Positions 1-64,000 of a DNA stretch of 64,000 nucleotides are shown here, in pieces. The DNA lies in the NCBI GenBank assembly GCA_963678705.1, contig OY783220.1:7709001-7773000 (forward strand). Direction: 5' to 3'. The position numbers were made by a program, and so were the translations under genes. Position 1 is the stretch's first letter. Every line of letters starts with the position of its first letter. The DNA comes from Panorpa germanica. Taxonomy: Eukaryota > Arthropoda > Insecta > Mecoptera > Panorpidae. Below the pieces are notes generated by a model, which searched no databases, had not been told where the DNA came from, and worked only from the letters and a program-made list of their open reading frames with translations.

Positions 1-524
1 ATTAATTTTTTATCAAATTTTTAAAGGTTATACTCTTGTTAATTTCATAAAAATCGCAGTTTGAATTTCATAAAACGGGGTGCACTAAGTACGGCTGCAA
101 AATTCTTATTAGTTGTTCTCGTTTTAGTTTCTAAATATAGTAAGTATTAGGGATATTTAAAATTGATTTTCATTTTTAAAATCAGCATAAAAAAGTACGT
201 TAGAATACATCTTTTATTTGTCAAAACAAAAAATTGATTTTTTTTCAAATTTTCAAAGGTTATACTCTTGTTAATTTCCTAAAAATTCAACTTTTGATTT
301 TGTTAATTTTAGAATGGTTATTAACGTACTTTCTTACGCTGATTTCAAATCTGCAAATTGTTTTTTTCTAGGTGTCCCGGTTCTCGAGATATTGACATGT
401 TTAGGCATAAATGATAGAGATATTTAAAAATGGATTTCATTTTTGTAATCAGCATAAAAAACTACGTTCGAGTACATCTTTTATTAGTCAAAACAAAAAA
501 TTGATTTTTTATCAAATTTTTAAA
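1..524 (-). repeat. Satellite array, inverted segment
   Basis: This stretch is the reverse complement of the satellite that fills the next 33 kb. Read on the minus strand it gives the usual landmarks in order: the TTGATAAAAAATCAA core, the TTTTGACAAAT anchor, the B-type ATGTACTCGAACGTAG block, the ATATCTCGAGAACCGGGAC block, and the A-type GCAGCCGTACTTAGTGCACC block. The outer boundary is beyond the window, so its true length is unknown. Confidence 0.95.
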
Positions 525-575
525 GGTTATATTCTTGTTAATTTCATAAAAACAGCAGTTTGAATTTCATAAAAC
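525..575. repeat. Head-to-head satellite inversion junction
   Basis: The satellite changes orientation here. The left arm ends at 524 and the right arm begins at 576; both carry the core AAATTTGATAAAAAATCAA in opposite directions, separated by 51 bases that are themselves A-monomer sequence in reverse orientation. The closely matching arms run about 60 bp. Beyond that a B monomer faces an A monomer, so pairing continues only at A/B paralogue level. A misassembly cannot be excluded from sequence alone. Confidence 0.85.
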
Positions 576-1080
576 TTTAAAAATTTGATAAAAAATCAAT
601 TTTTTGTTTTGACAAATAAAAGATGTATTCTAATGTACTTTTTATGCTGATTTTAAAATGAAAATCAATTTTAAATATTACTAATACTTACTATATTTAA
701 AAACTAAAAAGAGAACAACTAATAAGAAATTTGCAGCCGTACTTAGTGCACCCCGTTTTATGAAATTCAAACTGCGATTTTTATGAAATTAACAAGAGTA
801 TAAACATTTAAAATTTGATAAAAAATCAATTTTTTGTTTTGACAAATAAAAGATGTACTCGAACGTAGTCTTTTATGCTGATTACAAAAATGAAATCCAT
901 TTTTAAATATCTCTATTATTTATGCCTAAACATGTCAATATCTCGAAAACCGGGACACCTAGAAAAAAACAATTTGCAGATTTGAAATCAGCGTAAAAAA
1001 GTACGTTATCAACCATTCTAAAATTAACAAAATCAAAAGTTGAATTTTTAGGAAATTAACAAGAGTATAACCTTTAAAAA

Positions 1081-4000
1081 TTTGATAAGAAATCAATTTT
1101 TTGTTTTGACAAATAAAAAATGTATTCTAACGTACTTTTTTATGCTGATTTTAAAAATGAAAATCAATTTTAAATATCCCTAATACTTACTATATTTAGA
1201 AACTAAAAAGAGAACAACTAATAAGAAATTTGCAGCCGTACTTAGTGCACCCCGTTTTATGAAATTCAAACTGCTGTTTTTATGAAATTAACAAGAGTAT
1301 AACCTTTAAAAATTTGATAAAAAGTCAATTTTTTGTTTTGACAAATAATAAATAAATTCGAACGTAGTTTTTTATGCTGATTACAAAAATGAAATCCATT
1401 TTTAAATATCTCTATTATTTATGCCTAATCATGTCGATATCTCGAAAACCGGGACAACTAGAAAAAAACAATTTGCAGATTCGAAATCAGCGTAAAAAAG
1501 TACGTTAACAACCATTCTAAAATTAACAAAATCAAAAGTTGAATTTTTAGGAAATTAACAAGAGTATAACCTTTAAAAATTTGATAAAAAATCAATTTTT
1601 TGTTTTGACAAATAAAAGATGTACTCGAACGTAGTTTTTTATGCTAATTACAAAAATGAAATCCATTTTTAAATATCTCTATTATTTATGCCTAAACATG
1701 TCAATATCTCGAAAACCGGGACACCTAGAAAAAAACAATTTGCAGATTTAAAATCATCGTAAAAAAGTACGTTAACAAACATTCTAAAATTAACAAAATC
1801 AAAAGTTGAATTTTTAGGAAATTAACAAGAGTATAACCTTTAAAAATTTGATAAAAAATCAATTTTTTGTTTTGACAAATAGAAAATGTATTCTACCGTA
1901 CTTTTTTATGCTGATTTTAAAAATGAGAATCAATTTTAAATATCCCTAATACTTACTATATTTAGAAACTAAAAAGGGAACAACTAATAAGGATTTTGCA
2001 GCCGTACTTAGTGCACCCCGTTTTATGAAATTCAAACTGCGATTTTTATGAAATTAACAAGAGTATAACCTTTAAAAATTTGATAAAAAATCAATTTTTT
2101 GTTTTGACAAATAAAACATGTATTCTAACGTACTTTTTTATGCTGATTTTAAAAATGAAAATCAATTTTAAATATTACTTACTATATTTAGAAACTAAAA
2201 AGAGAACAACTAATAAGAAATTTGCAGCCGTACTTAGTGCACCCCGTTTTATGAAATTGAAACTGCGATTTTTATGAAATTAACAAGAGTATAACCTTTA
2301 AAAATTTGATAAAAGATCAATTTTTTGTTTTGACAAATAAAAGATGTACTCGAACGTAGTTTTTTATGCTGATTACAAAAATGAAATCCATTTTTAAATA
2401 TCTCTATTATTTATGCCTAAACATGTCAATATCTCGAAACCTGGGACACCTAGAAAAAAACAATTTGCAGATTTGAAATCAGCGTAAAAAAGTACGTTAA
2501 CAACCATTCTAAAATTAACAAAATCAAAAGTTGAATTTTTAGGAAATTAACAAGAGTATAACCTTTAAAAATTTGATAAAAAATTAATTTTTTGTTTTGA
2601 CAAATAAAACATGTATTCTAACGTACTTTTTTATGCTGATTTTAAAAATGAAAATCAATTTTAAATATTACTAATACTTACTATATTTAGAAACTAAAAA
2701 GAGAACAACTAATAAGAAATTTGCAGCCGTACTTAGTGCACCCCGTTTTATGAAATTCAAACTGCTGTTTTTATGAAATTAACAAGAGTATAAACATTTA
2801 AAATTTGATAAAAAATCAATTTTTTGTTTTGACAAATAAAAGATGTACTCGAACGTAGTCTTTTATGCTGATTACAAAAATGAAATCCATTTTTAAATAT
2901 CTCTATTATTTATGCCTAAACATGTCAATATCTCGAAAACCGGGACACCTAGAAAAAAACAATTTGCAGATTTGAAATCAGCGTAAAAAAGTACGTTATC
3001 AACCATTCTAAAATTAACAAAATCAAAAGTTGAATTTTTAGGAAATTAACAAGAGTATAACCTTTAAAAATTTGATAAGAAATCAATTTTTTGTTTTGAC
3101 AAATAAAAAATGTATTCTAACGTACTTTTTTATGCTGATTTTAAAAATGAAAATCAATTTTAAATATCCCTAATACTTACTATATTTAGAAACTAAAAAG
3201 AGAACAACTAATAAGAAATTTGCAGCCGTACTTAGTGCACCCCGTTTTATGAAATTCAAACTGCTGTTTTTATGAAATTAACAAGAGTATAACCTTTAAA
3301 AATTTGATAAAAAGTCAATTTTTTGTTTTGACAAATAATAAATAAATTCGAACGTAGTTTTTTATGCTGATTACAAAAATGAAATCCATTTTTAAATATC
3401 TCTATTATTTATGCCTAATCATGTCGATATCTCGAAAACCGGGACAACTAGAAAAAAACAATTTGCAGATTCGAAATCAGCGTAAAAAAGTACGTTAACA
3501 ACCATTCTAAAATTAACAAAATCAAAAGTTGAATTTTTAGGAAATTAACAAGAGTATAACCTTTAAAAATTTGATAAAAAATCAATTTTTTGTTTTGACA
3601 AATAAAAGATGTACTCGAACGTAGTTTTTTATGCTAATTACAAAAATGAAATCCATTTTTAAATATCTCTATTATTTATGCCTAAACATGTCAATATCTC
3701 GAAAACCGGGACACCTAGAAAAAAACAATTTGCAGATTTAAAATCATCGTAAAAAAGTACGTTAACAAACATTCTAAAATTAACAAAATCAAAAGTTGAA
3801 TTTTTAGGAAATTAACAAGAGTATAACCTTTAAAAATTTGATAAAAAATCAATTTTTTGTTTTGACAAATAGAAAATGTATTCTACCGTACTTTTTTATG
3901 CTGATTTTAAAAATGAGAATCAATTTTAAATATCCCTAATACTTACTATATTTAGAAACTAAAAAGGGAACAACTAATAAGGATTTTGCAGCCGTACTTA

Positions 4001-4567
4001 GTGCACCCCGTTTTATGAAATTCAAACTGCGATTTTTATGAAATTAACAAGAGTATAACCTTTAAAAATTTGATAAAAAATCAATTTTTTGTTTTGACAA
4101 ATAAAACATGTATTCTAACGTACTTTTTTATGCTGATTTTAAAAATGAAAATCAATTTTAAATATTACTAATACTTACTATATTTAGAAACTAAAAAGAG
4201 AACAACTAATAAGAAATTTGCAGCCGTACTTAGTGCACCCCGTTTTATGAAATTCAAACTGCTGTTTTTATGAAATTAACAAGAGTATAAACATTTAAAA
4301 TTTGATAAAAAATCAATTTTTTGTTTTGACAAATAAAAGATGTACTCGAACGTAGTCTTTTATGCTGATTACAAAAATGAAATCCATTTTTAAATATCTC
4401 TATTATTTATGCCTAAACATGTCAATATCTCGAAAACCGGGACACCTAGAAAAAAACAATTTGCAGATTTGAAATCAGCGTAAAAAAGTACGTTATCAAC
4501 CATTCTAAAATTAACAAAATCAAAAGTTGAATTTTTAGGAAATTAACAAGAGTATAACCTTTAAAAA
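1081..4567 (+). repeat. Higher-order repeat block I (1990 and 1497 bp periods)
   Basis: Diagnostic variants recur at fixed steps. The variant TTTGATAAGA is at 1081, 3071 and 4568, and the variant AATAATAAATAAATTCG is at 1344, 3334 and 4831. Steps are 1990 and then 1497 bp. 1497 is exactly three 499-bp dimers; 1990 is four dimers minus a 6-bp deletion in one A monomer (ATTACTTACT instead of ATTACTAATACTTACT). The second copy is therefore one dimer shorter than the first, as expected from unequal exchange. Confidence 0.9.
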
Positions 4568-5566
4568 TTTGATAAGAAATCAATTTTTTGTTTTGACAAA
4601 TAAAAAATGTATTCTAACGTACTTTTTTATGCTGATTTTAAAAATGAAAATCAATTTTAAATATCCCTAATACTTACTATATTTAGAAATTAAAAAGAGA
4701 ACAACTAATAAGAAATTTGCAGCCGTACTTAGTGCACCCCGTTTTATGAAATTCAAACTGCTGTTTTTATGAAATTAACAAGAGTATAACCTTTAAAAAT
4801 TTGATAAAAAGTCAATTTTTTGTTTTGACAAATAATAAATAAATTCGAACGTAGTTTTTTATGCTGATTACAAAAATGAAATCCATTTTTAAATATCTCT
4901 ATTATTTATGCCTAATCATGTCGATATCTCGAAAACCGGGACAACTAGAAAAAAACAATTTGCAGATTCGAAATCAGCGTAAAAAAGTACGTTAACAACC
5001 ATTCTAAAATTAACAAAATCAAAAGTTGAATTTTTAGGAAATTAACAAGAGTATAACCTTTAAAAATTTGATAAAAAATCAATTTTTTGTTTTGACAAAT
5101 AAAAGATGTACTCGAACGTAGTTTTTTATGCTAATTACAAAAATGAAATCCATTTTTAAATATCTCTATTATTTATGCCTAAACATGTCAATATCTCGAA
5201 AACCGGGACACCTAGAAAAAAACAATTTGCAGATTTAAAATCATCGTAAAAAAGTACGTTAACAAACATTCTAAAATTAACAAAATCAAAAGTTGAATTT
5301 TTAGGAAATTAACAAGAGTATAACCTTTAAAAATTTGATAAAAAATCAATTTTTTGTTTTGACAAATAGAAAATGTATTCTACCGTACTTTTTTATGCTG
5401 ATTTTAAAAATGAGAATCAATTTTAAATATCCCTAATACTTACTATATTTAGAAACTAAAAAGGGAACAACTAATAAGGATTTTGCAGCCGTACTTAGTG
5501 CACCCCGTTTTATGAAATTCAAACTGCGATTTTTATGAAATTAACAAGAGTATAACCTTTAAAAAT

Positions 5567-8554
5567 TTGATAAAAAATCAATTTTTTGTTTTGACAAATA
5601 AAACATGTATTCTAACGTACTTTTTTATGCTGATTTTAAAAATGAAAATCAATTTTAAATATTACTTACTATATTTAGAAACTAAAAAGAGAACAACTAA
5701 TAAGAAATTTGCAGCCGTACTTAGTGCACCCCGTTTTATGAAATTGAAACTGCGATTTTTATGAAATTAACAAGAGTATAACCTTTAAAAATTTGATAAA
5801 AGATCAATTTTTTGTTTTGACAAATAAAAGATGTACTCGAACGTAGTTTTTTATGCTGATTACAAAAATGAAATCCATTTTTAAATATCTCTATTATTTA
5901 TGCCTAAACATGTCAATATCTCGAAACCTGGGACACCTAGAAAAAAACAATTTGCAGATTTGAAATCAGCGTAAAAAAGTACGTTAACAACCATTCTAAA
6001 ATTAACAAAATCAAAAGTTGAATTTTTAGGAAATTAACAAGAGTATAACCTTTAAAAATTTGATAAAAAATTAATTTTTTGTTTTGACAAATAAAACATG
6101 TATTCTAACGTACTTTTTTATGCTGATTTTAAAAATGAAAATCAATTTTAAATATTACTAATACTTACTATATTTAGTAACTAAAAAGAGAACAACTAAT
6201 AAGAAATTTGCAGCCGTACTTAGTGCACCCCGTTTTATGAAATTCAAACTGCTGTTTTTATGAAATTAACAAGAGTATAACCTTTAAAAATTTGATAAAA
6301 AGTCAATTTTTTGTTTTGACAAATAATAGATGTATTCGAACGTAGTTTTTTATGCTGATTACAAAAATGAAATCCATTTTTAAATATCTCTATTATTTAT
6401 GCCTAAACATGTCAATATCTCGAAAACCGGGACACCTAGAAAAAAACAATTTGCAGATTTGAAATCAGCGTAAAAAAGTACGTTAACAACCATTCTAAAA
6501 TTAACAAAATCAAAAGTTGAATTTTTAGGAAATTAACAAGAGTATAACCTTTAAAAATTTGATAAAAAATCAATTTTTTGTTTTGACAAATAAAACATGT
6601 ATTCTAACGTACTTTTTTATGCCGATTTTAAAAATGAAAATCAATTTTAAATATTACTAATACTTACTATATTTAGAAACTAAAAAGAGAACAACTAATA
6701 AGAAATTTGCAGCCGTACTTAGTGCACCCCGTTTTATGAAATTCGAACTGCTGTTTTTATGAAATTAACAAGAGTATAACCTTTAAAAATTTGATAAAAA
6801 ATCAATTTTTTGTTTTGACAAATAAAAGATGTACTCGAACGTAGTCTTTTATGCTGATTACAAAAATGAAATCCATTTTTAAATATCTCTATTATTTATG
6901 CCTAAACATGTCAATATCTCGAAAACCGGGACACCTAGAAAAAAACAATTTGCAGATTTGAAATCAGCGTAAAAAAGTACGTTATCAACCATTCTAAAAT
7001 TAACAAAATCAAAAGTTGAATTTTTAGGAAATTAACAAGAGTATAACCTTTAAAAATTTGATAAAAAATTAATTTTTTGTTTTGACAAATAAAACATGTA
7101 TTCTAACGTACTTTTTTATGCTGATTTTAAAAATGAAAATCAATTTTAAATATTACTAATACTTACTATATTTAGAAACTAAAAAGAGAACAACTAATAA
7201 GAAATTTGCAGCCGTACTTAGTGCACCCCGTTTTATGAAATTCGAACTGCTGTTTTTATGAAATTAACAAGAGTATAACTTTTAAAAATTTGATAAAAAA
7301 TCAATTTTTTGTTTTGACAAATAAAAGATGTACTCGAACGTAGTCTTTTATGCTGATTACAAAAATGAAATCCATTTTTAAATATCTCTATTATTTATGC
7401 CTAAACATGTCAATATCTCGAAACCTGGGACACCTAGAAAAAAACAATTTGCAGATTTGAAATCAGCGTAAAAAAGTACGTTAACAACCATTCTAAAATT
7501 AACAAAATCAAAAGTTGAATTTTTAGGAAATTAACAAGAGTATAACCTTTAAAAATTTGATAAAAAATTAATTTTTTGTTTTGACAAATAAAACATGTAT
7601 TCTAACGTACTTTTTTATGCTGATTTTAAAAATGAAAATCAATTTTAAATATTACTAATACTTACTATATTTAGAAACTAAAAAGAGAACAACTAATAAG
7701 AAATTTGCAGCCGTACTTAGTGCACCCCGTTTTATAAAATTCGAACTGCTGTTTTTATGAAATTAACAAGAGTATAACCTTTAAAAATTTGATAAAAAAT
7801 CAATTTTTTGTTTTGACAAATAAAAGATGTACTCGAACGTAGTCTTTTATGCTGATTACAAAAATGAAATCCATTTTTAAATATCTCTATTATTTATGCC
7901 TAAACATGTCAATATCTCGAAAACCGGGACACCTAGAAAAAAACAATTTGCAGATTTGAAATCAGCGTAAAAAAGTACGTTAACAACCATTCTAAAATTA
8001 ACAAAATCAAAAGTTGAATTTTTAGGAAATTAACAAGAGTATAACCTTTAAAAATTTGATAAAAAATCAATTTTTTGTTTTGACAAATAAAAGATGTACT
8101 CGAACGTAGTTTTTTATGCTAATTACAAAAATGAAATCCATTTTTAAATATCTCTATTATTTATGCCTAAACATGTCAATATCTCGAAAACCGGGACACC
8201 TAGAAAAAAACAATTTGCAGATTTAAAATCATCGTAAAAAAGTACGTTAACAAACATTCTAAAATTAACAAAATCAAAAGTTGAATTTTTAGGAAATTAA
8301 CAAGAGTATAACCTTTAAAAATTTGATAAAAAATCAATTTTTTGTTTTGACAAATAGAAAATGTATTCTACCGTACTTTTTTATGCTGATTTTAAAAATG
8401 AGAATCAATTTTAAATATCCCTAATACTTACTATATTTAGAAACTAAAAAGAGAACAACTAATAAGGATTTTGCAGCCGTACTTAGTGCACCCCGTTTTA
8501 TGAAATTCAAACTGCGATTTTTATGAAATTAACAAGAGTATAACCTTTAAAAAT
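5567..8554 (+). repeat. Higher-order repeat II, copy 1 (2988 bp)
   Basis: A 12-monomer unit (six dimers less a 6-bp deletion) that starts at the A monomer carrying the 6-bp deletion and the AAATTGAAACTGCG variant. It is almost base-for-base repeated at 10777-13759, including private variants such as TTTATAAAATTCGAAC (7731 and 12941). A private TTTAGTAACT change at about 6175 is absent from the other copy. Confidence 0.9.
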
Positions 8555-10776
8555 TTGATAAAAAATCAATTTTTTGTTTTGACAAATAAAACATGTATTC
8601 TAACGTACTTTTTTATGCTGATTTTAAAAATGAAAATCAATTTTAAATATTACTTACTATATTTAGAAACTAAAAAGAGAACAACTAATAAGAAATTTGC
8701 AGCCGTACTTAGTGCACCCCGTTTTATGAAATTGAAACTGCGATTTTTATGAAATTAACAAGAGTATAACCTTTAAAAATTTGATAAAAGATCAATTTTT
8801 TGTTTTGACAAATAATAGATGTACTCGAACGTAGTTTTTTATGCTGATTACAAAAATGAAATCCATTTTTAAATATCTCTATTATTTATGCCTAAACATG
8901 TCAATATCTCGAAACCTGGGACACCTAGAAAAAAACAATTTGCAGATTTGAAATCAGCGTAAAAAAGTACGTTAACAACCATTCTAAAATTAACAAAATC
9001 AAAAGTTGAATTTTTAGGAAATTAACAAGAGTATAACCTTTAAAAATTTGATAAAAAATTAATTTTTTGTTTTGACAAATAAAACATGTATTCTAACGTA
9101 CTTTTTTATGCTGATTTTAAAAATGAAAATCAATTTTAAATATTACTAATACTTACTATATTTAGAAACTAAAAAGAGAACAACTAATAAGAAATTTGCA
9201 GCCGTACTTAGTGCACCCCGTTTTATGAAATTCAAACTGCTGTTTTTATGAAATTAACAAGAGTATAACCTTTAAAAATTTGATAAAAAGTCAATTTTTT
9301 GTTTTGACAAATAATAGATGTATTCGAACGTAGTTTTTTATGCTGATTACAAAAATGAAATCCATTTTTAAATATCTCTATTATTTATGCCTAAACATGT
9401 CAATATCTCGAAAACCGGGACACCTAGAAAAAAACAATTTGCAGATTTGAAATCAGCGTAAAAAAGTACGTTAACAACCATTCTAAAATTAACAAAATCA
9501 AAAGTTGAATTTTTAGGAAATTAACAAGAGTATAACCTTTAAAAATTTGATAAAAAATCAATTTTTTGTTTTGACAAATAAAACATGTATTCTAACGTAC
9601 TTTTTTATGCTGATTTTAAAAATGAAAATCAATTTTAAATATTACTAATACTTACTATATTTAGAAACTAAAAAGAGAACAACTAATAAGAAATTTGCAG
9701 CCGTACTTAGTGCACCCCGTTTTATGAAATTCGAACTGCTGTTTTTATGAAATTAACAAGAGTATAACCTTTAAAAATTTGATAAAAAATCAATTTTTTG
9801 TTTTGACAAATAAAAGATGTACTCGAACGTAGTCTTTTATGCTGATTACAAAAATGAAATCCATTTTTAAATATCTCTATTATTTATGCCTAAACATGTC
9901 AATATCTCGAAAACCGGGACACCTAGAAAAAAACAATTTGCAGATTTGAAATCAGCGTAAAAAAGTACGTTATCAACAATTCTAAAATTAACAAAATCAA
10001 AAGTTGAATTTTTAGGAAATTAACAAGAGTATAACCTTTAAAAATTTGATAAAAAATTAATTTTTTGTTTTGACAAATAAAACATGTATTCTAACGTACT
10101 TTTTTATGCTGATTTTAAAAATGAAAATCAATTTTAAATAGTACTAATACTTACTATATTTAGAAACTAAAAAGAGAACAACTAATAAGAAATTTGCAGC
10201 CGTACTTAGTGCACCCCGTTTTATGAAATTCGAACTGCTGTTTTTATGAAATTAACAAGAGTATAACTTTTAAAAATTTGATAAAAAATCAATTTTTTGT
10301 TTTGACAAATAAAAGATGTACTCGAACGTAGTCTTTTATGCTGATTACAAAAATGAAATCCATTTTTAAATATCTCTATTATTTATGCCTAAACATGTCA
10401 ATATCTCGAAACCTGGGACACCTAGAAAAAAACAATTTGCAGATTTGAAATCAGCGTAAAAAAGTACGTTAACAACCATTCTAAAATTAACAAAATCAAA
10501 AGTTGAATTTTTAGGAAATTAACAAGAGTATAACCTTTAAAAATTTGATAAAAAATTAATTTTTTGTTTTGACAAATAAAACATGTATTCTAACGTACTT
10601 TTTTATGCTGATTTTAAAAATGAAAATCAATTTTAAATATTACTAATACTTACTATATTTAGAAACTAAAAAGAGAACAACTAATAAGGATTTTGCAGCC
10701 GTACTTAGTGCACCCCGTTTTATGAAATTCAAACTGCGATTTTTATGAAATTAACAAGAGTATAACCTTTAAAAAT
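8555..10776 (+). repeat. Higher-order repeat II, deleted copy (2222 bp)
   Basis: The same unit, lacking 766 bp, which equals exactly B+A+B (267+232+267). It shares the variant TTATCAACAATTC (about 9970) with the following copy (about 12191) but not with the preceding one (TTATCAACCATTC), so it is closer in descent to copy 3. Confidence 0.85.
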
Positions 10777-13759
10777 TTGATAAAAAATCAATTTTTTGTT
10801 TTGACAAATAAAACATGTATTCTAACGTACTTTTTTATGCTGATTTTAAAAATGAAAATCAATTTTAAATATTACTTACTATATTTAGAAACTAAAAAGA
10901 GAACAACTAATAAGAAATTTGCAGCCGTACTTAGTGCACCCCGTTTTATGAAATTGAAACTGCGATTTTTATGAAATTAACAAGAGTATAACCTTTAAAA
11001 ATTTGATAAAAGATCAATTTTTTGTTTTGACAAATAAAAGATGTACTCGAACGTAGTTTTTTATGCTGATTACAAAAATGAAATCCATTTTTAAATATCT
11101 CTATTATTTATGCCTAAACATGTCAATATCTCGAAACCTGGGACACCTAGAAAAAAACAATTTGCAGATTTGAAATCAGCGTAAAAAAGTACGTTAACAA
11201 CCATTCTAAAATTAACAAAATCAAAAGTTGAATTTTTAGGAAATTAACAAGAGTATAACCTTTAAAAATTTGATAAAAAATTAATTTTTTGTTTTGACAA
11301 ATAAAACATGTATTCTAACGTACTTTTTTATGCTGATTTTAAAAATGAAAATCAATTTTAAATATTACTAATACTTACTATATTTAGAAACTAAAAAGAG
11401 AACAACTAATAAGAAATTTGCAGCCGTACTTAGTGCACCCCGTTTTATGAAATTCAAACTGCTGTTTTTATGAAATTAACAAGAGTATAACCTTTAAAAA
11501 TTTGATAAAAAGTCAATTTTTTGTTTTGACAAATAATAGATGTATTCGAACGTAGTTTTTTATGCTGATTACAAAAATGAAATCCATTTTTAAATATCTC
11601 TATTATTTATGCCTAAACATGTCAATATCTCGAAAACCGGGACACCTAGAAAAAAACAATTTGCAGATTTGAAATCAGCGTAAAAAAGTACGTTAACAAC
11701 CATTCTAAAATTAACAAAATCAAAAGTTGAATTTTTAGGAAATTAACAAGAGTATAACCTTTAAAAATTTGATAAAAAATCAATTTTTTGTTTTGACAAA
11801 TAAAACATGTATTCTAACGTACTTTTTTATGCTGATTTTAAAAATGAAAATCAATTTTAAATATTACTAATACTTACTATATTTAGAAACTAAAAAGAGA
11901 ACAACTAATAAGAAATTTGCAGCCGTACTTAGTGCACCCCGTTTTATGAAATTCGAACTGCTGTTTTTATGAAATTAACAAGAGTATAACCTTTAAAAAT
12001 TTGATAAAAAATCAATTTTTTTTTTTGACAAATAAAAGATGTACTCGAACGTAGTCTTTTATGCTGATTACAAAAATGAAATCCATTTTTAAATATCTCT
12101 ATTATTTATGCCTAAACATGTCAATATCTCGAAAACCGGGACACCTAGAAAAAAACAATTTGCAGATTTGAAATCAGCGTAAAAAAGTACGTTATCAACA
12201 ATTCTAAAATTAACAAAATCAAAAGTTGAATTTTTAGGAAATTAACAAGAGTATAACCTTTAAAAATTTGATAAAAAATTAATTTTTTGTTTTGACAAAT
12301 AAAACATGTATTCTAACGTACTTTTTTATGCTGATTTTAAAAATGAAAATCAATTTTAAATATTACTAATACTTACTATATTTAGAAACTAAAAAGAGAA
12401 CAACTAATAAGAAATTTGCAGCCGTACTTAGTGCACCCCGTTTTATGAAATTCGAACTGCTGTTTTTATGAAATTAACAAGAGTATAACTTTTAAAAATT
12501 TGATAAAAAATCAATTTTTTGTTTTGACAAATAAAAGATGTACTCGAACGTAGTCTTTTATGCTGATTACAAAAATGAAATCCATTTTTAAATATCTCTA
12601 TTATTTATGCCTAAACATGTCAATATCTCGAAACCTGGGACACCTAGAAAAAAACAATTTGCAGATTTGAAATCAGCGTAAAAAAGTACGTTAACAACCA
12701 TTCTAAAATTAACAAAATCAAAAGTTGAATTTTTAGGAAATTAACAAGAGTATAACCTTTAAAAATTTGATAAAAAATTAATTTTTTGTTTTGACAAATA
12801 AAACATGTATTCTAACGTACTTTTTTATGCTGATTTTAAAAATGAAAATCAATTTTAAATATTACTAATACTTACTATATTTAGAAACTAAAAAGAGAAC
12901 AACTAATAAGAAATTTGCAGCCGTACTTAGTGCACCCCGTTTTATAAAATTCGAACTGCTGTTTTTATGAAATTAACAAGAGTATAACCTTTAAAAATTT
13001 GATAAAAAATCAATTTTTTGTTTTGACAAATAAAAGATGTACTCGAACGTAGTCTTTTATGCTGATTACAAAAATGAAATCCATTTTTAAATATCTCTAT
13101 TATTTATGCCTAAACATGTCAATATCTCGAAAACCGGGACACCTAGAAAAAAACAATTTGCAGATTTGAAATCAGCGTAAAAAAGTACGTTAACAACCAT
13201 TCTAAAATTAACAAAATCAAAAGTTGAATTTTTAGGAAATTAACAAGAGTATAACCTTTAAAAATTTGATAAAAAATCAATTTTTTGTTTTGACAAATAA
13301 AAGATGTACTCGAACGTAGTTTTTTATGCTAATTACAAAAATGAAATCCATTTTTAAATATCTCTATTATTTATGCCTAAACATGTCAATATCTCGAAAA
13401 CCGGGACACCTAGAAAAAAACAATTTGCAGATTTAAAATCATCGTAAAAAAGTACGTTAACAAACATTCTAAAATTAACAAAATCAAAAGTTGAATTTTT
13501 AGGAAATTAACAAGAACCTTTAAAAATTTGATAAAAAATCAATTTTTTGTTTTGACAAATAGAAAATGTATTCTACCGTACTTTTTTATGCTGATTTTAA
13601 AAATGAGAATCAATTTTAAATATCCCTAATACTTACTATATTTAGAAACTAAAAAGAGAACAACTAATAAGGATTTTGCAGCCGTACTTAGTGCACCCCG
13701 TTTTATAAAATTCAAACTGCGATTTTTATGAAATTAACAAGAGTATAACCTTTAAAAAT
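10777..13759 (+). repeat. Higher-order repeat II, copy 3 (2983 bp)
   Basis: A full-length unit. Its length differs from 2988 only through loss of GTATA at about 13515 (CAAGAACC instead of CAAGAGTATAACC). A further start point of the same unit lies at 13760, after which order becomes irregular (an AA pair near 15270-15720 and deletions of the CAAGAGTATA segment at about 17420 and 19670). Confidence 0.88.
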
Positions 13760-16700
13760 TTGATAAAAAATCAATTTTTTGTTTTGACAAATAAAACATG
13801 TATTCTAACGTACTTTTTTATGCTGATTTTAAAAATGAAAATCAATTTTAAATATTACTTACTATATTTAGAAACTAAAAAGAGAACAACTAATAAGAAA
13901 TTTGCAGCCGTACTTAGTGCACCCCGTTTTATGAAATTGAAACTGCGATTTTTATGAAATTAACAAGAGTATAACCTTTAAAAATTTGATAAAAGATCAA
14001 TTTTTTGTTTTGACAAATAAAAGATGTACTCGAACGTAGTTTTTTATGCTGATTACAAAAATGAAATCCATTTTTAAATATCTCTATTATTTATGCCTAA
14101 ACATGTCAATATCTCGAAACCTGGGACACCTAGAAAAAAACAATTTGCAGATTTGAAATCAGCGTAAAAAAGTACGTTAACAACCATTCTAAAATTAACA
14201 AAATCAAAAGTTGAATTTTTAGGAAATTAACAAGAGTATAACCTTTAAAAATTTGATAAAAAATTAATTTTTTGTTTTGACAAATAAAACATGTATTCTA
14301 ACGTACTTTTTTATGCTGATTTTAAAAATGAAAATCAATTTTAAATATTACTAATACTTACTATATTTAGAAACTAAAAAGAGAACAACTAATAAGAAAT
14401 TTGCAGCCGTACTTAGTGCACCCCGTTTTATGAAATTCAAACTGCTGTTTTTATGAAATTAACAAGAGTATAACCTTTAAAAATTTGATAAAAAGTCAAT
14501 TTTTTGTTTTGACAAATAATAGATGTATTCGAACGTAGTTTTTTATGCTGATTACAAAAATGAAATCCATTTTTAAATATCTCTATTATTTATGCCTAAA
14601 CATGTCAATATCTCGAAAACCGGGACACCTAGAAAAAAACAATTTGCAGATTTGAAATCAGCGTAAAAAAGTACGTTAACAACCATTCTAAAATTAACAA
14701 AATCAAAAGTTGAATTTTTAGGAAATTAACAAGAGTATAACCTTTAAAAATTTGATAAAAAATCAATTTTTTGTTTTGACAAATAAAACATGTATTCTAA
14801 CGTACTTTTTTATGCTGATTTTAAAAATGAAAATCAATTTTAAATATTACTAATACTTACTATATTTAGAAACTAAAAAGAGAACAACTAATAAGAAATT
14901 TGCAGCCGTACTTAGTGCACCCCGTTTTATGAAATTCGAACTGCTGTTTTTATGAAATTAACAAGAGTATAACCTTTAAAAATTTGATAAAAAATCAATT
15001 TTTTGTTTTGACAAATAAAAGATGTACTCGAACGTAGTCTTTTATGCTGATTACAAAAATGAAATCCATTTTTAAATATCTCTATTATTTATGCCTAAAC
15101 ATGTCAATATCTCGAAAACCGGGACACCTAGAAAAAAACAATTTGCAGATTTGAAATCAGCGTAAAAAAGTACGTTATCAACCATTCTAAAATTAACAAA
15201 ATCAAAAGTTGAATTTTTAGGAAATTAACAAGAGTATAACCTTTAAAAATTTGATAAAAAATTAATTTTTTGTTTTGACAAATAAAACATGTATTCTAAC
15301 GTACTTTTTTATGCTGATTTTAAAAATGAAAATCAATTTTAAATATTACTAATACTTACTATATTTAGAAACTAAAAAGAGAACAACTAATAAGAAATTT
15401 GCAGCCGTACTTAGTGCACCCCGTTTTATGAAATTCGAACTGCTGTTTTTATGAAATTAACAAGAGTATAACCTTTAAAAATTTGATAAAAAATTAATTT
15501 TTTGTTTTGACAAATAAAACATGTATTCTAACGTACTTTTTTATGCTGATTTTAAAAATGAAAATCAATTTTAAATATTACTAATACTTACTATATTTAG
15601 AAACTAAAAAGAGAACAACTAATAAGAAATTTGCAGCCGTACTTAGTGCACCCCGTTTTATGAAATTCAAACTGCTGTTTTTATGAAATTAACAAGAGTA
15701 TAACCTTTAAAAATTTGATAAAAAGTCAATTTTTTGTTTTGACAAATAATAGATGTATTCGAACGTAGTTTTTTATGCTGATTACAAAAATGAAATCCAT
15801 TTTTAAATATCTCTATTATTTATGCCTAAACATGTCAATATCTCGAAAACCGGGACACCTAGAAAAAAACAATTTGCAGATTTGAAATCAGCGTAAAAAA
15901 GTACGTTAACAACCATTCTAAAATTAACAAAATCAAAAGTTGAATTTTTAGGAAATTAACAAGAGTATAACCTTTAAAAATTTGATAAAAAATCAATTTT
16001 TTGTTTTGACAAATAAAACATGTATTCTAACGTACTTTTTTATGCTGATTTTAAAAATGAAAATCAATTTTAAATATTACTAATACTTACTATATTTAGA
16101 AACTAAAAAGAGAACAACTAATAAGAAATTTGCAGCCGTACTTAGTGCACCCCGTTTTATAAAATTCGAACTGCTGTTTTTATGAAATTAACAAGAGTAT
16201 AACCTTTAAAAATTTGATAAAAAATCAATTTTTTGTTTTGACAAATAAAAGATGTACTCGAACGTAGTCTTTTATGCTGATTACAAAAATGAAATCCATT
16301 TTTAAATATCTCTATTATTTATGCCTAAACATGTCAATATCTCGAAAACCGGGACACCTAGAAAAAAACAATTTGCAGATTTGAAATCATCGTAAAAAAG
16401 TACGTTAACAAACATTCTAAAATTAACAAAATCAAAAGTTGAATTTTTAGGAAATTAACAAGAGTATAACCTTTAAAAATTTGATAAAAAATCAATTTTT
16501 TGTTTTGACAAATAGAAAATGTATTCTACCGTACTTTTTTATGCTGATTTTAAAAATGAGAATCAATTTTAAATATCCCTAATACTTACTATATTTAGAA
16601 ACTAAAAAGAGAACAACTAATAAGAATTTTGCAGCCGTACTTAGTGCACCCCGTTTTATGAAATTCAAACTGCGATTTTTATGAAATTAACAAGAGTATA

Positions 16701-19700
16701 ACCTTTAAAAATTTGATAAAAAATCAATTTTTTGTTTTGACAAATAAAACATGTATTCTAACGTACTTTTTTATGCTGATTTTAAAAATGAAAATCAATT
16801 TTAAATATTACTAATACTTACTATATTTAGAAACTAAAAAGAGAACAACTAATAAGAAATTTGCAGCCGTACTTAGTGCACCCCGTTTTATGAAATTGAA
16901 ACTGCGATTTTTATGAAATTAACAAGAGTATAACCTTTAAAAATTTGATAAAAGATCAATTTTTTGTTTTGACAAATAAAAGATGTACTCGGACGTAGTT
17001 TTTTATGCTGATTACAAAAATGAAATCCATTTTTAAATATCTCTATTATTTATGCCTAAACATGTCAATATCTCGAAACCTGGGACACCTAGAAAAAAAC
17101 AATTTGCAGATTTGAAATCAGCGTAAAAAAGTACGTTAACAACCATTCTAAAATTAACAAAATCAAAAGTTGAATTTTTAGGAAATTAACAAGAGTATAA
17201 CCTTTAAAAATTTGATAAAAAATTAATTTTTTGTTTTGACAAATAAAACATGTATTCTAACGTACTTTTTTATGCTGATTTTAAAAATGAAAATCAATTT
17301 TAAATATTACTAATACTTACTATATTTAGAAACTAAAAAGAGAACAACTAATAAGAAATTTGCAGCCGTACTTAGTGCACCCCGTTTTATGAAATTCAAA
17401 CTGCTGTTTTTATGAAATTAACCTTTAAAAATTTGATAAAAAATCAATTTTTTGTTTTGACAAATAAAAGATGTACTCGAACGTAGTTTTTTATGCTGAT
17501 TACAAAAATGAAATCCATTTTTAAATATCTCTATTATTTATGCCTAAACATGTCAATATCTCGAAACCTGGGACACCTAGAAAAAAACAATTTGTAGATT
17601 TGAAATCAGCGTAAAAAAGTACGTTAACAACCATTCTAAAATTAACAAAATCAAAAGTTGAATTTTTAGGAAATTAACAAGAGTATAACCTTTAAAAATT
17701 TGATAAAAAGTCAATTTTTTGTTTTGACAAATAATAGATGTATTCGAACGTAGTTTTTTATGCTGATTACGAAAATGAAATCCATTTTTAAATATCTTTA
17801 TTATTTATGCCTAAACATGTCAATATCTCGAAAACCGGGACACCTAGAAAAAAACAATTTGCAGATTTGAAATCAGCGTAAAAAAGTACGTTAACAACCA
17901 TTCTAAAATTAACAAAATCAAAAGTTGAATTTTTAGGAAATTAACAAGAGTATAACCTTTAAAAATTTGATAAAAAATTAATTTTTTGTTTTGACAAATA
18001 AAACATGTATTCTAACGTACTTTTTTATGCTGATTTTAAAAATGAAAATCAATTTTAAATATTACTAATACTTACTATATTTAGAAACTAAAAAGAGAAC
18101 AACTAATAAGAAATTTGCAGCCGTACTTAGTGCACCCCGTTTTATAAAATTCGAACTGCTGTTTTTATGAAATTAACAAGAGTATAACCTTTAAAAATTT
18201 GATAAAAAATCAATTTTTTGTTTTGACAAATAAAAGATGTACTCGAACGTAGTCTTTTATGCTGATTACAAAAATGAAATCCATTTTTAAATATCTCTAT
18301 TATTTATGCCTAAACATGTCAATATCTCGAAAACCGGGACACCTAGAAAAAAACAATTTGCAGATTTGAAATCATCGTAAAAAAGTACGTTAACAAACAT
18401 TCTAAAATTAACAAAATCAAAAGTTGAATTTTTAGGAAATTAACAAGAGTATAACCTTTAAAAATTTGATAAAAAATCAATTTTTTGTTTTGACAAATAG
18501 AAAATGTATTCTACCGTACTTTTTTATGCTGATTTTAAAAATGAGAATCAATTTTAAATATCCCTAATACTTACTATATTTAGAAACTAAAAAGAGAACA
18601 ACTAATAAGAAATTTGCAGCCGTACTTAGTGCACCCCGTTTTATGAAATTCAAACTGCTGTTTTTATGAAATTAACAAGAGTATAACCTTTAAAAATTTG
18701 ATAAAAAGTCAAGTTTTTGTTATGACAAATAATAGATGTATTCGAACGTAGTTTTTTATGCTGATTACAAAAATGAAATCCATTTTTAAATATCTCTATT
18801 ATTTATGCCTAAACATGTCAATATCTCGAAAACCGGGACACCTAGAAAAAAACAATTTGCAGATTTGAAATCAGCGTAAAAAAGTACGTTAACAACCATT
18901 CTAAAATTAACAAAATCAAAAGTTGAATTTTTAGGAAATTAACAAGAGTATAACCTTTAAAAATTTGATAAAAAATTAATTTTTTGTTTTGACAAATAAA
19001 ACATGTATTCTAACGTACTTTTTTATGCTGATTTTAAAAATGAAAATCAATTTTAAATATTACTAATACTTACTATATTTAGAAACTAAAAAGAGAACAA
19101 CTAATAAGAAATTTGCAGCCGTACTTAGTGCACCCCGTTTTATGAAATTCGAACTGCTGTTTTTATGAAACTAACAAGAGTATAACCTTTAAAAATTTGA
19201 TAAAAAATCAATTTTTTGTTTTGACAAATAAAAGATGTACTCGAACGTAGTCTTTTATGCTGATTACAAAAATGAAATCCATTTTTAAATATCTCTATTA
19301 TTTATGCCTAAACATGTCAATATCTCGAAAACCGGGACACCTAGAAAAAAACAAATTGCAGATTTAAAATCAGCGTAAAAAAGTACCTTATTAACCATTC
19401 TAAAATTAACAAAATCAAAAGTTGAATTTTTAGGAAATTAACAAGAGTATAACCTTTAAAAATTTGATAAAAAATCAATTTTTTGTTTTGACAAATAAAA
19501 AATGTATTCTAACGTACTTTTTTATGCTGATTTTAAAAATGAAAATCAATTTTAAATATCCCTAATACTTACTATATTTAGAAACTAAAAAGAGAACAAC
19601 TAATAAGAAATTTGCAGCCGTACTTAGTGCACCCCGTTTTATGAAATTCAAACTGCTGTTTTTATGAAATTAACCTTTAAAAATTTGATAAAAAGTCAAT

Positions 19701-22700
19701 TTTTTGTTTTGACAAATAATAGATGTATTCGAACGTAGTTTTTTATGCTGATTACAAAAATGAAATCCATTTTTAAATATCTCTATTATTTATGCCTAAT
19801 CATGTCGATATCTCGAAAACCGGGACAACTAGAAAAAAACAATTTGCAGATTCGAAATCAGCGTAAAAAAGTACGTTAACAACCATTCTAAAATTAACAA
19901 AATCAAAAGTTGAATTTTTAGGAAATTAACAAGAGTATAACCTTTAAAAATTTGATAAAAAATCAATTTTTTGTTTTGACAAATAAAAGATGTACTCGAA
20001 CGTAGTTTTTTATGCTGATTACAAAAATGAAATCCATTTTTAAATATCTCTATTATTTATGCCTAAACATGTCAATATCTCGAAACCTGGGACACCTAGA
20101 AAAAAACAATTTGCAGATTTGAAATCAGCGTAAAAAAGTACGTTAACAACCATTCTAAAATTAACAAAATCAAAAGTTGAATTTTTAGGAAATTAACAAG
20201 AGTATAACCTTTAAAAATTTGATAAAAAGTCAATTTTTTGTTTTGACAAATAATAGATGTATTCGAACGTAGTTTTTTATGCTGATTACGAAAATGAAAT
20301 CCATTTTTAAATATCTTTATTATTTATGCCTAAACATGTCAATATCTCGAAAACCGGGACACCTAGAAAAAAACAATTTGCAGATTTGAAATCAGCGTAA
20401 AAAAGTACGTTAACAACCATTCTAAAATTAACAAAATCAAAAGTTGAATTTTTAGGAAATTAACAAGAGTATAACCTTTAAAAATTTGATAAAAAATTAA
20501 TTTTTTGTTTTGACAAATAAAACATGTATTCTAACGTACTTTTTTATGTTGATTTTAAAAATGAAAATCAATTTTAAATATTACTAATACTTACTATATT
20601 TAGGAACTAAAAAGAGAACAACTAATAAGAAATTTGCAGCCGTACTTAGTGCACCCCGTTTTATGAAATTCGAACTGCTGTTTTTATGAAATTAACAAGA
20701 GTATAACCTTTAAAAATTTGATAAAAAATTAATTTTTTGTTTTGACAAATAAAACATGTATTCTAACGTACTTTTTTATGCTGATTTTAAAAATGAAAAT
20801 CAATTTTAAATATTACTAATACTTACTATATTTAGAAACTAAAAAGAGAACAAGTAATAAGAAATTTGCAGCCGTACTTAGTGCACTCCGTTTTATGAAA
20901 TTCAAACTGCTGTTTTTATGAAATTAACAAGAGTATAACCTTTAAAAATTTGATAAAAAATCAATTTTTTGTTTTGACAAATAAAAGATGTACTCGAACG
21001 TAGTCTTTTATGCTGATTACAAAAATGAAATCCATTTTTAAATATCTCTATTATTTATGCCTAAACATGTCAATATCTCGAAAACCGGGACACCTAGAAA
21101 AAAACAATTTGCAGATTTGAAATCAGCGTAAAAAAGTACGTTATCAACCATTCTAAAATTAACAAAATCAAAAGTTGAATTTTTAGGAAATTAACAAGAG
21201 TATAACCTTTAAAAATTTGATAAAAAATCAATTTTTTGTTTTGACAAATAAAAGATGTACTCGAACGTAGTTTTTTATGCTAATTACAAAAATGAAATCC
21301 ATTTTTAAATATCTCTATTATTTATGCCTAAACATGTCAATATCTCGAAAACCGGGACACCTAGAAAAAAACAATTTGCAGATTTGAAATCATCGTAAAA
21401 AAGTACGTTAACAAACATTCTAAAATTAACAAAATCAAAAGTTGAATTTTTAGGAAATTAACAAGAGTATAGCCTTTAAAAATTTGATAAAAAATCAATT
21501 TTTTGTTTTGACAAATAGAAAATGTATTCTACCGTACTTTTTTATGCTGATTTTAAAAATGAGAATCAATTTTAAATATCCCTAATACTTACTATATTTA
21601 GAAACTAAAAAGAGAACAACTAATAAGAATTTTGCAGCCGTACTTAGTGCACCCCGTTTTATGAAATTCAAACTGCGATTTTTATGAAATTAACAAGAGT
21701 ATAACCTTTAAAAATTTGATAAAAGATCAATTTTTTGTTTTGACAAATAAAAGATGTACTCGAACGTAGTTTTTTATGCTGATTACAAAAATGAAATCCA
21801 TTTTTAAATATCTCTATTATTTATGCCTAAACATGTCAATATCTCGAAAACCGGGACACCTAGAAAAAAACAATTTGCAGATTTGAAATCATCGTAAAAA
21901 AGTACGTTAACAAACATTCTAAAATTAACAAAATCAAAAGTTGAATTTTTAGGAAATTAACAAGAGTATATAGCCTTTAAAAATTTGATAAAAAATCAAT
22001 TTTTTGTTTTGACAAATAAAACATGTATTCTAACGTACTTTTTTATGCTGATTTTAAAAATGAAAATCAATTTTAAATATTACTAATACTTACTATATTT
22101 AGAAACTAAAAAGAGAACAACTATTAAGAAATTTGCAGCCGTACTTAGTGCACCCCGTTTTATGAAATTGAAACTGCGATTTTTATGAAATTAACAAGAG
22201 TATAACCTTTAAAAATTTGATAAAAGATCAATTTTTTGTTTTGACAAATAAAAGATGTACTCGAACGTAGTTTTTTATGCTGATTACAAAAATGAAATCC
22301 ATTTTTAAATATCTCTATTATTTATGCCTAAACATGTCAATATCTCGAAACCTGGGACACCTAGAAAAAAACAATTTGCAGATTTGAAATCAGCGTAAAA
22401 AAGTACGTTAACAACCATTCTAAAATTAACAAAATCAAAAGTTGAATTTTTAGGAAATTAACAAGAGTATAACCTTTAAAAATTTGATAAAAAATTAATT
22501 TTTTGTTTTGACAAATAAAACATGTATTCTAACGTACTTTTTTATGCTGATTTTAAAAATGAAAATCAATTTTAAATATTACTAATACTTACTATATTTA
22601 GAAACTAAAAAGAAAACAACTAATAAGAAATTTGCAGCCGTACTTAGTGCACCCCGTTTTATGAAATTCAAACTGCTGTTTTTATGAAATTAACAAGAGT

Positions 22701-25700
22701 GTAACCTTTAAAAATTTGATAAAAAATCAATTTTTTGTTTTGACAAATAAAAGATGTACTCGAACGTAGTCTTTTATGCTGATTACAAAAATGAAATCCA
22801 TTTTTAAATATCTCTATTATTTATGCCTAAACATGTCAATATCTCGAAAACCGAGACACCTAGAAAAAAACAATTTGCAGATTTGAAATCAGCGTAAAAA
22901 AGTACGTTATCAACCATTCTAAAATTAACAAAATCAAAAGTTGAATTTTTAGGAAATTAACAAGAGTATAACCTCTAAAAATTTGATAAAAAATCAATTT
23001 TTTGTTTTGACAAATAAAAAATGTATTCTAACGTACTTTTTTATGCTGATTTTAAAAATGAAAATCAATTTTAAATATCACTAATACTTACTATATTTAG
23101 AAACTAAAAAGAGAACAACTAATAAGAATTTTGCAGCCGTACTTAGTGCACCCCGTTTTATGAAATTCAAACTGCGATTTTTATGAAATTAACAAGAGTA
23201 TAACCTTTAAAAATTTGATAAAAAATTAATTTTTTGTTTTGACAAATAAAACATGTATTCTAACGTACTTTTTTATGCTGATTTTAAAAATGAAAATCAA
23301 TTTTAAATATTACTAATACTTACTATATTTAGAAACTAAAAAGAGAACAACTAATAAGAAATTTGCAGCCGTACTTAGTGCACCCCGTTTTATGAAATTC
23401 AAACTGCTGTTTTTATGAAATTAACAAGAGTATAACCTTTAAAAATTTGATAAAAAGTCAATTTTTTGTTTTGACAAATAAAAGATGTACTTGAACGTAG
23501 TTTTTTATGCTGATTACAAAAATGAAATCTATTTTTAAATATCTCTATTATTTATGCCTAATCATGTCGATGTCTCGAAAACCGGGACACCTAGAAAAAA
23601 ACAAATTGCAGATTTGAAATCAGCGTAAAAAAGTACGTTAACAACCATTCTAAAATTAACAAAATCAAGAGTTGAATTTTTAGGAAATTAACAAGAGTAT
23701 AACCTTTAAAAATTTGATAAAAAATCAATTTTTTGTTTTGACAAATAAAAGATGTACTCGAACGTAGTTTTTTATGCTAATTACAAAAATGAAATCCATT
23801 TTTAAATATCTCTATTATTTATGCCTAAACATGTCAATATCTCGAAAACCGGGACACCTAGAAAAAAACAATTTGCAGATTTGAAATCATCGTAAAAAAG
23901 TACGTTAACAAACATTCTAAAATTAACAAAATCAAAAGTTGAATTTTTAGGAAATTAACAAGAGTATAACCTTTAAAAATTTGATAAAAAATCAATTTTT
24001 TGTTTTGACAAATAGAAAATGTATTCTAACGTACTTTTTTATGCTGATTTTAAAAATGAGAATCAATTTTAAATATCCCTAATACTTACTATATTTAGAA
24101 ACTAAAAAGAGAACAACTAATAAGAATTTTGCAGCCGTACTTAGTGGACCCCGTTTTATGAAATTCAAACTGCGATTTTTATGAAATTAACAAGAGTATA
24201 ACCTTTAAAAATTTGATAAAAAGTCAATTTTTTGTTTTGACAAATAATAGATGTATTCGAACGTAGTTTTTTATGCTGATTAAAAAATTAAATCCATTTT
24301 TAAATATCTCTATTATTTATGCCTAAACATGTCAATATCTCGAAAACCGGGACACCTAGAAAAAAACAATTTGCAGATTTGAAATCAGCGTAAAAAATTA
24401 CGTTAACAACCATTCTAAAATTAACAAAATCAAAAGTTGAATTTTCAGGAAATTAACAAGAGTATAACCTTTAAAAATTTGATAAAAAATTAATTTTTTG
24501 TTTTGACAAATAAAACATGTATTCTAACGTACTTTTTTATGCTGATTTTAAAAATGAAAATCAATTTTAAATATTACTAATACTTACTATATTTAGAAAC
24601 TAAAAAGAGAACAACTAATAAGAAATTTGCAGCCGTACTTAGTGCACCCCGTTTTATGAAATTCGAACTGCTGTTTTTATGAAATTAACAAGAGTATAAC
24701 CTTTAAAAATTTGATAAAAAATCAATTTTTTGTTTTGACAAATAAAAGATGTACTCGAACGTAGTCTTTTATGCTGATTACAAAAATGAAATCCATTTTT
24801 AAATATCTCTATTATTTATGCCTAAACATGTCAATATCTCGAAAACCGGGACACCTAGAAAAAAACAATTTGCAGATTTGAAATCAGCGAAAAAAAGTAC
24901 GTTATCAACCATTCTAAAATTAACAAAATCAAAAGTTGAATTTTTAGGAAATTAACAAGAGTATAACCTTTAAAAATTTGTTAAAAAATCAATTTTTTGT
25001 TTTGACAAATAAAAAATGTATTCTAACGTACTTTTTTATGCTGATTTTAAAAATGAAAATCAATTTTAAATATCCCTAATACTTACTATATTTAGAACCT
25101 AAAAAGAGAACAACTAATAAGAATTTTGCAGCCGTACTTAGTGCACCCCGTTTTATGAAATTCAAACTGCGATTTTTATGAAATTAACAAGAGTATAACC
25201 TTTAAAAATTTGATAAAAAATTAATTTTTTGTTTTGACAAATAAAACATGTATTCTAACGTACTTTTTTATGCTGATTTTAAAAATGAAAATCAATTTTA
25301 AATATTACTAATACTTACTATATTTAGAAACTAAAAAGAGAACAACTAATAAGAAATTTGCAGCCGTACTTAGTGCACCACGTTTTATGAAATTCAAACT
25401 GCTGTTTTTATGAAATTAACAAGAGTATAACCTTTAAAAATTTGATAAAAAGTCAATTTTTTGTTTTGACAAATAAAAGATGTACTCGAACGTAGTTTTT
25501 TATGCTGATTACAAAAATGAAATCTATTTTTAAATATCTCTATTATTTATGCCTAATCATGTCGATGTCTCGAAAACCGGGACACCTAGAAAAAAACAAA
25601 TTGCAGATTTGAAATCAGCGTAAAAAAGTACCTTATTAATTATTCTAAAATTAACAAAATCAAAAGTTGAATTTTTAGGAAATTAACAAGAGTATAACCT

Positions 25701-28580
25701 TTAAAAATTTGATAAAAAATCAATTTTTTGTTTTGACAAATAAAAAATGTATTCTAACGTACTTTTTTATGCTGATTTTAAAAATGAAAATCAATTTTAA
25801 ATATCCCTAATACTTACTATATTTAGAAACTAAAAAGAGAACAACTAATAAGAAATTTGCTGCCGTACTTAGTGCACCCCGTTTTATGAAATTCAAACTG
25901 CTGTTTTTATGAAATTAACAAGAGTATAACCTTTAAAAATTTGATAAAAAGTCAATTTTTTGTTTTGACAAATAATAGATGTATTCGAACGTAGTTTTTT
26001 ATGCTGATTACAAAAATGAAATCCATTTTTAAATATCTCTATTATTTATGCCTAATCATGTCGATATCTCGAAAACCGGGACAACTAGAAAAAAACAATT
26101 TGCAGATTCAAAATCAGCGTAAAAAAGTACGTTAACAACCATTCTAAAATTAACAAAATCAAAAGTTGAATTTTTAGGAAATTAACAGGAGTATAACCTT
26201 TAAAAATTTGATAAAAAATTAATTTTTTGTTTTGACAAATAAAACATGTATTCTAACGTACTTTTTTATGCTGATTTTAAAAATGAAAATCAATTTAACA
26301 AGAGTATAACCTTTAAAAATTTGATAAAAAATTAATTTTTTGTTTTGACAAGTAAAACATGTATTCTAACGTACTTTTTTATGTTGATTTTAAAAATGAA
26401 AATCAATTTTAAATATTACTAATACTTACTATATTTAGAAACTAAAAAGAGAACAACTAATAAGAAATTTGCAGCCGTACTTAGTGCACCCCGTTTTATG
26501 AAATTCGAACTGCTGTTTTTATGAAATTAACAAGATATACCTTTAAAAATTTGATAAAAAATCAATTTTTTGTTTTGACAAATAAAAGATGTACTCGAAC
26601 GTAGTCTTTTATGCTGATTACAAAAATGAAATCCATTTTTAAATATCTCTATTATTTATGCCTAAACATGTCAATATCTCGAAAACCGGGACACCTAGAA
26701 AAAAACAATTTGCAGATTTGAAATCAGCGTAAAAAAGTACGTTATCAACCATTCTAAAATTAACAAAATCAAAAGTTGAATTTTTAGGAAATTAACAAGA
26801 GTATAACCTTTAAAAATTTGATAAAAAATCAATTTTTTGTTTTGACAAATAAAAGATGTACTCGAACGTAGTTTTTTATGCTAATTACAAAAATGAAATC
26901 CATTTTTAAATATCTCTATTATTTATGCCTAAACATGTCAATATCTCGAAAACCGGGACACCTAGAAAAAAACAATTTGCAGATTTGAAATCATCGTAAA
27001 AAAGTACGTTAACAAACATTCTAAAATTAACAAAATCAAAAGTTGAATTTTTAGGAAATTAACAAGAGTATAACCTTTAAAAATTTGATAAAAAATCAAT
27101 TTTTTGTTTTGACAAATAGAAAATGTATTCTACCGTACTTTTTTATGCTGATTTTAAAAATGAGAATCAATTTTAAATATCCCTAATACTTACTATATTT
27201 AGAAACTAAAAAGAGAACAACTAATAAGAATTTTGCAGCCGTACTTAGTGCACCCCGTTTTATGAAATTCAAACTGCGATTTTTATGAAATTAACAAGAG
27301 TATAACCTTTAAAAATTTGATAAAAAATCAATTTTTTGTTTTGACAAATAAAACATGTATTCTAACGTACTTTTTTATGCTGATTTTAAAAATGAAAATC
27401 AATTTTAAATATTACTAATACTTACTATATTTAGAAACTAAAAAGAGAACAACTAATAAGAAATTTGCAGCCGTACTTAGTGCACCCCGTTTTATGAAAT
27501 TGAAACTGCGATTTTTATGAAATTAACAAGAGTATAACCTTTAAAAATTTGATAAAAAGTCAATTTTTTGTTTTGACAAATAATAGATAAATTCGAACGT
27601 AGTTTTTTATGCTGATTACAAAAATGAAATCCATTTTTAAATATCTCTATTATTTATGCCTAATCCTGTCGATATCTCGAAAACCGGGACAACTAGAAAA
27701 AAACAATTTGCAGATTCGAAATCAGCGTAAAAAAGTACGTTAACAACCATTCTAAAATTAACAAAATCAAAAGTTGAATTTTTAGGAAATTAACAAGAGT
27801 ATAACCTTTAAAAATTTGATAAAAAATCAATTTTTTGTTTTGACAAATAAAAAATGTATTCTAACGTACTTTTTTATGCTGATTTTAAAAATGAAAATCA
27901 ATTTTAAATATCCCTAATACTTACTATATTTAGAAACTAAAAAGAGAACAACTAATAAGAAATTTGCAGCCGTACTTAGTGCACCCCGTTTTATGAAATT
28001 CAAACTGCTGTTTTTATGAAATTAACAAGAGTATAACCTTTAAAAATTTGATAAAAAGTCAATTTTTTGTTTTGACAAATAATAGATGTATTCGAACGTA
28101 GTTTTTTATGCTGATTACAAAAATAAAATCCATTTTTAAATATCTCTATTATTTATGCCTAATCATGTCGATATCTCGAAAACCGGGACAACTAGAAAAA
28201 AACAATTTGCAGATTCGAAATCAGCGTAAAAAAGTACGTTAACAACCATTCTAAAATTAACAAAATCAAAAGTTGAATTTTTAGGAAATTAACAAGAGTA
28301 TAACCTTTAAAAATTTGATAAAAAATCAATTTTTTGTTTTGACAAATAAAAGATGTACTCGAACGTAGTTTTTTATGCTAATTACAAAAATGAAATCCAT
28401 TTTTAAATATCTCTATTATTTATGCCTAAACATGTCAATATCTCGAAAACCGGGACACCTAGAAAAAAACAATTTGCAGATTTGAAATCAGCGTAAAAAA
28501 GTACGTTATCAACCATTCTAAAATTAACAAAATCAAAAGTTGAATTTTTAGGAAATTAACAAGAGTATAACCTTTAAAAA

Positions 28581-31500
28581 TTTGTTAAAAAATCAATTTT
28601 TTGTTTTGACAAATAAAAAATGTATTCTAACGTACTTTTTTATGCTGATTTTAAAAATGAAAATCAATTTTAAATATCCCTAATACTTACTATATTTAGA
28701 ACCTAAAAAGAGAACAACTAATAAGAATTTTGCAGCCGTACTTAGTGCACCCCGTTTTATGAAATTCAAACTGCGATTTTTATGAAATTAACAAGAGTAT
28801 AACCTTTAAAAATTTGATAAAAAATTAATTTTTTGTTTTGACAAATAAAACATGTATTCTAACGTACTTTTTTATGCTGATTTTAAAAATGAAAATCAAT
28901 TTTAAATATTACTAATACTTACTATATTTAGAAACTAAAAAGAGAACAACTAATAAGAAATTTGCAGCCGTACTTAGTGCACCCCGTTTTATGAAATTCA
29001 AACTGCTGTTTTTATGAAATTAACAAGAGTATAACCTTTAAAAATTTGATAAAAAGTCAATTTTTTGTTTTGACAAATAAAAGATGTACTCGAACGTAGT
29101 TTTTTATGCTGATTACAAAAATGAAATCTATTTTTAAATATCTCTATTATTTATGCCTAATCATGTCGATGTCTCGAAAACCGGGACACCTAGAAAAAAA
29201 CAAATTGCAGATTTGAAATCAGCGTACAAAAGTACCTTATTAACCATTCTAAAATTAACAAAATCAAAAGTTGAATTTTTAGGAAATTAACAAGAGTATA
29301 ACCTTTAAAAATTTGATAAAAAATCAATTTTTTGTTTTGACAAATAAAAAATGTATTCTACCGTACTTTTTTATGCTGATTTTAAAAATGAAAATCAATT
29401 TTAAATATCCCTAATACTTACTATATTTAGAAACTAAAAAGAGAACAACTAATAAGAAATTTGCTGCCGTACTTAGTGCACCCCGTTTTATGAAATTCAA
29501 ACTGCTGTTTTTATGAAATTAACAAGAGTATAACCTTTAAAAATTTGATAAAAAGTCAATTTTTTGTTTTGACAAATAATAGATGTATTCGAACGTAGTT
29601 TTTTATGCTGATTACAAAAATGAAATCCATTTTTAAATATCTCTATTATTTATGCCTAATCATGTCGATATCTCGAAAACCGGGACAACTAGAAAAAAAC
29701 AATTTGCAGATTCGAAATCAGCGTAAAAAAGTACGTTAACAACCATTCTAAAATTAACAAAATCAAAAGTTGAATTTTTAGGAAATTAACAAGAGTATAA
29801 CCTTTAAAAATTTGATAAAAAATCAATTTTTTGTTTTGACAAATAAAAAATGTATTCTAACGTACTTTTTTATGCTGATTTTAAAAATCAAAATCAATTT
29901 TAAATATCCCTAATACTTACTATATTTAGAAACTAAAAAGAGAACAACTAATAAGAAATTTGCAGCCGTACTTAGTGCACCCCGTTTTATGAAATTCAAA
30001 CTGCTGTTTTTATGAAATTAACAAGAGTATAACCTTTAAAAATTTGATAAAAAGTCAATTTTTTGTTTTGACAAATAATAGATGTATTCGAACGTAGTTT
30101 TTTATGCTGATTACAAAAATGAAATCCATTTTTAAATATCTCTATTATTTATGCCTAATCATGTCGATATCTCGAAAACCGGGACAACTAGAAAAAAACA
30201 ATTTGCAGATTCGAAATCATCGTAAAAAAGTACGTTAACAACCATTCTAAAATTAACAAAATCAAAAGTTGAATTTTTAGGAAATTAACAAGAGTATAAC
30301 CTTTAAAAATTTGATAAAAAATCAATTTTTTGTTTTGACAAATAGAAAATGTATTCTAACGTACTTTTTTATGCTGATTTTAAAAATGAGAATCAATTTT
30401 AAATATCCCTAATACTTACTATATTTAGAAACTAAAAAGAGAACAACTAATAAGAAATTTGCAGCCGTACTTAGTGCACCCCGTTTTATGAAATTCGAAC
30501 TGCTGTTTTTATAAAATTAACAAGAGTATAACCTTTAAAAATTTGATAAAAAATCAATTTTTTGTTTTGACAAATAAAAGATGTACTCGAACGTAGTCTT
30601 TTATGCTGATTACAAAAATGAAATCCATTTTTAAATATCTCTATTATTTATGCCTAAACATGTCAATATCTCGAAAACCGGGACACCTAGAAAAAAACAA
30701 TTTGCAGATTTGAAATCAGCGTAAAAAAGTACGTTATCAACCATTCTAAAATTAACAAAATCAAAAGTTGAATTTTTAGGAAATTAACAAGAGTATAACC
30801 TTTAAAAATTTGTTAAAAAATCAATTTTTTGTTTTGACAAATAAAAAATGTATTCTAACGTACTTTTTTATGCTGATTTTAAAAATGAAAATCAATTTTA
30901 AATATCCCTAATACTTACTATATTTAGAACCTAAAAAGAGAACAACTAATAAGAATTTTGCAGCCGTACTTAGTGCACCCCGTTTTATGAAATTCAAACT
31001 GCGATTTTTATGAAATTAACAAGAGTATAACCTTTAAAAATTTGATAAAAAATTAATTTTTTGTTTTGACAAATAAAACATGTATTCTAACGTACTTTTT
31101 TATGCTGATTTTAAAAATGAAAATCAATTTTAAATATTACTAATACTTACTATATTTAGAAACTAAAAAGAGAACAACTAATAAGAAATTTGCAGCCGTA
31201 CTTAGTGCACCCCGTTTTATGAAATTCAAACTGCTGTTTTTATGAAATTAACAAGAGTATAACCTTTAAAAATTTGATAAAAAGTCAATTTTTTGTTTTG
31301 ACAAATAAAAGATGTACTCGAACGTAGTTTTTTATGCTGATTACAAAAATGAAATCTATTTTTAAATATCTCTATTATTTATGCCTAATCATGTCGATGT
31401 CTCGAAAACCGGGACACCTAGAAAAAAACAAATTGCAGATTTGAAATCAGCGTACAAAAGTACCTTATTAACCATTCTAAAATTAACAAAATCAAAAGTT

Positions 31501-32530
31501 GAATTTTTAGGAAATTAACAAGAGTATAACCTTTAAAAATTTGATAAAAAATCAATTTTTTGTTTTGACAAATAAAAAATGTATTCTACCGTACTTTTTT
31601 ATGCTGATTTTAAAAATGAAAATCAATTTTAAATATCCCTAATACTTACTATATTTAGAAACTAAAAAGAGAACAACTAATAAGAAATTTGCTGCCGTAC
31701 TTAGTGCACCCCGTTTTATGAAATTCAAACTGCTGTTTTTATGAAATTAACAAGAGTATAACCTTTAAAAATTTGATAAAAAGTCAATTTTTTGTTTTGA
31801 CAAATAATAGATGTATTCGAACGTAGTTTTTTATGCTGATTACAAAAATGAAATCCATTTTTAAATATCTCTATTATTTATGCCTAATCATGTCGATATC
31901 TCGAAAACCGGGACAACTAGAAAAAAACAATTTGCAGATTCGAAATCAGCGTAAAAAAGTACGTTAACAACCATTCTAAAATTAACAAAATCAAAAGTTG
32001 AATTTTTAGGAAATTAACAAGAGTATAACCTTTAAAAATTTGATAAAAAATCAATTTTTTGTTTTGACAAATAAAAAATGTATTCTAACGTACTTTTTTA
32101 TGCTGATTTTAAAAATCAAAATCAATTTTAAATATCCCTAATACTTACTATATTTAGAAACTAAAAAGAGAACAACTAATAAGAAATTTGCAGCCGTACT
32201 TAGTGCACCCCGTTTTATGAAATTCAAACTGCTGTTTTTATGAAATTAACAAGAGTATAACCTTTAAAAATTTGATAAAAAGTCAATTTTTTGTTTTGAC
32301 AAATAATAGATGTATTCGAACGTAGTTTTTTATGCTGATTACAAAAATGAAATCCATTTTTAAATATCTCTATTATTTATGCCTAATCATGTCGATATCT
32401 CGAAAACCGGGACAACTAGAAAAAAACAATTTGCAGATTCGAAATCATCGTAAAAAAGTACGTTAACAACCATTCTAAAATTAACAAAATCAAAAGTTGA
32501 ATTTTTAGGAAATTAACAAGAGTATAACCT
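28581..32530 (+). repeat. Higher-order repeat III (2228 bp period)
   Basis: Variant TTTGTTAAAA at 28581 and 30809, and variant TTGCTGCCGT at 29461 and 31689, are both 2228 bp apart, which equals five A plus four B monomers. Older relatives of the same markers lie at 24978 and 25857, about 3603 bp upstream, with a truncated A monomer near 26296 between them. The second copy loses register before about 32530. Confidence 0.85.
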
Positions 32531-34193
32531 TTAAAAATTTGATAAAAAATCAATTTTTTGTTTTGACAAATAAAAAATGTATTCTAACGTACTTTTTTAT
32601 GCTGATTTTAAAAATGAAAATCAATTTTAAATATCCCTAATACTTACTATATTTAGAAACTAAAAAGAGAACAACTAATAAGAAATTTGCAGCCGTACTT
32701 AGTGCACCCCGTTTTATGAAATTCAAACTGCTGTTTTTATGAAATTAACAAGAGTATAACCTTTAAAAATTTGATAAAAAGTCAATTTTTTGTTTTGACA
32801 AATAATAGATGTATTCGAACGTAGTTTTTTATGCTGATTACAAAAATGAAATCCATTTTTAAATATCTCTATTATTTATGCCTAATCATGTCGATATCTC
32901 GAAAACCGGGACAACTAGAAAAAAACAATTTGCAGATTCGAAATCAGCGTAAAAAAGTACGTTAACAACCATTCTAAAATTAACAAAATCAAAAGTTGAA
33001 TTTTTAGGAAATTAACAAGAGTATAACCTTTAAAAATTTTATAAAAAATCAATTTTTTGTTTTGACAAATAAAAGATGTACTCGAACGTAGCTTTTTATG
33101 CTAATTACAAAAATGAAATCCATTTTTAAATATCTCTATTATTTATGCCTAAACATGTCAATATCTCGAAAACCGGGACACCTAGAAAAAAACAATTTGC
33201 AGATTTGAAATCATCGTAAAAAAGTACGTCAACAAACATTCTAAAATTAACAAAATCAATAGTTGAATTTTTAGGAAATTAACAAGAGTATAACCTTTAA
33301 AAATTTGATAAAAAATCAATTTTTTGTTTTGACAAATAAAACATGTATTCTAACGTACTTTTTTATGCTGATTTTAAAAATGAAAATCAATTTTAAATAT
33401 TACTAATACTTACTATATTTAGAAACTAAAAAGAGAACAACTAATAAGAAATTTGCAGCCGTACTTAGTGCACCCCGTTTTATGAAATTTAAACTGCTGT
33501 TTTTATGAAATTAACAAGAGTATAACCTTTAAAAATTTGATAAAAAGTCAATTTTTTGTTTTGACAAATAATAGATGTATTCGAACGTAGTTTTTTATGC
33601 TGATTACAAAAATGAAATCCATTTTTAAATATCTCTATTATTTATGCCTAAACATGTCAATATCTCGAAAACCGGGACACCTAGAAAAAAACAATTTGCA
33701 GATTTGAAATCAGCGTAAAAAAGTACGTTAACAACCATTCTAAAATTAACAAAATCAAAAGTTGAATTTTTAGGAAATTAACAAGAGTATAACCTTTAAA
33801 AATTTGATAAAAAATTAATTTTTTGTTTTGACAAATAAAACATGTATTCTAACGTACTTTTTTATGCTGATTTTAAAAATGAAAATCAATTTTAAATATT
33901 ACTAATACTTACTATATTTAGAAACTAAAAAGAGAACAACTAATAAGAAATTTGCAGCCGTACTTAGTGCACCCCGTTTTATAAAATTCAAACTGCTGTT
34001 TTTATGAAATTAACAAGAGTATAACCTTTAAAAATTTGATGAAAAGACAATTTTTTGTTTTGACAAATAATAGATGTATTCGAACGTAGTTTTTTATGCT
34101 GATTACAAAAATGAAATCCATTTTTAAATATCTCTACTATTTATGCCTAATCATGTCGATATCTCGAAAAACGGGACACCTAGAAAAAAACAA

Positions 34194-34690
34194 ATGACTG
34201 TTCATATGCAAGGAATGAATTTGAGTTGGGGGAATTCTGATGTCTGTAGTTTTTTGATTAATATATTAAGCGTCAATAAAATTGTATTTATTTAATTAGT
34301 TGTAATATTAATAAGCCCCCTGCAAAATTTAAACAGTTTATTTTTCCTTGTTTTAGAGAAAATTGACATTTGCCATGTGTATTATAAACACTTTTTGACC
34401 GATTCAAATATATGGTATTTTACCATATTATTATTATTTATGTTTTTTTATTTTTTTTCGTACACATTGTAATGTATTTATTTAAATAGAAGACATAATA
34501 CACTTGCAAATATTAAATCCAACAAGTATATAGACTTTTGCGCGAATGTCAGTTGGACACCACTAGTACTGCTCATTTTCGATATTTTCGCTGAAACTTT
34601 TCACCAACTTCAGCGACGTTATTTATTTTATTAATTTTTCCTTCCAAAAGAAAAAAGAGAATAATAAAAACAAACGAAATAAATTCAATC
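34194..34690. other. Satellite edge and AT-rich intergenic DNA
   Basis: The last B monomer breaks off after AGAAAAAAACAAA and gives way to unrelated sequence. The final monomers carry extra private changes (GAAAAGACAA, AAAAACGGGAC), as expected at an array edge. I see no gene or TIR element in this stretch. Confidence 0.6.
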
Positions 34691-35330
34691 TCCTAACAGT
34701 TCTATCGGCAACTCTCCCTCCTGTTTCTACTCTGCTATTCCATCTCTTTTCACGCTGTTTCTCTCTATCTTCTCCATTCATCTGTACCCTTCACTGCCTC
34801 AATTCAGTAGCTGCACAATCGTCTTTTCACTTCTTTCCTTTCACCTCCCTTCCTTCTTTTTCCTCGCTCTTTCTCTCTATCTCCGCCATCAACCGCTTCT
34901 CTTCACTGCCTACCTTTAATAGATGTACAATCTTCTCTTCACCCTTCTTTTTACCCTTTTCTCACATGAATACTTAACCTACTACAGCGTATCCTATCTC
35001 TCTCCAGCACATCTTGCACATCCCTTGCTTTTTATTTTTCCAGTATCTACTGTCTTTCCATTCGTTTCCCAATCTAAATTTTTCTATTCTTCTTATGTTC
35101 GTTGTGTCTTTTTCTAATATGTGTTCAGGTATCTCTCTCTTAAATCCTCTTGTATATTTCATTATATTTGCTATTATAAATTTTTTCCATTCTTTCCTGC
35201 AGCTGTATCTCTCAGTTTCTACTCCTTAGCTCCTCTCACACACTTGAGTATTCATCTCTTCTTCTCTCTGCTTCTTCTGTCGCAATTTCATTCCTTTCAA
35301 AGTACTCCTTTCTCCTTTCCCAGGTAGTAT
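34690..35330 (-). pseudogene. Non-LTR retrotransposon 3' relic (pyrimidine-rich strand)
   Basis: The plus strand is strikingly C/T-rich, so the minus strand is purine-rich. A minus-strand reading at 34974-35162 contains RIEKFRLGNEWKDSRYW followed by a KKQGMCKMCW segment. This resembles the conserved GNE..RYW plus Cys-rich tail after the reverse transcriptase in LINE ORF2 proteins common in hymenopteran and other insect genomes (family-level recognition, not a search). There is no long frame, so it is a decayed fragment. Two diverged tandem copies of a block of about 115 bp, each containing TTTCTCTCTATCT and CTTCACTGCCT, lie at about 34751-34960. The precise clade is uncertain. Confidence 0.55.
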
Positions 35331-36489
35331 TTAAATGATTTAAATTATTAAAACAAACATTAAACCGTAGGTAGAAATACAAAGGTTTAATATGGATCAA
35401 ACTAATATCTAACCATAACTATTGGGTTTATTTGGTTACTGATCATTGTTTAGATTAACCATTATGTATAATCGGGATTAGTAAAATAAAGATCTTCTTA
35501 CTTCTGTATATATACTATAGTAGTATATATAATAGTAGATCTAGAACGTATCAAAGTATGTATCAGACTTGATAGCTTCTAGCATCTACATACACAGCCT
35601 ACTTATCAACATGTATTGGCAAATATTGACGGCAAAGCTTTATAATGCTTGTTATAACAATCCTATCTCAAACATTTTACTCTCTCTCTCTTTCTCTATG
35701 CCTCTCTCTCTCCCTCTGCTCTCTATTCGTATTAACAAAGAGCTAGAAAATATACTCGTATGATAATAGATTGCATTACACTATCGGTATGCCAGAAACT
35801 ATCGATAGCAAAGTGTAGTACATAGGTGTATGTGTGTGTAGTAGTTTGTAGTATGTATATCCTCTATGTATGTACTCGAAGTATGGTATATTGCATCGTG
35901 TACTAACTAATAAATTGAAATTCATTGTAACATAGTTTTGAACTCATTTGGAGTTCAAAAGTTTCAGACTGTCAAGTCCAAACCCTTTGCGACTCCCAGG
36001 AAACTTTTAGAGGTAGTGCCACCATCGACACCATCATATATTATATACCATTTTTTAATTTTATTGGGGCTTCGCTTATTCAGTCAGGCTTTCCAAAAAG
36101 TATAGAGCCGGCTGGATACCCGTTCAACCAGTGCAACGTTTCTATTTATGTATATTAATGTACAACATATAAAGTTTATTGTGTGAAAATTTGAAATCGA
36201 TTGGAGTAAAACTGTCGGAGATATAGAGTTTTAAGTCTTCACCTCTCTGGTCTGGTTTCGTCTTTCTTTGAAAATTTTTAAACGCATTTTTATCACACTT
36301 AGCTTTTTCAGAGTCGGTGTCTTCTCTAGTTCAAAATCTACTGCACCGATCCCTTTTAAATTTTGCACATTCTTTCTTTACATAAATGCCGAGGTAACGC
36401 TGACGAGTTTTCTTTTTTAATTTTTACGTATTTTAAAATAACAAAGTTTCTGATTTTTTTCATGAAAAATCGATATTTTTACTTCTAAA
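35331..36489. other. Intergenic DNA with simple repeats
   Basis: AT-rich, with a CTCTCT-rich tract at about 35683-35725 and a short TATATA/TAGTAG stretch near 35508-35535. The part from about 36061 to 36420 looks like degraded repeat sequence but I cannot assign a family. No credible coding region was seen. Confidence 0.5.
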
Positions 36490-36862
36490 TTAAAGTTAAA
36501 AGGAAGAGATTATTATATGTTACATACAAATTTAAGTAAGAAAAGATGGTTTAGAAATGAGTCCCGCAAAATTATATCAACTATAATCAGAATCATTGTA
36601 AATCTCCAGCTCACTAATACAAAATTAATATTAAATTTGACGATAGATGTCAATGTGGTGAAGAATGAACTTTGGATCATATTATACTTGAATGGATAAA
36701 CTATAGTTTACAAAGATAAAAATTCAATAGTAAAATATTAGATGTGATTAAAACTTTTCCTGTTAATGCTAAATTTTTGTTAAGTGATTCAAAATTAATT
36801 AGTGTTTTAGTGTATTAATAAAAATCAAGGAAAATAAATAAATAAATAAAAAAAAGACTTCT
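36490..36862 (+). pseudogene. LINE-A 3' end fragment
   Basis: A 5'-truncated fragment of the same LINE as at 38300-38800 and 47640-48018. It begins at AAAGTTAAAAGGAAGAG and ends in an (AATA)n/poly-A-like tail (AATAAATAAATAAATAAAAA). The coding sequence is broken: ten bases present in the sister copies (AAAAGTAATC) are missing after AATCAGAATC, and the frame then stops. The match to the sister copy is close over most of its length. It is a dead retrotransposon insertion. Confidence 0.8.
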
Positions 36863-37915
36863 AAATGTTGTAAAAAATTAAAAAATTAATTTAAAAAAAA
36901 AACTGGACAGGGTTATGGACAGAAACTTATCAACTAATGAAATCATTTTGGTTTTTTGAATTCAGAAAATCCAGTGATGAGTTATGAGAAACACCGCAAT
37001 GAAGCTTTTTTATGACATCTGCGAAGATTTGCTGTCAATGCCTCATTTCTTGATATTTATTTATGAAAATTTCACAAAGTATTCTTTAAATGTTATTTTA
37101 TCACGTAGTAATTATAGAAATAATTATATATTAACTGTTATCAGTTTTATTTTAAAACGTTTTCAATTTCGTGAATCTTAATGGAACATCGTTTTTCTTA
37201 TACGAAATGAATTCTTGGATATGTTATTGATGTTACAAATATCTTTATCACTCTAAACCACTTTACAACATGGCGTATCGCCAATAATGACACATCTGTT
37301 ATCTAAAAATCTATTTACAATGTACAAACACATAGTTTTTAACAATTAAAACCTCATTTTAATTACTATTTTATTGCAGAAGCATTTACAGTCGTTCTAG
37401 ATAAAGCCATTAAACGTGGTTGTGTTTTGAAGCATGGCTAACGTAACGACTCTAACGTTTATCCCACTTGACACCATTGTCATAATTTGGTGTAATTTTG
37501 CGAAAGACTTTTGCGCACGTCGCACTAAAGTAAGAATAACTTGGTGAAAGGGAGAAATATCTCAATTCTCACCAACTGTCACAAAGTAACGACATCTGTT
37601 GTGCTGTCACAGCAACTGGTAATGAAACTATTATCCTTATCCTTCGTCTTAACGATTCATTAAATATTATTGCGAACCATCTGTCACTTAACTTTGATCT
37701 GTGAATTTATGTTTTGTAATTACTAAATCAATATAGCGCTTTAGTTAAAATGTTGGTGAATACATTGTCTAAAAATTATGTACTAGACCATGACCATGGG
37801 TCGGCTTACTTTATTAGACATTACCCTAAATTTAATTAGGTTCCACGAGTAAAGCTATTCTAATCCTAAACGACAAATTCAATTACATTTAGATTTACAA
37901 AATGTATAAATGATA
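36863..37915. other. Intergenic DNA, no feature recognised
   Basis: AT-rich unique-looking sequence. The short open frames here have no recognisable domain or gene-like signal. Confidence 0.5.
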
Positions 37916-38287
37916 TGATATTAACAATAAAATTCCAATATTATGTATGCCTTAGCAGGGTTAAATGAAATAAAAACTTATTATTCTTTGATGTGACTTG
38001 ATTATTTGACTACCAACAGCTACAAAACATTACCACAGCACTGACCTACTTAACAAATAACTCACGTTAAAATGCATTTCATGTCATACAAATATAGCTG
38101 ACCATTTCTAGCGCTAAAACTACAATTCAAATTTTTAATTGCTATATCTCCGTCAACATTTAGATATTTACATTTACAACATTTATAAAATAGACACGCC
38201 AATATACAGTTATTAACATTAATTTCAATCGACGATTGAAAAATCGACCACTAAAAAATGAGGACATAAGCCCATTCGTATGTATGG
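37916..38287 (+). mobile_element. R-element copy (internal part and one end)
   Basis: This segment is found again in reverse orientation at about 48020-48245 and 52450-52790. Shared landmarks are GCCTTAGCAGGGTTAAAT, ATTGCTATATCTCCGTCAA, AATAGACACGCCAATA and the terminal motif GAGGACATAAGCCCATT at about 38270. It is an old copy with many substitutions. The terminal motif is one end of the 16-bp inverted repeat described at 47552-48466. Confidence 0.7.
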
Positions 38288-38813
38288 ACTCCAGAATGTT
38301 TAATATAATCAAAAAATTAAACTTCAATTCGAGAAACCAAGATTTCATTAACAAAAGTCAGTTAAAAGGAAGAGATTATTATATATTTCATCCAAATTTA
38401 AGTAAGAAAAGATGGTTTAGAAATGAGTCCCGCAAAATTATATCAACTATAATCAGAATCAAAAGTAATCATTGTAAAACTCCAGCTCACCTGTACAAAA
38501 TTATTATTAAATCTGACGAGAGATGTCAAAGTGGTGAAGAAAGAACTTTGGATCATATTATACTTGAATGGATAAATTATAGTTTAAAAAGATCAAAATT
38601 GAATAGTGATATATTAGATGTGATTAAAACTTTTCCAGTTAATACTTAATTTTTGTTAAGTAGTTCAAAATTAATTAGTGAATTATTTAAATATTTAGAA
38701 ATTTGTAAAATTTAATTATAAATTATAAAAGATGTATAAAAAATGTTTGATGGTGGCTATGACGAAAGAAAGTCAAGGCAAATAAATTATTAAATATAAA
38801 AAAATAATAAAAT
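38236..38813 (+). pseudogene. LINE-A ORF2 C-terminal fragment with 3' UTR
   Basis: The open frame 38236-38649 (137 residues, beginning at TTG) encodes the C-terminal tail of a non-LTR retrotransposon ORF2. Its first residues are R-element sequence; LINE sequence proper starts near 38300. The tail normally carries a Cys-Cys-His-Cys knuckle. The sister copy at 47818-48057 keeps RCQCGEE and HIIFECIN, but here the second Cys is Ser (RCQSGEE) and the last is Trp (HIILEWIN), so the knuckle is destroyed. After the stop come about 160 bp of 3' UTR ending in AATAAATTATTAAATAT and an A/T-rich tail, then directly AATAGACACGCC of the R element, the same junction as at 47640. Confidence 0.8.
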
Positions 38814-38880
38814 AGACACGCCAATACACATTTATTAACATCAATTTCAATCAACACACAAGTGAGGACACAAGCCCATC
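38814..38880 (+). mobile_element. R-element terminal part
   Basis: AATAGACACGCCAATACACA through AGGACACAAGCCCAT (38865-38879). It directly continues the LINE-A tail, so this locus carries the same LINE-in-R composite as the F-box unit at 47.5-48.5 kb, next to a second partial R copy at 37916-38287. Confidence 0.7.
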
Positions 38881-39869
38881 CAAAATATTTCTTCTTATAG
38901 TATATTTTGAATTGCATATGCTGTAGAAATATGTATGCATAGTAGGATAGCCGGAAATTGTCTTATTTTATATATGTATTCCCTTTGTGTGCTCAAAAAT
39001 GTGATGCCCTTTATGTTAGTGGAAAATGAAGTTATAGAACTTCAAGATCATTCAATTGTAACGAAGTTCAAAAGTTACGAAAGTTGAATTACTTTTATAA
39101 TTTAGTTTTTCATTGAATTGTACAAAAAGCTTGGAACTATTCGATAATTTCCACAAAAAAAAGCAGAAATCGTTCAGAATTGAACTGAGCAGTCAAAAAC
39201 TCAAAAATTCATAAGTAATAATTACGTTTTGAGGTTAGAATTATTTATGCAATTAATTTTTACCCTCAACTTCTCATTATTTTAGATTTTTTCATTGTTT
39301 TATCTTTTCCTTCATTTAATTATATTTTTTTTTCATTTTATATATCTTATAAGCTTCTTATTCTTGTATTTTAAATAATAAAAAGAAAGAAATTGAGTTT
39401 GAACAATTTCTTTTTGTGTACTAAAATAAATTATATTTGCATTTCTCTTCTCTTTGCCGGTCTTACTGTTCTAGACATTTTGTTTTGTTTCTTTCAACAT
39501 TTCTGAATATTTTATTTTTTCATGTTCTATTTTTAACCTAATTATATTTTTATCTTCTTATTTTTTAATTCAAAAGTGTAATAAAAAATGTTTATGCGGG
39601 GAAGCCTATTAACAAGGCCATTATTTTCGTTTAGATCTTCTTTATGTTTTCAATGGTCTTGTATTGGCTTCACAACCACATATTTATTTAGAATTTTAAG
39701 AAATGTTTTAATAATACATTATTTGGTAGATCTTGGCCAGTGCCGAACTTTACACTTGCTGTTACCGAAGTTATATAATTTAAGAGTGATAAAATTCAGA
39801 TTTCAGATTATATTTTTCGTTGTGCAATCATATATTTTAAAATTAGTAAAAGTTTGTGTTAATTGCGGA
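38881..39869. other. AT-rich intergenic DNA
   Basis: No repeat family or gene could be recognised. A 120-residue frame starts at ATG 39588 and runs to 39950, but it has no recognisable domain and its end lies in the minisatellite-like stretch, so I do not call it. Confidence 0.45.
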
Positions 39870-40330
39870 ATTTCAATGTGCGCATTTATCACTGCTGTTG
39901 GTACATTTGTACGTCCTCGTGTGCATTTATTCAATGATACAGTTGTCTAGTACTTGTGGTTGTATTGTTTGTTTGTTAGTGGGTTTGTATTTGTTCAAAT
40001 GACACAGTGGCAATGAGTGCAGCTGCGCACATTTGCTGTTGTCCATGAGCGCAATTGTCCGCGTATTCTGATGTCTGTGTCTATGTCCGCAATTGTCAGT
40101 GTACGTGGTTATCAAATGTTGTTATTTTCTCCTTACGACGTTGTCTATGATTAAATTTATCAGTGTGTGTAATTGTTTAAATAGCGCACTTGTTCACGTA
40201 TGCTGTTGCTATGTGCGCAGTTATTTAAATGGCACAGCTATCCGCATAAGCTGTTGTCTGTGTGCGCAGTTATCCGCGAGTGTAGTTGTATTTTATATAC
40301 GTACACACAGTTATCCTACGCGTACGTATT
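39870..40330 (+). repeat. Degenerate minisatellite-like tract (GTGCGCAGTTAT motif)
   Basis: Irregular repeats of a motif near GTGCGCAGTTATCCGC, followed by a GCTGTTGTC-like ending. Clear members are at about 40165-40212, 40213-40259 and 40260-40290, with weaker ones from 39875. Unit length varies from about 36 to 49 bp. The base composition (G/T-rich, many CG dinucleotides) is unlike the surrounding DNA. Confidence 0.6.
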
Positions 40331-41154
40331 TTGCAACTCATATTAGGTAATATGCAATTAATATTTATTTAAAAAACAAAAGTATCGCCTATTAATACGC
40401 CTTCGTTGTCTGTTATATATATTAAACTCGCATAAGTAGGTCTACATTTATGTTTTCTTATTTTCTGCATAGATTAGCCCTACGATATTTTAATAATATT
40501 CAAAGTATAGCCAAAACGAAAAATTAATTTGCGAATTTACATATTTCTGCTTGCAATATGACGTATATTATAGTCGGAATGCTTTTACATTTTCAAAGTT
40601 TCTTCTGAAAAACTTTGTCATGCTTTTCTGATTTACGGGCAGATATTTTTATTATTAGGAAGTTAAATTACGTAGTCCAAGGCATAGTTTGTTGAAAGTT
40701 TCAATTTACGCTAATTTTGGGTTGGGCTTATCACAATGTCTAAGTTCTGTTATCTGTTCAGATTGAGATCTTTAAGTTATTCAGGCACTTGGGAACCGGA
40801 AGTTTCTTTTATGTACGACTGTACAGTGTACGTACATATTTACACACACACACTGGTTACACACACATACTTGAATAAAAAACGTAAAACATTATTTAAT
40901 TTGCGTTATTTTCGATTTCGAAGTTGTAACTGTGCGCAATGTTTCAGAAAACGTACTCGTATATACTAGAAACTTACAATTTCTTATTGTGTGCGTATTT
41001 TTAATTGTAAGTGCGTTTTCCTTGTGCGCTTTTTTTTTAACATATTTTTATTTTAGGTTATAATTATGTGCGCATAATATATTTGTTGAATTACATCGTA
41101 ATACAGTGAATTGACTTCAATAATAACTTAGATCAAACAACAGATTGTTGTCAA
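40331..41154. other. Intergenic DNA, CA-rich spots
   Basis: Contains a short CACACACA stretch at about 40840-40867. Open frames in this part show no domain. Nothing else is recognised. Confidence 0.45.
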
Positions 41155-41541
41155 CAGAGGCGGCCTTAGGGTGTGCCAAGTAAGACAATAGCCAGCGGCC
41201 CCGCATTCTCGCGCAATAACCCAAGTAGAAAAATTAATTACTATATATCTACTTGAATCTCGCGCCTCGCTCTTTAGAAATTCTACTAGAATCACTGCGT
41301 ATATCTTTTAAGGTATTCATGTACCTTAGTTTATCATCATTAATATTTGTCATCTTTGTGCTTGACAACTTTTATAAAACTTCCGATATAAAATGTTATT
41401 TCTCGTCAATTATCATCAAAAATACTTACATACAATTTACATAAATTATTCAAAGAACAAGTGATTCGCAAAGATCTGCCACCCCGGGGCCTCGCAAACA
41501 TCTCCCATCCCGGGGTCTTGCAATCGCTAAGGCCGCCCCTG
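41155..41541. mobile_element. Non-autonomous hAT-like element (387 bp)
   Basis: The left end is CAGAGGCGGCCTTAG (41155-41169) and the right end is its inverted repeat CTAAGGCCGCCCCTG (41527-41541), 14 of 15 matching. Flanks give an 8-bp target duplication with one mismatch: GTTGTCAA (41147-41154) and GTTGTCGA (41542-41549). CAG.GGCGG-type ends and 8-bp duplications are typical of the hAT superfamily. The interior is too short and stop-ridden for a transposase, and it is C/G-richer near both ends than the flanks. Confidence 0.85.
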
Positions 41542-41618
41542 GTTGTCGATAGAGTTGACATTATATGTGTCTTGTATAAACACACTTTATTATTAGATGA
41601 AGTTTTAACATTAAATTT

Positions 41619-41856
41619 TCAATACACCACTGTATTGAAAATATCTGTAGTTCATACTTAAGTACATGAAAGTACCACCTCTGCAGGAAGCTACATCTAT
41701 CCTAACACACTGTAAAATATACAACTTCGAACAGAATCATTTTAATTTGATAACAATCAAACCCAGAAAGTATAACTCTGGCCCGTGATCGAACCCTAAG
41801 GTCCACTGTGTCGTCTTAGATATATAATATGCATTTTTGATACAGTGGTGTATTGA
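41619..41856. mobile_element. Small TIR element (238 bp)
   Basis: Perfect 17-bp inverted ends: TCAATACACCACTGTAT (41619-41635) and its reverse complement (41840-41856). The left 145 bp recur at 52866-53010 inside F-box unit 2 with about five differences, showing a dispersed family. A convincing target duplication was not found, so the superfamily is open. No coding capacity. Confidence 0.75.
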
Positions 41857-43642
41857 TAAATATTAAAACTGAAACTTCTACTAATGGTAAAGTGTGTTAA
41901 TGCGGCTACACTCTACTTAAGAAGTCGCACGTTACATGGAAACGATTACAGTGTAAAAGGAGCCTTAAGGTGAGTAGTAATGGTGGTTGCGGTTCGCCGT
42001 TTAACCGCTGCGGTTTTGATAGGTTAGTCAGGGGTTGCCTGCCAGTCTAAACACTGAGGCACTGGTGTGGGCTTAGAAGCTACAATGACAACAAACATTT
42101 GCTCATCGCCAACATTGTTATATCAGGTTTTATGTTTGTTCCTGCATATTCTAGTACAGCAGCCAAATTATGTGACCTTGACCTTTATATTATACACATA
42201 AGGTTAACGACAACGAAAACCTATATGTAAAAGTAATTACTCACTTTTAATGGATAAAGTATCATTCCCACTCATTACTTTAATTTAATTTTGTATTTTG
42301 TATTTAATTTTAATTTTTTAGCATATGGCAATACGCGTAGACATTCAATTTATTTTTTAAGTTTTCTTAGTTTATTTACAAGGTCCAATGTTTTAAATTA
42401 AAAATATTAAATTAAGAAAAACTATATTATATTATAACCTCCAAAATGTGAAAATCTGTCACAATGCAGTAGGATTTACTGTTAAAAGAAGTTTAATGTC
42501 AGTTTTAGAAAAATAGAGAAGTGAAAACAATTTCTGTTACTAATTGTTATTAAAAATAGCAATTTTAATTATTACACATACAATTTTGTCGAACTGTCAA
42601 AATTTATATTACTAACGCAGTAATGCATACGCACTAACTAAAATAACTAAACTTAAATTAAAACACAAGTGTGAAAAGGAATGCTTAAATGTTTGGTATC
42701 TTGCGAATACAAAAACACATATTTTGGATAATTTTTACCTTTATACGGGTTCACCAGGGTCTGTTGAAAAAGTGTCAAAAAAATGCTTCTTCTTAATTAA
42801 AAAAAATAATAATAACAATATTTGTATAAGGTGGTATAAGGTGATTGAACCTGCCCTTATGCCTACTTAAATACTTATCATTTACAAAGAAAAGAAACAA
42901 AAGAATTTTTACTGAAAGAAAGTCAAATATGCAATGGGTCCCAGCGTATGGATGACTACACTGCACTTTTCCGGAAAAGCACGAATTTCTTTTATTTTTT
43001 GTAGGAATTATTTCTAGCATAAAGTAAGACGTTCCTGAAAATTTCAACGTTGATAAATCCTGGTACCTAATGGGTTAAATAAAAATGCAAATCAGTTAAA
43101 AGCGCCTGCTACGTATGCTACTCTTACAACACGTACTGTTTTTCGTAAATTGACATTTTCATGGTATAACATTTCACAGTGGTTATTCGTTGTGGTTGTG
43201 GCAGTCAGACATCTCTGAAACTACAGGCCCACAGGCGATAGATAGTTTGAAATTGAACATTTTTATTTTTACGTTTTGGTTCTGGTTCTGCAGAGAGTGG
43301 AATGATACTTCACTTTGTCGATTCGACGGAGTCTTCAATAAAGAGAAAAATCTGGGTTTCGAAGATCGCTTGTCGCAGTTCAAGCATACGTTTTAGGAAA
43401 AACATGCAATAAATAATAGAGAATCGGTGTAGATATATTTCCACATATAAGTTCTGAGAATTTGAATTATTCATGGTTTGAATAGTTCATGTATACGTCT
43501 ATTACTTTCAAAAGCAATCAATGAAACTACGTACACAAGAGCAATAAATTGTCAAAAACGATTCTATAGAGTTTGATAAAATATAAGTGTGATATTAATA
43601 AACGTGTCGTTAATTTATTTACAAAATTCCAAATGTTTTGGG
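41857..43642. other. Intergenic DNA, no gene recognised
   Basis: AT-rich with a slightly GC-richer patch at 41980-42080. Overlapping open frames on both strands at 43183-43396 share the same bases and have no domain similarity I recognise. No repeat structure was found. Confidence 0.45.
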
Positions 43643-43645
43643 CAG

Positions 43646-44685
43646 GGGCCCTATTCCTGAATTTTGCGAGCAATGTTCGCAATCGAACAAATTCGATCGA
43701 AACGAGTACAGTAAGATTCGATCACAATTGTAAACACTATTCTTGAATGCAATCGAAACTAACATTATCCATTCGATTGAATACATTGTGTAGAACGTTT
43801 TGTAGACCAGCAAAATGCGGGAAATTTAAATTAATTTAAATATTTTTTGTAAGTTGGATATCATTATCTGGTTAAACTATTATTTCTACGGTTTTTCTGG
43901 ATTTTAAAAGAAGCATTTATCTTAGTATAGTACAAATTTAATATTGAATACAGAGTTTGCATAATAATTTATATATTCTCCTATTTATTAATTTTATAGA
44001 ACTTTCAATCATTTCACAATTAAATTTTAAAAATTATATGCATTAATAGAATATTAGAATACATTATATTTGTTAAATTACGATAGATTAAAAAACAGCA
44101 CTTATTTTAATAAGTATATTTAAGAATAAACACAATGTACTATTTCTAATTTTATTAATAAATAAACAGTATATTCTATTATAAATAATTAATAGATCTA
44201 ATTAAGTGTTTTGGCTACGTCTAGTTTCAGATTCTAATGGTTGTATTTTCTTTATAATTTAACTCCGTTTTTTCAAGCATAGCTAAATTATTTAAAGCCA
44301 TACTTCTTAGAGATGTCATTTTTAATAAATAAATATAAAGCGCAATAAAAAGTAATAGAAAAATTTTAGGTTAACTTCAACAAATATTTATTTTTTTGAC
44401 ATTTCAAAAAATAAAAAAATTGACATCAGAAAAATAGAACAAGCAACACTAATTTTACTAAATATTCTTGCCTGAAACAGTGATAACTAATAAAAATCAC
44501 TAAAATTTACTGTTCGATCGTAATCGCAAGCTAAATAGTCGACGTGCAAATGTTCACTTTTTTGCTCGATTTCTTTGCTCGTAAATTTTCGTAAAATTTT
44601 TAGAAATAGCACTTTTGAGTAAATCGAGTGATTTTTACGGAAAGAGGAAGAGTTTACGATTCGATTAAACTCAGGAATAGTGCCC
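43646..44685. mobile_element. TIR element, Harbinger-like ends (1040 bp), unit 1
   Basis: The left end GGGCCCTATTCCTGA (43646-43660) and the inverted right end TCAGGAATAGTGCCC (44671-44685) match at 14 of 15 positions. A 3-bp direct CAG lies on both sides (43643-43645, 44686-44688). GGGC..TATTC ends with 3-bp duplications recall PIF/Harbinger MITEs. Subterminal TTCGATCG motifs occur near both ends. Open frames inside (such as 44487-44711 minus) overlap the TIR and do not look like transposase. Units 2 and 3 keep the interior and the right end (49643, 54381) but not this left end. Confidence 0.7.
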
Positions 44686-44812
44686 CAGCATGTGAAATAT
44701 ATTAAATACAATAAGATTTGTCATCATATTCAAGATGCGTATGATTTGTTTGTCATGAAATAGTTAATTTACAGTTCAGTTTCTCACTTACCGGCTTGTC
44801 TACTTTATCGGC

Positions 44813-44819
44813 TATAAAT
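44813..44819 (+). promoter_or_regulatory. TATA box of F-box gene copy 1
   Basis: TATAAAT in the context TATCGGCTATAAATGGCG, about 150 bp before the splice donor of the 5' exon. The same context is conserved in units 2 (49771) and 3 (54509). The transcription start, expected about 30 bp downstream, is inferred. Confidence 0.6.
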
Positions 44820-44842
44820 GGCGAAACCACTCCACCTGTCGG

Positions 44843-44961
44843 AATGCAAACGAAAATAAAGTTGATGAGATCAGCATTAGTGATAGAACCGTCACTTTAC
44901 TAAATTGTTTACTGGGCAGCACTCACTACCAATTCAATTCAGGTGACTCCAGTTTACGAAG
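44843..44961 (+). other. 5' noncoding exon of F-box gene copy 1
   Basis: Start inferred from the TATA box. The end is set by the strong donor ACGAAG|GTATGTG. The intron runs 44962-45960 and closes with TTCTTCGTTTCTAG. The whole arrangement is preserved in all three units. A second possible donor, CAG|GTGACT, lies about 20 bp upstream. No long frame crosses the exon. Confidence 0.55.
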
Positions 44962-45741
44962 GTATGTGTTTTGTAATCATTTTTGTTATTAAGTAGTATT
45001 ATCATGAATTAGTGAACTGTGTTTTTAACATTAACTATAAGTATGTATAAAGAACTAATCAAACTCGTTACCGTGCTCTAAAAGTTGGAATTGTAAACGA
45101 GGAATTACCTTTTATTATTTAACAATAATCATTATTTGTTATTAAAATTATACCCTCTACTTCTTAAGTCACTGTTGAATAGAAAATATCATTGCGCTTA
45201 ATTCATTTTTGATCCTTATTATATCTAAACGATTTTACTACTTCCAAAAGAAATATATATATTTTGAAAAGAATATATTGTTTGACTTAACCTATGGTAG
45301 AAACATAACCTTACAAAACGGTAGTTTCATTGTTAATGTTATTTATTTTAATTTAAAAGTAATATTATGGTAAATATCTAGAATAAGTTAATTTTTTGTT
45401 TAAAAAATATTTAAACATCAATACGTATTATTTATTACACCACTTTCTATACATAAATAAACAATATTTCTGGTTTAAATTGAAATTTCAAATTTGAGGT
45501 TATTAATATTTGACATTTATTGGTTAATCTTAACAACAAAAATTGTTTATTTTTTCAAAGAGTGTGGTATATTGAATATTAGGAACTGATTTATACATCT
45601 TTTGACTTTATTAAAAGTGCAATTAGACAAAGAAAAGTGCAGTAGCTTTTTCACAACTCTCAAAACAAAATGTAGTTAATCTTTTGTAACTCTAGACAAG
45701 TGCCAAATCTGTTTTAAAACAAAATTGATATATCGCAACCA

Positions 45742-45743
<2 letters not shown>

Positions 45744-45823
<80 letters not shown>
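45744..45823. repeat. (TA)n microsatellite in intron 1, copy 1
   Basis: About 80 bp of TA dinucleotides with one interruption. The orthologous tract is only about 18 bp in unit 2 (50707-50724) and about 52 bp in unit 3 (55454-55505), so it is the main length difference between otherwise near-identical introns. Confidence 0.95.
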
Positions 45824-46037
45824 TTCTTTTATTAACACTTCACGGACTTCTTAGCCAAGGTTAATTTGTTTTGCAACTTTTTAACGTAGTTCACTTGTGA
45901 CAATGATATTGATACTTAATAATTTAGTCGTTAAATAATTAACGTTTTCTTCGTTTCTAGCTACACGAAGGTTTGTCAACGAATGCAGCGGAACTTTCAA
46001 TAAGTTTTCAGTTTAAATTTCGTGTTATTCTTCCATT

Positions 46038-46487
46038 ATGAATTTTCAAGATCTTCCATACCTCGTTATTAAGGAGGTACTATCAAATCTTCCACTATCG
46101 GACGTCTTGCAATTTGGAGAAGCCTTCCCTATGCATCACCAGGCTGTTCTTTCCCACTTCAGGTCATTGACTGTGATCAATGTAGATGAGATTACGTCAA
46201 GCACAGCTTCTTCATTCTTGAAATATTTACAAGAATGTGTTAATTTAAAGGAATTTAATTGGATAACAGAAAGAAAGGAAAGCCAGTTTAAGCAAATCCT
46301 ATTTATTGTTCAAAATACTTGTCCACGTTTAGAAGTTCTGAATATTCCTGGACTTCGACTGTCTATTGATGATATTCCCTATCTCCATGCATTCACGAAT
46401 CTAAGAAAAGTAAAAATTTTCTTCCCTCATTGCTTCGATTTACAAACATATATGATTCGAACCGGATGCTTGAGAGTGCGGCCGTAA
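46038..46487 (+). CDS. F-box/LRR-like protein, copy 1 (149 aa)
   Basis: Residues about 4-38 fit an F-box: LPYLVIKEVLSNLPLSDVL, with conserved LP, the hydrophobic I..VLS.LP spacing and the downstream aromatic/basic stretch. F-boxes bind Skp1 in SCF ubiquitin ligases (family knowledge). Residues about 60-128 contain two LRR-like stretches, FLKYLQECVNLKEF and CPRLEVLNIPGL, ending with NLRKVKIFFP, the part expected to bind substrate. The protein is much shorter than typical FBXL proteins. The start is the first ATG of exon 2, 77 bp after the acceptor at 45960. The tail PHCFDLQTYMIRTGCLRVRP is in a different frame from copy 3 because of a net 19-bp length difference. The stop lies inside a good splice-donor sequence (GCC|GTAAGA, 46484), so the message may continue to an exon at 47379. 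No expression evidence. Confidence 0.75.
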   Translation: MNFQDLPYLVIKEVLSNLPLSDVLQFGEAFPMHHQAVLSHFRSLTVINVDEITSSTASSFLKYLQECVNLKEFNWITERKESQFKQILFIVQNTCPRLEVLNIPGLRLSIDDIPYLHAFTNLRKVKIFFPHCFDLQTYMIRTGCLRVRP

Positions 46488-46511
46488 GACGCCTAACCGG
46501 GTTCCGAAGAA

Positions 46512-46517
46512 AATAAA
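46512..46517 (+). terminator. Polyadenylation signal AATAAA, copy 1
   Basis: AATAAA 25 bp after the stop, followed by AT-rich sequence. It is conserved in copy 2 (51411-51416) but altered to AATAAC in copy 3. Confidence 0.55.
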
Positions 46518-46825
46518 CATTTTTAATATTAATATTTTATCTAAGATTGTTTTATTCCATTTATAAATTAATCCCATTTTTAAATTCCCACTTAACTCTA
46601 AGCTATATAAGTAAGTTTTAGCATGTGAAATTTATATTAGATAAAGATAATGATTATTACTAAATATTGTTTATTACTGACGCATAACGCATGATTTCAC
46701 AATTTTAAAATTACATTTATTGTTAAAACCTTAAACTAAAACTAAAAACAGTGAGTGAGAATGAGCTTTATATACCAAAGCTAACTTTAAAAAACAAATT
46801 TTTATTTTTACGTATTGACTATACT

Positions 46826-47335
46826 TTCTAGCGTAGTTTTTTACGATGATTCCAAAATTGGAATTGGCATTAACTGCTGATATCTCGAAGACACCTATTT
46901 ATTAAAAAATAAATTATAGACTTGGAATCAGCATAAAAAGCTACGTTAAGAATGATTAAAAATTGAACAAATGAAAAATGTTATTTATTATAAAATTATC
47001 AAGGCCTATTTTACCTTTAAAATTTTCAATAAAAATATATTAATATTTTGACGAATTTTCGACGAGATATTTTCGAATTAATTTACGCCTGAGCATGCTG
47101 ATATCTCGAAGACACATATTAAAAAATAAATTACAGACTTGTAATCAGCATAAAAAACTACGTTAAGAGCTATTAAAAATTGAACAAAACAGATATATTT
47201 TTTTTTATTAAATTATCAAAGTTTATAATCTTCAAATTTTCAATAATAAAATAAGCACATATTTATTTTGATTTATTAAATATATTTTCTAGCGTAGTTT
47301 TTACGCTGATATCAAAATTCAACTCGTCAAACTCA
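46826..47335 (+). repeat. Diverged satellite-family dimer downstream of copy 1
   Basis: Two degenerate monomers in tandem. Landmarks recur about 217 bp apart: AATCAGCATAAAAA (46926 and 47143) followed by CTACGTTAAGA, each preceded by GCTGATATCTCGAAGACAC. These correspond to ATATCTCGAAAACCGGGACA and AATCAGCGTAAAAAAGTACG of the satellite B monomer, in the same order and orientation, with GTAGTTTTTTACGATGATT matching the first arm. Sequence identity is modest, so this is an old relative and not array spill-over. Confidence 0.75.
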
Positions 47336-47378
47336 TAACGAATAAATAAATACATAATTAAATGTTAACATGTTTTAG

Positions 47379-47529
47379 AAGGTTAGAAATAGAACTGGAG
47401 AAACTGTGTCAAATCTGTACAAATATTGAAAAGTTTCTAGCGCCCATTGCACTTATATTACGGCCAACACATCATCACAGATTACAGTGGTCATTTGGTC
47501 CAGCAGGACAACTCATTAATTTTTTGTAA
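47379..47529 (+). other. Candidate LRR-like terminal exon, unit 1
   Basis: Preceded by the acceptor ACATGTTTTAG (ending 47378). If joined to the donor at 46484 the phase fits (446 coding bases before the donor leave two bases, and this exon supplies the third). The 49-codon frame contains LEKLCQICTNIEKFLAPIAL, which resembles the LRR-like IVQNTCPRLEVLNIPGL of the upstream exon. The joined protein would be about 198 residues. Unit 2 fits the same way; unit 3 does not. The phase match has a one-in-three chance of being accidental. Confidence 0.35.
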
Positions 47530-47639
47530 AACTTATTTCTTAGTACGACAAAATGGGCTTGTGTCCTCATTTTTTAGTGGTCGCTTTTTCAATTGTTGAT
47601 TGAAATTGTTGTTAATAAATGTGTATTGGCGTGTCTATT

Positions 47640-48018
47640 TTATTATTTTTTTATATTTAATAATTTATTTGCCTTGACTTTCTTTCGTCATAGCCACCAT
47701 CAAACATTTTTTATACATCTTTTATAATTATATTTTATTTTTATAATTATATTTTATTTTACAAATTTCTAAATATTTCAATAATTCACTAATTAATTTT
47801 GAACCACTTAACAAAAATTAAGTATTAACTGGAAAAGTTTTAATCACATCTAATATATCACTATTCAATTTTGATCTTTCTAAACTATAATTTATGCATT
47901 CAAATATAATATGATCCAAAATTCCTTCTTCACCACATTGACATCTATAGTCAGATTTAATATTAATTTTGTACAGGTGAGCTGGAGTTTTGCAATGATT
48001 ACTTTTGATTCTGATTAT
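47640..48018 (-). pseudogene. LINE-A 3' fragment inserted in R element
   Basis: A minus-strand C-terminal ORF2 fragment: the frame at 47818-48057 reads RIKSNHCKTPAHLYK, then RCQCGEE and HIIFECIN with the Cys-Cys-His-Cys pattern intact, followed by a 3' UTR and an A/T-rich tail at 47640-47670. The last eight codon positions toward 48057 are R-element sequence. Unit 2 has the uninterrupted target (GTGTCTATTTTCTAAAATAT at 52529-52548), so the insertion is dated relative to the unit 1/2 relationship. Severely 5'-truncated. Confidence 0.85.
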
Positions 48019-48244
48019 AGTTTCTAAAATATCTAAATATTGACGGAGATATAGCAATTAAAAATTTAAATCGTAGTTTTAGCGCTAGAAATGGTCGGCC
48101 ATATTTGTATGATGTGAAATACATTTTAACGTCAATTATTTGTTGAGTAGGTCAGTGCTGTGGTAAGGTTTTGTAGCTGTTGGTAATCAAATAATTAAGT
48201 CAAGTCAAAGAATAATAAGTTTTTATTTTATTTAACCCTGCTAA

Positions 48245-48420
48245 GGCAGACATTATATTGAAAATTTATTGTTCCTTGAAATAGCTGTAAATAATTTTTG
48301 ATATATAAATACATATAACAGAGATTTATGAGCTGTAAGGTTGGCAGTGGTTGTGATGTCACATGCATTTGGAATATGTACAATTTGAGGTTCTAGTAAG
48401 CTACTTTATCAATATATACT
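48245..48420 (-). pseudogene. LINE-B RNase H-region relic, unit 1
   Basis: Homologous to the N-terminal half of the RNase H domain in the frame at 57459-58025 (minus): both carry the ATTATATTGAAAATTTATTG and TGAGCTGTAAGGTTGGCAG landmarks. Here the sequence switches to TGCCTTAGCAGGG where the longer copy continues into the SHKGIKGNE motif. It is non-functional. Confidence 0.65.
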
Positions 48421-48514
48421 CGTAGTACAGTTTTCTAGAAATAAAGACATAGGACACAAGCCCATTGAAAAAAATATTCTCGACTTAATATTAACGACCA
48501 TATTGAATACAGGG

Positions 48515-48590
48515 GATGAATTTTACACTAACTGATAGTACCCTGATTCGATCACAATTCAGGGTACCCTCACTTAGTGTACAATTCATC
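48515..48590. repeat. Short inverted duplication at unit 1/2 border
   Basis: Two 31-bp arms (48515-48545 and 48560-48590) are inverted copies with 27 matches, separated by 14 bp (ATTCGATCACAATT). The right arm continues to about 48690 as the inverted copy of the sequence that precedes unit 3 (about 53280-53360, with TTGAGTCGCCGAGCAT and GGCGCCTAAA). Unit 2 therefore begins with a partial palindrome. Confidence 0.85.
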
Positions 48591-48699
48591 AATCGCTTTA
48601 GGCGCCATAAGTCGCCATTTTTTGAATAGTGAACTAAGATGCTCGGCGACTCAACATTTGAAGGGAATGAAGGGTGAAGGGAATCCACTGAGCTAAAGT

Positions 48700-49643
48700 T
48701 GTCACAATTGTAAACACTATTCCTGAATACGATCGAAACTAACATTCTCCATTCGATTGAATATATTGTGTAGAACGTTTTGTAGACCAGCAAAATGCGG
48801 GAAATTTAAATTAATTTAAATATTTTTTGTAAGTTGGATATGATTATCTGGTTAAACTATTATTTCTACGGTTTTTCTGGATTTTAAAAGAAGCATTTAT
48901 CTTAGTATAGTACAAATTTAATATTGAATACAGAGTTTGCATAATAATTTATATATTCTCCTATTTATTAATTTTATAGAACTTTTAATCATTTCACAAT
49001 TAAATTTTAAAAATTATATGCATTAATAGAATATTAGAATACATTATATTTGTTAAATTACGATAGATTAAAAAACAGCACTTATTTTAATAAGTATATT
49101 TAAGAATAAACACAATATACTATATCTAATTTTATTAATAAATAAACAGTATATTCTATTATAAATAATTAATAGATCTAATTAAGTGTTTTGGCTACGT
49201 CTAGTTTCTTTATAATTTAAGTCCGTTTTTTCAAGCATAGCTAAATTATTTAAAGCCATACTTCTTAGAGATGTCATTTTTAATAAATAAATATAAAGCG
49301 CAATAAAAAGTAATAGAAAAATTTTAGGTTAACTTCAACAAATATTTATTTTTTTGACATTTCAAAAAATAAAAAAATTGACATCAGAAAAATAGAACAA
49401 GCAACACTAATTTTACTAAATATTCTTGCCTGAAACAGTGATAACTAATAAAAATCACTAAAATTTACTGTTCGATCGTAATCGCAAGCTAAATAGTCGA
49501 CGTGCAAATGTTCACTTTTTTGCTCGATTTCTCTGCTCGTAAATTTTCGTAAAATTTTTAGAAATAGCACTTTTGAGTAAATCGAGTGATTTTTACGGAA
49601 AGAGGAAGAGTTTACGATTCGATTAAACTCAGGAATAGTGCCC
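48700..49643. mobile_element. Truncated Harbinger-like element, unit 2
   Basis: Same interior and right end (TCAGGAATAGTGCCC to 49643, then CAG) as the unit 1 element at 43646-44685, nearly identical in sequence, but the left TIR is missing. It shows an 18-20 bp internal deletion relative to unit 1 near 49205. Confidence 0.7.
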
Positions 49644-49770
49644 CAGCATGTGAAATATATTAAATACAATAAGATTTGTCATCATATTCAAGATGCGTAT
49701 GATTTGTTTGTCATGAAATAGTTAATTTACAGTTCAGTTTCTCACTTACCGGCTTGTCTACTTTATCGGC

Positions 49771-49777
49771 TATAAAT
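49771..49777 (+). promoter_or_regulatory. TATA box of F-box gene copy 2
   Basis: TATAAAT in the same conserved context as copy 1. The noncoding exon ends at 49919 (donor ACGAAG|GTATGTG) and the intron runs 49920-50859. Confidence 0.6.
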
Positions 49778-50706
49778 GGCGAAACCACTCCACCTGTCGG
49801 AATGCAAACGAAAATAAAGTTGATGAGATCAGCATTAGTGATAGAAGCGTCACTTTACTAAATTGTTTACTGGGGAGCACCCACTGCCAATTCAATTCAG
49901 GTGACTCCAGCTTACGAAGGTATGTGTTTTTTAATCATTTTTGTTATTAAGTAGTATTATCATGAATTAGTGAACTGTGTTTTTAACATTAACTATAAGT
50001 ATGTATAAAGAACTAATCAAACTCGTTACCGTGCTCTAAAAGTTGGAATTGTAAACGAGGAATTACCTTTTATTATTTAACAATAATCATTATTTGTTAT
50101 TAAAATTATACCCTCTACTTCTTAAGTCACTGTTGAATAGAAAATATCATTGCGCTTAATTCATTCAGGATCAAATCCTTATTATATCTAAACATTTTTA
50201 CTACTTCCAAAAGAAATATATATATTTTGAAAAGAATATATTGTTTGACTTAACCTATGGTAGAAACATAACCTTACAAAACAGTAGTTTCATTGTTAAT
50301 GTAATTTATTTTAGTTTAAAAGTAATATTATGGTAAATATCTAGAATAAGTTAATTTTTTGTTTTAAAAATATGTAGAAATCAATACGTAATATTTATTA
50401 TACCACTTTCTATACATAAATAAACAATATTTCTGGTTTAAATTTAAATTTCAAATTTGAGGTTATAAATATTTGACATTTATTGGTTAATCTTAACAAC
50501 AAAAATTGTCTATTTTTTCAAAGAGTGTGGTATATTGAATATTAGGAACTGATTTATACATCTTTTGACTTTATTAAAAGTGCAATTAGACAAAGAAAAG
50601 TGCAGTAGCTTTTTCACAACTCTCAAAACAAAATGTAGTTAATCTTTTGTAACTCTAGACAAGTGCCAAATCTGTTTTAAAACAAAATTGATATATCGCA
50701 ACCAAG

Positions 50707-50724
50707 ATATATATATATATATAT
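50707..50724. repeat. (TA)n microsatellite in intron 1, copy 2
   Basis: Only about 9 TA units here, against about 40 in copy 1 and 26 in copy 3. Confidence 0.9.
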
Positions 50725-50936
50725 TTTTTATTAATATTTCACGGGCTTCTTAGCCAAGGTAAATTTGTTTTGCAACTTTTTAACGTAGTTCACTTGTGAC
50801 AATGATATTGATACTTAATAATTTAGTCGTTAAATAATTAACGTTTTCTTCGTTTCTAGCTACACGAAGGTTTGTCAACGAATGCAGCGGAACTTTCAAT
50901 AAGTTTTCAGTTTAAATTTCGTGTTATTCTTCCATT

Positions 50937-51386
50937 ATGAATTTTCAAGATCTTCCATACCTCGTTATTAAGGAGGTACTATCAAATCTTCCACTATCGG
51001 ACGTCTTGCAATTTGGAGAAGCCTTCCCTATGCATCACCAGGCTGTTCTTTCCCACTTCAGGTCATTGACTGTGATCAATGTAGATGAGATTACGTCAAG
51101 CACAGCTTCTTCATTCTTGAAATATTTACAGGAATGTGTTAATTTAAAGGAATTTAATTGCATAACAGAAAGAGAAGAAAGCCAGTTTAAGCAAATTCTA
51201 TTTATTGTTAAAAATACTTGTCCAGGTTTAGAAGTTCTGAATATTCCTGGACTTGAACTGTCTATTGATGATATTCCCTATCTCCATGCATTCACGAATC
51301 TAAGAAAAGTAAAAATTTTCTTCCCTCATTGCTTCGATTTACAAACATATATGATTCGAACCGGATGCTTGAGAGTGCGGCCGTAA
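50937..51386 (+). CDS. F-box/LRR-like protein, copy 2 (149 aa)
   Basis: The product is identical to copy 1 for the first 64 codons, including every base of the F-box half. Nine base differences fall between codons 65 and 107 and give five amino-acid changes: W75C, K80E, Q92K, R97G and R107E, four of them altering charge. The same frame-shifted C-terminus (CFDLQTYMIRTGCLRVRP) and the same stop within GTAAGA are present. The start ATG is 77 bp after the acceptor at 50859. The likely role is a substrate-recognition subunit of an SCF ubiquitin ligase, inferred from the F-box only. An intact promoter, splice sites and AATAAA at 51411 argue that it could be expressed. Confidence 0.75.
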   Translation: MNFQDLPYLVIKEVLSNLPLSDVLQFGEAFPMHHQAVLSHFRSLTVINVDEITSSTASSFLKYLQECVNLKEFNCITEREESQFKQILFIVKNTCPGLEVLNIPGLELSIDDIPYLHAFTNLRKVKIFFPHCFDLQTYMIRTGCLRVRP

Positions 51387-51410
51387 GACGCCTAACCGGG
51401 TTCCGAAGAA

Positions 51411-51416
51411 AATAAA
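51411..51416 (+). terminator. Polyadenylation signal AATAAA, copy 2
   Basis: Same position relative to the stop as in copy 1. Confidence 0.55.
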
Positions 51417-51724
51417 CATTTTTAATATTAATATTTTATCTAAGATTGTTTTATTCCATTTATAAATTAATCCCATTTTTAAATTCCCACTTAACTCTAA
51501 GCTATATAAGTTAGTTTTAGCATGTGAAATTTATATTAGATAAAGATAATGATTATTACTAAATATTGTTTATTACTGACGCATAACGTATGATTTCACA
51601 ATTTCAAAATTACATTTATTGTTAAAACCTTAAACTAAAACTAAAAACAGTGAGTGAGAATGAGCTTTATATACCAAAGCTAACTTTAAAAAACAAATTT
51701 TTATTTTTACGTATTGACTATACT

Positions 51725-52215
51725 TTCTAGCGTAGTTTTTTACGATGATTCCAAAATTGGAATTGGCATTAACTGCTGATATCTCGAAGACACCTATTTA
51801 TTAAAAAATAAATTATAGACTTGGAATCAGCATAAAAAGCTACGTTAAGAATGATTAAAAATTGAACAAATGAAAAATGTTATTTATTATAAAATTATCA
51901 AGGCCTATTTTACCTTTAAAATTTTCAATAAAAATATATTAATATTTTGACGAATTTTCGACGAGATATTTTCGAATTAATTTACGCCTGAGCATGCTGA
52001 TATCTCGAAGACACATATTAAAAAATAAATTACAGACTTGTAATCAGCATAAAAAACTACGTTAAGAGCTATTAAAAATTGAACAAAACTGACATATTTT
52101 TTTTTATTAAATTATCAAAGTTTATAATCTTTAAATTTTCAATAATAAGCACATATTTATTTTGATTTATTAAATATATTTTCTAGCGTAGTTTTTACGC
52201 TGATATCAAAATTCA
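51725..52215 (+). repeat. Diverged satellite-family dimer downstream of copy 2
   Basis: Near-identical to 46826-47335 apart from a few substitutions and a deletion in the AATAATAAAATAAGC stretch. It was therefore duplicated with the gene. Confidence 0.75.
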
Positions 52216-52272
52216 AGTCGTCAAACTCATAATGAATAAATAAATACATAAATAAATGTTAACATGTTTTAG

Positions 52273-52441
52273 AAGGTTAGAAATAGAACTTGAGAAACTG
52301 TGTCAAATCTGTACAAATATTGAAAAGTTTCTAGCGCCCATTGCACTTATATTACGGCCAACAAATCATCACAGATTACAGTGTCATAGCATTTGGTTCA
52401 GCAGAACAACTCATTCATTTTTTGTAAAACTTATTTCTTAG
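52273..52441 (+). other. Candidate LRR-like terminal exon, unit 2
   Basis: Acceptor ATGTTTTAG ends at 52272. The frame again continues correctly from the donor at 51383 and contains LEKLCQICTNIEKFLAP. The tail differs from unit 1 after RPTNHHRLQ because of a short insertion, and the frame ends at 52441. Confidence 0.33.
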
Positions 52442-52449
52442 TACGACAA

Positions 52450-52850
52450 AATGGGCTTGTGTCCTCATTTTTTAGTGGTCGCTTTTTCAATTGTTGATTG
52501 AAATTGTTGTTAATAAATGTGTATTGGCGTGTCTATTTTCTAAAATATCTAAATATTGACGGAGATATAGCAATTAAAAATTTAAATCGTAGTTTTAGCG
52601 CTAGGATTGGTCGGCCATATTTGTATGACGTGAAATACATTTTAACGTCAGTTTTTTGTTGAGTAGGTCAGTGCTGTCGTAATGTTTTGTAGCTATTGGT
52701 AGTCAAATAATCAAGTAAAGTCAAAGAATAATAAGTTTATATTTCTTTTTACCCTGTTAAGGCAGACATAGTATTGAAATTTTATTGTTTCTTGAAATAG
52801 CTGTAAATAATATTTGATATTTTGATATATAACTACATATAGTAGAAATT
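52450..52850 (-). mobile_element. R-element copy without LINE-A, unit 2
   Basis: Starts with AATGGGCTTGTGTCCT (52450-52465) and runs through GTGTATTGGCGTGTCTATTT directly into CTAAAATATCTAAATATTG, the uninterrupted target of the LINE-A insertion in unit 1. It continues through CCCTGTTAAGGCAGAC into the short RNase H relic (to about 52850). The opposite terminus is missing, replaced by the TIR fragment at 52866. Confidence 0.75.
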
Positions 52851-52865
52851 TCAATTTAATAAGTA

Positions 52866-53010
52866 TCAATACACCACTGTATTGAAAATGTCTGTAGTTC
52901 AGACTTAAGTACATCAAAGTACCACCTCTGCAGGAAGCTGCATCTATCCTAACACACTGTAAAATATACAACTTCGTACAGAATCAATTTAATTTGATAA
53001 CAATCAAATA
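52866..53010. mobile_element. One-ended copy of the 41619 TIR element
   Basis: Begins with the full 17-bp terminus TCAATACACCACTGTAT and matches 41619-41763 closely, then breaks off. The second terminus is absent, so the copy is truncated. Confidence 0.75.
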
Positions 53011-53024
53011 TGTGTATGTGTATT

Positions 53025-53264
53025 GGCTAAAATTCAGTGCAATTCAGTGATACCACATATTAAAACATAATATTTTTTACTTTTACAATTTCTGTTGGTA
53101 GAAATACATTTGTGTTTATTATTTCTTTTTCAATACTATTTGTTACATTTTTAGTATCAGTAGATATATGCAATTATTTTCATTCAATATTAATGTGTTT
53201 TTAAAATTTTAAAAAATATTATGTTTTAATATGTGGTATCACTGAACTGCACTGAACTTTAGCC
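53025..53264. mobile_element. Foldback MITE with 54-bp TIRs (240 bp)
   Basis: The arm 53025-53078 and the inverted arm 53211-53264 match at 52 of 54 positions. The termini read GGCTAAAATTCAGTGCA and, inverted, GGCTAAAGTTCAGTGCA. The loop is 132 bp and non-coding. No target duplication is evident (TATT on the left, ATGT on the right). Units 1 and 3 have no counterpart, so it inserted after or during the amplification. Confidence 0.85.
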
Positions 53265-53409
53265 ATGTGCACTCCCTCCACCCTTCATTCCCTTCAAATG
53301 TTGAGTCGCCGAGCATTTTAGTTCACTATTCCAAAAATGGCGACCGATGGCGCCTAAAACGACCATATTGAATACAGGGGATGAATTTTACACTAACTGA
53401 TAGTACCCT

Positions 53410-54381
53410 GATTCGATCACAATTGTAAACACTATTCCTGAATACGATCGAAACTAACATTCTCCATTCGATTGAATATATTGTGTAGAACGTTTTGTAG
53501 ACCAGCAAAATGCGGGAAATTTAAATTAATTTAAATATTTTTTGTAAGTTGGATATCATTATCTGGTTAAACTATTATTTCTACGGTTTTTCTGGATTTT
53601 AAAAGAAGCATTTATCTTAGTATAGTACAAATTTAATATTGAATACAGAGTTTGCATAATAATTTATATATTCTCCTATTTATTAATTTTATAGAACTTT
53701 TAATCATTTCACAATTAAATTTTAAAAATTATATGCATTAATAGAATATTAGAATACATCATATTTGTTAAATTACGATAGATTAAAAAACAGCACTTAT
53801 TTTAATAAGTATATTTAAGAATAAACACAATATACTATTTCTAATTTTATTAATAAATAAACAGTATATTCTATTATAAATAATTAATAGATCTAATTAA
53901 GTGTTTTGGCTACGTCTAGTTTCTGATTCTAATGGTTGTATTTTCTTTATAATCTAACTCCGTTTTTTCAAGCGTAGCTAAATTATTTAAAGCCATACTT
54001 CTTAGAGATGTCATTTTTAATAAATAAATATAAAGCGCAATAAAAAGTAATAGAAAAATTTTAGGTTAACTTCAACAAATATTTATTTTTTTGACATTTC
54101 AAAAAATAAAAAAATTGACATCAGAAAATAGAACAAGCAACACTAATTTTACTAAATATTCTTGCCTGAAACAGTGATAACTAATAAAAATCACTAAAAT
54201 TTACTGTTCGATCGTACATTCGCAAGCTAAATAGTCGACGTGCAAATGTTCACTTTTTTGCTCGATTTCTCTGCTCGTAAATTTTCGTAAAATTTTTAGA
54301 AATAGCACTTTTGAGTAAATCGAGTGATTTTTACGGAAAGAGGAAGAGTTTACGATTCGATTAAACTCAGGAATAGTGCCC
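53410..54381. mobile_element. Truncated Harbinger-like element, unit 3
   Basis: Interior and right end of the 43646-44685 element, ending at 54381 and followed by CAG. It starts at GATTCGATCACAATTG and lacks the left TIR; upstream it is joined to GGCGCCTAAAACGACCATAT, sequence that occurs inverted in unit 2. Confidence 0.7.
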
Positions 54382-54508
54382 CAGCATGTGAAATATATTA
54401 AATACAATAAGATTTGTCATCATATTCAAGATGCGTATAATTTGTTTGTCATGAAATAGTTAATTTACAGTTCAGTTTCTCACTTACCGGCTTGTCTACT
54501 TTATCGGC

Positions 54509-54515
54509 TATAAAT
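54509..54515 (+). promoter_or_regulatory. TATA box of F-box gene copy 3
   Basis: TATAAAT in the conserved context. The noncoding exon ends at 54657 and the intron runs 54658-55640, with both splice sites identical to the other copies. Confidence 0.6.
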
Positions 54516-55451
54516 GGCGAAACCACTCCACCTGTCGGAATGCAAACGAAAATAAAGTTGATGAGATCAGCAATAGTGATAGAACCGTCACTTTACTAAA
54601 TTGTTTACTGGGGAGCACCCACTGCCAATTCAATTCAGGTGACTCCAGCTTACGAAGGTATGTGTTTTTTAATCATTTTTGTTATTAAATAGTATCATCA
54701 TGAATTAGTGAACTGTGTTTTTAACATTAACTATATGTATGTATAAAGAACTAATCAAACTCGTTACCGTGCTCTAAAAGTTGGAATTGTAAACGAGGAA
54801 TTACCTTTTATTACTTAACAATTATCATTATTTGTTATTAAAATTATACCCTCTACTTCTTAAGTCACTGTTGAATAGAAAATATCATTGCGCTTAATTC
54901 ATTTTTGATCCTTATTATATTTAAACGATTTTACTACTTCCAAAAGAAATATATATATATATAAATATATATATTGAAAAGAATATATTGTTTGACCTAA
55001 CCAATGGTAGAAACATAACCTTACAAAACGGTAGTTTCATTGGTAAAGTTATTTATTTTAGTTTAAAAGTAATATTATGGTAAATATCTAGAATAAGTTA
55101 AATTTTTGTTTTAAAAATATGTAGAAATCAATACGTAATATTTATTATACCACTTTCTATACATAAATAAACAATATTTCTGGTTTAAATTGAAATTTCA
55201 AATTTGAGGTTATAAATATTTGACATTTATTGGTAAATTTTAACAACAAAAATTGTTTATTTTTTCAAAGAGTGTGGTATGTTGAATATTAGGAACTGAT
55301 TTATACATCTTTTGACTTTATTAAAAGCGCAATTAGACATAGAAAAGTGCAGTAGTTTTTTCACAACTCTCAAAACAAAATATAGTTAATCTTTTGTAAC
55401 TCTAGACAAGTGCCAAATCTGTTTTAAAACAAAATTGATATATCGCAACCA

Positions 55452-55453
<2 letters not shown>

Positions 55454-55505
<52 letters not shown>
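55454..55505. repeat. (TA)n microsatellite in intron 1, copy 3
   Basis: About 26 TA units. A second short TATATA stretch at about 54950-54972 is specific to this copy. Confidence 0.9.
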
Positions 55506-55508
<3 letters not shown>

Positions 55509-55717
55509 TTATTAATACTTCACGGGCTTCTTAGCCAAGGTAAATTTGTTTTGCAACTTTTTAACGTAGTTCACTTGTGACAATGATATTGATACTTAAT
55601 AATTTAGTCGTTAAATAATTAACGTTTTCTTCGTTTCTAGCTACACGAAGGTTTGTCAACGAATGCAGAGGAACTTTCAATAAGTTTTCAGTTTAAATTT
55701 CGTGTTATTCTTTCATT

Positions 55718-56212
55718 ATGAATTTTCAAGATCTTCCATACTTCGTTATTAAGGAGGTACTATCAAATCTTCCACTATCGGACGTCTTGCAATTTGGAGA
55801 ACTCTTCCCTATTCATCACCAGGCTGTTCTTTCCCACTTCAGGTCATTGACTGTGATCAATGTAGATGAGATAACGTCAAGCACAGCTTCTTCATTCTTG
55901 AAATATTTACAGGAATGTGTTAATTTAAAGGAATTTAAATGCATAAAAGAAAGAAAAGAAAGCCAGTTTAGGCAAATCCTATTTATTGTTAAAAATACTT
56001 GTCCAGGTTTAGAAGTTCTGAATATTCCTGGACTTCATCTGTCTTTGGAAGATCTTCCCTCTCTCTATGCATTTATTAATCTAAGAGTAGTAAAAATTTG
56101 CTTCCCTTTTCAAAGTCTGCTTCACGTTAACTTCAGATCACAAAAATTATATGATTCGAACCCGAAGCTTGAAATAGTGGTCGTAAGACGCCTAACCGGG
56201 TTCCGAAGATAA
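55718..56212 (+). CDS. F-box/LRR-like protein, copy 3 (164 aa)
   Basis: Same F-box (LPYFVIKEVLSNLPLSDVL) with L9F, A29L and M32I relative to copies 1/2, and an LRR half that is clearly more diverged: KCIKERKESQFRQ, GLHLSLEDLPSLYAFINL, VVKICFPFQ. The C-terminus is 15 residues longer and in a different frame: a net 19 extra bases precede the shared GTAAGACGCCTAACC block, giving NPKLEIVVVRRLTGFRR. That reading continues an LRR-like pattern (NPKLEIV), so this may be the ancestral frame and copies 1/2 the shortened form. The start ATG is 77 bp after the acceptor at 55640. The AATAAA just after the stop in the other copies is AATAAC here. Confidence 0.75.
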   Translation: MNFQDLPYFVIKEVLSNLPLSDVLQFGELFPIHHQAVLSHFRSLTVINVDEITSSTASSFLKYLQECVNLKEFKCIKERKESQFRQILFIVKNTCPGLEVLNIPGLHLSLEDLPSLYAFINLRVVKICFPFQSLLHVNFRSQKLYDSNPKLEIVVVRRLTGFRR

Positions 56213-56338
56213 TAACCATTTTTAATATTCATATTTTATCTAAGATTGTTTTATTCCATTTATAAATTAATCCCATTTTTAAATTCCCACTTAAGTCTAA
56301 GTTATATAAGTAAGTTTCAGCATGTGAAATTTATATTA

Positions 56339-56344
56339 AATAAA
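56339..56344 (+). terminator. Possible substitute polyadenylation signal, copy 3
   Basis: AATAAA created by a copy-3-specific change (TTAAATAAAG where the other units have TTAGATAAAG), 127 bp after the stop. It could replace the lost proximal signal. Confidence 0.35.
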
Positions 56345-56459
56345 GATAATGATTATTACAAAATATTGTTTATTACTGACGTATAACGCATGAGATCACA
56401 ATTTCAAAATTACATTTATTGTTAAAACCTTAAACCAAAACTAAAATTTTTATTTTTAC

Positions 56460-56720
56460 GTGTTGAATATACTTTTAGCGTAGTTTTTTACGATGATTAC
56501 AAAATTGGAAACCATTAACTGCTGATATCTCGAAGACAAAAATAAATTACAGACTTGGAATCAACATAAAAAGCTACGTTAAGAATGATTAAAAATTAAA
56601 CAAATGAAAAATGTTATTTATTATAAAAGTATCAAGGCCTATTTTACCTTTAAAATTTTCAATAAAAATATATTAATATTTTGACGAATTTTCGACGAGA
56701 TATTTTCTAGCTACACTAAA
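56460..56720 (+). repeat. Diverged satellite-family relic, unit 3, first part
   Basis: Carries TAGCGTAGTTTTTTACGATG, CTGATATCTCGAAGACA and AATCAACATAAAAAGCTACG. It is shorter than the relics in units 1 and 2. Confidence 0.7.
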
Positions 56721-56814
56721 TTCAAAATTTAAATCGTCAAATTCAAATCTAATAAATAAATGTTAACATGTTAGGCTAGAAATAGAACTTGAGAAACTGT
56801 GTTAAACATTGAGA

Positions 56815-57085
56815 AAAGGGAACCTTTTCATCATTTTTACCAAGATTATAGTTTTCTTTCATTGCCGAAACTGAGAATATTATATTGCTATTAAAATCAT
56901 AAAAGTGAACCTTTTCATCATTTTTAACAAGATTATAGCCTTCTTTCATTGATGAGAATAATTAATCAATGAAATTAAGTTATTGGTGTTGCCATTAATT
57001 CAGGCGTATTATTTCTAAGTTTTTCATGTATTATATTTGGTTGAAGTTTAAATTTCAATAAGTCTAAGAATAAAAGAATGTTTTA
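56815..57085 (+). repeat. Dispersed repeat inserted in unit 3
   Basis: Matches 59516-59730 over about 200 bp (landmarks AACAAGATTATAGCCTTC and TTGGTGTTGCCATTAATTCA). A piece of about 45 bp beginning GAACCTTTTCATCATTTTT is duplicated at 56820 and 56908. It splits the satellite relic of unit 3, so it arrived after the relic. Family not recognised. Confidence 0.7.
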
Positions 57086-57154
57086 TTTATATAATACAAA
57101 CAATTCATGTCTAATACAAGGTTATTAAAGTGCACATATTCCAGTAACATAATA

Positions 57155-57335
57155 ATTTACGCTTGAGCATGCTGATATCTCGAAGACAAACAAAACAGAC
57201 ATATTTTTTTTTATTAAATTATCAAAGTTTATAATCTTCAAATTTTCAATAATAAAATAAGCACATATTTATTTTGATTTATTAAATATATTTTCTAGCG
57301 TAGTTTTTACGCTGATATCAAAATTCAACTCGTCA
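57155..57335 (+). repeat. Diverged satellite-family relic, unit 3, second part
   Basis: ACGCTTGAGCATGCTGATAT, CTCGAAGACA and AGCGTAGTTTTTACGCTGAT continue the relic after the insertion, with part of the monomer deleted. AGCGTA-GTTTT-TACGCT is itself a perfect 6-bp-stem hairpin. Confidence 0.7.
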
Positions 57336-57384
57336 AACTCATAACGAATAAATAAATACATAATTAAATGTTAACATGTTTTAG

Positions 57385-57500
57385 AAGATTAGAAATAGAA
57401 CTGGAGAAACTGTGTCAAATCTGTACAAATATTGAAAACTTTCTAGCGCCCATTGCACTTATATTACGGCCAACACATCATCACAGATTACAGTGGTCAT
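57385..57500 (+). pseudogene. LRR-like exon counterpart, unit 3 (out of frame)
   Basis: Homologous to 47379-47529, with one R-to-K-type change near its start and N for K in TNIENF. The donor of copy 3 is in phase 0, so joining would hit a stop after about 16 codons. The sequence runs into LINE-B after GGTCCAGCAGGAC. Probably not used. Confidence 0.4.
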
Positions 57501-57513
57501 TTGGTCCAGCAGG

Positions 57514-58085
57514 ACCAATAAAAGAATGTGGTCAGGGTCTGCCTCTTCTTCACCACATTCGCATTTAGAGTTTGGAATGATTTTGTTTCTTGCTAGATGT
57601 TTCGGAGCTCCATGATTCATTCTCAGTCTTGTGGTCATTGTAATTAATCTTCTTGGCCATTTTAGTTTGGTAAACCATGGCTTACGTCTCAGTATTGGTT
57701 GTATTGTATAAAATTCTCTACCTTTATCAGAATTATCCCACTTGTCTTGCCAATTTTTCATTTCATTTTTATCTAATTTTGCTTTCATGTCTGATTTTAT
57801 AAAAAATGAAATATATTTATCACAGGAAGTAGCTACCTTGGCCATTTGATCAGCTTTTTCATTTCCCTTAATTCCCTTATGTGACGAGACATTATATTGA
57901 AAATTTATTGTTCCTTGAAATAGCTGTAAATAATTTTTGATATATAAATACATATAACAGAGATTAATGAGCTGTAAGGTTGGCAGCGCTTGTAATGTCA
58001 CATGCATTTGGAATGTGTACAACATTTGAAGTTCTAGTAACCCACTTTATCAATATATAGTACAGTTTTATAGAAATTAAGACAT
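57514..58085 (-). pseudogene. LINE-B ORF2 fragment: RNase H and C-terminal knuckle
   Basis: The minus-strand frame 57459-58025 (188 residues) holds a partial RNase H domain (NYLQLFQGTINFQYNV, SSHKGIKGNEKADQMAK; the GNEKAD motif contains a catalytic Asp) and then a C-terminal region with RRLITMTTRLRMNHG and KCECGEEEADPDHIL, the start of a Cys-Cys-His-Cys knuckle. Such RNase H-bearing non-LTR elements belong to the I/R1/LOA-like assemblage. There is no reverse transcriptase upstream, and the last 20 or so residues run out of the element into unit sequence, so it is a dead fragment. It ends near the terminus AGGACACAAGCCCATT (58086-58101), which is shared with the R element. Confidence 0.85.
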
Positions 58086-58101
58086 AGGACACAAGCCCAT
58101 T

Positions 58102-59175
58102 GAAAAAAATATTATGGACTTTAAACATTAAAAAGACCTTTCAAGAAATAAAGGACTCTAATTACGAGGTAACTTTCGAATAGTCATTTTATATTTTATA
58201 GCACATCTAGGTCGGTTCTTTTCGGTGTCGGAAGATTAGAAAAGGACCTACATAGTCATGCGATTGCAATCGGGCGTAGTTTCTTCCAGAGTATGAGCTA
58301 CCTTATAATACATCACGGGTAGTACTTTGACGTTCAAGTGCAACTATCAAACATCCGTGAAGTCGTACTCCTTGGAGTAATACACTAATGCATGCACCAC
58401 AACTTCAAATTATATTCCTTTTCTTTTATATATTATTTCTTGGGCTTCCTAGGCACGTAGCCTTTTATCGCCTCTAATATTGCTCTGCTTCTTCTTATAC
58501 CTTATATCCTGTCAACAGAAATGATCTATTCATGGCTACTGCTGTTATAAATTTCGGTTTCGCAATTAAAAAGGCGGTGTTAACAGGAAGCATCTAACTT
58601 CAAGGTAAATATTTATTTCTTAGTCTATTTTTTGCTGTTTTTGTAATTGTTATGCACAGTTTGACAGTTTCTCTGTCTCTCTCTATCTCTCTTTGTTGAC
58701 GAACAAGAAATTGACGTACAAATACATACAAACAAAGTGTTGCTAATGACATTCCTCTTCATAGGGATGATACCACCCTTTCAAACGCACCCCCTGAACG
58801 TTCTGCAACAGCCTCAACTCCTGGGGTAGCTTGTCTCGTCTTGCGTCTTCTACGTGAGCTGAAAACAGCCCTTATCCATCGCTGCACAACCCTTAATATC
58901 CACAAAAGAACGTGTAGCGGAGGGTTGGCGTGAAGCTTCAACGCGAAATAACAATGTAGGGTGGCGTAGGATACTATTTGGTACTAGATATTGTTCCTTC
59001 TTTAAAGTCACGTGATTTGGAGAAGATGGGGTTGAAATTAAGATGTACCCAAGTGGTTAATACTACTTTTAACCGTAAATTGTTGCATAATGATAAATAA
59101 TAATTCAGTTTGAATTGTCATCGGTTTGAGTCCTGACTACATTAATGTAAGGAGCAATCAGGAGCAGTTATATTC
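58102..59175. other. Intergenic DNA, no gene recognised
   Basis: Less AT-rich at 58750-58930, where a 60-residue minus-strand frame (58759-58941) is Arg-rich and without a recognisable domain. I do not call it. Confidence 0.45.
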
Positions 59176-59485
59176 GTTATGCTTTAAAATAAAGAACTGC
59201 TTTATTACTTTTTAAATACCTATGCGATTCTGGCTTTTATGCGACCTTTTTTTATTTTCATGGACATTTTTGTCAAAAAGAAAAAATGCATTTTCTTGAA
59301 GTTTTTTGATGCAATTATGTTTGTTATGCTTTAAAATAAAGTACTGCTTTATTACTTTTTAAATACCTATGCGATTCTGGCTTTTATGCGACCTTTTTTA
59401 TGTTCATGGACATTTTTTTCCAAATGAAAAAATTACATTTTCTTGCAATTTCTTGATGCAGTTATGTTGTTATACTTTAAAATAA
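59176..59485 (+). repeat. 147-bp tandem duplication (2.1 copies)
   Basis: GTTATGCTTTAAAATAAAG starts at 59176 and again at 59323, with a third partial start (GTTATACTTTAAAATAAA) at 59469. Copies share TGCGATTCTGGCTTTTATGC and differ by a few bases. Non-coding. Confidence 0.9.
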
Positions 59486-59515
59486 ATATTTACGCAGAAA
59501 ATCAGAAAATTGCAT

Positions 59516-59730
59516 TGCTCTTAATATCATAAAAGTGAACCATTTCATCATTTTTAACAAGATTATAGCCTTCTTTCATTGTAGAAACTGAGAACAATAA
59601 ATTAATAAAATTAAATAAAATTAAGTTATTGGTGTTGCCATTAATTCAGGAGTATTATTTCTAAGTTTTTCAATGTATTATATTTGGTTGAAGTTTAAAT
59701 ATCAATAAATAAAAATAAAAGAATGCAGTT
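59516..59730 (+). repeat. Dispersed repeat, second copy
   Basis: Close relative of 56880-57085. It directly follows the 147-bp duplication, which may be part of the same larger element. Confidence 0.7.
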
Positions 59731-60428
59731 AGATTTTTACAGTGAGGTTCTAATCCTCTTTTGTAGGTAAAGGGCAATCCATAAATTACGTTATGTTTAA
59801 CTCAAACATTTTCTTCAAAATGAAAAAAAAACATTTTCTTGAAATTTTTTGTAACAAATTGTATCAAAATTTTTTCAGTGCACTTGTACTACGTGCATTG
59901 TTCACATACGAACTCGCTTATTCGTATTCGTGTACAGATTCATGAATGTTTGCGCTGTGAACACGAACTTACTAACATGTGAATATTCGTTGCTGAATAA
60001 GTTAATTCTCCTTCTTATAATAAAGTCTTACAAGATACAACGCAAAAAGAAATCAACCGCACATCTCTGGATAATAAAATTACTTAAAAGTTCTTTTGAA
60101 AGGTTTTAACAATATCTTATTTGATAAAGAACTTTACCAACAATTTGGTCGACCCATATTCGTACAAGTTTAAGCCGATTAGTTAAACATCAGTAGGATG
60201 AACATTTGCTATCTCTCTCCCACTTATTGGAACATAATACCACATTGTGAGCAGTGATTTCATTATTATATAAATGTTCTTATACCAGAACAAACTATGA
60301 GGTTTACTTGTGGCTTTATCTCTTCAGAAAATGTACTGCCGTCTTTTTATGTTATATTGAATTTTCAGTATAGATCAGTTTTTTTGTATTTAGGTATTCT
60401 TAAAGGTTTCTAAATCAAAACAATGATA
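59731..60428. other. Intergenic DNA, no feature recognised
   Basis: AT-rich. Short imperfect inverted motifs near 59895-59995 (ATTCGT / ACGAAC) are too weak to call. Confidence 0.4.
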
Positions 60429-60952
60429 TTAGAGCATATATATATATGCAGAGTGAATGCTTGATCTGACAGTGTGTCCAAAATGTGTGCGAGAGAGAAA
60501 AGTATATGTTAATATTTGTTCCTTATGCGCATGTGTCGAAAGTGACAGTTGTCAAGTCAGAGCTGTCTAGATATAATACGTGACAGTTGTTGAATTTGAC
60601 ATTATATTGATGTAGAATAATGTAGATATGTATAAATATAAATAAATTATATATAAATATAACTAAAAGCGTGAGTTCTGTCCACTCTATGGCGTTCATG
60701 AGTATATGTTTTCACTGAACGGTCACTGTTTTACCGAGCTTTAACTAAAGAAATATAATTTCTTTACATATATTTTCATTTATTATATCTTAATAGAATA
60801 TTAATATTTATTATATTTAGACAGCTGTCACTTTTCACGCATGCCCATAGAGAACAAATAGGAACATATACCTTTCTCTCTCGAACACATTTTGGACACA
60901 CTTTTAACCTATAGGAAACAAAGGCTATTCACACTCTATATATATGCTCTAA
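60429..60952. mobile_element. MITE with long TIRs (524 bp)
   Basis: The ends TTAGAGCATATATA and TATATATGCTCTAA are inverted, and similarity continues inward over about 120 bp on each side with small indels: GTGTGTCCAAAATGTGT, CGAGAGAGAAA, TATATGTT and AAAGTGACAG occur on the left and, inverted, on the right. TA flanks GAGCATATATA on both sides, consistent with a TA duplication as in Tc1/mariner-type MITEs. The interior is AT-rich with no coding frame. Confidence 0.85.
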
Positions 60953-61794
60953 GCTCTGAACGTGATTATTGTATAGAACAATTAACTATCACAATTTGTT
61001 AATAAACAATGTAAGCAGATGATAAGTTTACTAATTAGAACTTAAGAAACTAATACAATAGTTATCCCTCCCTCCCTCCTTTGATACGAATGCATGGATA
61101 ACTAACCTTTCAATTATACTCGTAGCTTAGTTTCGTACTCCCCTCTCTCTTCCTGTTATTAATACCACATTTTGAATTCCACTTATAAAGTTTCGCTTCT
61201 ATAAATCCTCTAAGGAGCGTGTTAATTCTAAGAAGGGGGTTGGATTGGGGGGAGGGGTAATCAATAGGTTGTGGCACGCATAAACACAACATTACGGTGC
61301 CCATTCACCTATCGGTTTAGCCAACAGTAAAGCTTACTTCATAGTGTTTATAATCAAACGCGTTAGAGTTGTTACACAATTTCTCTCGCTTTGTTATGAA
61401 AATATTAGACAATTTACTGTATTAACCAGGGGCGTCTGTATCAGGGGGGCACACTGATTCCTTTGACCCACTAGCGGGTGCTTTTCATAGATTTTCTATT
61501 TATTGGAAATTTTATTAACACTGTACATATTACTGTACTAGTTGTAGGAAAAGATAATATAATTATTGAAAAAGTGTTGTAGACCATTAAAATAAAGAGA
61601 TCTAAGCGGTAAATCTCTGAATGAAAGTTAAAACCAAGACACTTATCCAAAAACTAATATTTAAATTTTGAAATCAGTATTGAAAGTTGTGCTAAAAACC
61701 AATGAAAAATTAACTAATTTTGCTTCTTAAATGAAATTTGCAAAAAAAATTGTGATAAAAAATCATTCTCTTTTTGAGATATAATATTGTTACT
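60953..61794. other. Intergenic DNA with a G-rich patch
   Basis: A (CCCT)n-like stretch at about 61066-61080 and a G-rich run at 61233-61258 (GGGGGTTGGATTGGGGGG). CAGGGGCG at 61437 resembles a hAT terminus but no partner was found. No gene. Confidence 0.45.
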
Positions 61795-61990
61795 AAGGTA
61801 GTTCTTTAGCTGATTTCAAAAATGAAAATACTCTTTATGTATCTGCTACAGTTTATTCAACATGCTGATATCTCGAAAAACGAACTACTTTGGAAAGTAC
61901 TCTTTAATTTAAAAAAGAACAAGAACATTTTATTTCGTTTAATTTTTTATGGTTTTTGACGTAGTTAACTGGAAAATACCGAGTCAAGCC
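61795..61990 (+). repeat. Isolated diverged satellite-family monomer
   Basis: AGCTGATTTCAAAAATGAAA, then CATGCTGATATCTCGAAAAA, in the order and spacing of the satellite B monomer, in plus orientation. A weak GACGTAGTTAAC stands where the second arm would be. Single copy, strongly diverged. Confidence 0.55.
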
Positions 61991-64000
61991 ATTGCTTTGT
62001 TTGAACGGTACTTTTTCCCAATAGAAAGCAATATTTTATTAACGCAGAAAATTCAGATATTTCCATTGTTTTGAAAATTACAAAACCATTGTAATTAATG
62101 GTCGTGAAATTTTGACACATATCGTTTTAAGATTGGTACTTTCCAAAAATCATATGGATTGTCGAAGTGCTAGTAGAGTATAATGCAATATAATGGTAAG
62201 CATCCACAATGATAACAACTGAGATCGACTAGCACATTTATTAACTAATAAAATAACATTTTTAGATGACTAAAATACAGATACCACTAGAAAAATGTAG
62301 TACTCGCTGCATATTCCTCCCCTCTCGCATCTCTTCTTTTCCACGTTCGATACAATCATTACAATGCGAGCCATGCGAATCTGTGGACGCTTACGTTAAT
62401 ACAATATGAAATACCTTACAAAGTTTTAGTTCAATTTAAAAAAAAAGTTGCGCTGGAATTCCGGGTAGACACATTTGAAATTTGTAATTCAATTAAGGAC
62501 CCTTATCATCAATGACACGACATCATAAACAAACCTTATCAAATTTTGTGGAAAATGAACTAAATATTTGAAGTCATTGGTATTGAATTTTATTTATTTT
62601 TGTGCCAGATTTAATGAACCCCCTCCATTTACCATAATAATCACTAATCAGATTTACTATCATTTAATTCAGTTAGCCAGAGCACCACTTACAAACATCA
62701 TTAGTGTAAAGATTGTTAGTTTGAAAAAGTTCCGTCTAACGCTATCTAAGCTGTGTACCAGAAACGTTCAACAAATTCCAGAACTTGTAAGAAAGAGCTC
62801 TACGGATAAAATAAGTTTCGAGGGTGCTAATGATATAGGGGTGTAATACCTCAAGTTAACACACGAATATGCACCCCTTACGTACAACCCCGTCGACATA
62901 TCTCATAAGCAATGTCTTCAAACTTTACGAGAAACTTTGACAACTAAAATCGTCTCGAGACAATATTTCCAGCACCATGTGTAACAGGTACGCCTTCATG
63001 TTTTGAAACATTCTTATGTGTATTTCTAGTTGGAACCAAAAGGCAAACATTGATAAAGAAACCTTCAGTGATCTCAGATCCATCTCCCCATTGTATTATC
63101 ATATTCTCGTTCAATTTCTTTTCCTTTTTTTGCTTGCTTTGTTAGCGCTAGACGTGTAACCCCCTACCTACCCCTATATTATATATTCTACTCTGGGAAT
63201 TGGGTTCACGCGATCAATATGTTTGGAGTGTTACTAATATTACCCCAATGGGGGTTGTTTATTATAAGTTAACCCAGAAATCTCACCTGTGAGTTTTTAT
63301 ATAATAAATCATAATTAATTAAAATCGTAATGACCATATTTTGTGATTATTATGTAATTAGGGCGGTATGTGGACAGTAAATATGAGCTGTAATTGATTA
63401 AAATTAAAAACATACTTTTCGTGGGTTAATTGTCTAATTAATATTTGTTAAAACCATACAAAGGCTAAAGTGGGGTTCACATATGAGTGTTGTAAGTTAA
63501 GAGCACTCATGCGCTGCACTACAAAATATTTATAGCTTGAACAAGAAAAAAAAATCACAAAATATCATATAATAACCCAATTACATACTGACTTTATAAG
63601 GAAGTTGCAAAGAAATCAACTTAATTTCTATGCCGAATTAATTAAAACTTATATTCGCTCGAAGAAATATTCCTTGTGCGCTCTCCACAGCGCACGTAGC
63701 TGCTTTATACAACTTCTATGAAATATGCGATACATCGCCTATAGCACGTAAGACAGAAGATACTCAGTGCAATCTATATGAAGAATCTGGAGTAAGCCAA
63801 TAAAGTGCACTACCACGCCAGTAGCCGCCACTGGATGCGAATATTCGGCTTTTCTGTATAAAGACGCATGTGTGGACACAAATTGTGTGCATATTTGGCA
63901 AACATTTGGGAACTGTACACGAAGATGAACATTTCGTTTAATGTCGATTAAATGGAACAGATTAGAGCGTCCAAATATTTGCTTTGATCTTGTTCGAGGT
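61991..64000. other. Intergenic DNA, no convincing gene
   Basis: A 92-residue frame at 62568-62846 has no recognisable domain. A small perfect hairpin, GTGCGCT-CTCCAC-AGCGCAC, lies at 63676-63695. Nothing else is supported. Confidence 0.4.

Follow-up and report, generated by a model that had tools for sequence, protein, structure and literature searches.

Introduction

DINE-TR1 of Drosophila has been a source of satellites, and canonical Helitrons are recognized by a 5′ end of TC after a host A, a 3′ hairpin about 10–12 bases before CTRR, insertion before a host T without a target-site duplication, and, for non-autonomous members, an autonomous Rep/helicase partner that shares the end. Passages of PMC7492417 describe the Cg_HINE elements of the Pacific oyster as non-autonomous rolling-circle transposons that disperse short tandem arrays resembling satellites; some of their monomers form classical satellite arrays as well, and related ends may carry unrelated repeats. 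DINE-1 of Drosophila is described in part of PMC4067079 as a group of non-autonomous rolling-circle elements, some with tandem repeats. For the plant centromeric Helitron arrays of Xiong et al. (2016), a passage of PMC12628747 explains the long tandem arrays by rolling-circle amplification.

In this study, we analyzed a stretch of 64,000 nucleotides from Panorpa germanica (hereafter the window; G+C 27%), which holds a satellite array and, beside three copies of an F-box-like gene, short relics related to it. As portrayed in passages of PMC7492417, Cg_HINE appears similar to the Panorpa family in combining tandem arrays tied to non-autonomous rolling-circle elements with classical arrays. In contrast, the same passages describe Cg_HINE as Helentron-type, inserting at TT and bearing subterminal inverted repeats on either side, whereas the one end found here is of the canonical type (hairpin, CTAG, host T); additionally, the monomers measure 217–280 bp here and 140–180 bp in Cg_HINE. 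DINE-1, by its description in part of PMC4067079, resembles the Panorpa family as a group of non-autonomous rolling-circle elements, some with tandem repeats, and differs from it in its Helentron ends. The same holds for DINE-TR1. In the plant arrays, as summarized in a passage of PMC12628747, truncated Helitrons stand in tandem, whereas here an internal monomer is repeated and a search of the window array found no Helitron end. The history judged most likely, Helitron-like spread with amplification at several places, resembles that of the satellite-carrying Helentrons of oyster and Drosophila. A title-level literature search, made without the species name, found no title naming this satellite. 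Because one genome holds the family's dispersed copies, gene-side relics, and young arrays, the order from transposon to satellite becomes testable by sequence.

Relatives of the satellite array in the window

The array and its relatives are listed below; the bit scores are those of a profile of dispersed monomers, and the units are the copies of the F-box-like segment.

1–34193, + strand: young satellite array whose 499-bp higher-order unit consists of two monomers, A (232 bp) and B (267 bp)
46788–47322, + strand: relic dimer of unit 1, with monomers at 46881–47035 and 47103–47268; 86–92 bits; blastn to the array E 3e-43
51687–52216, + strand: relic dimer of unit 2, a duplicate of that in unit 1; 86–92 bits; second monomer 98% identical to that of unit 1, units 97–98%
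56422–56788, + strand: relic of unit 3, first piece; 77.9 bits; 96% to monomer 1 of unit 1
57143–57331, + strand: relic of unit 3, second piece; 20.2 bits; 57189–57515 is 99% identical to 47183–47509
61630–61966, + strand: separate single copy with no tie to the F-box units; 24.3 bits; blastn to the array E 1e-24

TRF reports the array at 575–34193 with a period of 499 and 66.8 copies, and profile matches begin at base 7. Its monomers are nearly uniform (identity 0.975 among 11 sampled), and a 32-base tag of the A unit has 659 exact copies in the genome (control 0), of which the window contains 63. Within the first 100 places of the listing, tags on contigs C3 and C4 also stand at 499-bp steps. 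Long, homogeneous, arranged head-to-tail, and present in many genome copies, the array is satellite DNA.

To the right of the array, the core landmark ATATCTCGAAGACAC occurs with at most two mismatches at six sites (46880, 47101, 51779, 52000, 56525, and 57175), compared with 0.06 expected, and six or more sites were reached in none of 100 shuffles. The dispersed profile was built from 58 monomers, all from outside the window; the first seed for recruiting them was a window relic, 12 come from an array on contig C2, and some come from overlapping loci, so their independence is incomplete. A second profile was built from 11 array monomers of the window, with the same 29.8 kb in 100 dinucleotide-shuffled versions as background. 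The best shuffle reached 8.8 bits with the dispersed profile, while the relics score 20.2–92 bits, and with the array profile the relics of the F-box units score 27–32 bits, compared with 6.1 in shuffles. For the copy at 61.6 kb, the array profile gives only 9.9 and 7.2 bits against the same 6.1; its kinship is based on the dispersed profile and blastn, with hardly any contribution from the array profile. Since they beat the shuffles, the relics are true relatives of the array at all of these places (46.8, 51.7, 56.4/57.2, and 61.6 kb). The original prediction of satellite relatives downstream of all three F-box copies is therefore borne out, but these are copies of one insertion. A set of three landmarks had also been predicted at 61795; the relative is there, and only landmarks 1 and 2 were recognized in it, by eye. 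The predicted spacing of about 217 bp between paired landmarks proved inexact, as the core motif measures 221 bp from copy to copy and 650 bp in unit 3, where another dispersed repeat (56864–57080, 84% like 59494–59725) lies between the two motif copies.

Landmarks 1 and 3 each form one arm of a single imperfect inverted repeat that encloses landmark 2. In units 1, 2, and 3, the arms match at 23, 23, and 22 of 27 bases, respectively, as the best of 169 sliding placements, and in the B monomer of the array they match at 24 of 27; the best of 20,000 random pairs, compared without sliding, matched at 18. A general repeat search of the relic did not report the inverted arms, which were revealed by direct comparison with sliding.

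Duplication of the F-box-like segment

The genes and the segments that carry them are as follows.

46038–46487, + strand: F-box-like ORF 1, 149 aa; PF00646 17.0 bits, below the Pfam cut-off of 20.5
50937–51386, + strand: F-box-like ORF 2, 149 aa; PF00646 16.9 bits, below the Pfam cut-off of 20.5
55718–56212, + strand: F-box-like ORF 3, 164 aa; PF00646 15.3 bits, below the Pfam cut-off of 20.5
43715–47641, + strand: duplicated segment, unit 1, aligned part; 43722–45761 and 45805–47641 are 97–98% identical to 48702–52539, and 43715–47074 is 93% identical to 53410–56707
48702–52539, + strand: duplicated segment, unit 2, aligned part, from self-comparison
53410–57515, + strand: duplicated segment, unit 3, with a rearrangement beyond 56.8 kb, from self-comparison

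Self-comparison of the window reveals a segment of ~4.9 kb in three tandem copies, of which unit 3 is 92–93% identical to units 1 and 2. Because the F-box units are one segment duplicated in tandem, six of the seven core-motif copies trace to one insertion. The monomer tree contains four relic rows; the first monomer of unit 2 is absent from it (as identical to that of unit 1 or otherwise), and the second piece of unit 3 is too short. In this tree, the two monomers of unit 1 have their partners in other units, monomer 1 in unit 3 (100/98) and monomer 2 in unit 2 (100/100), and this pairing across units indicates that the dimer was already present before the duplications. Furthermore, when the DNA of the F-box gene was used as a genome query, all three candidates were the window copies, and no other copy was found at the DNA level. 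Judged from these alignments, the relic accompanies the F-box genes because their segment was duplicated. Repeats common to tandem gene copies may, as a general warning, reflect only the duplication of a whole segment.

Two further repeats lie in the window. One is a dispersed repeat at 36494–38856 and 47594–48327 (81–92% identical, in opposite orientations), with pieces near 52.5–52.8 and 57.9–58.1 kb, and the other is a 147-bp tandem repeat of 2.2 copies at 59164–59486.

Dispersion of the family over the genome

The genome searched comprises 464 Mb in 249 contigs, and the window spans bases 7709001–7773000 of C17, a contig of 14.1 Mb. The 14-base core GCTGATATCTCGAA occurs in it at 176 sites (reversed control 0), seven of them inside the window, and the core 17-mer occurs at 129 sites (control 0). 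With the relic as query, 122 matches were obtained from 40 scored of 714 candidates; they lie on at least 18 contigs, 117 outside the window and 5 inside it. For 29 of 30 selected loci, a bounded block is common to at least 12 other sequences, and outside arrays the block measures ~130 to 900 bases; L008 and the 61.6-kb copy of the window fall below this sharing threshold. The flanks of some loci contain other repeats common to a few loci, and the dispersed blocks start and stop at variable phases of the monomer.

The relic family is scattered over the whole genome, without special link to the F-box genes of the window. The original prediction had itself named such scatter as evidence against a tie to these genes, and for this one gene, with a DNA-level query and 176 genome-wide sites of the motif, the scatter is what was found. 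Its claim of a common orientation with the array is correct inside the window, where it rests on two independent insertions, and does not extend to the genome, where 86 core sites are forward and 90 reverse. Similarly, a dispersed and an amplified phase both exist as proposed (mean identity 0.74 among the 58 sampled dispersed monomers, compared with 0.975 in the array), but they are not confined to this chromosome stretch, as the dispersed copies occupy at least 18 contigs and the array is also on C3 and C4.

A part specific to the A monomer (33421–33505 in the window) has relatives, 71–76% identical, in the dispersed-copy loci L033, L034, L039, and L072; both halves of the higher-order unit thus have dispersed relatives. 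A second form of array, with ~278-bp steps, lies at C2:28046000–28096000 (L010–L019) in two blocks ~45 kb apart, ~1 Mb from the contig end.

A Helitron-type end on dispersed copies

In a search for a carrier, the flanks of nine hand-picked dispersed copies were aligned. Eight of these nine loci contain a non-repeat end module or at least the inner part of it, and four of the eight (L030, L040, L043, and L052) contain its hairpin. In element orientation, the module ends with GAATTCAAATCATCTACACAAAACAGAC, the hairpin GTCGCTTAGCGAC, the ten bases GGGGTAAACT, and CTAG, followed by a host T. These dispersed copies therefore carry two marks of canonical Helitrons, namely, a 3′ hairpin before CTAG and insertion directly before a host T. 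The module was at first considered Helentron-like, after the published satellite-carrying Helentrons; the CTAG|T boundary speaks against this idea and points to a canonical Helitron.

When one such module was used as a query, 40 of 1,337 candidates were scored and yielded 41 matches, and 30 loci were fetched. Monomers adjoin the module in 26 of these 30 (25 of the 29 scanned, with L058 counted in addition as identical in position to L043), a count biased by the 166-base module query, which itself contained monomer-like sequence. The end is recognizable with at most four errors in 27 of the 30 loci, with an exact CTAG in 15 and a host T next in 21 of those 27. Additionally, the 18-base end with at most one mismatch has 186 copies in the genome (control 0), and a host T comes next in 19 of 20 exact-end copies, which were taken by hand from those listed and include two duplicates of each other. 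In the window, array included, the Helitron end has no match at up to three mismatches. A fuzzy anchor search found no common 5′ end (TC after A), and the far borders of the blocks lie at variable phases.

By profile, the monomer is present in the ~600 bases of none of the 20 exact-end copies; lenient BLAST against monomers picks up short stretches of similarity (best E 4e-9), most of them in the last ~110 bases, and many of these copies have another interior in common. From this pattern, the elements with monomers appear to be a single older subfamily within a larger family. The loci L088–L107 represent a monomer-free Helitron subfamily, often with the hairpin GTCGCTTGCGAC or GTCGCTTTGCGAC, whose last ~110 bases are common with the monomer-bearing subfamily.

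Proposed history and alternative explanations

In our interpretation, the relics are probably remnants of old non-autonomous Helitron-like elements, by which the monomer would have been spread before it was amplified into arrays. They would be fossil copies of short, non-autonomous rolling-circle transposons of Helitron-like type, which form a genome-wide family and have an interior of head-to-tail monomers of ~217–280 bp, each with an imperfect inverted repeat around ATATCTCGAAAAC. A dimer fragment without a Helitron end would have inserted beside a single F-box-like gene, and the tandem duplication of the ~4.9-kb segment then placed a relic after every gene copy. Another copy of the family would have inserted at 61.6 kb, and family monomers would have been amplified into long arrays, among them the 499-bp A+B array of the window. 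Helitron transposition would account for the spreading, and the arrays may have formed from element-borne repeats via rolling-circle replication or unequal exchange. As the window contains no end module, the Helitron origin of its relics depends on their kinship with capped copies, from which we infer that they too once bore a Helitron end.

The original prediction had raised the possibility that the satellite was seeded from the F-box neighborhood or regulates it. A window array grown from the neighboring relics, or relics that are fragments of the local array, would agree with the position of both within 64 kb in the same orientation; moreover, forcing relics and array into one clade costs 10.5 log units without rejection (AU p 0.31). 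Such local seeding is nevertheless very improbable, as the relic monomers reach a best identity of 0.82–0.86 to dispersed copies, compared with 0.68–0.73 to sampled array monomers, and each relic has 41–45 of the 58 dispersed monomers closer to it than its best array monomer. The phylogeny that the prediction had proposed gives the same picture in its best tree, with 36 of its 70 inner branches open and a bootstrap short of convergence: the relics and the array fall on different sides, the relics are nested among dispersed copies, and the array forms its own clade (100/99), weakly placed beside the C2 array (82/71). Furthermore, 596 of the 659 A-unit tags lie elsewhere in the genome, at 499-bp spacing where listed. 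A regulatory role, in which the relics would be kept because they act on the F-box-like genes, whether as enhancer, as 3′ UTR element, or as small-RNA target, could draw on the relic downstream of all three gene copies and is extremely unlikely, since this presence follows from the duplication of one segment; no other result supports it. The relic of unit 3 is split by another repeat, and the distance from the ORF to the start of the relic is ~300 bp in units 1 and 2 and ~210 bp in unit 3, with a polyadenylation-type signal ahead of the relic in each unit (46512, 51411, and 56335). The position of these signals suggests that the relics of the F-box units lie outside the mRNA.

Dispersal might also have proceeded without a transposon carrier, through extrachromosomal circles or gene conversion, in which case the ends would come from Helitrons that had either captured monomers or inserted next to them. 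The variable phases at block starts and ends, the window relics without a Helitron end, and the missing monomer in the 20 exact-end copies fit this explanation, as does the end itself, whose unique part is adjacent in 5 of 30 relic-selected loci by BLAST, the stricter count, which includes the query's own locus. In contrast, the same end module joins monomers at loci on several contigs, and monomers adjoin 26 of the 30 module loci, with the query bias stated above; we therefore regard carrier-free dispersal as rather unlikely. Under the preferred explanation of spread by Helitron-like elements, a bolder extension may be offered tentatively, although it is doubtful: canonical Helitrons of one lineage, in which the 3′ end is fixed and the interior is made of self-inverted monomers, could have served as a satellite nursery more than once. 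The 499-bp A+B array, on several chromosomes, and the ~278-bp C2 array would then have arisen separately from element-borne monomers, possibly by rolling-circle replication with a variable-phase start and a stop at the cap. In the tree, these two array forms stand side by side with weak support (82/71).

Helitron Rep genes in the genome

Helitron Rep genes are present in this genome, as all 150 scored matches to PF14214, from 893 candidates, exceed the cut-off. Among the Rep matches and exact end sites listed, which were compared by eye, none of the scored matches was seen at 10 kb or less from an end site. In one Rep-bearing copy, the 3′ region, read by eye, has an apparently different hairpin, followed by GGGTCAG, CTAG, and T. 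The end of this single autonomous copy thus appears to have the same architecture with another sequence, and a matching partner of the dispersed elements was not identified. Rep matches are very numerous on C1, C2, C5, and other contigs, and many lie in open frames of 1119 aa on different contigs; the identical length of so many frames suggests recent Helitron activity.
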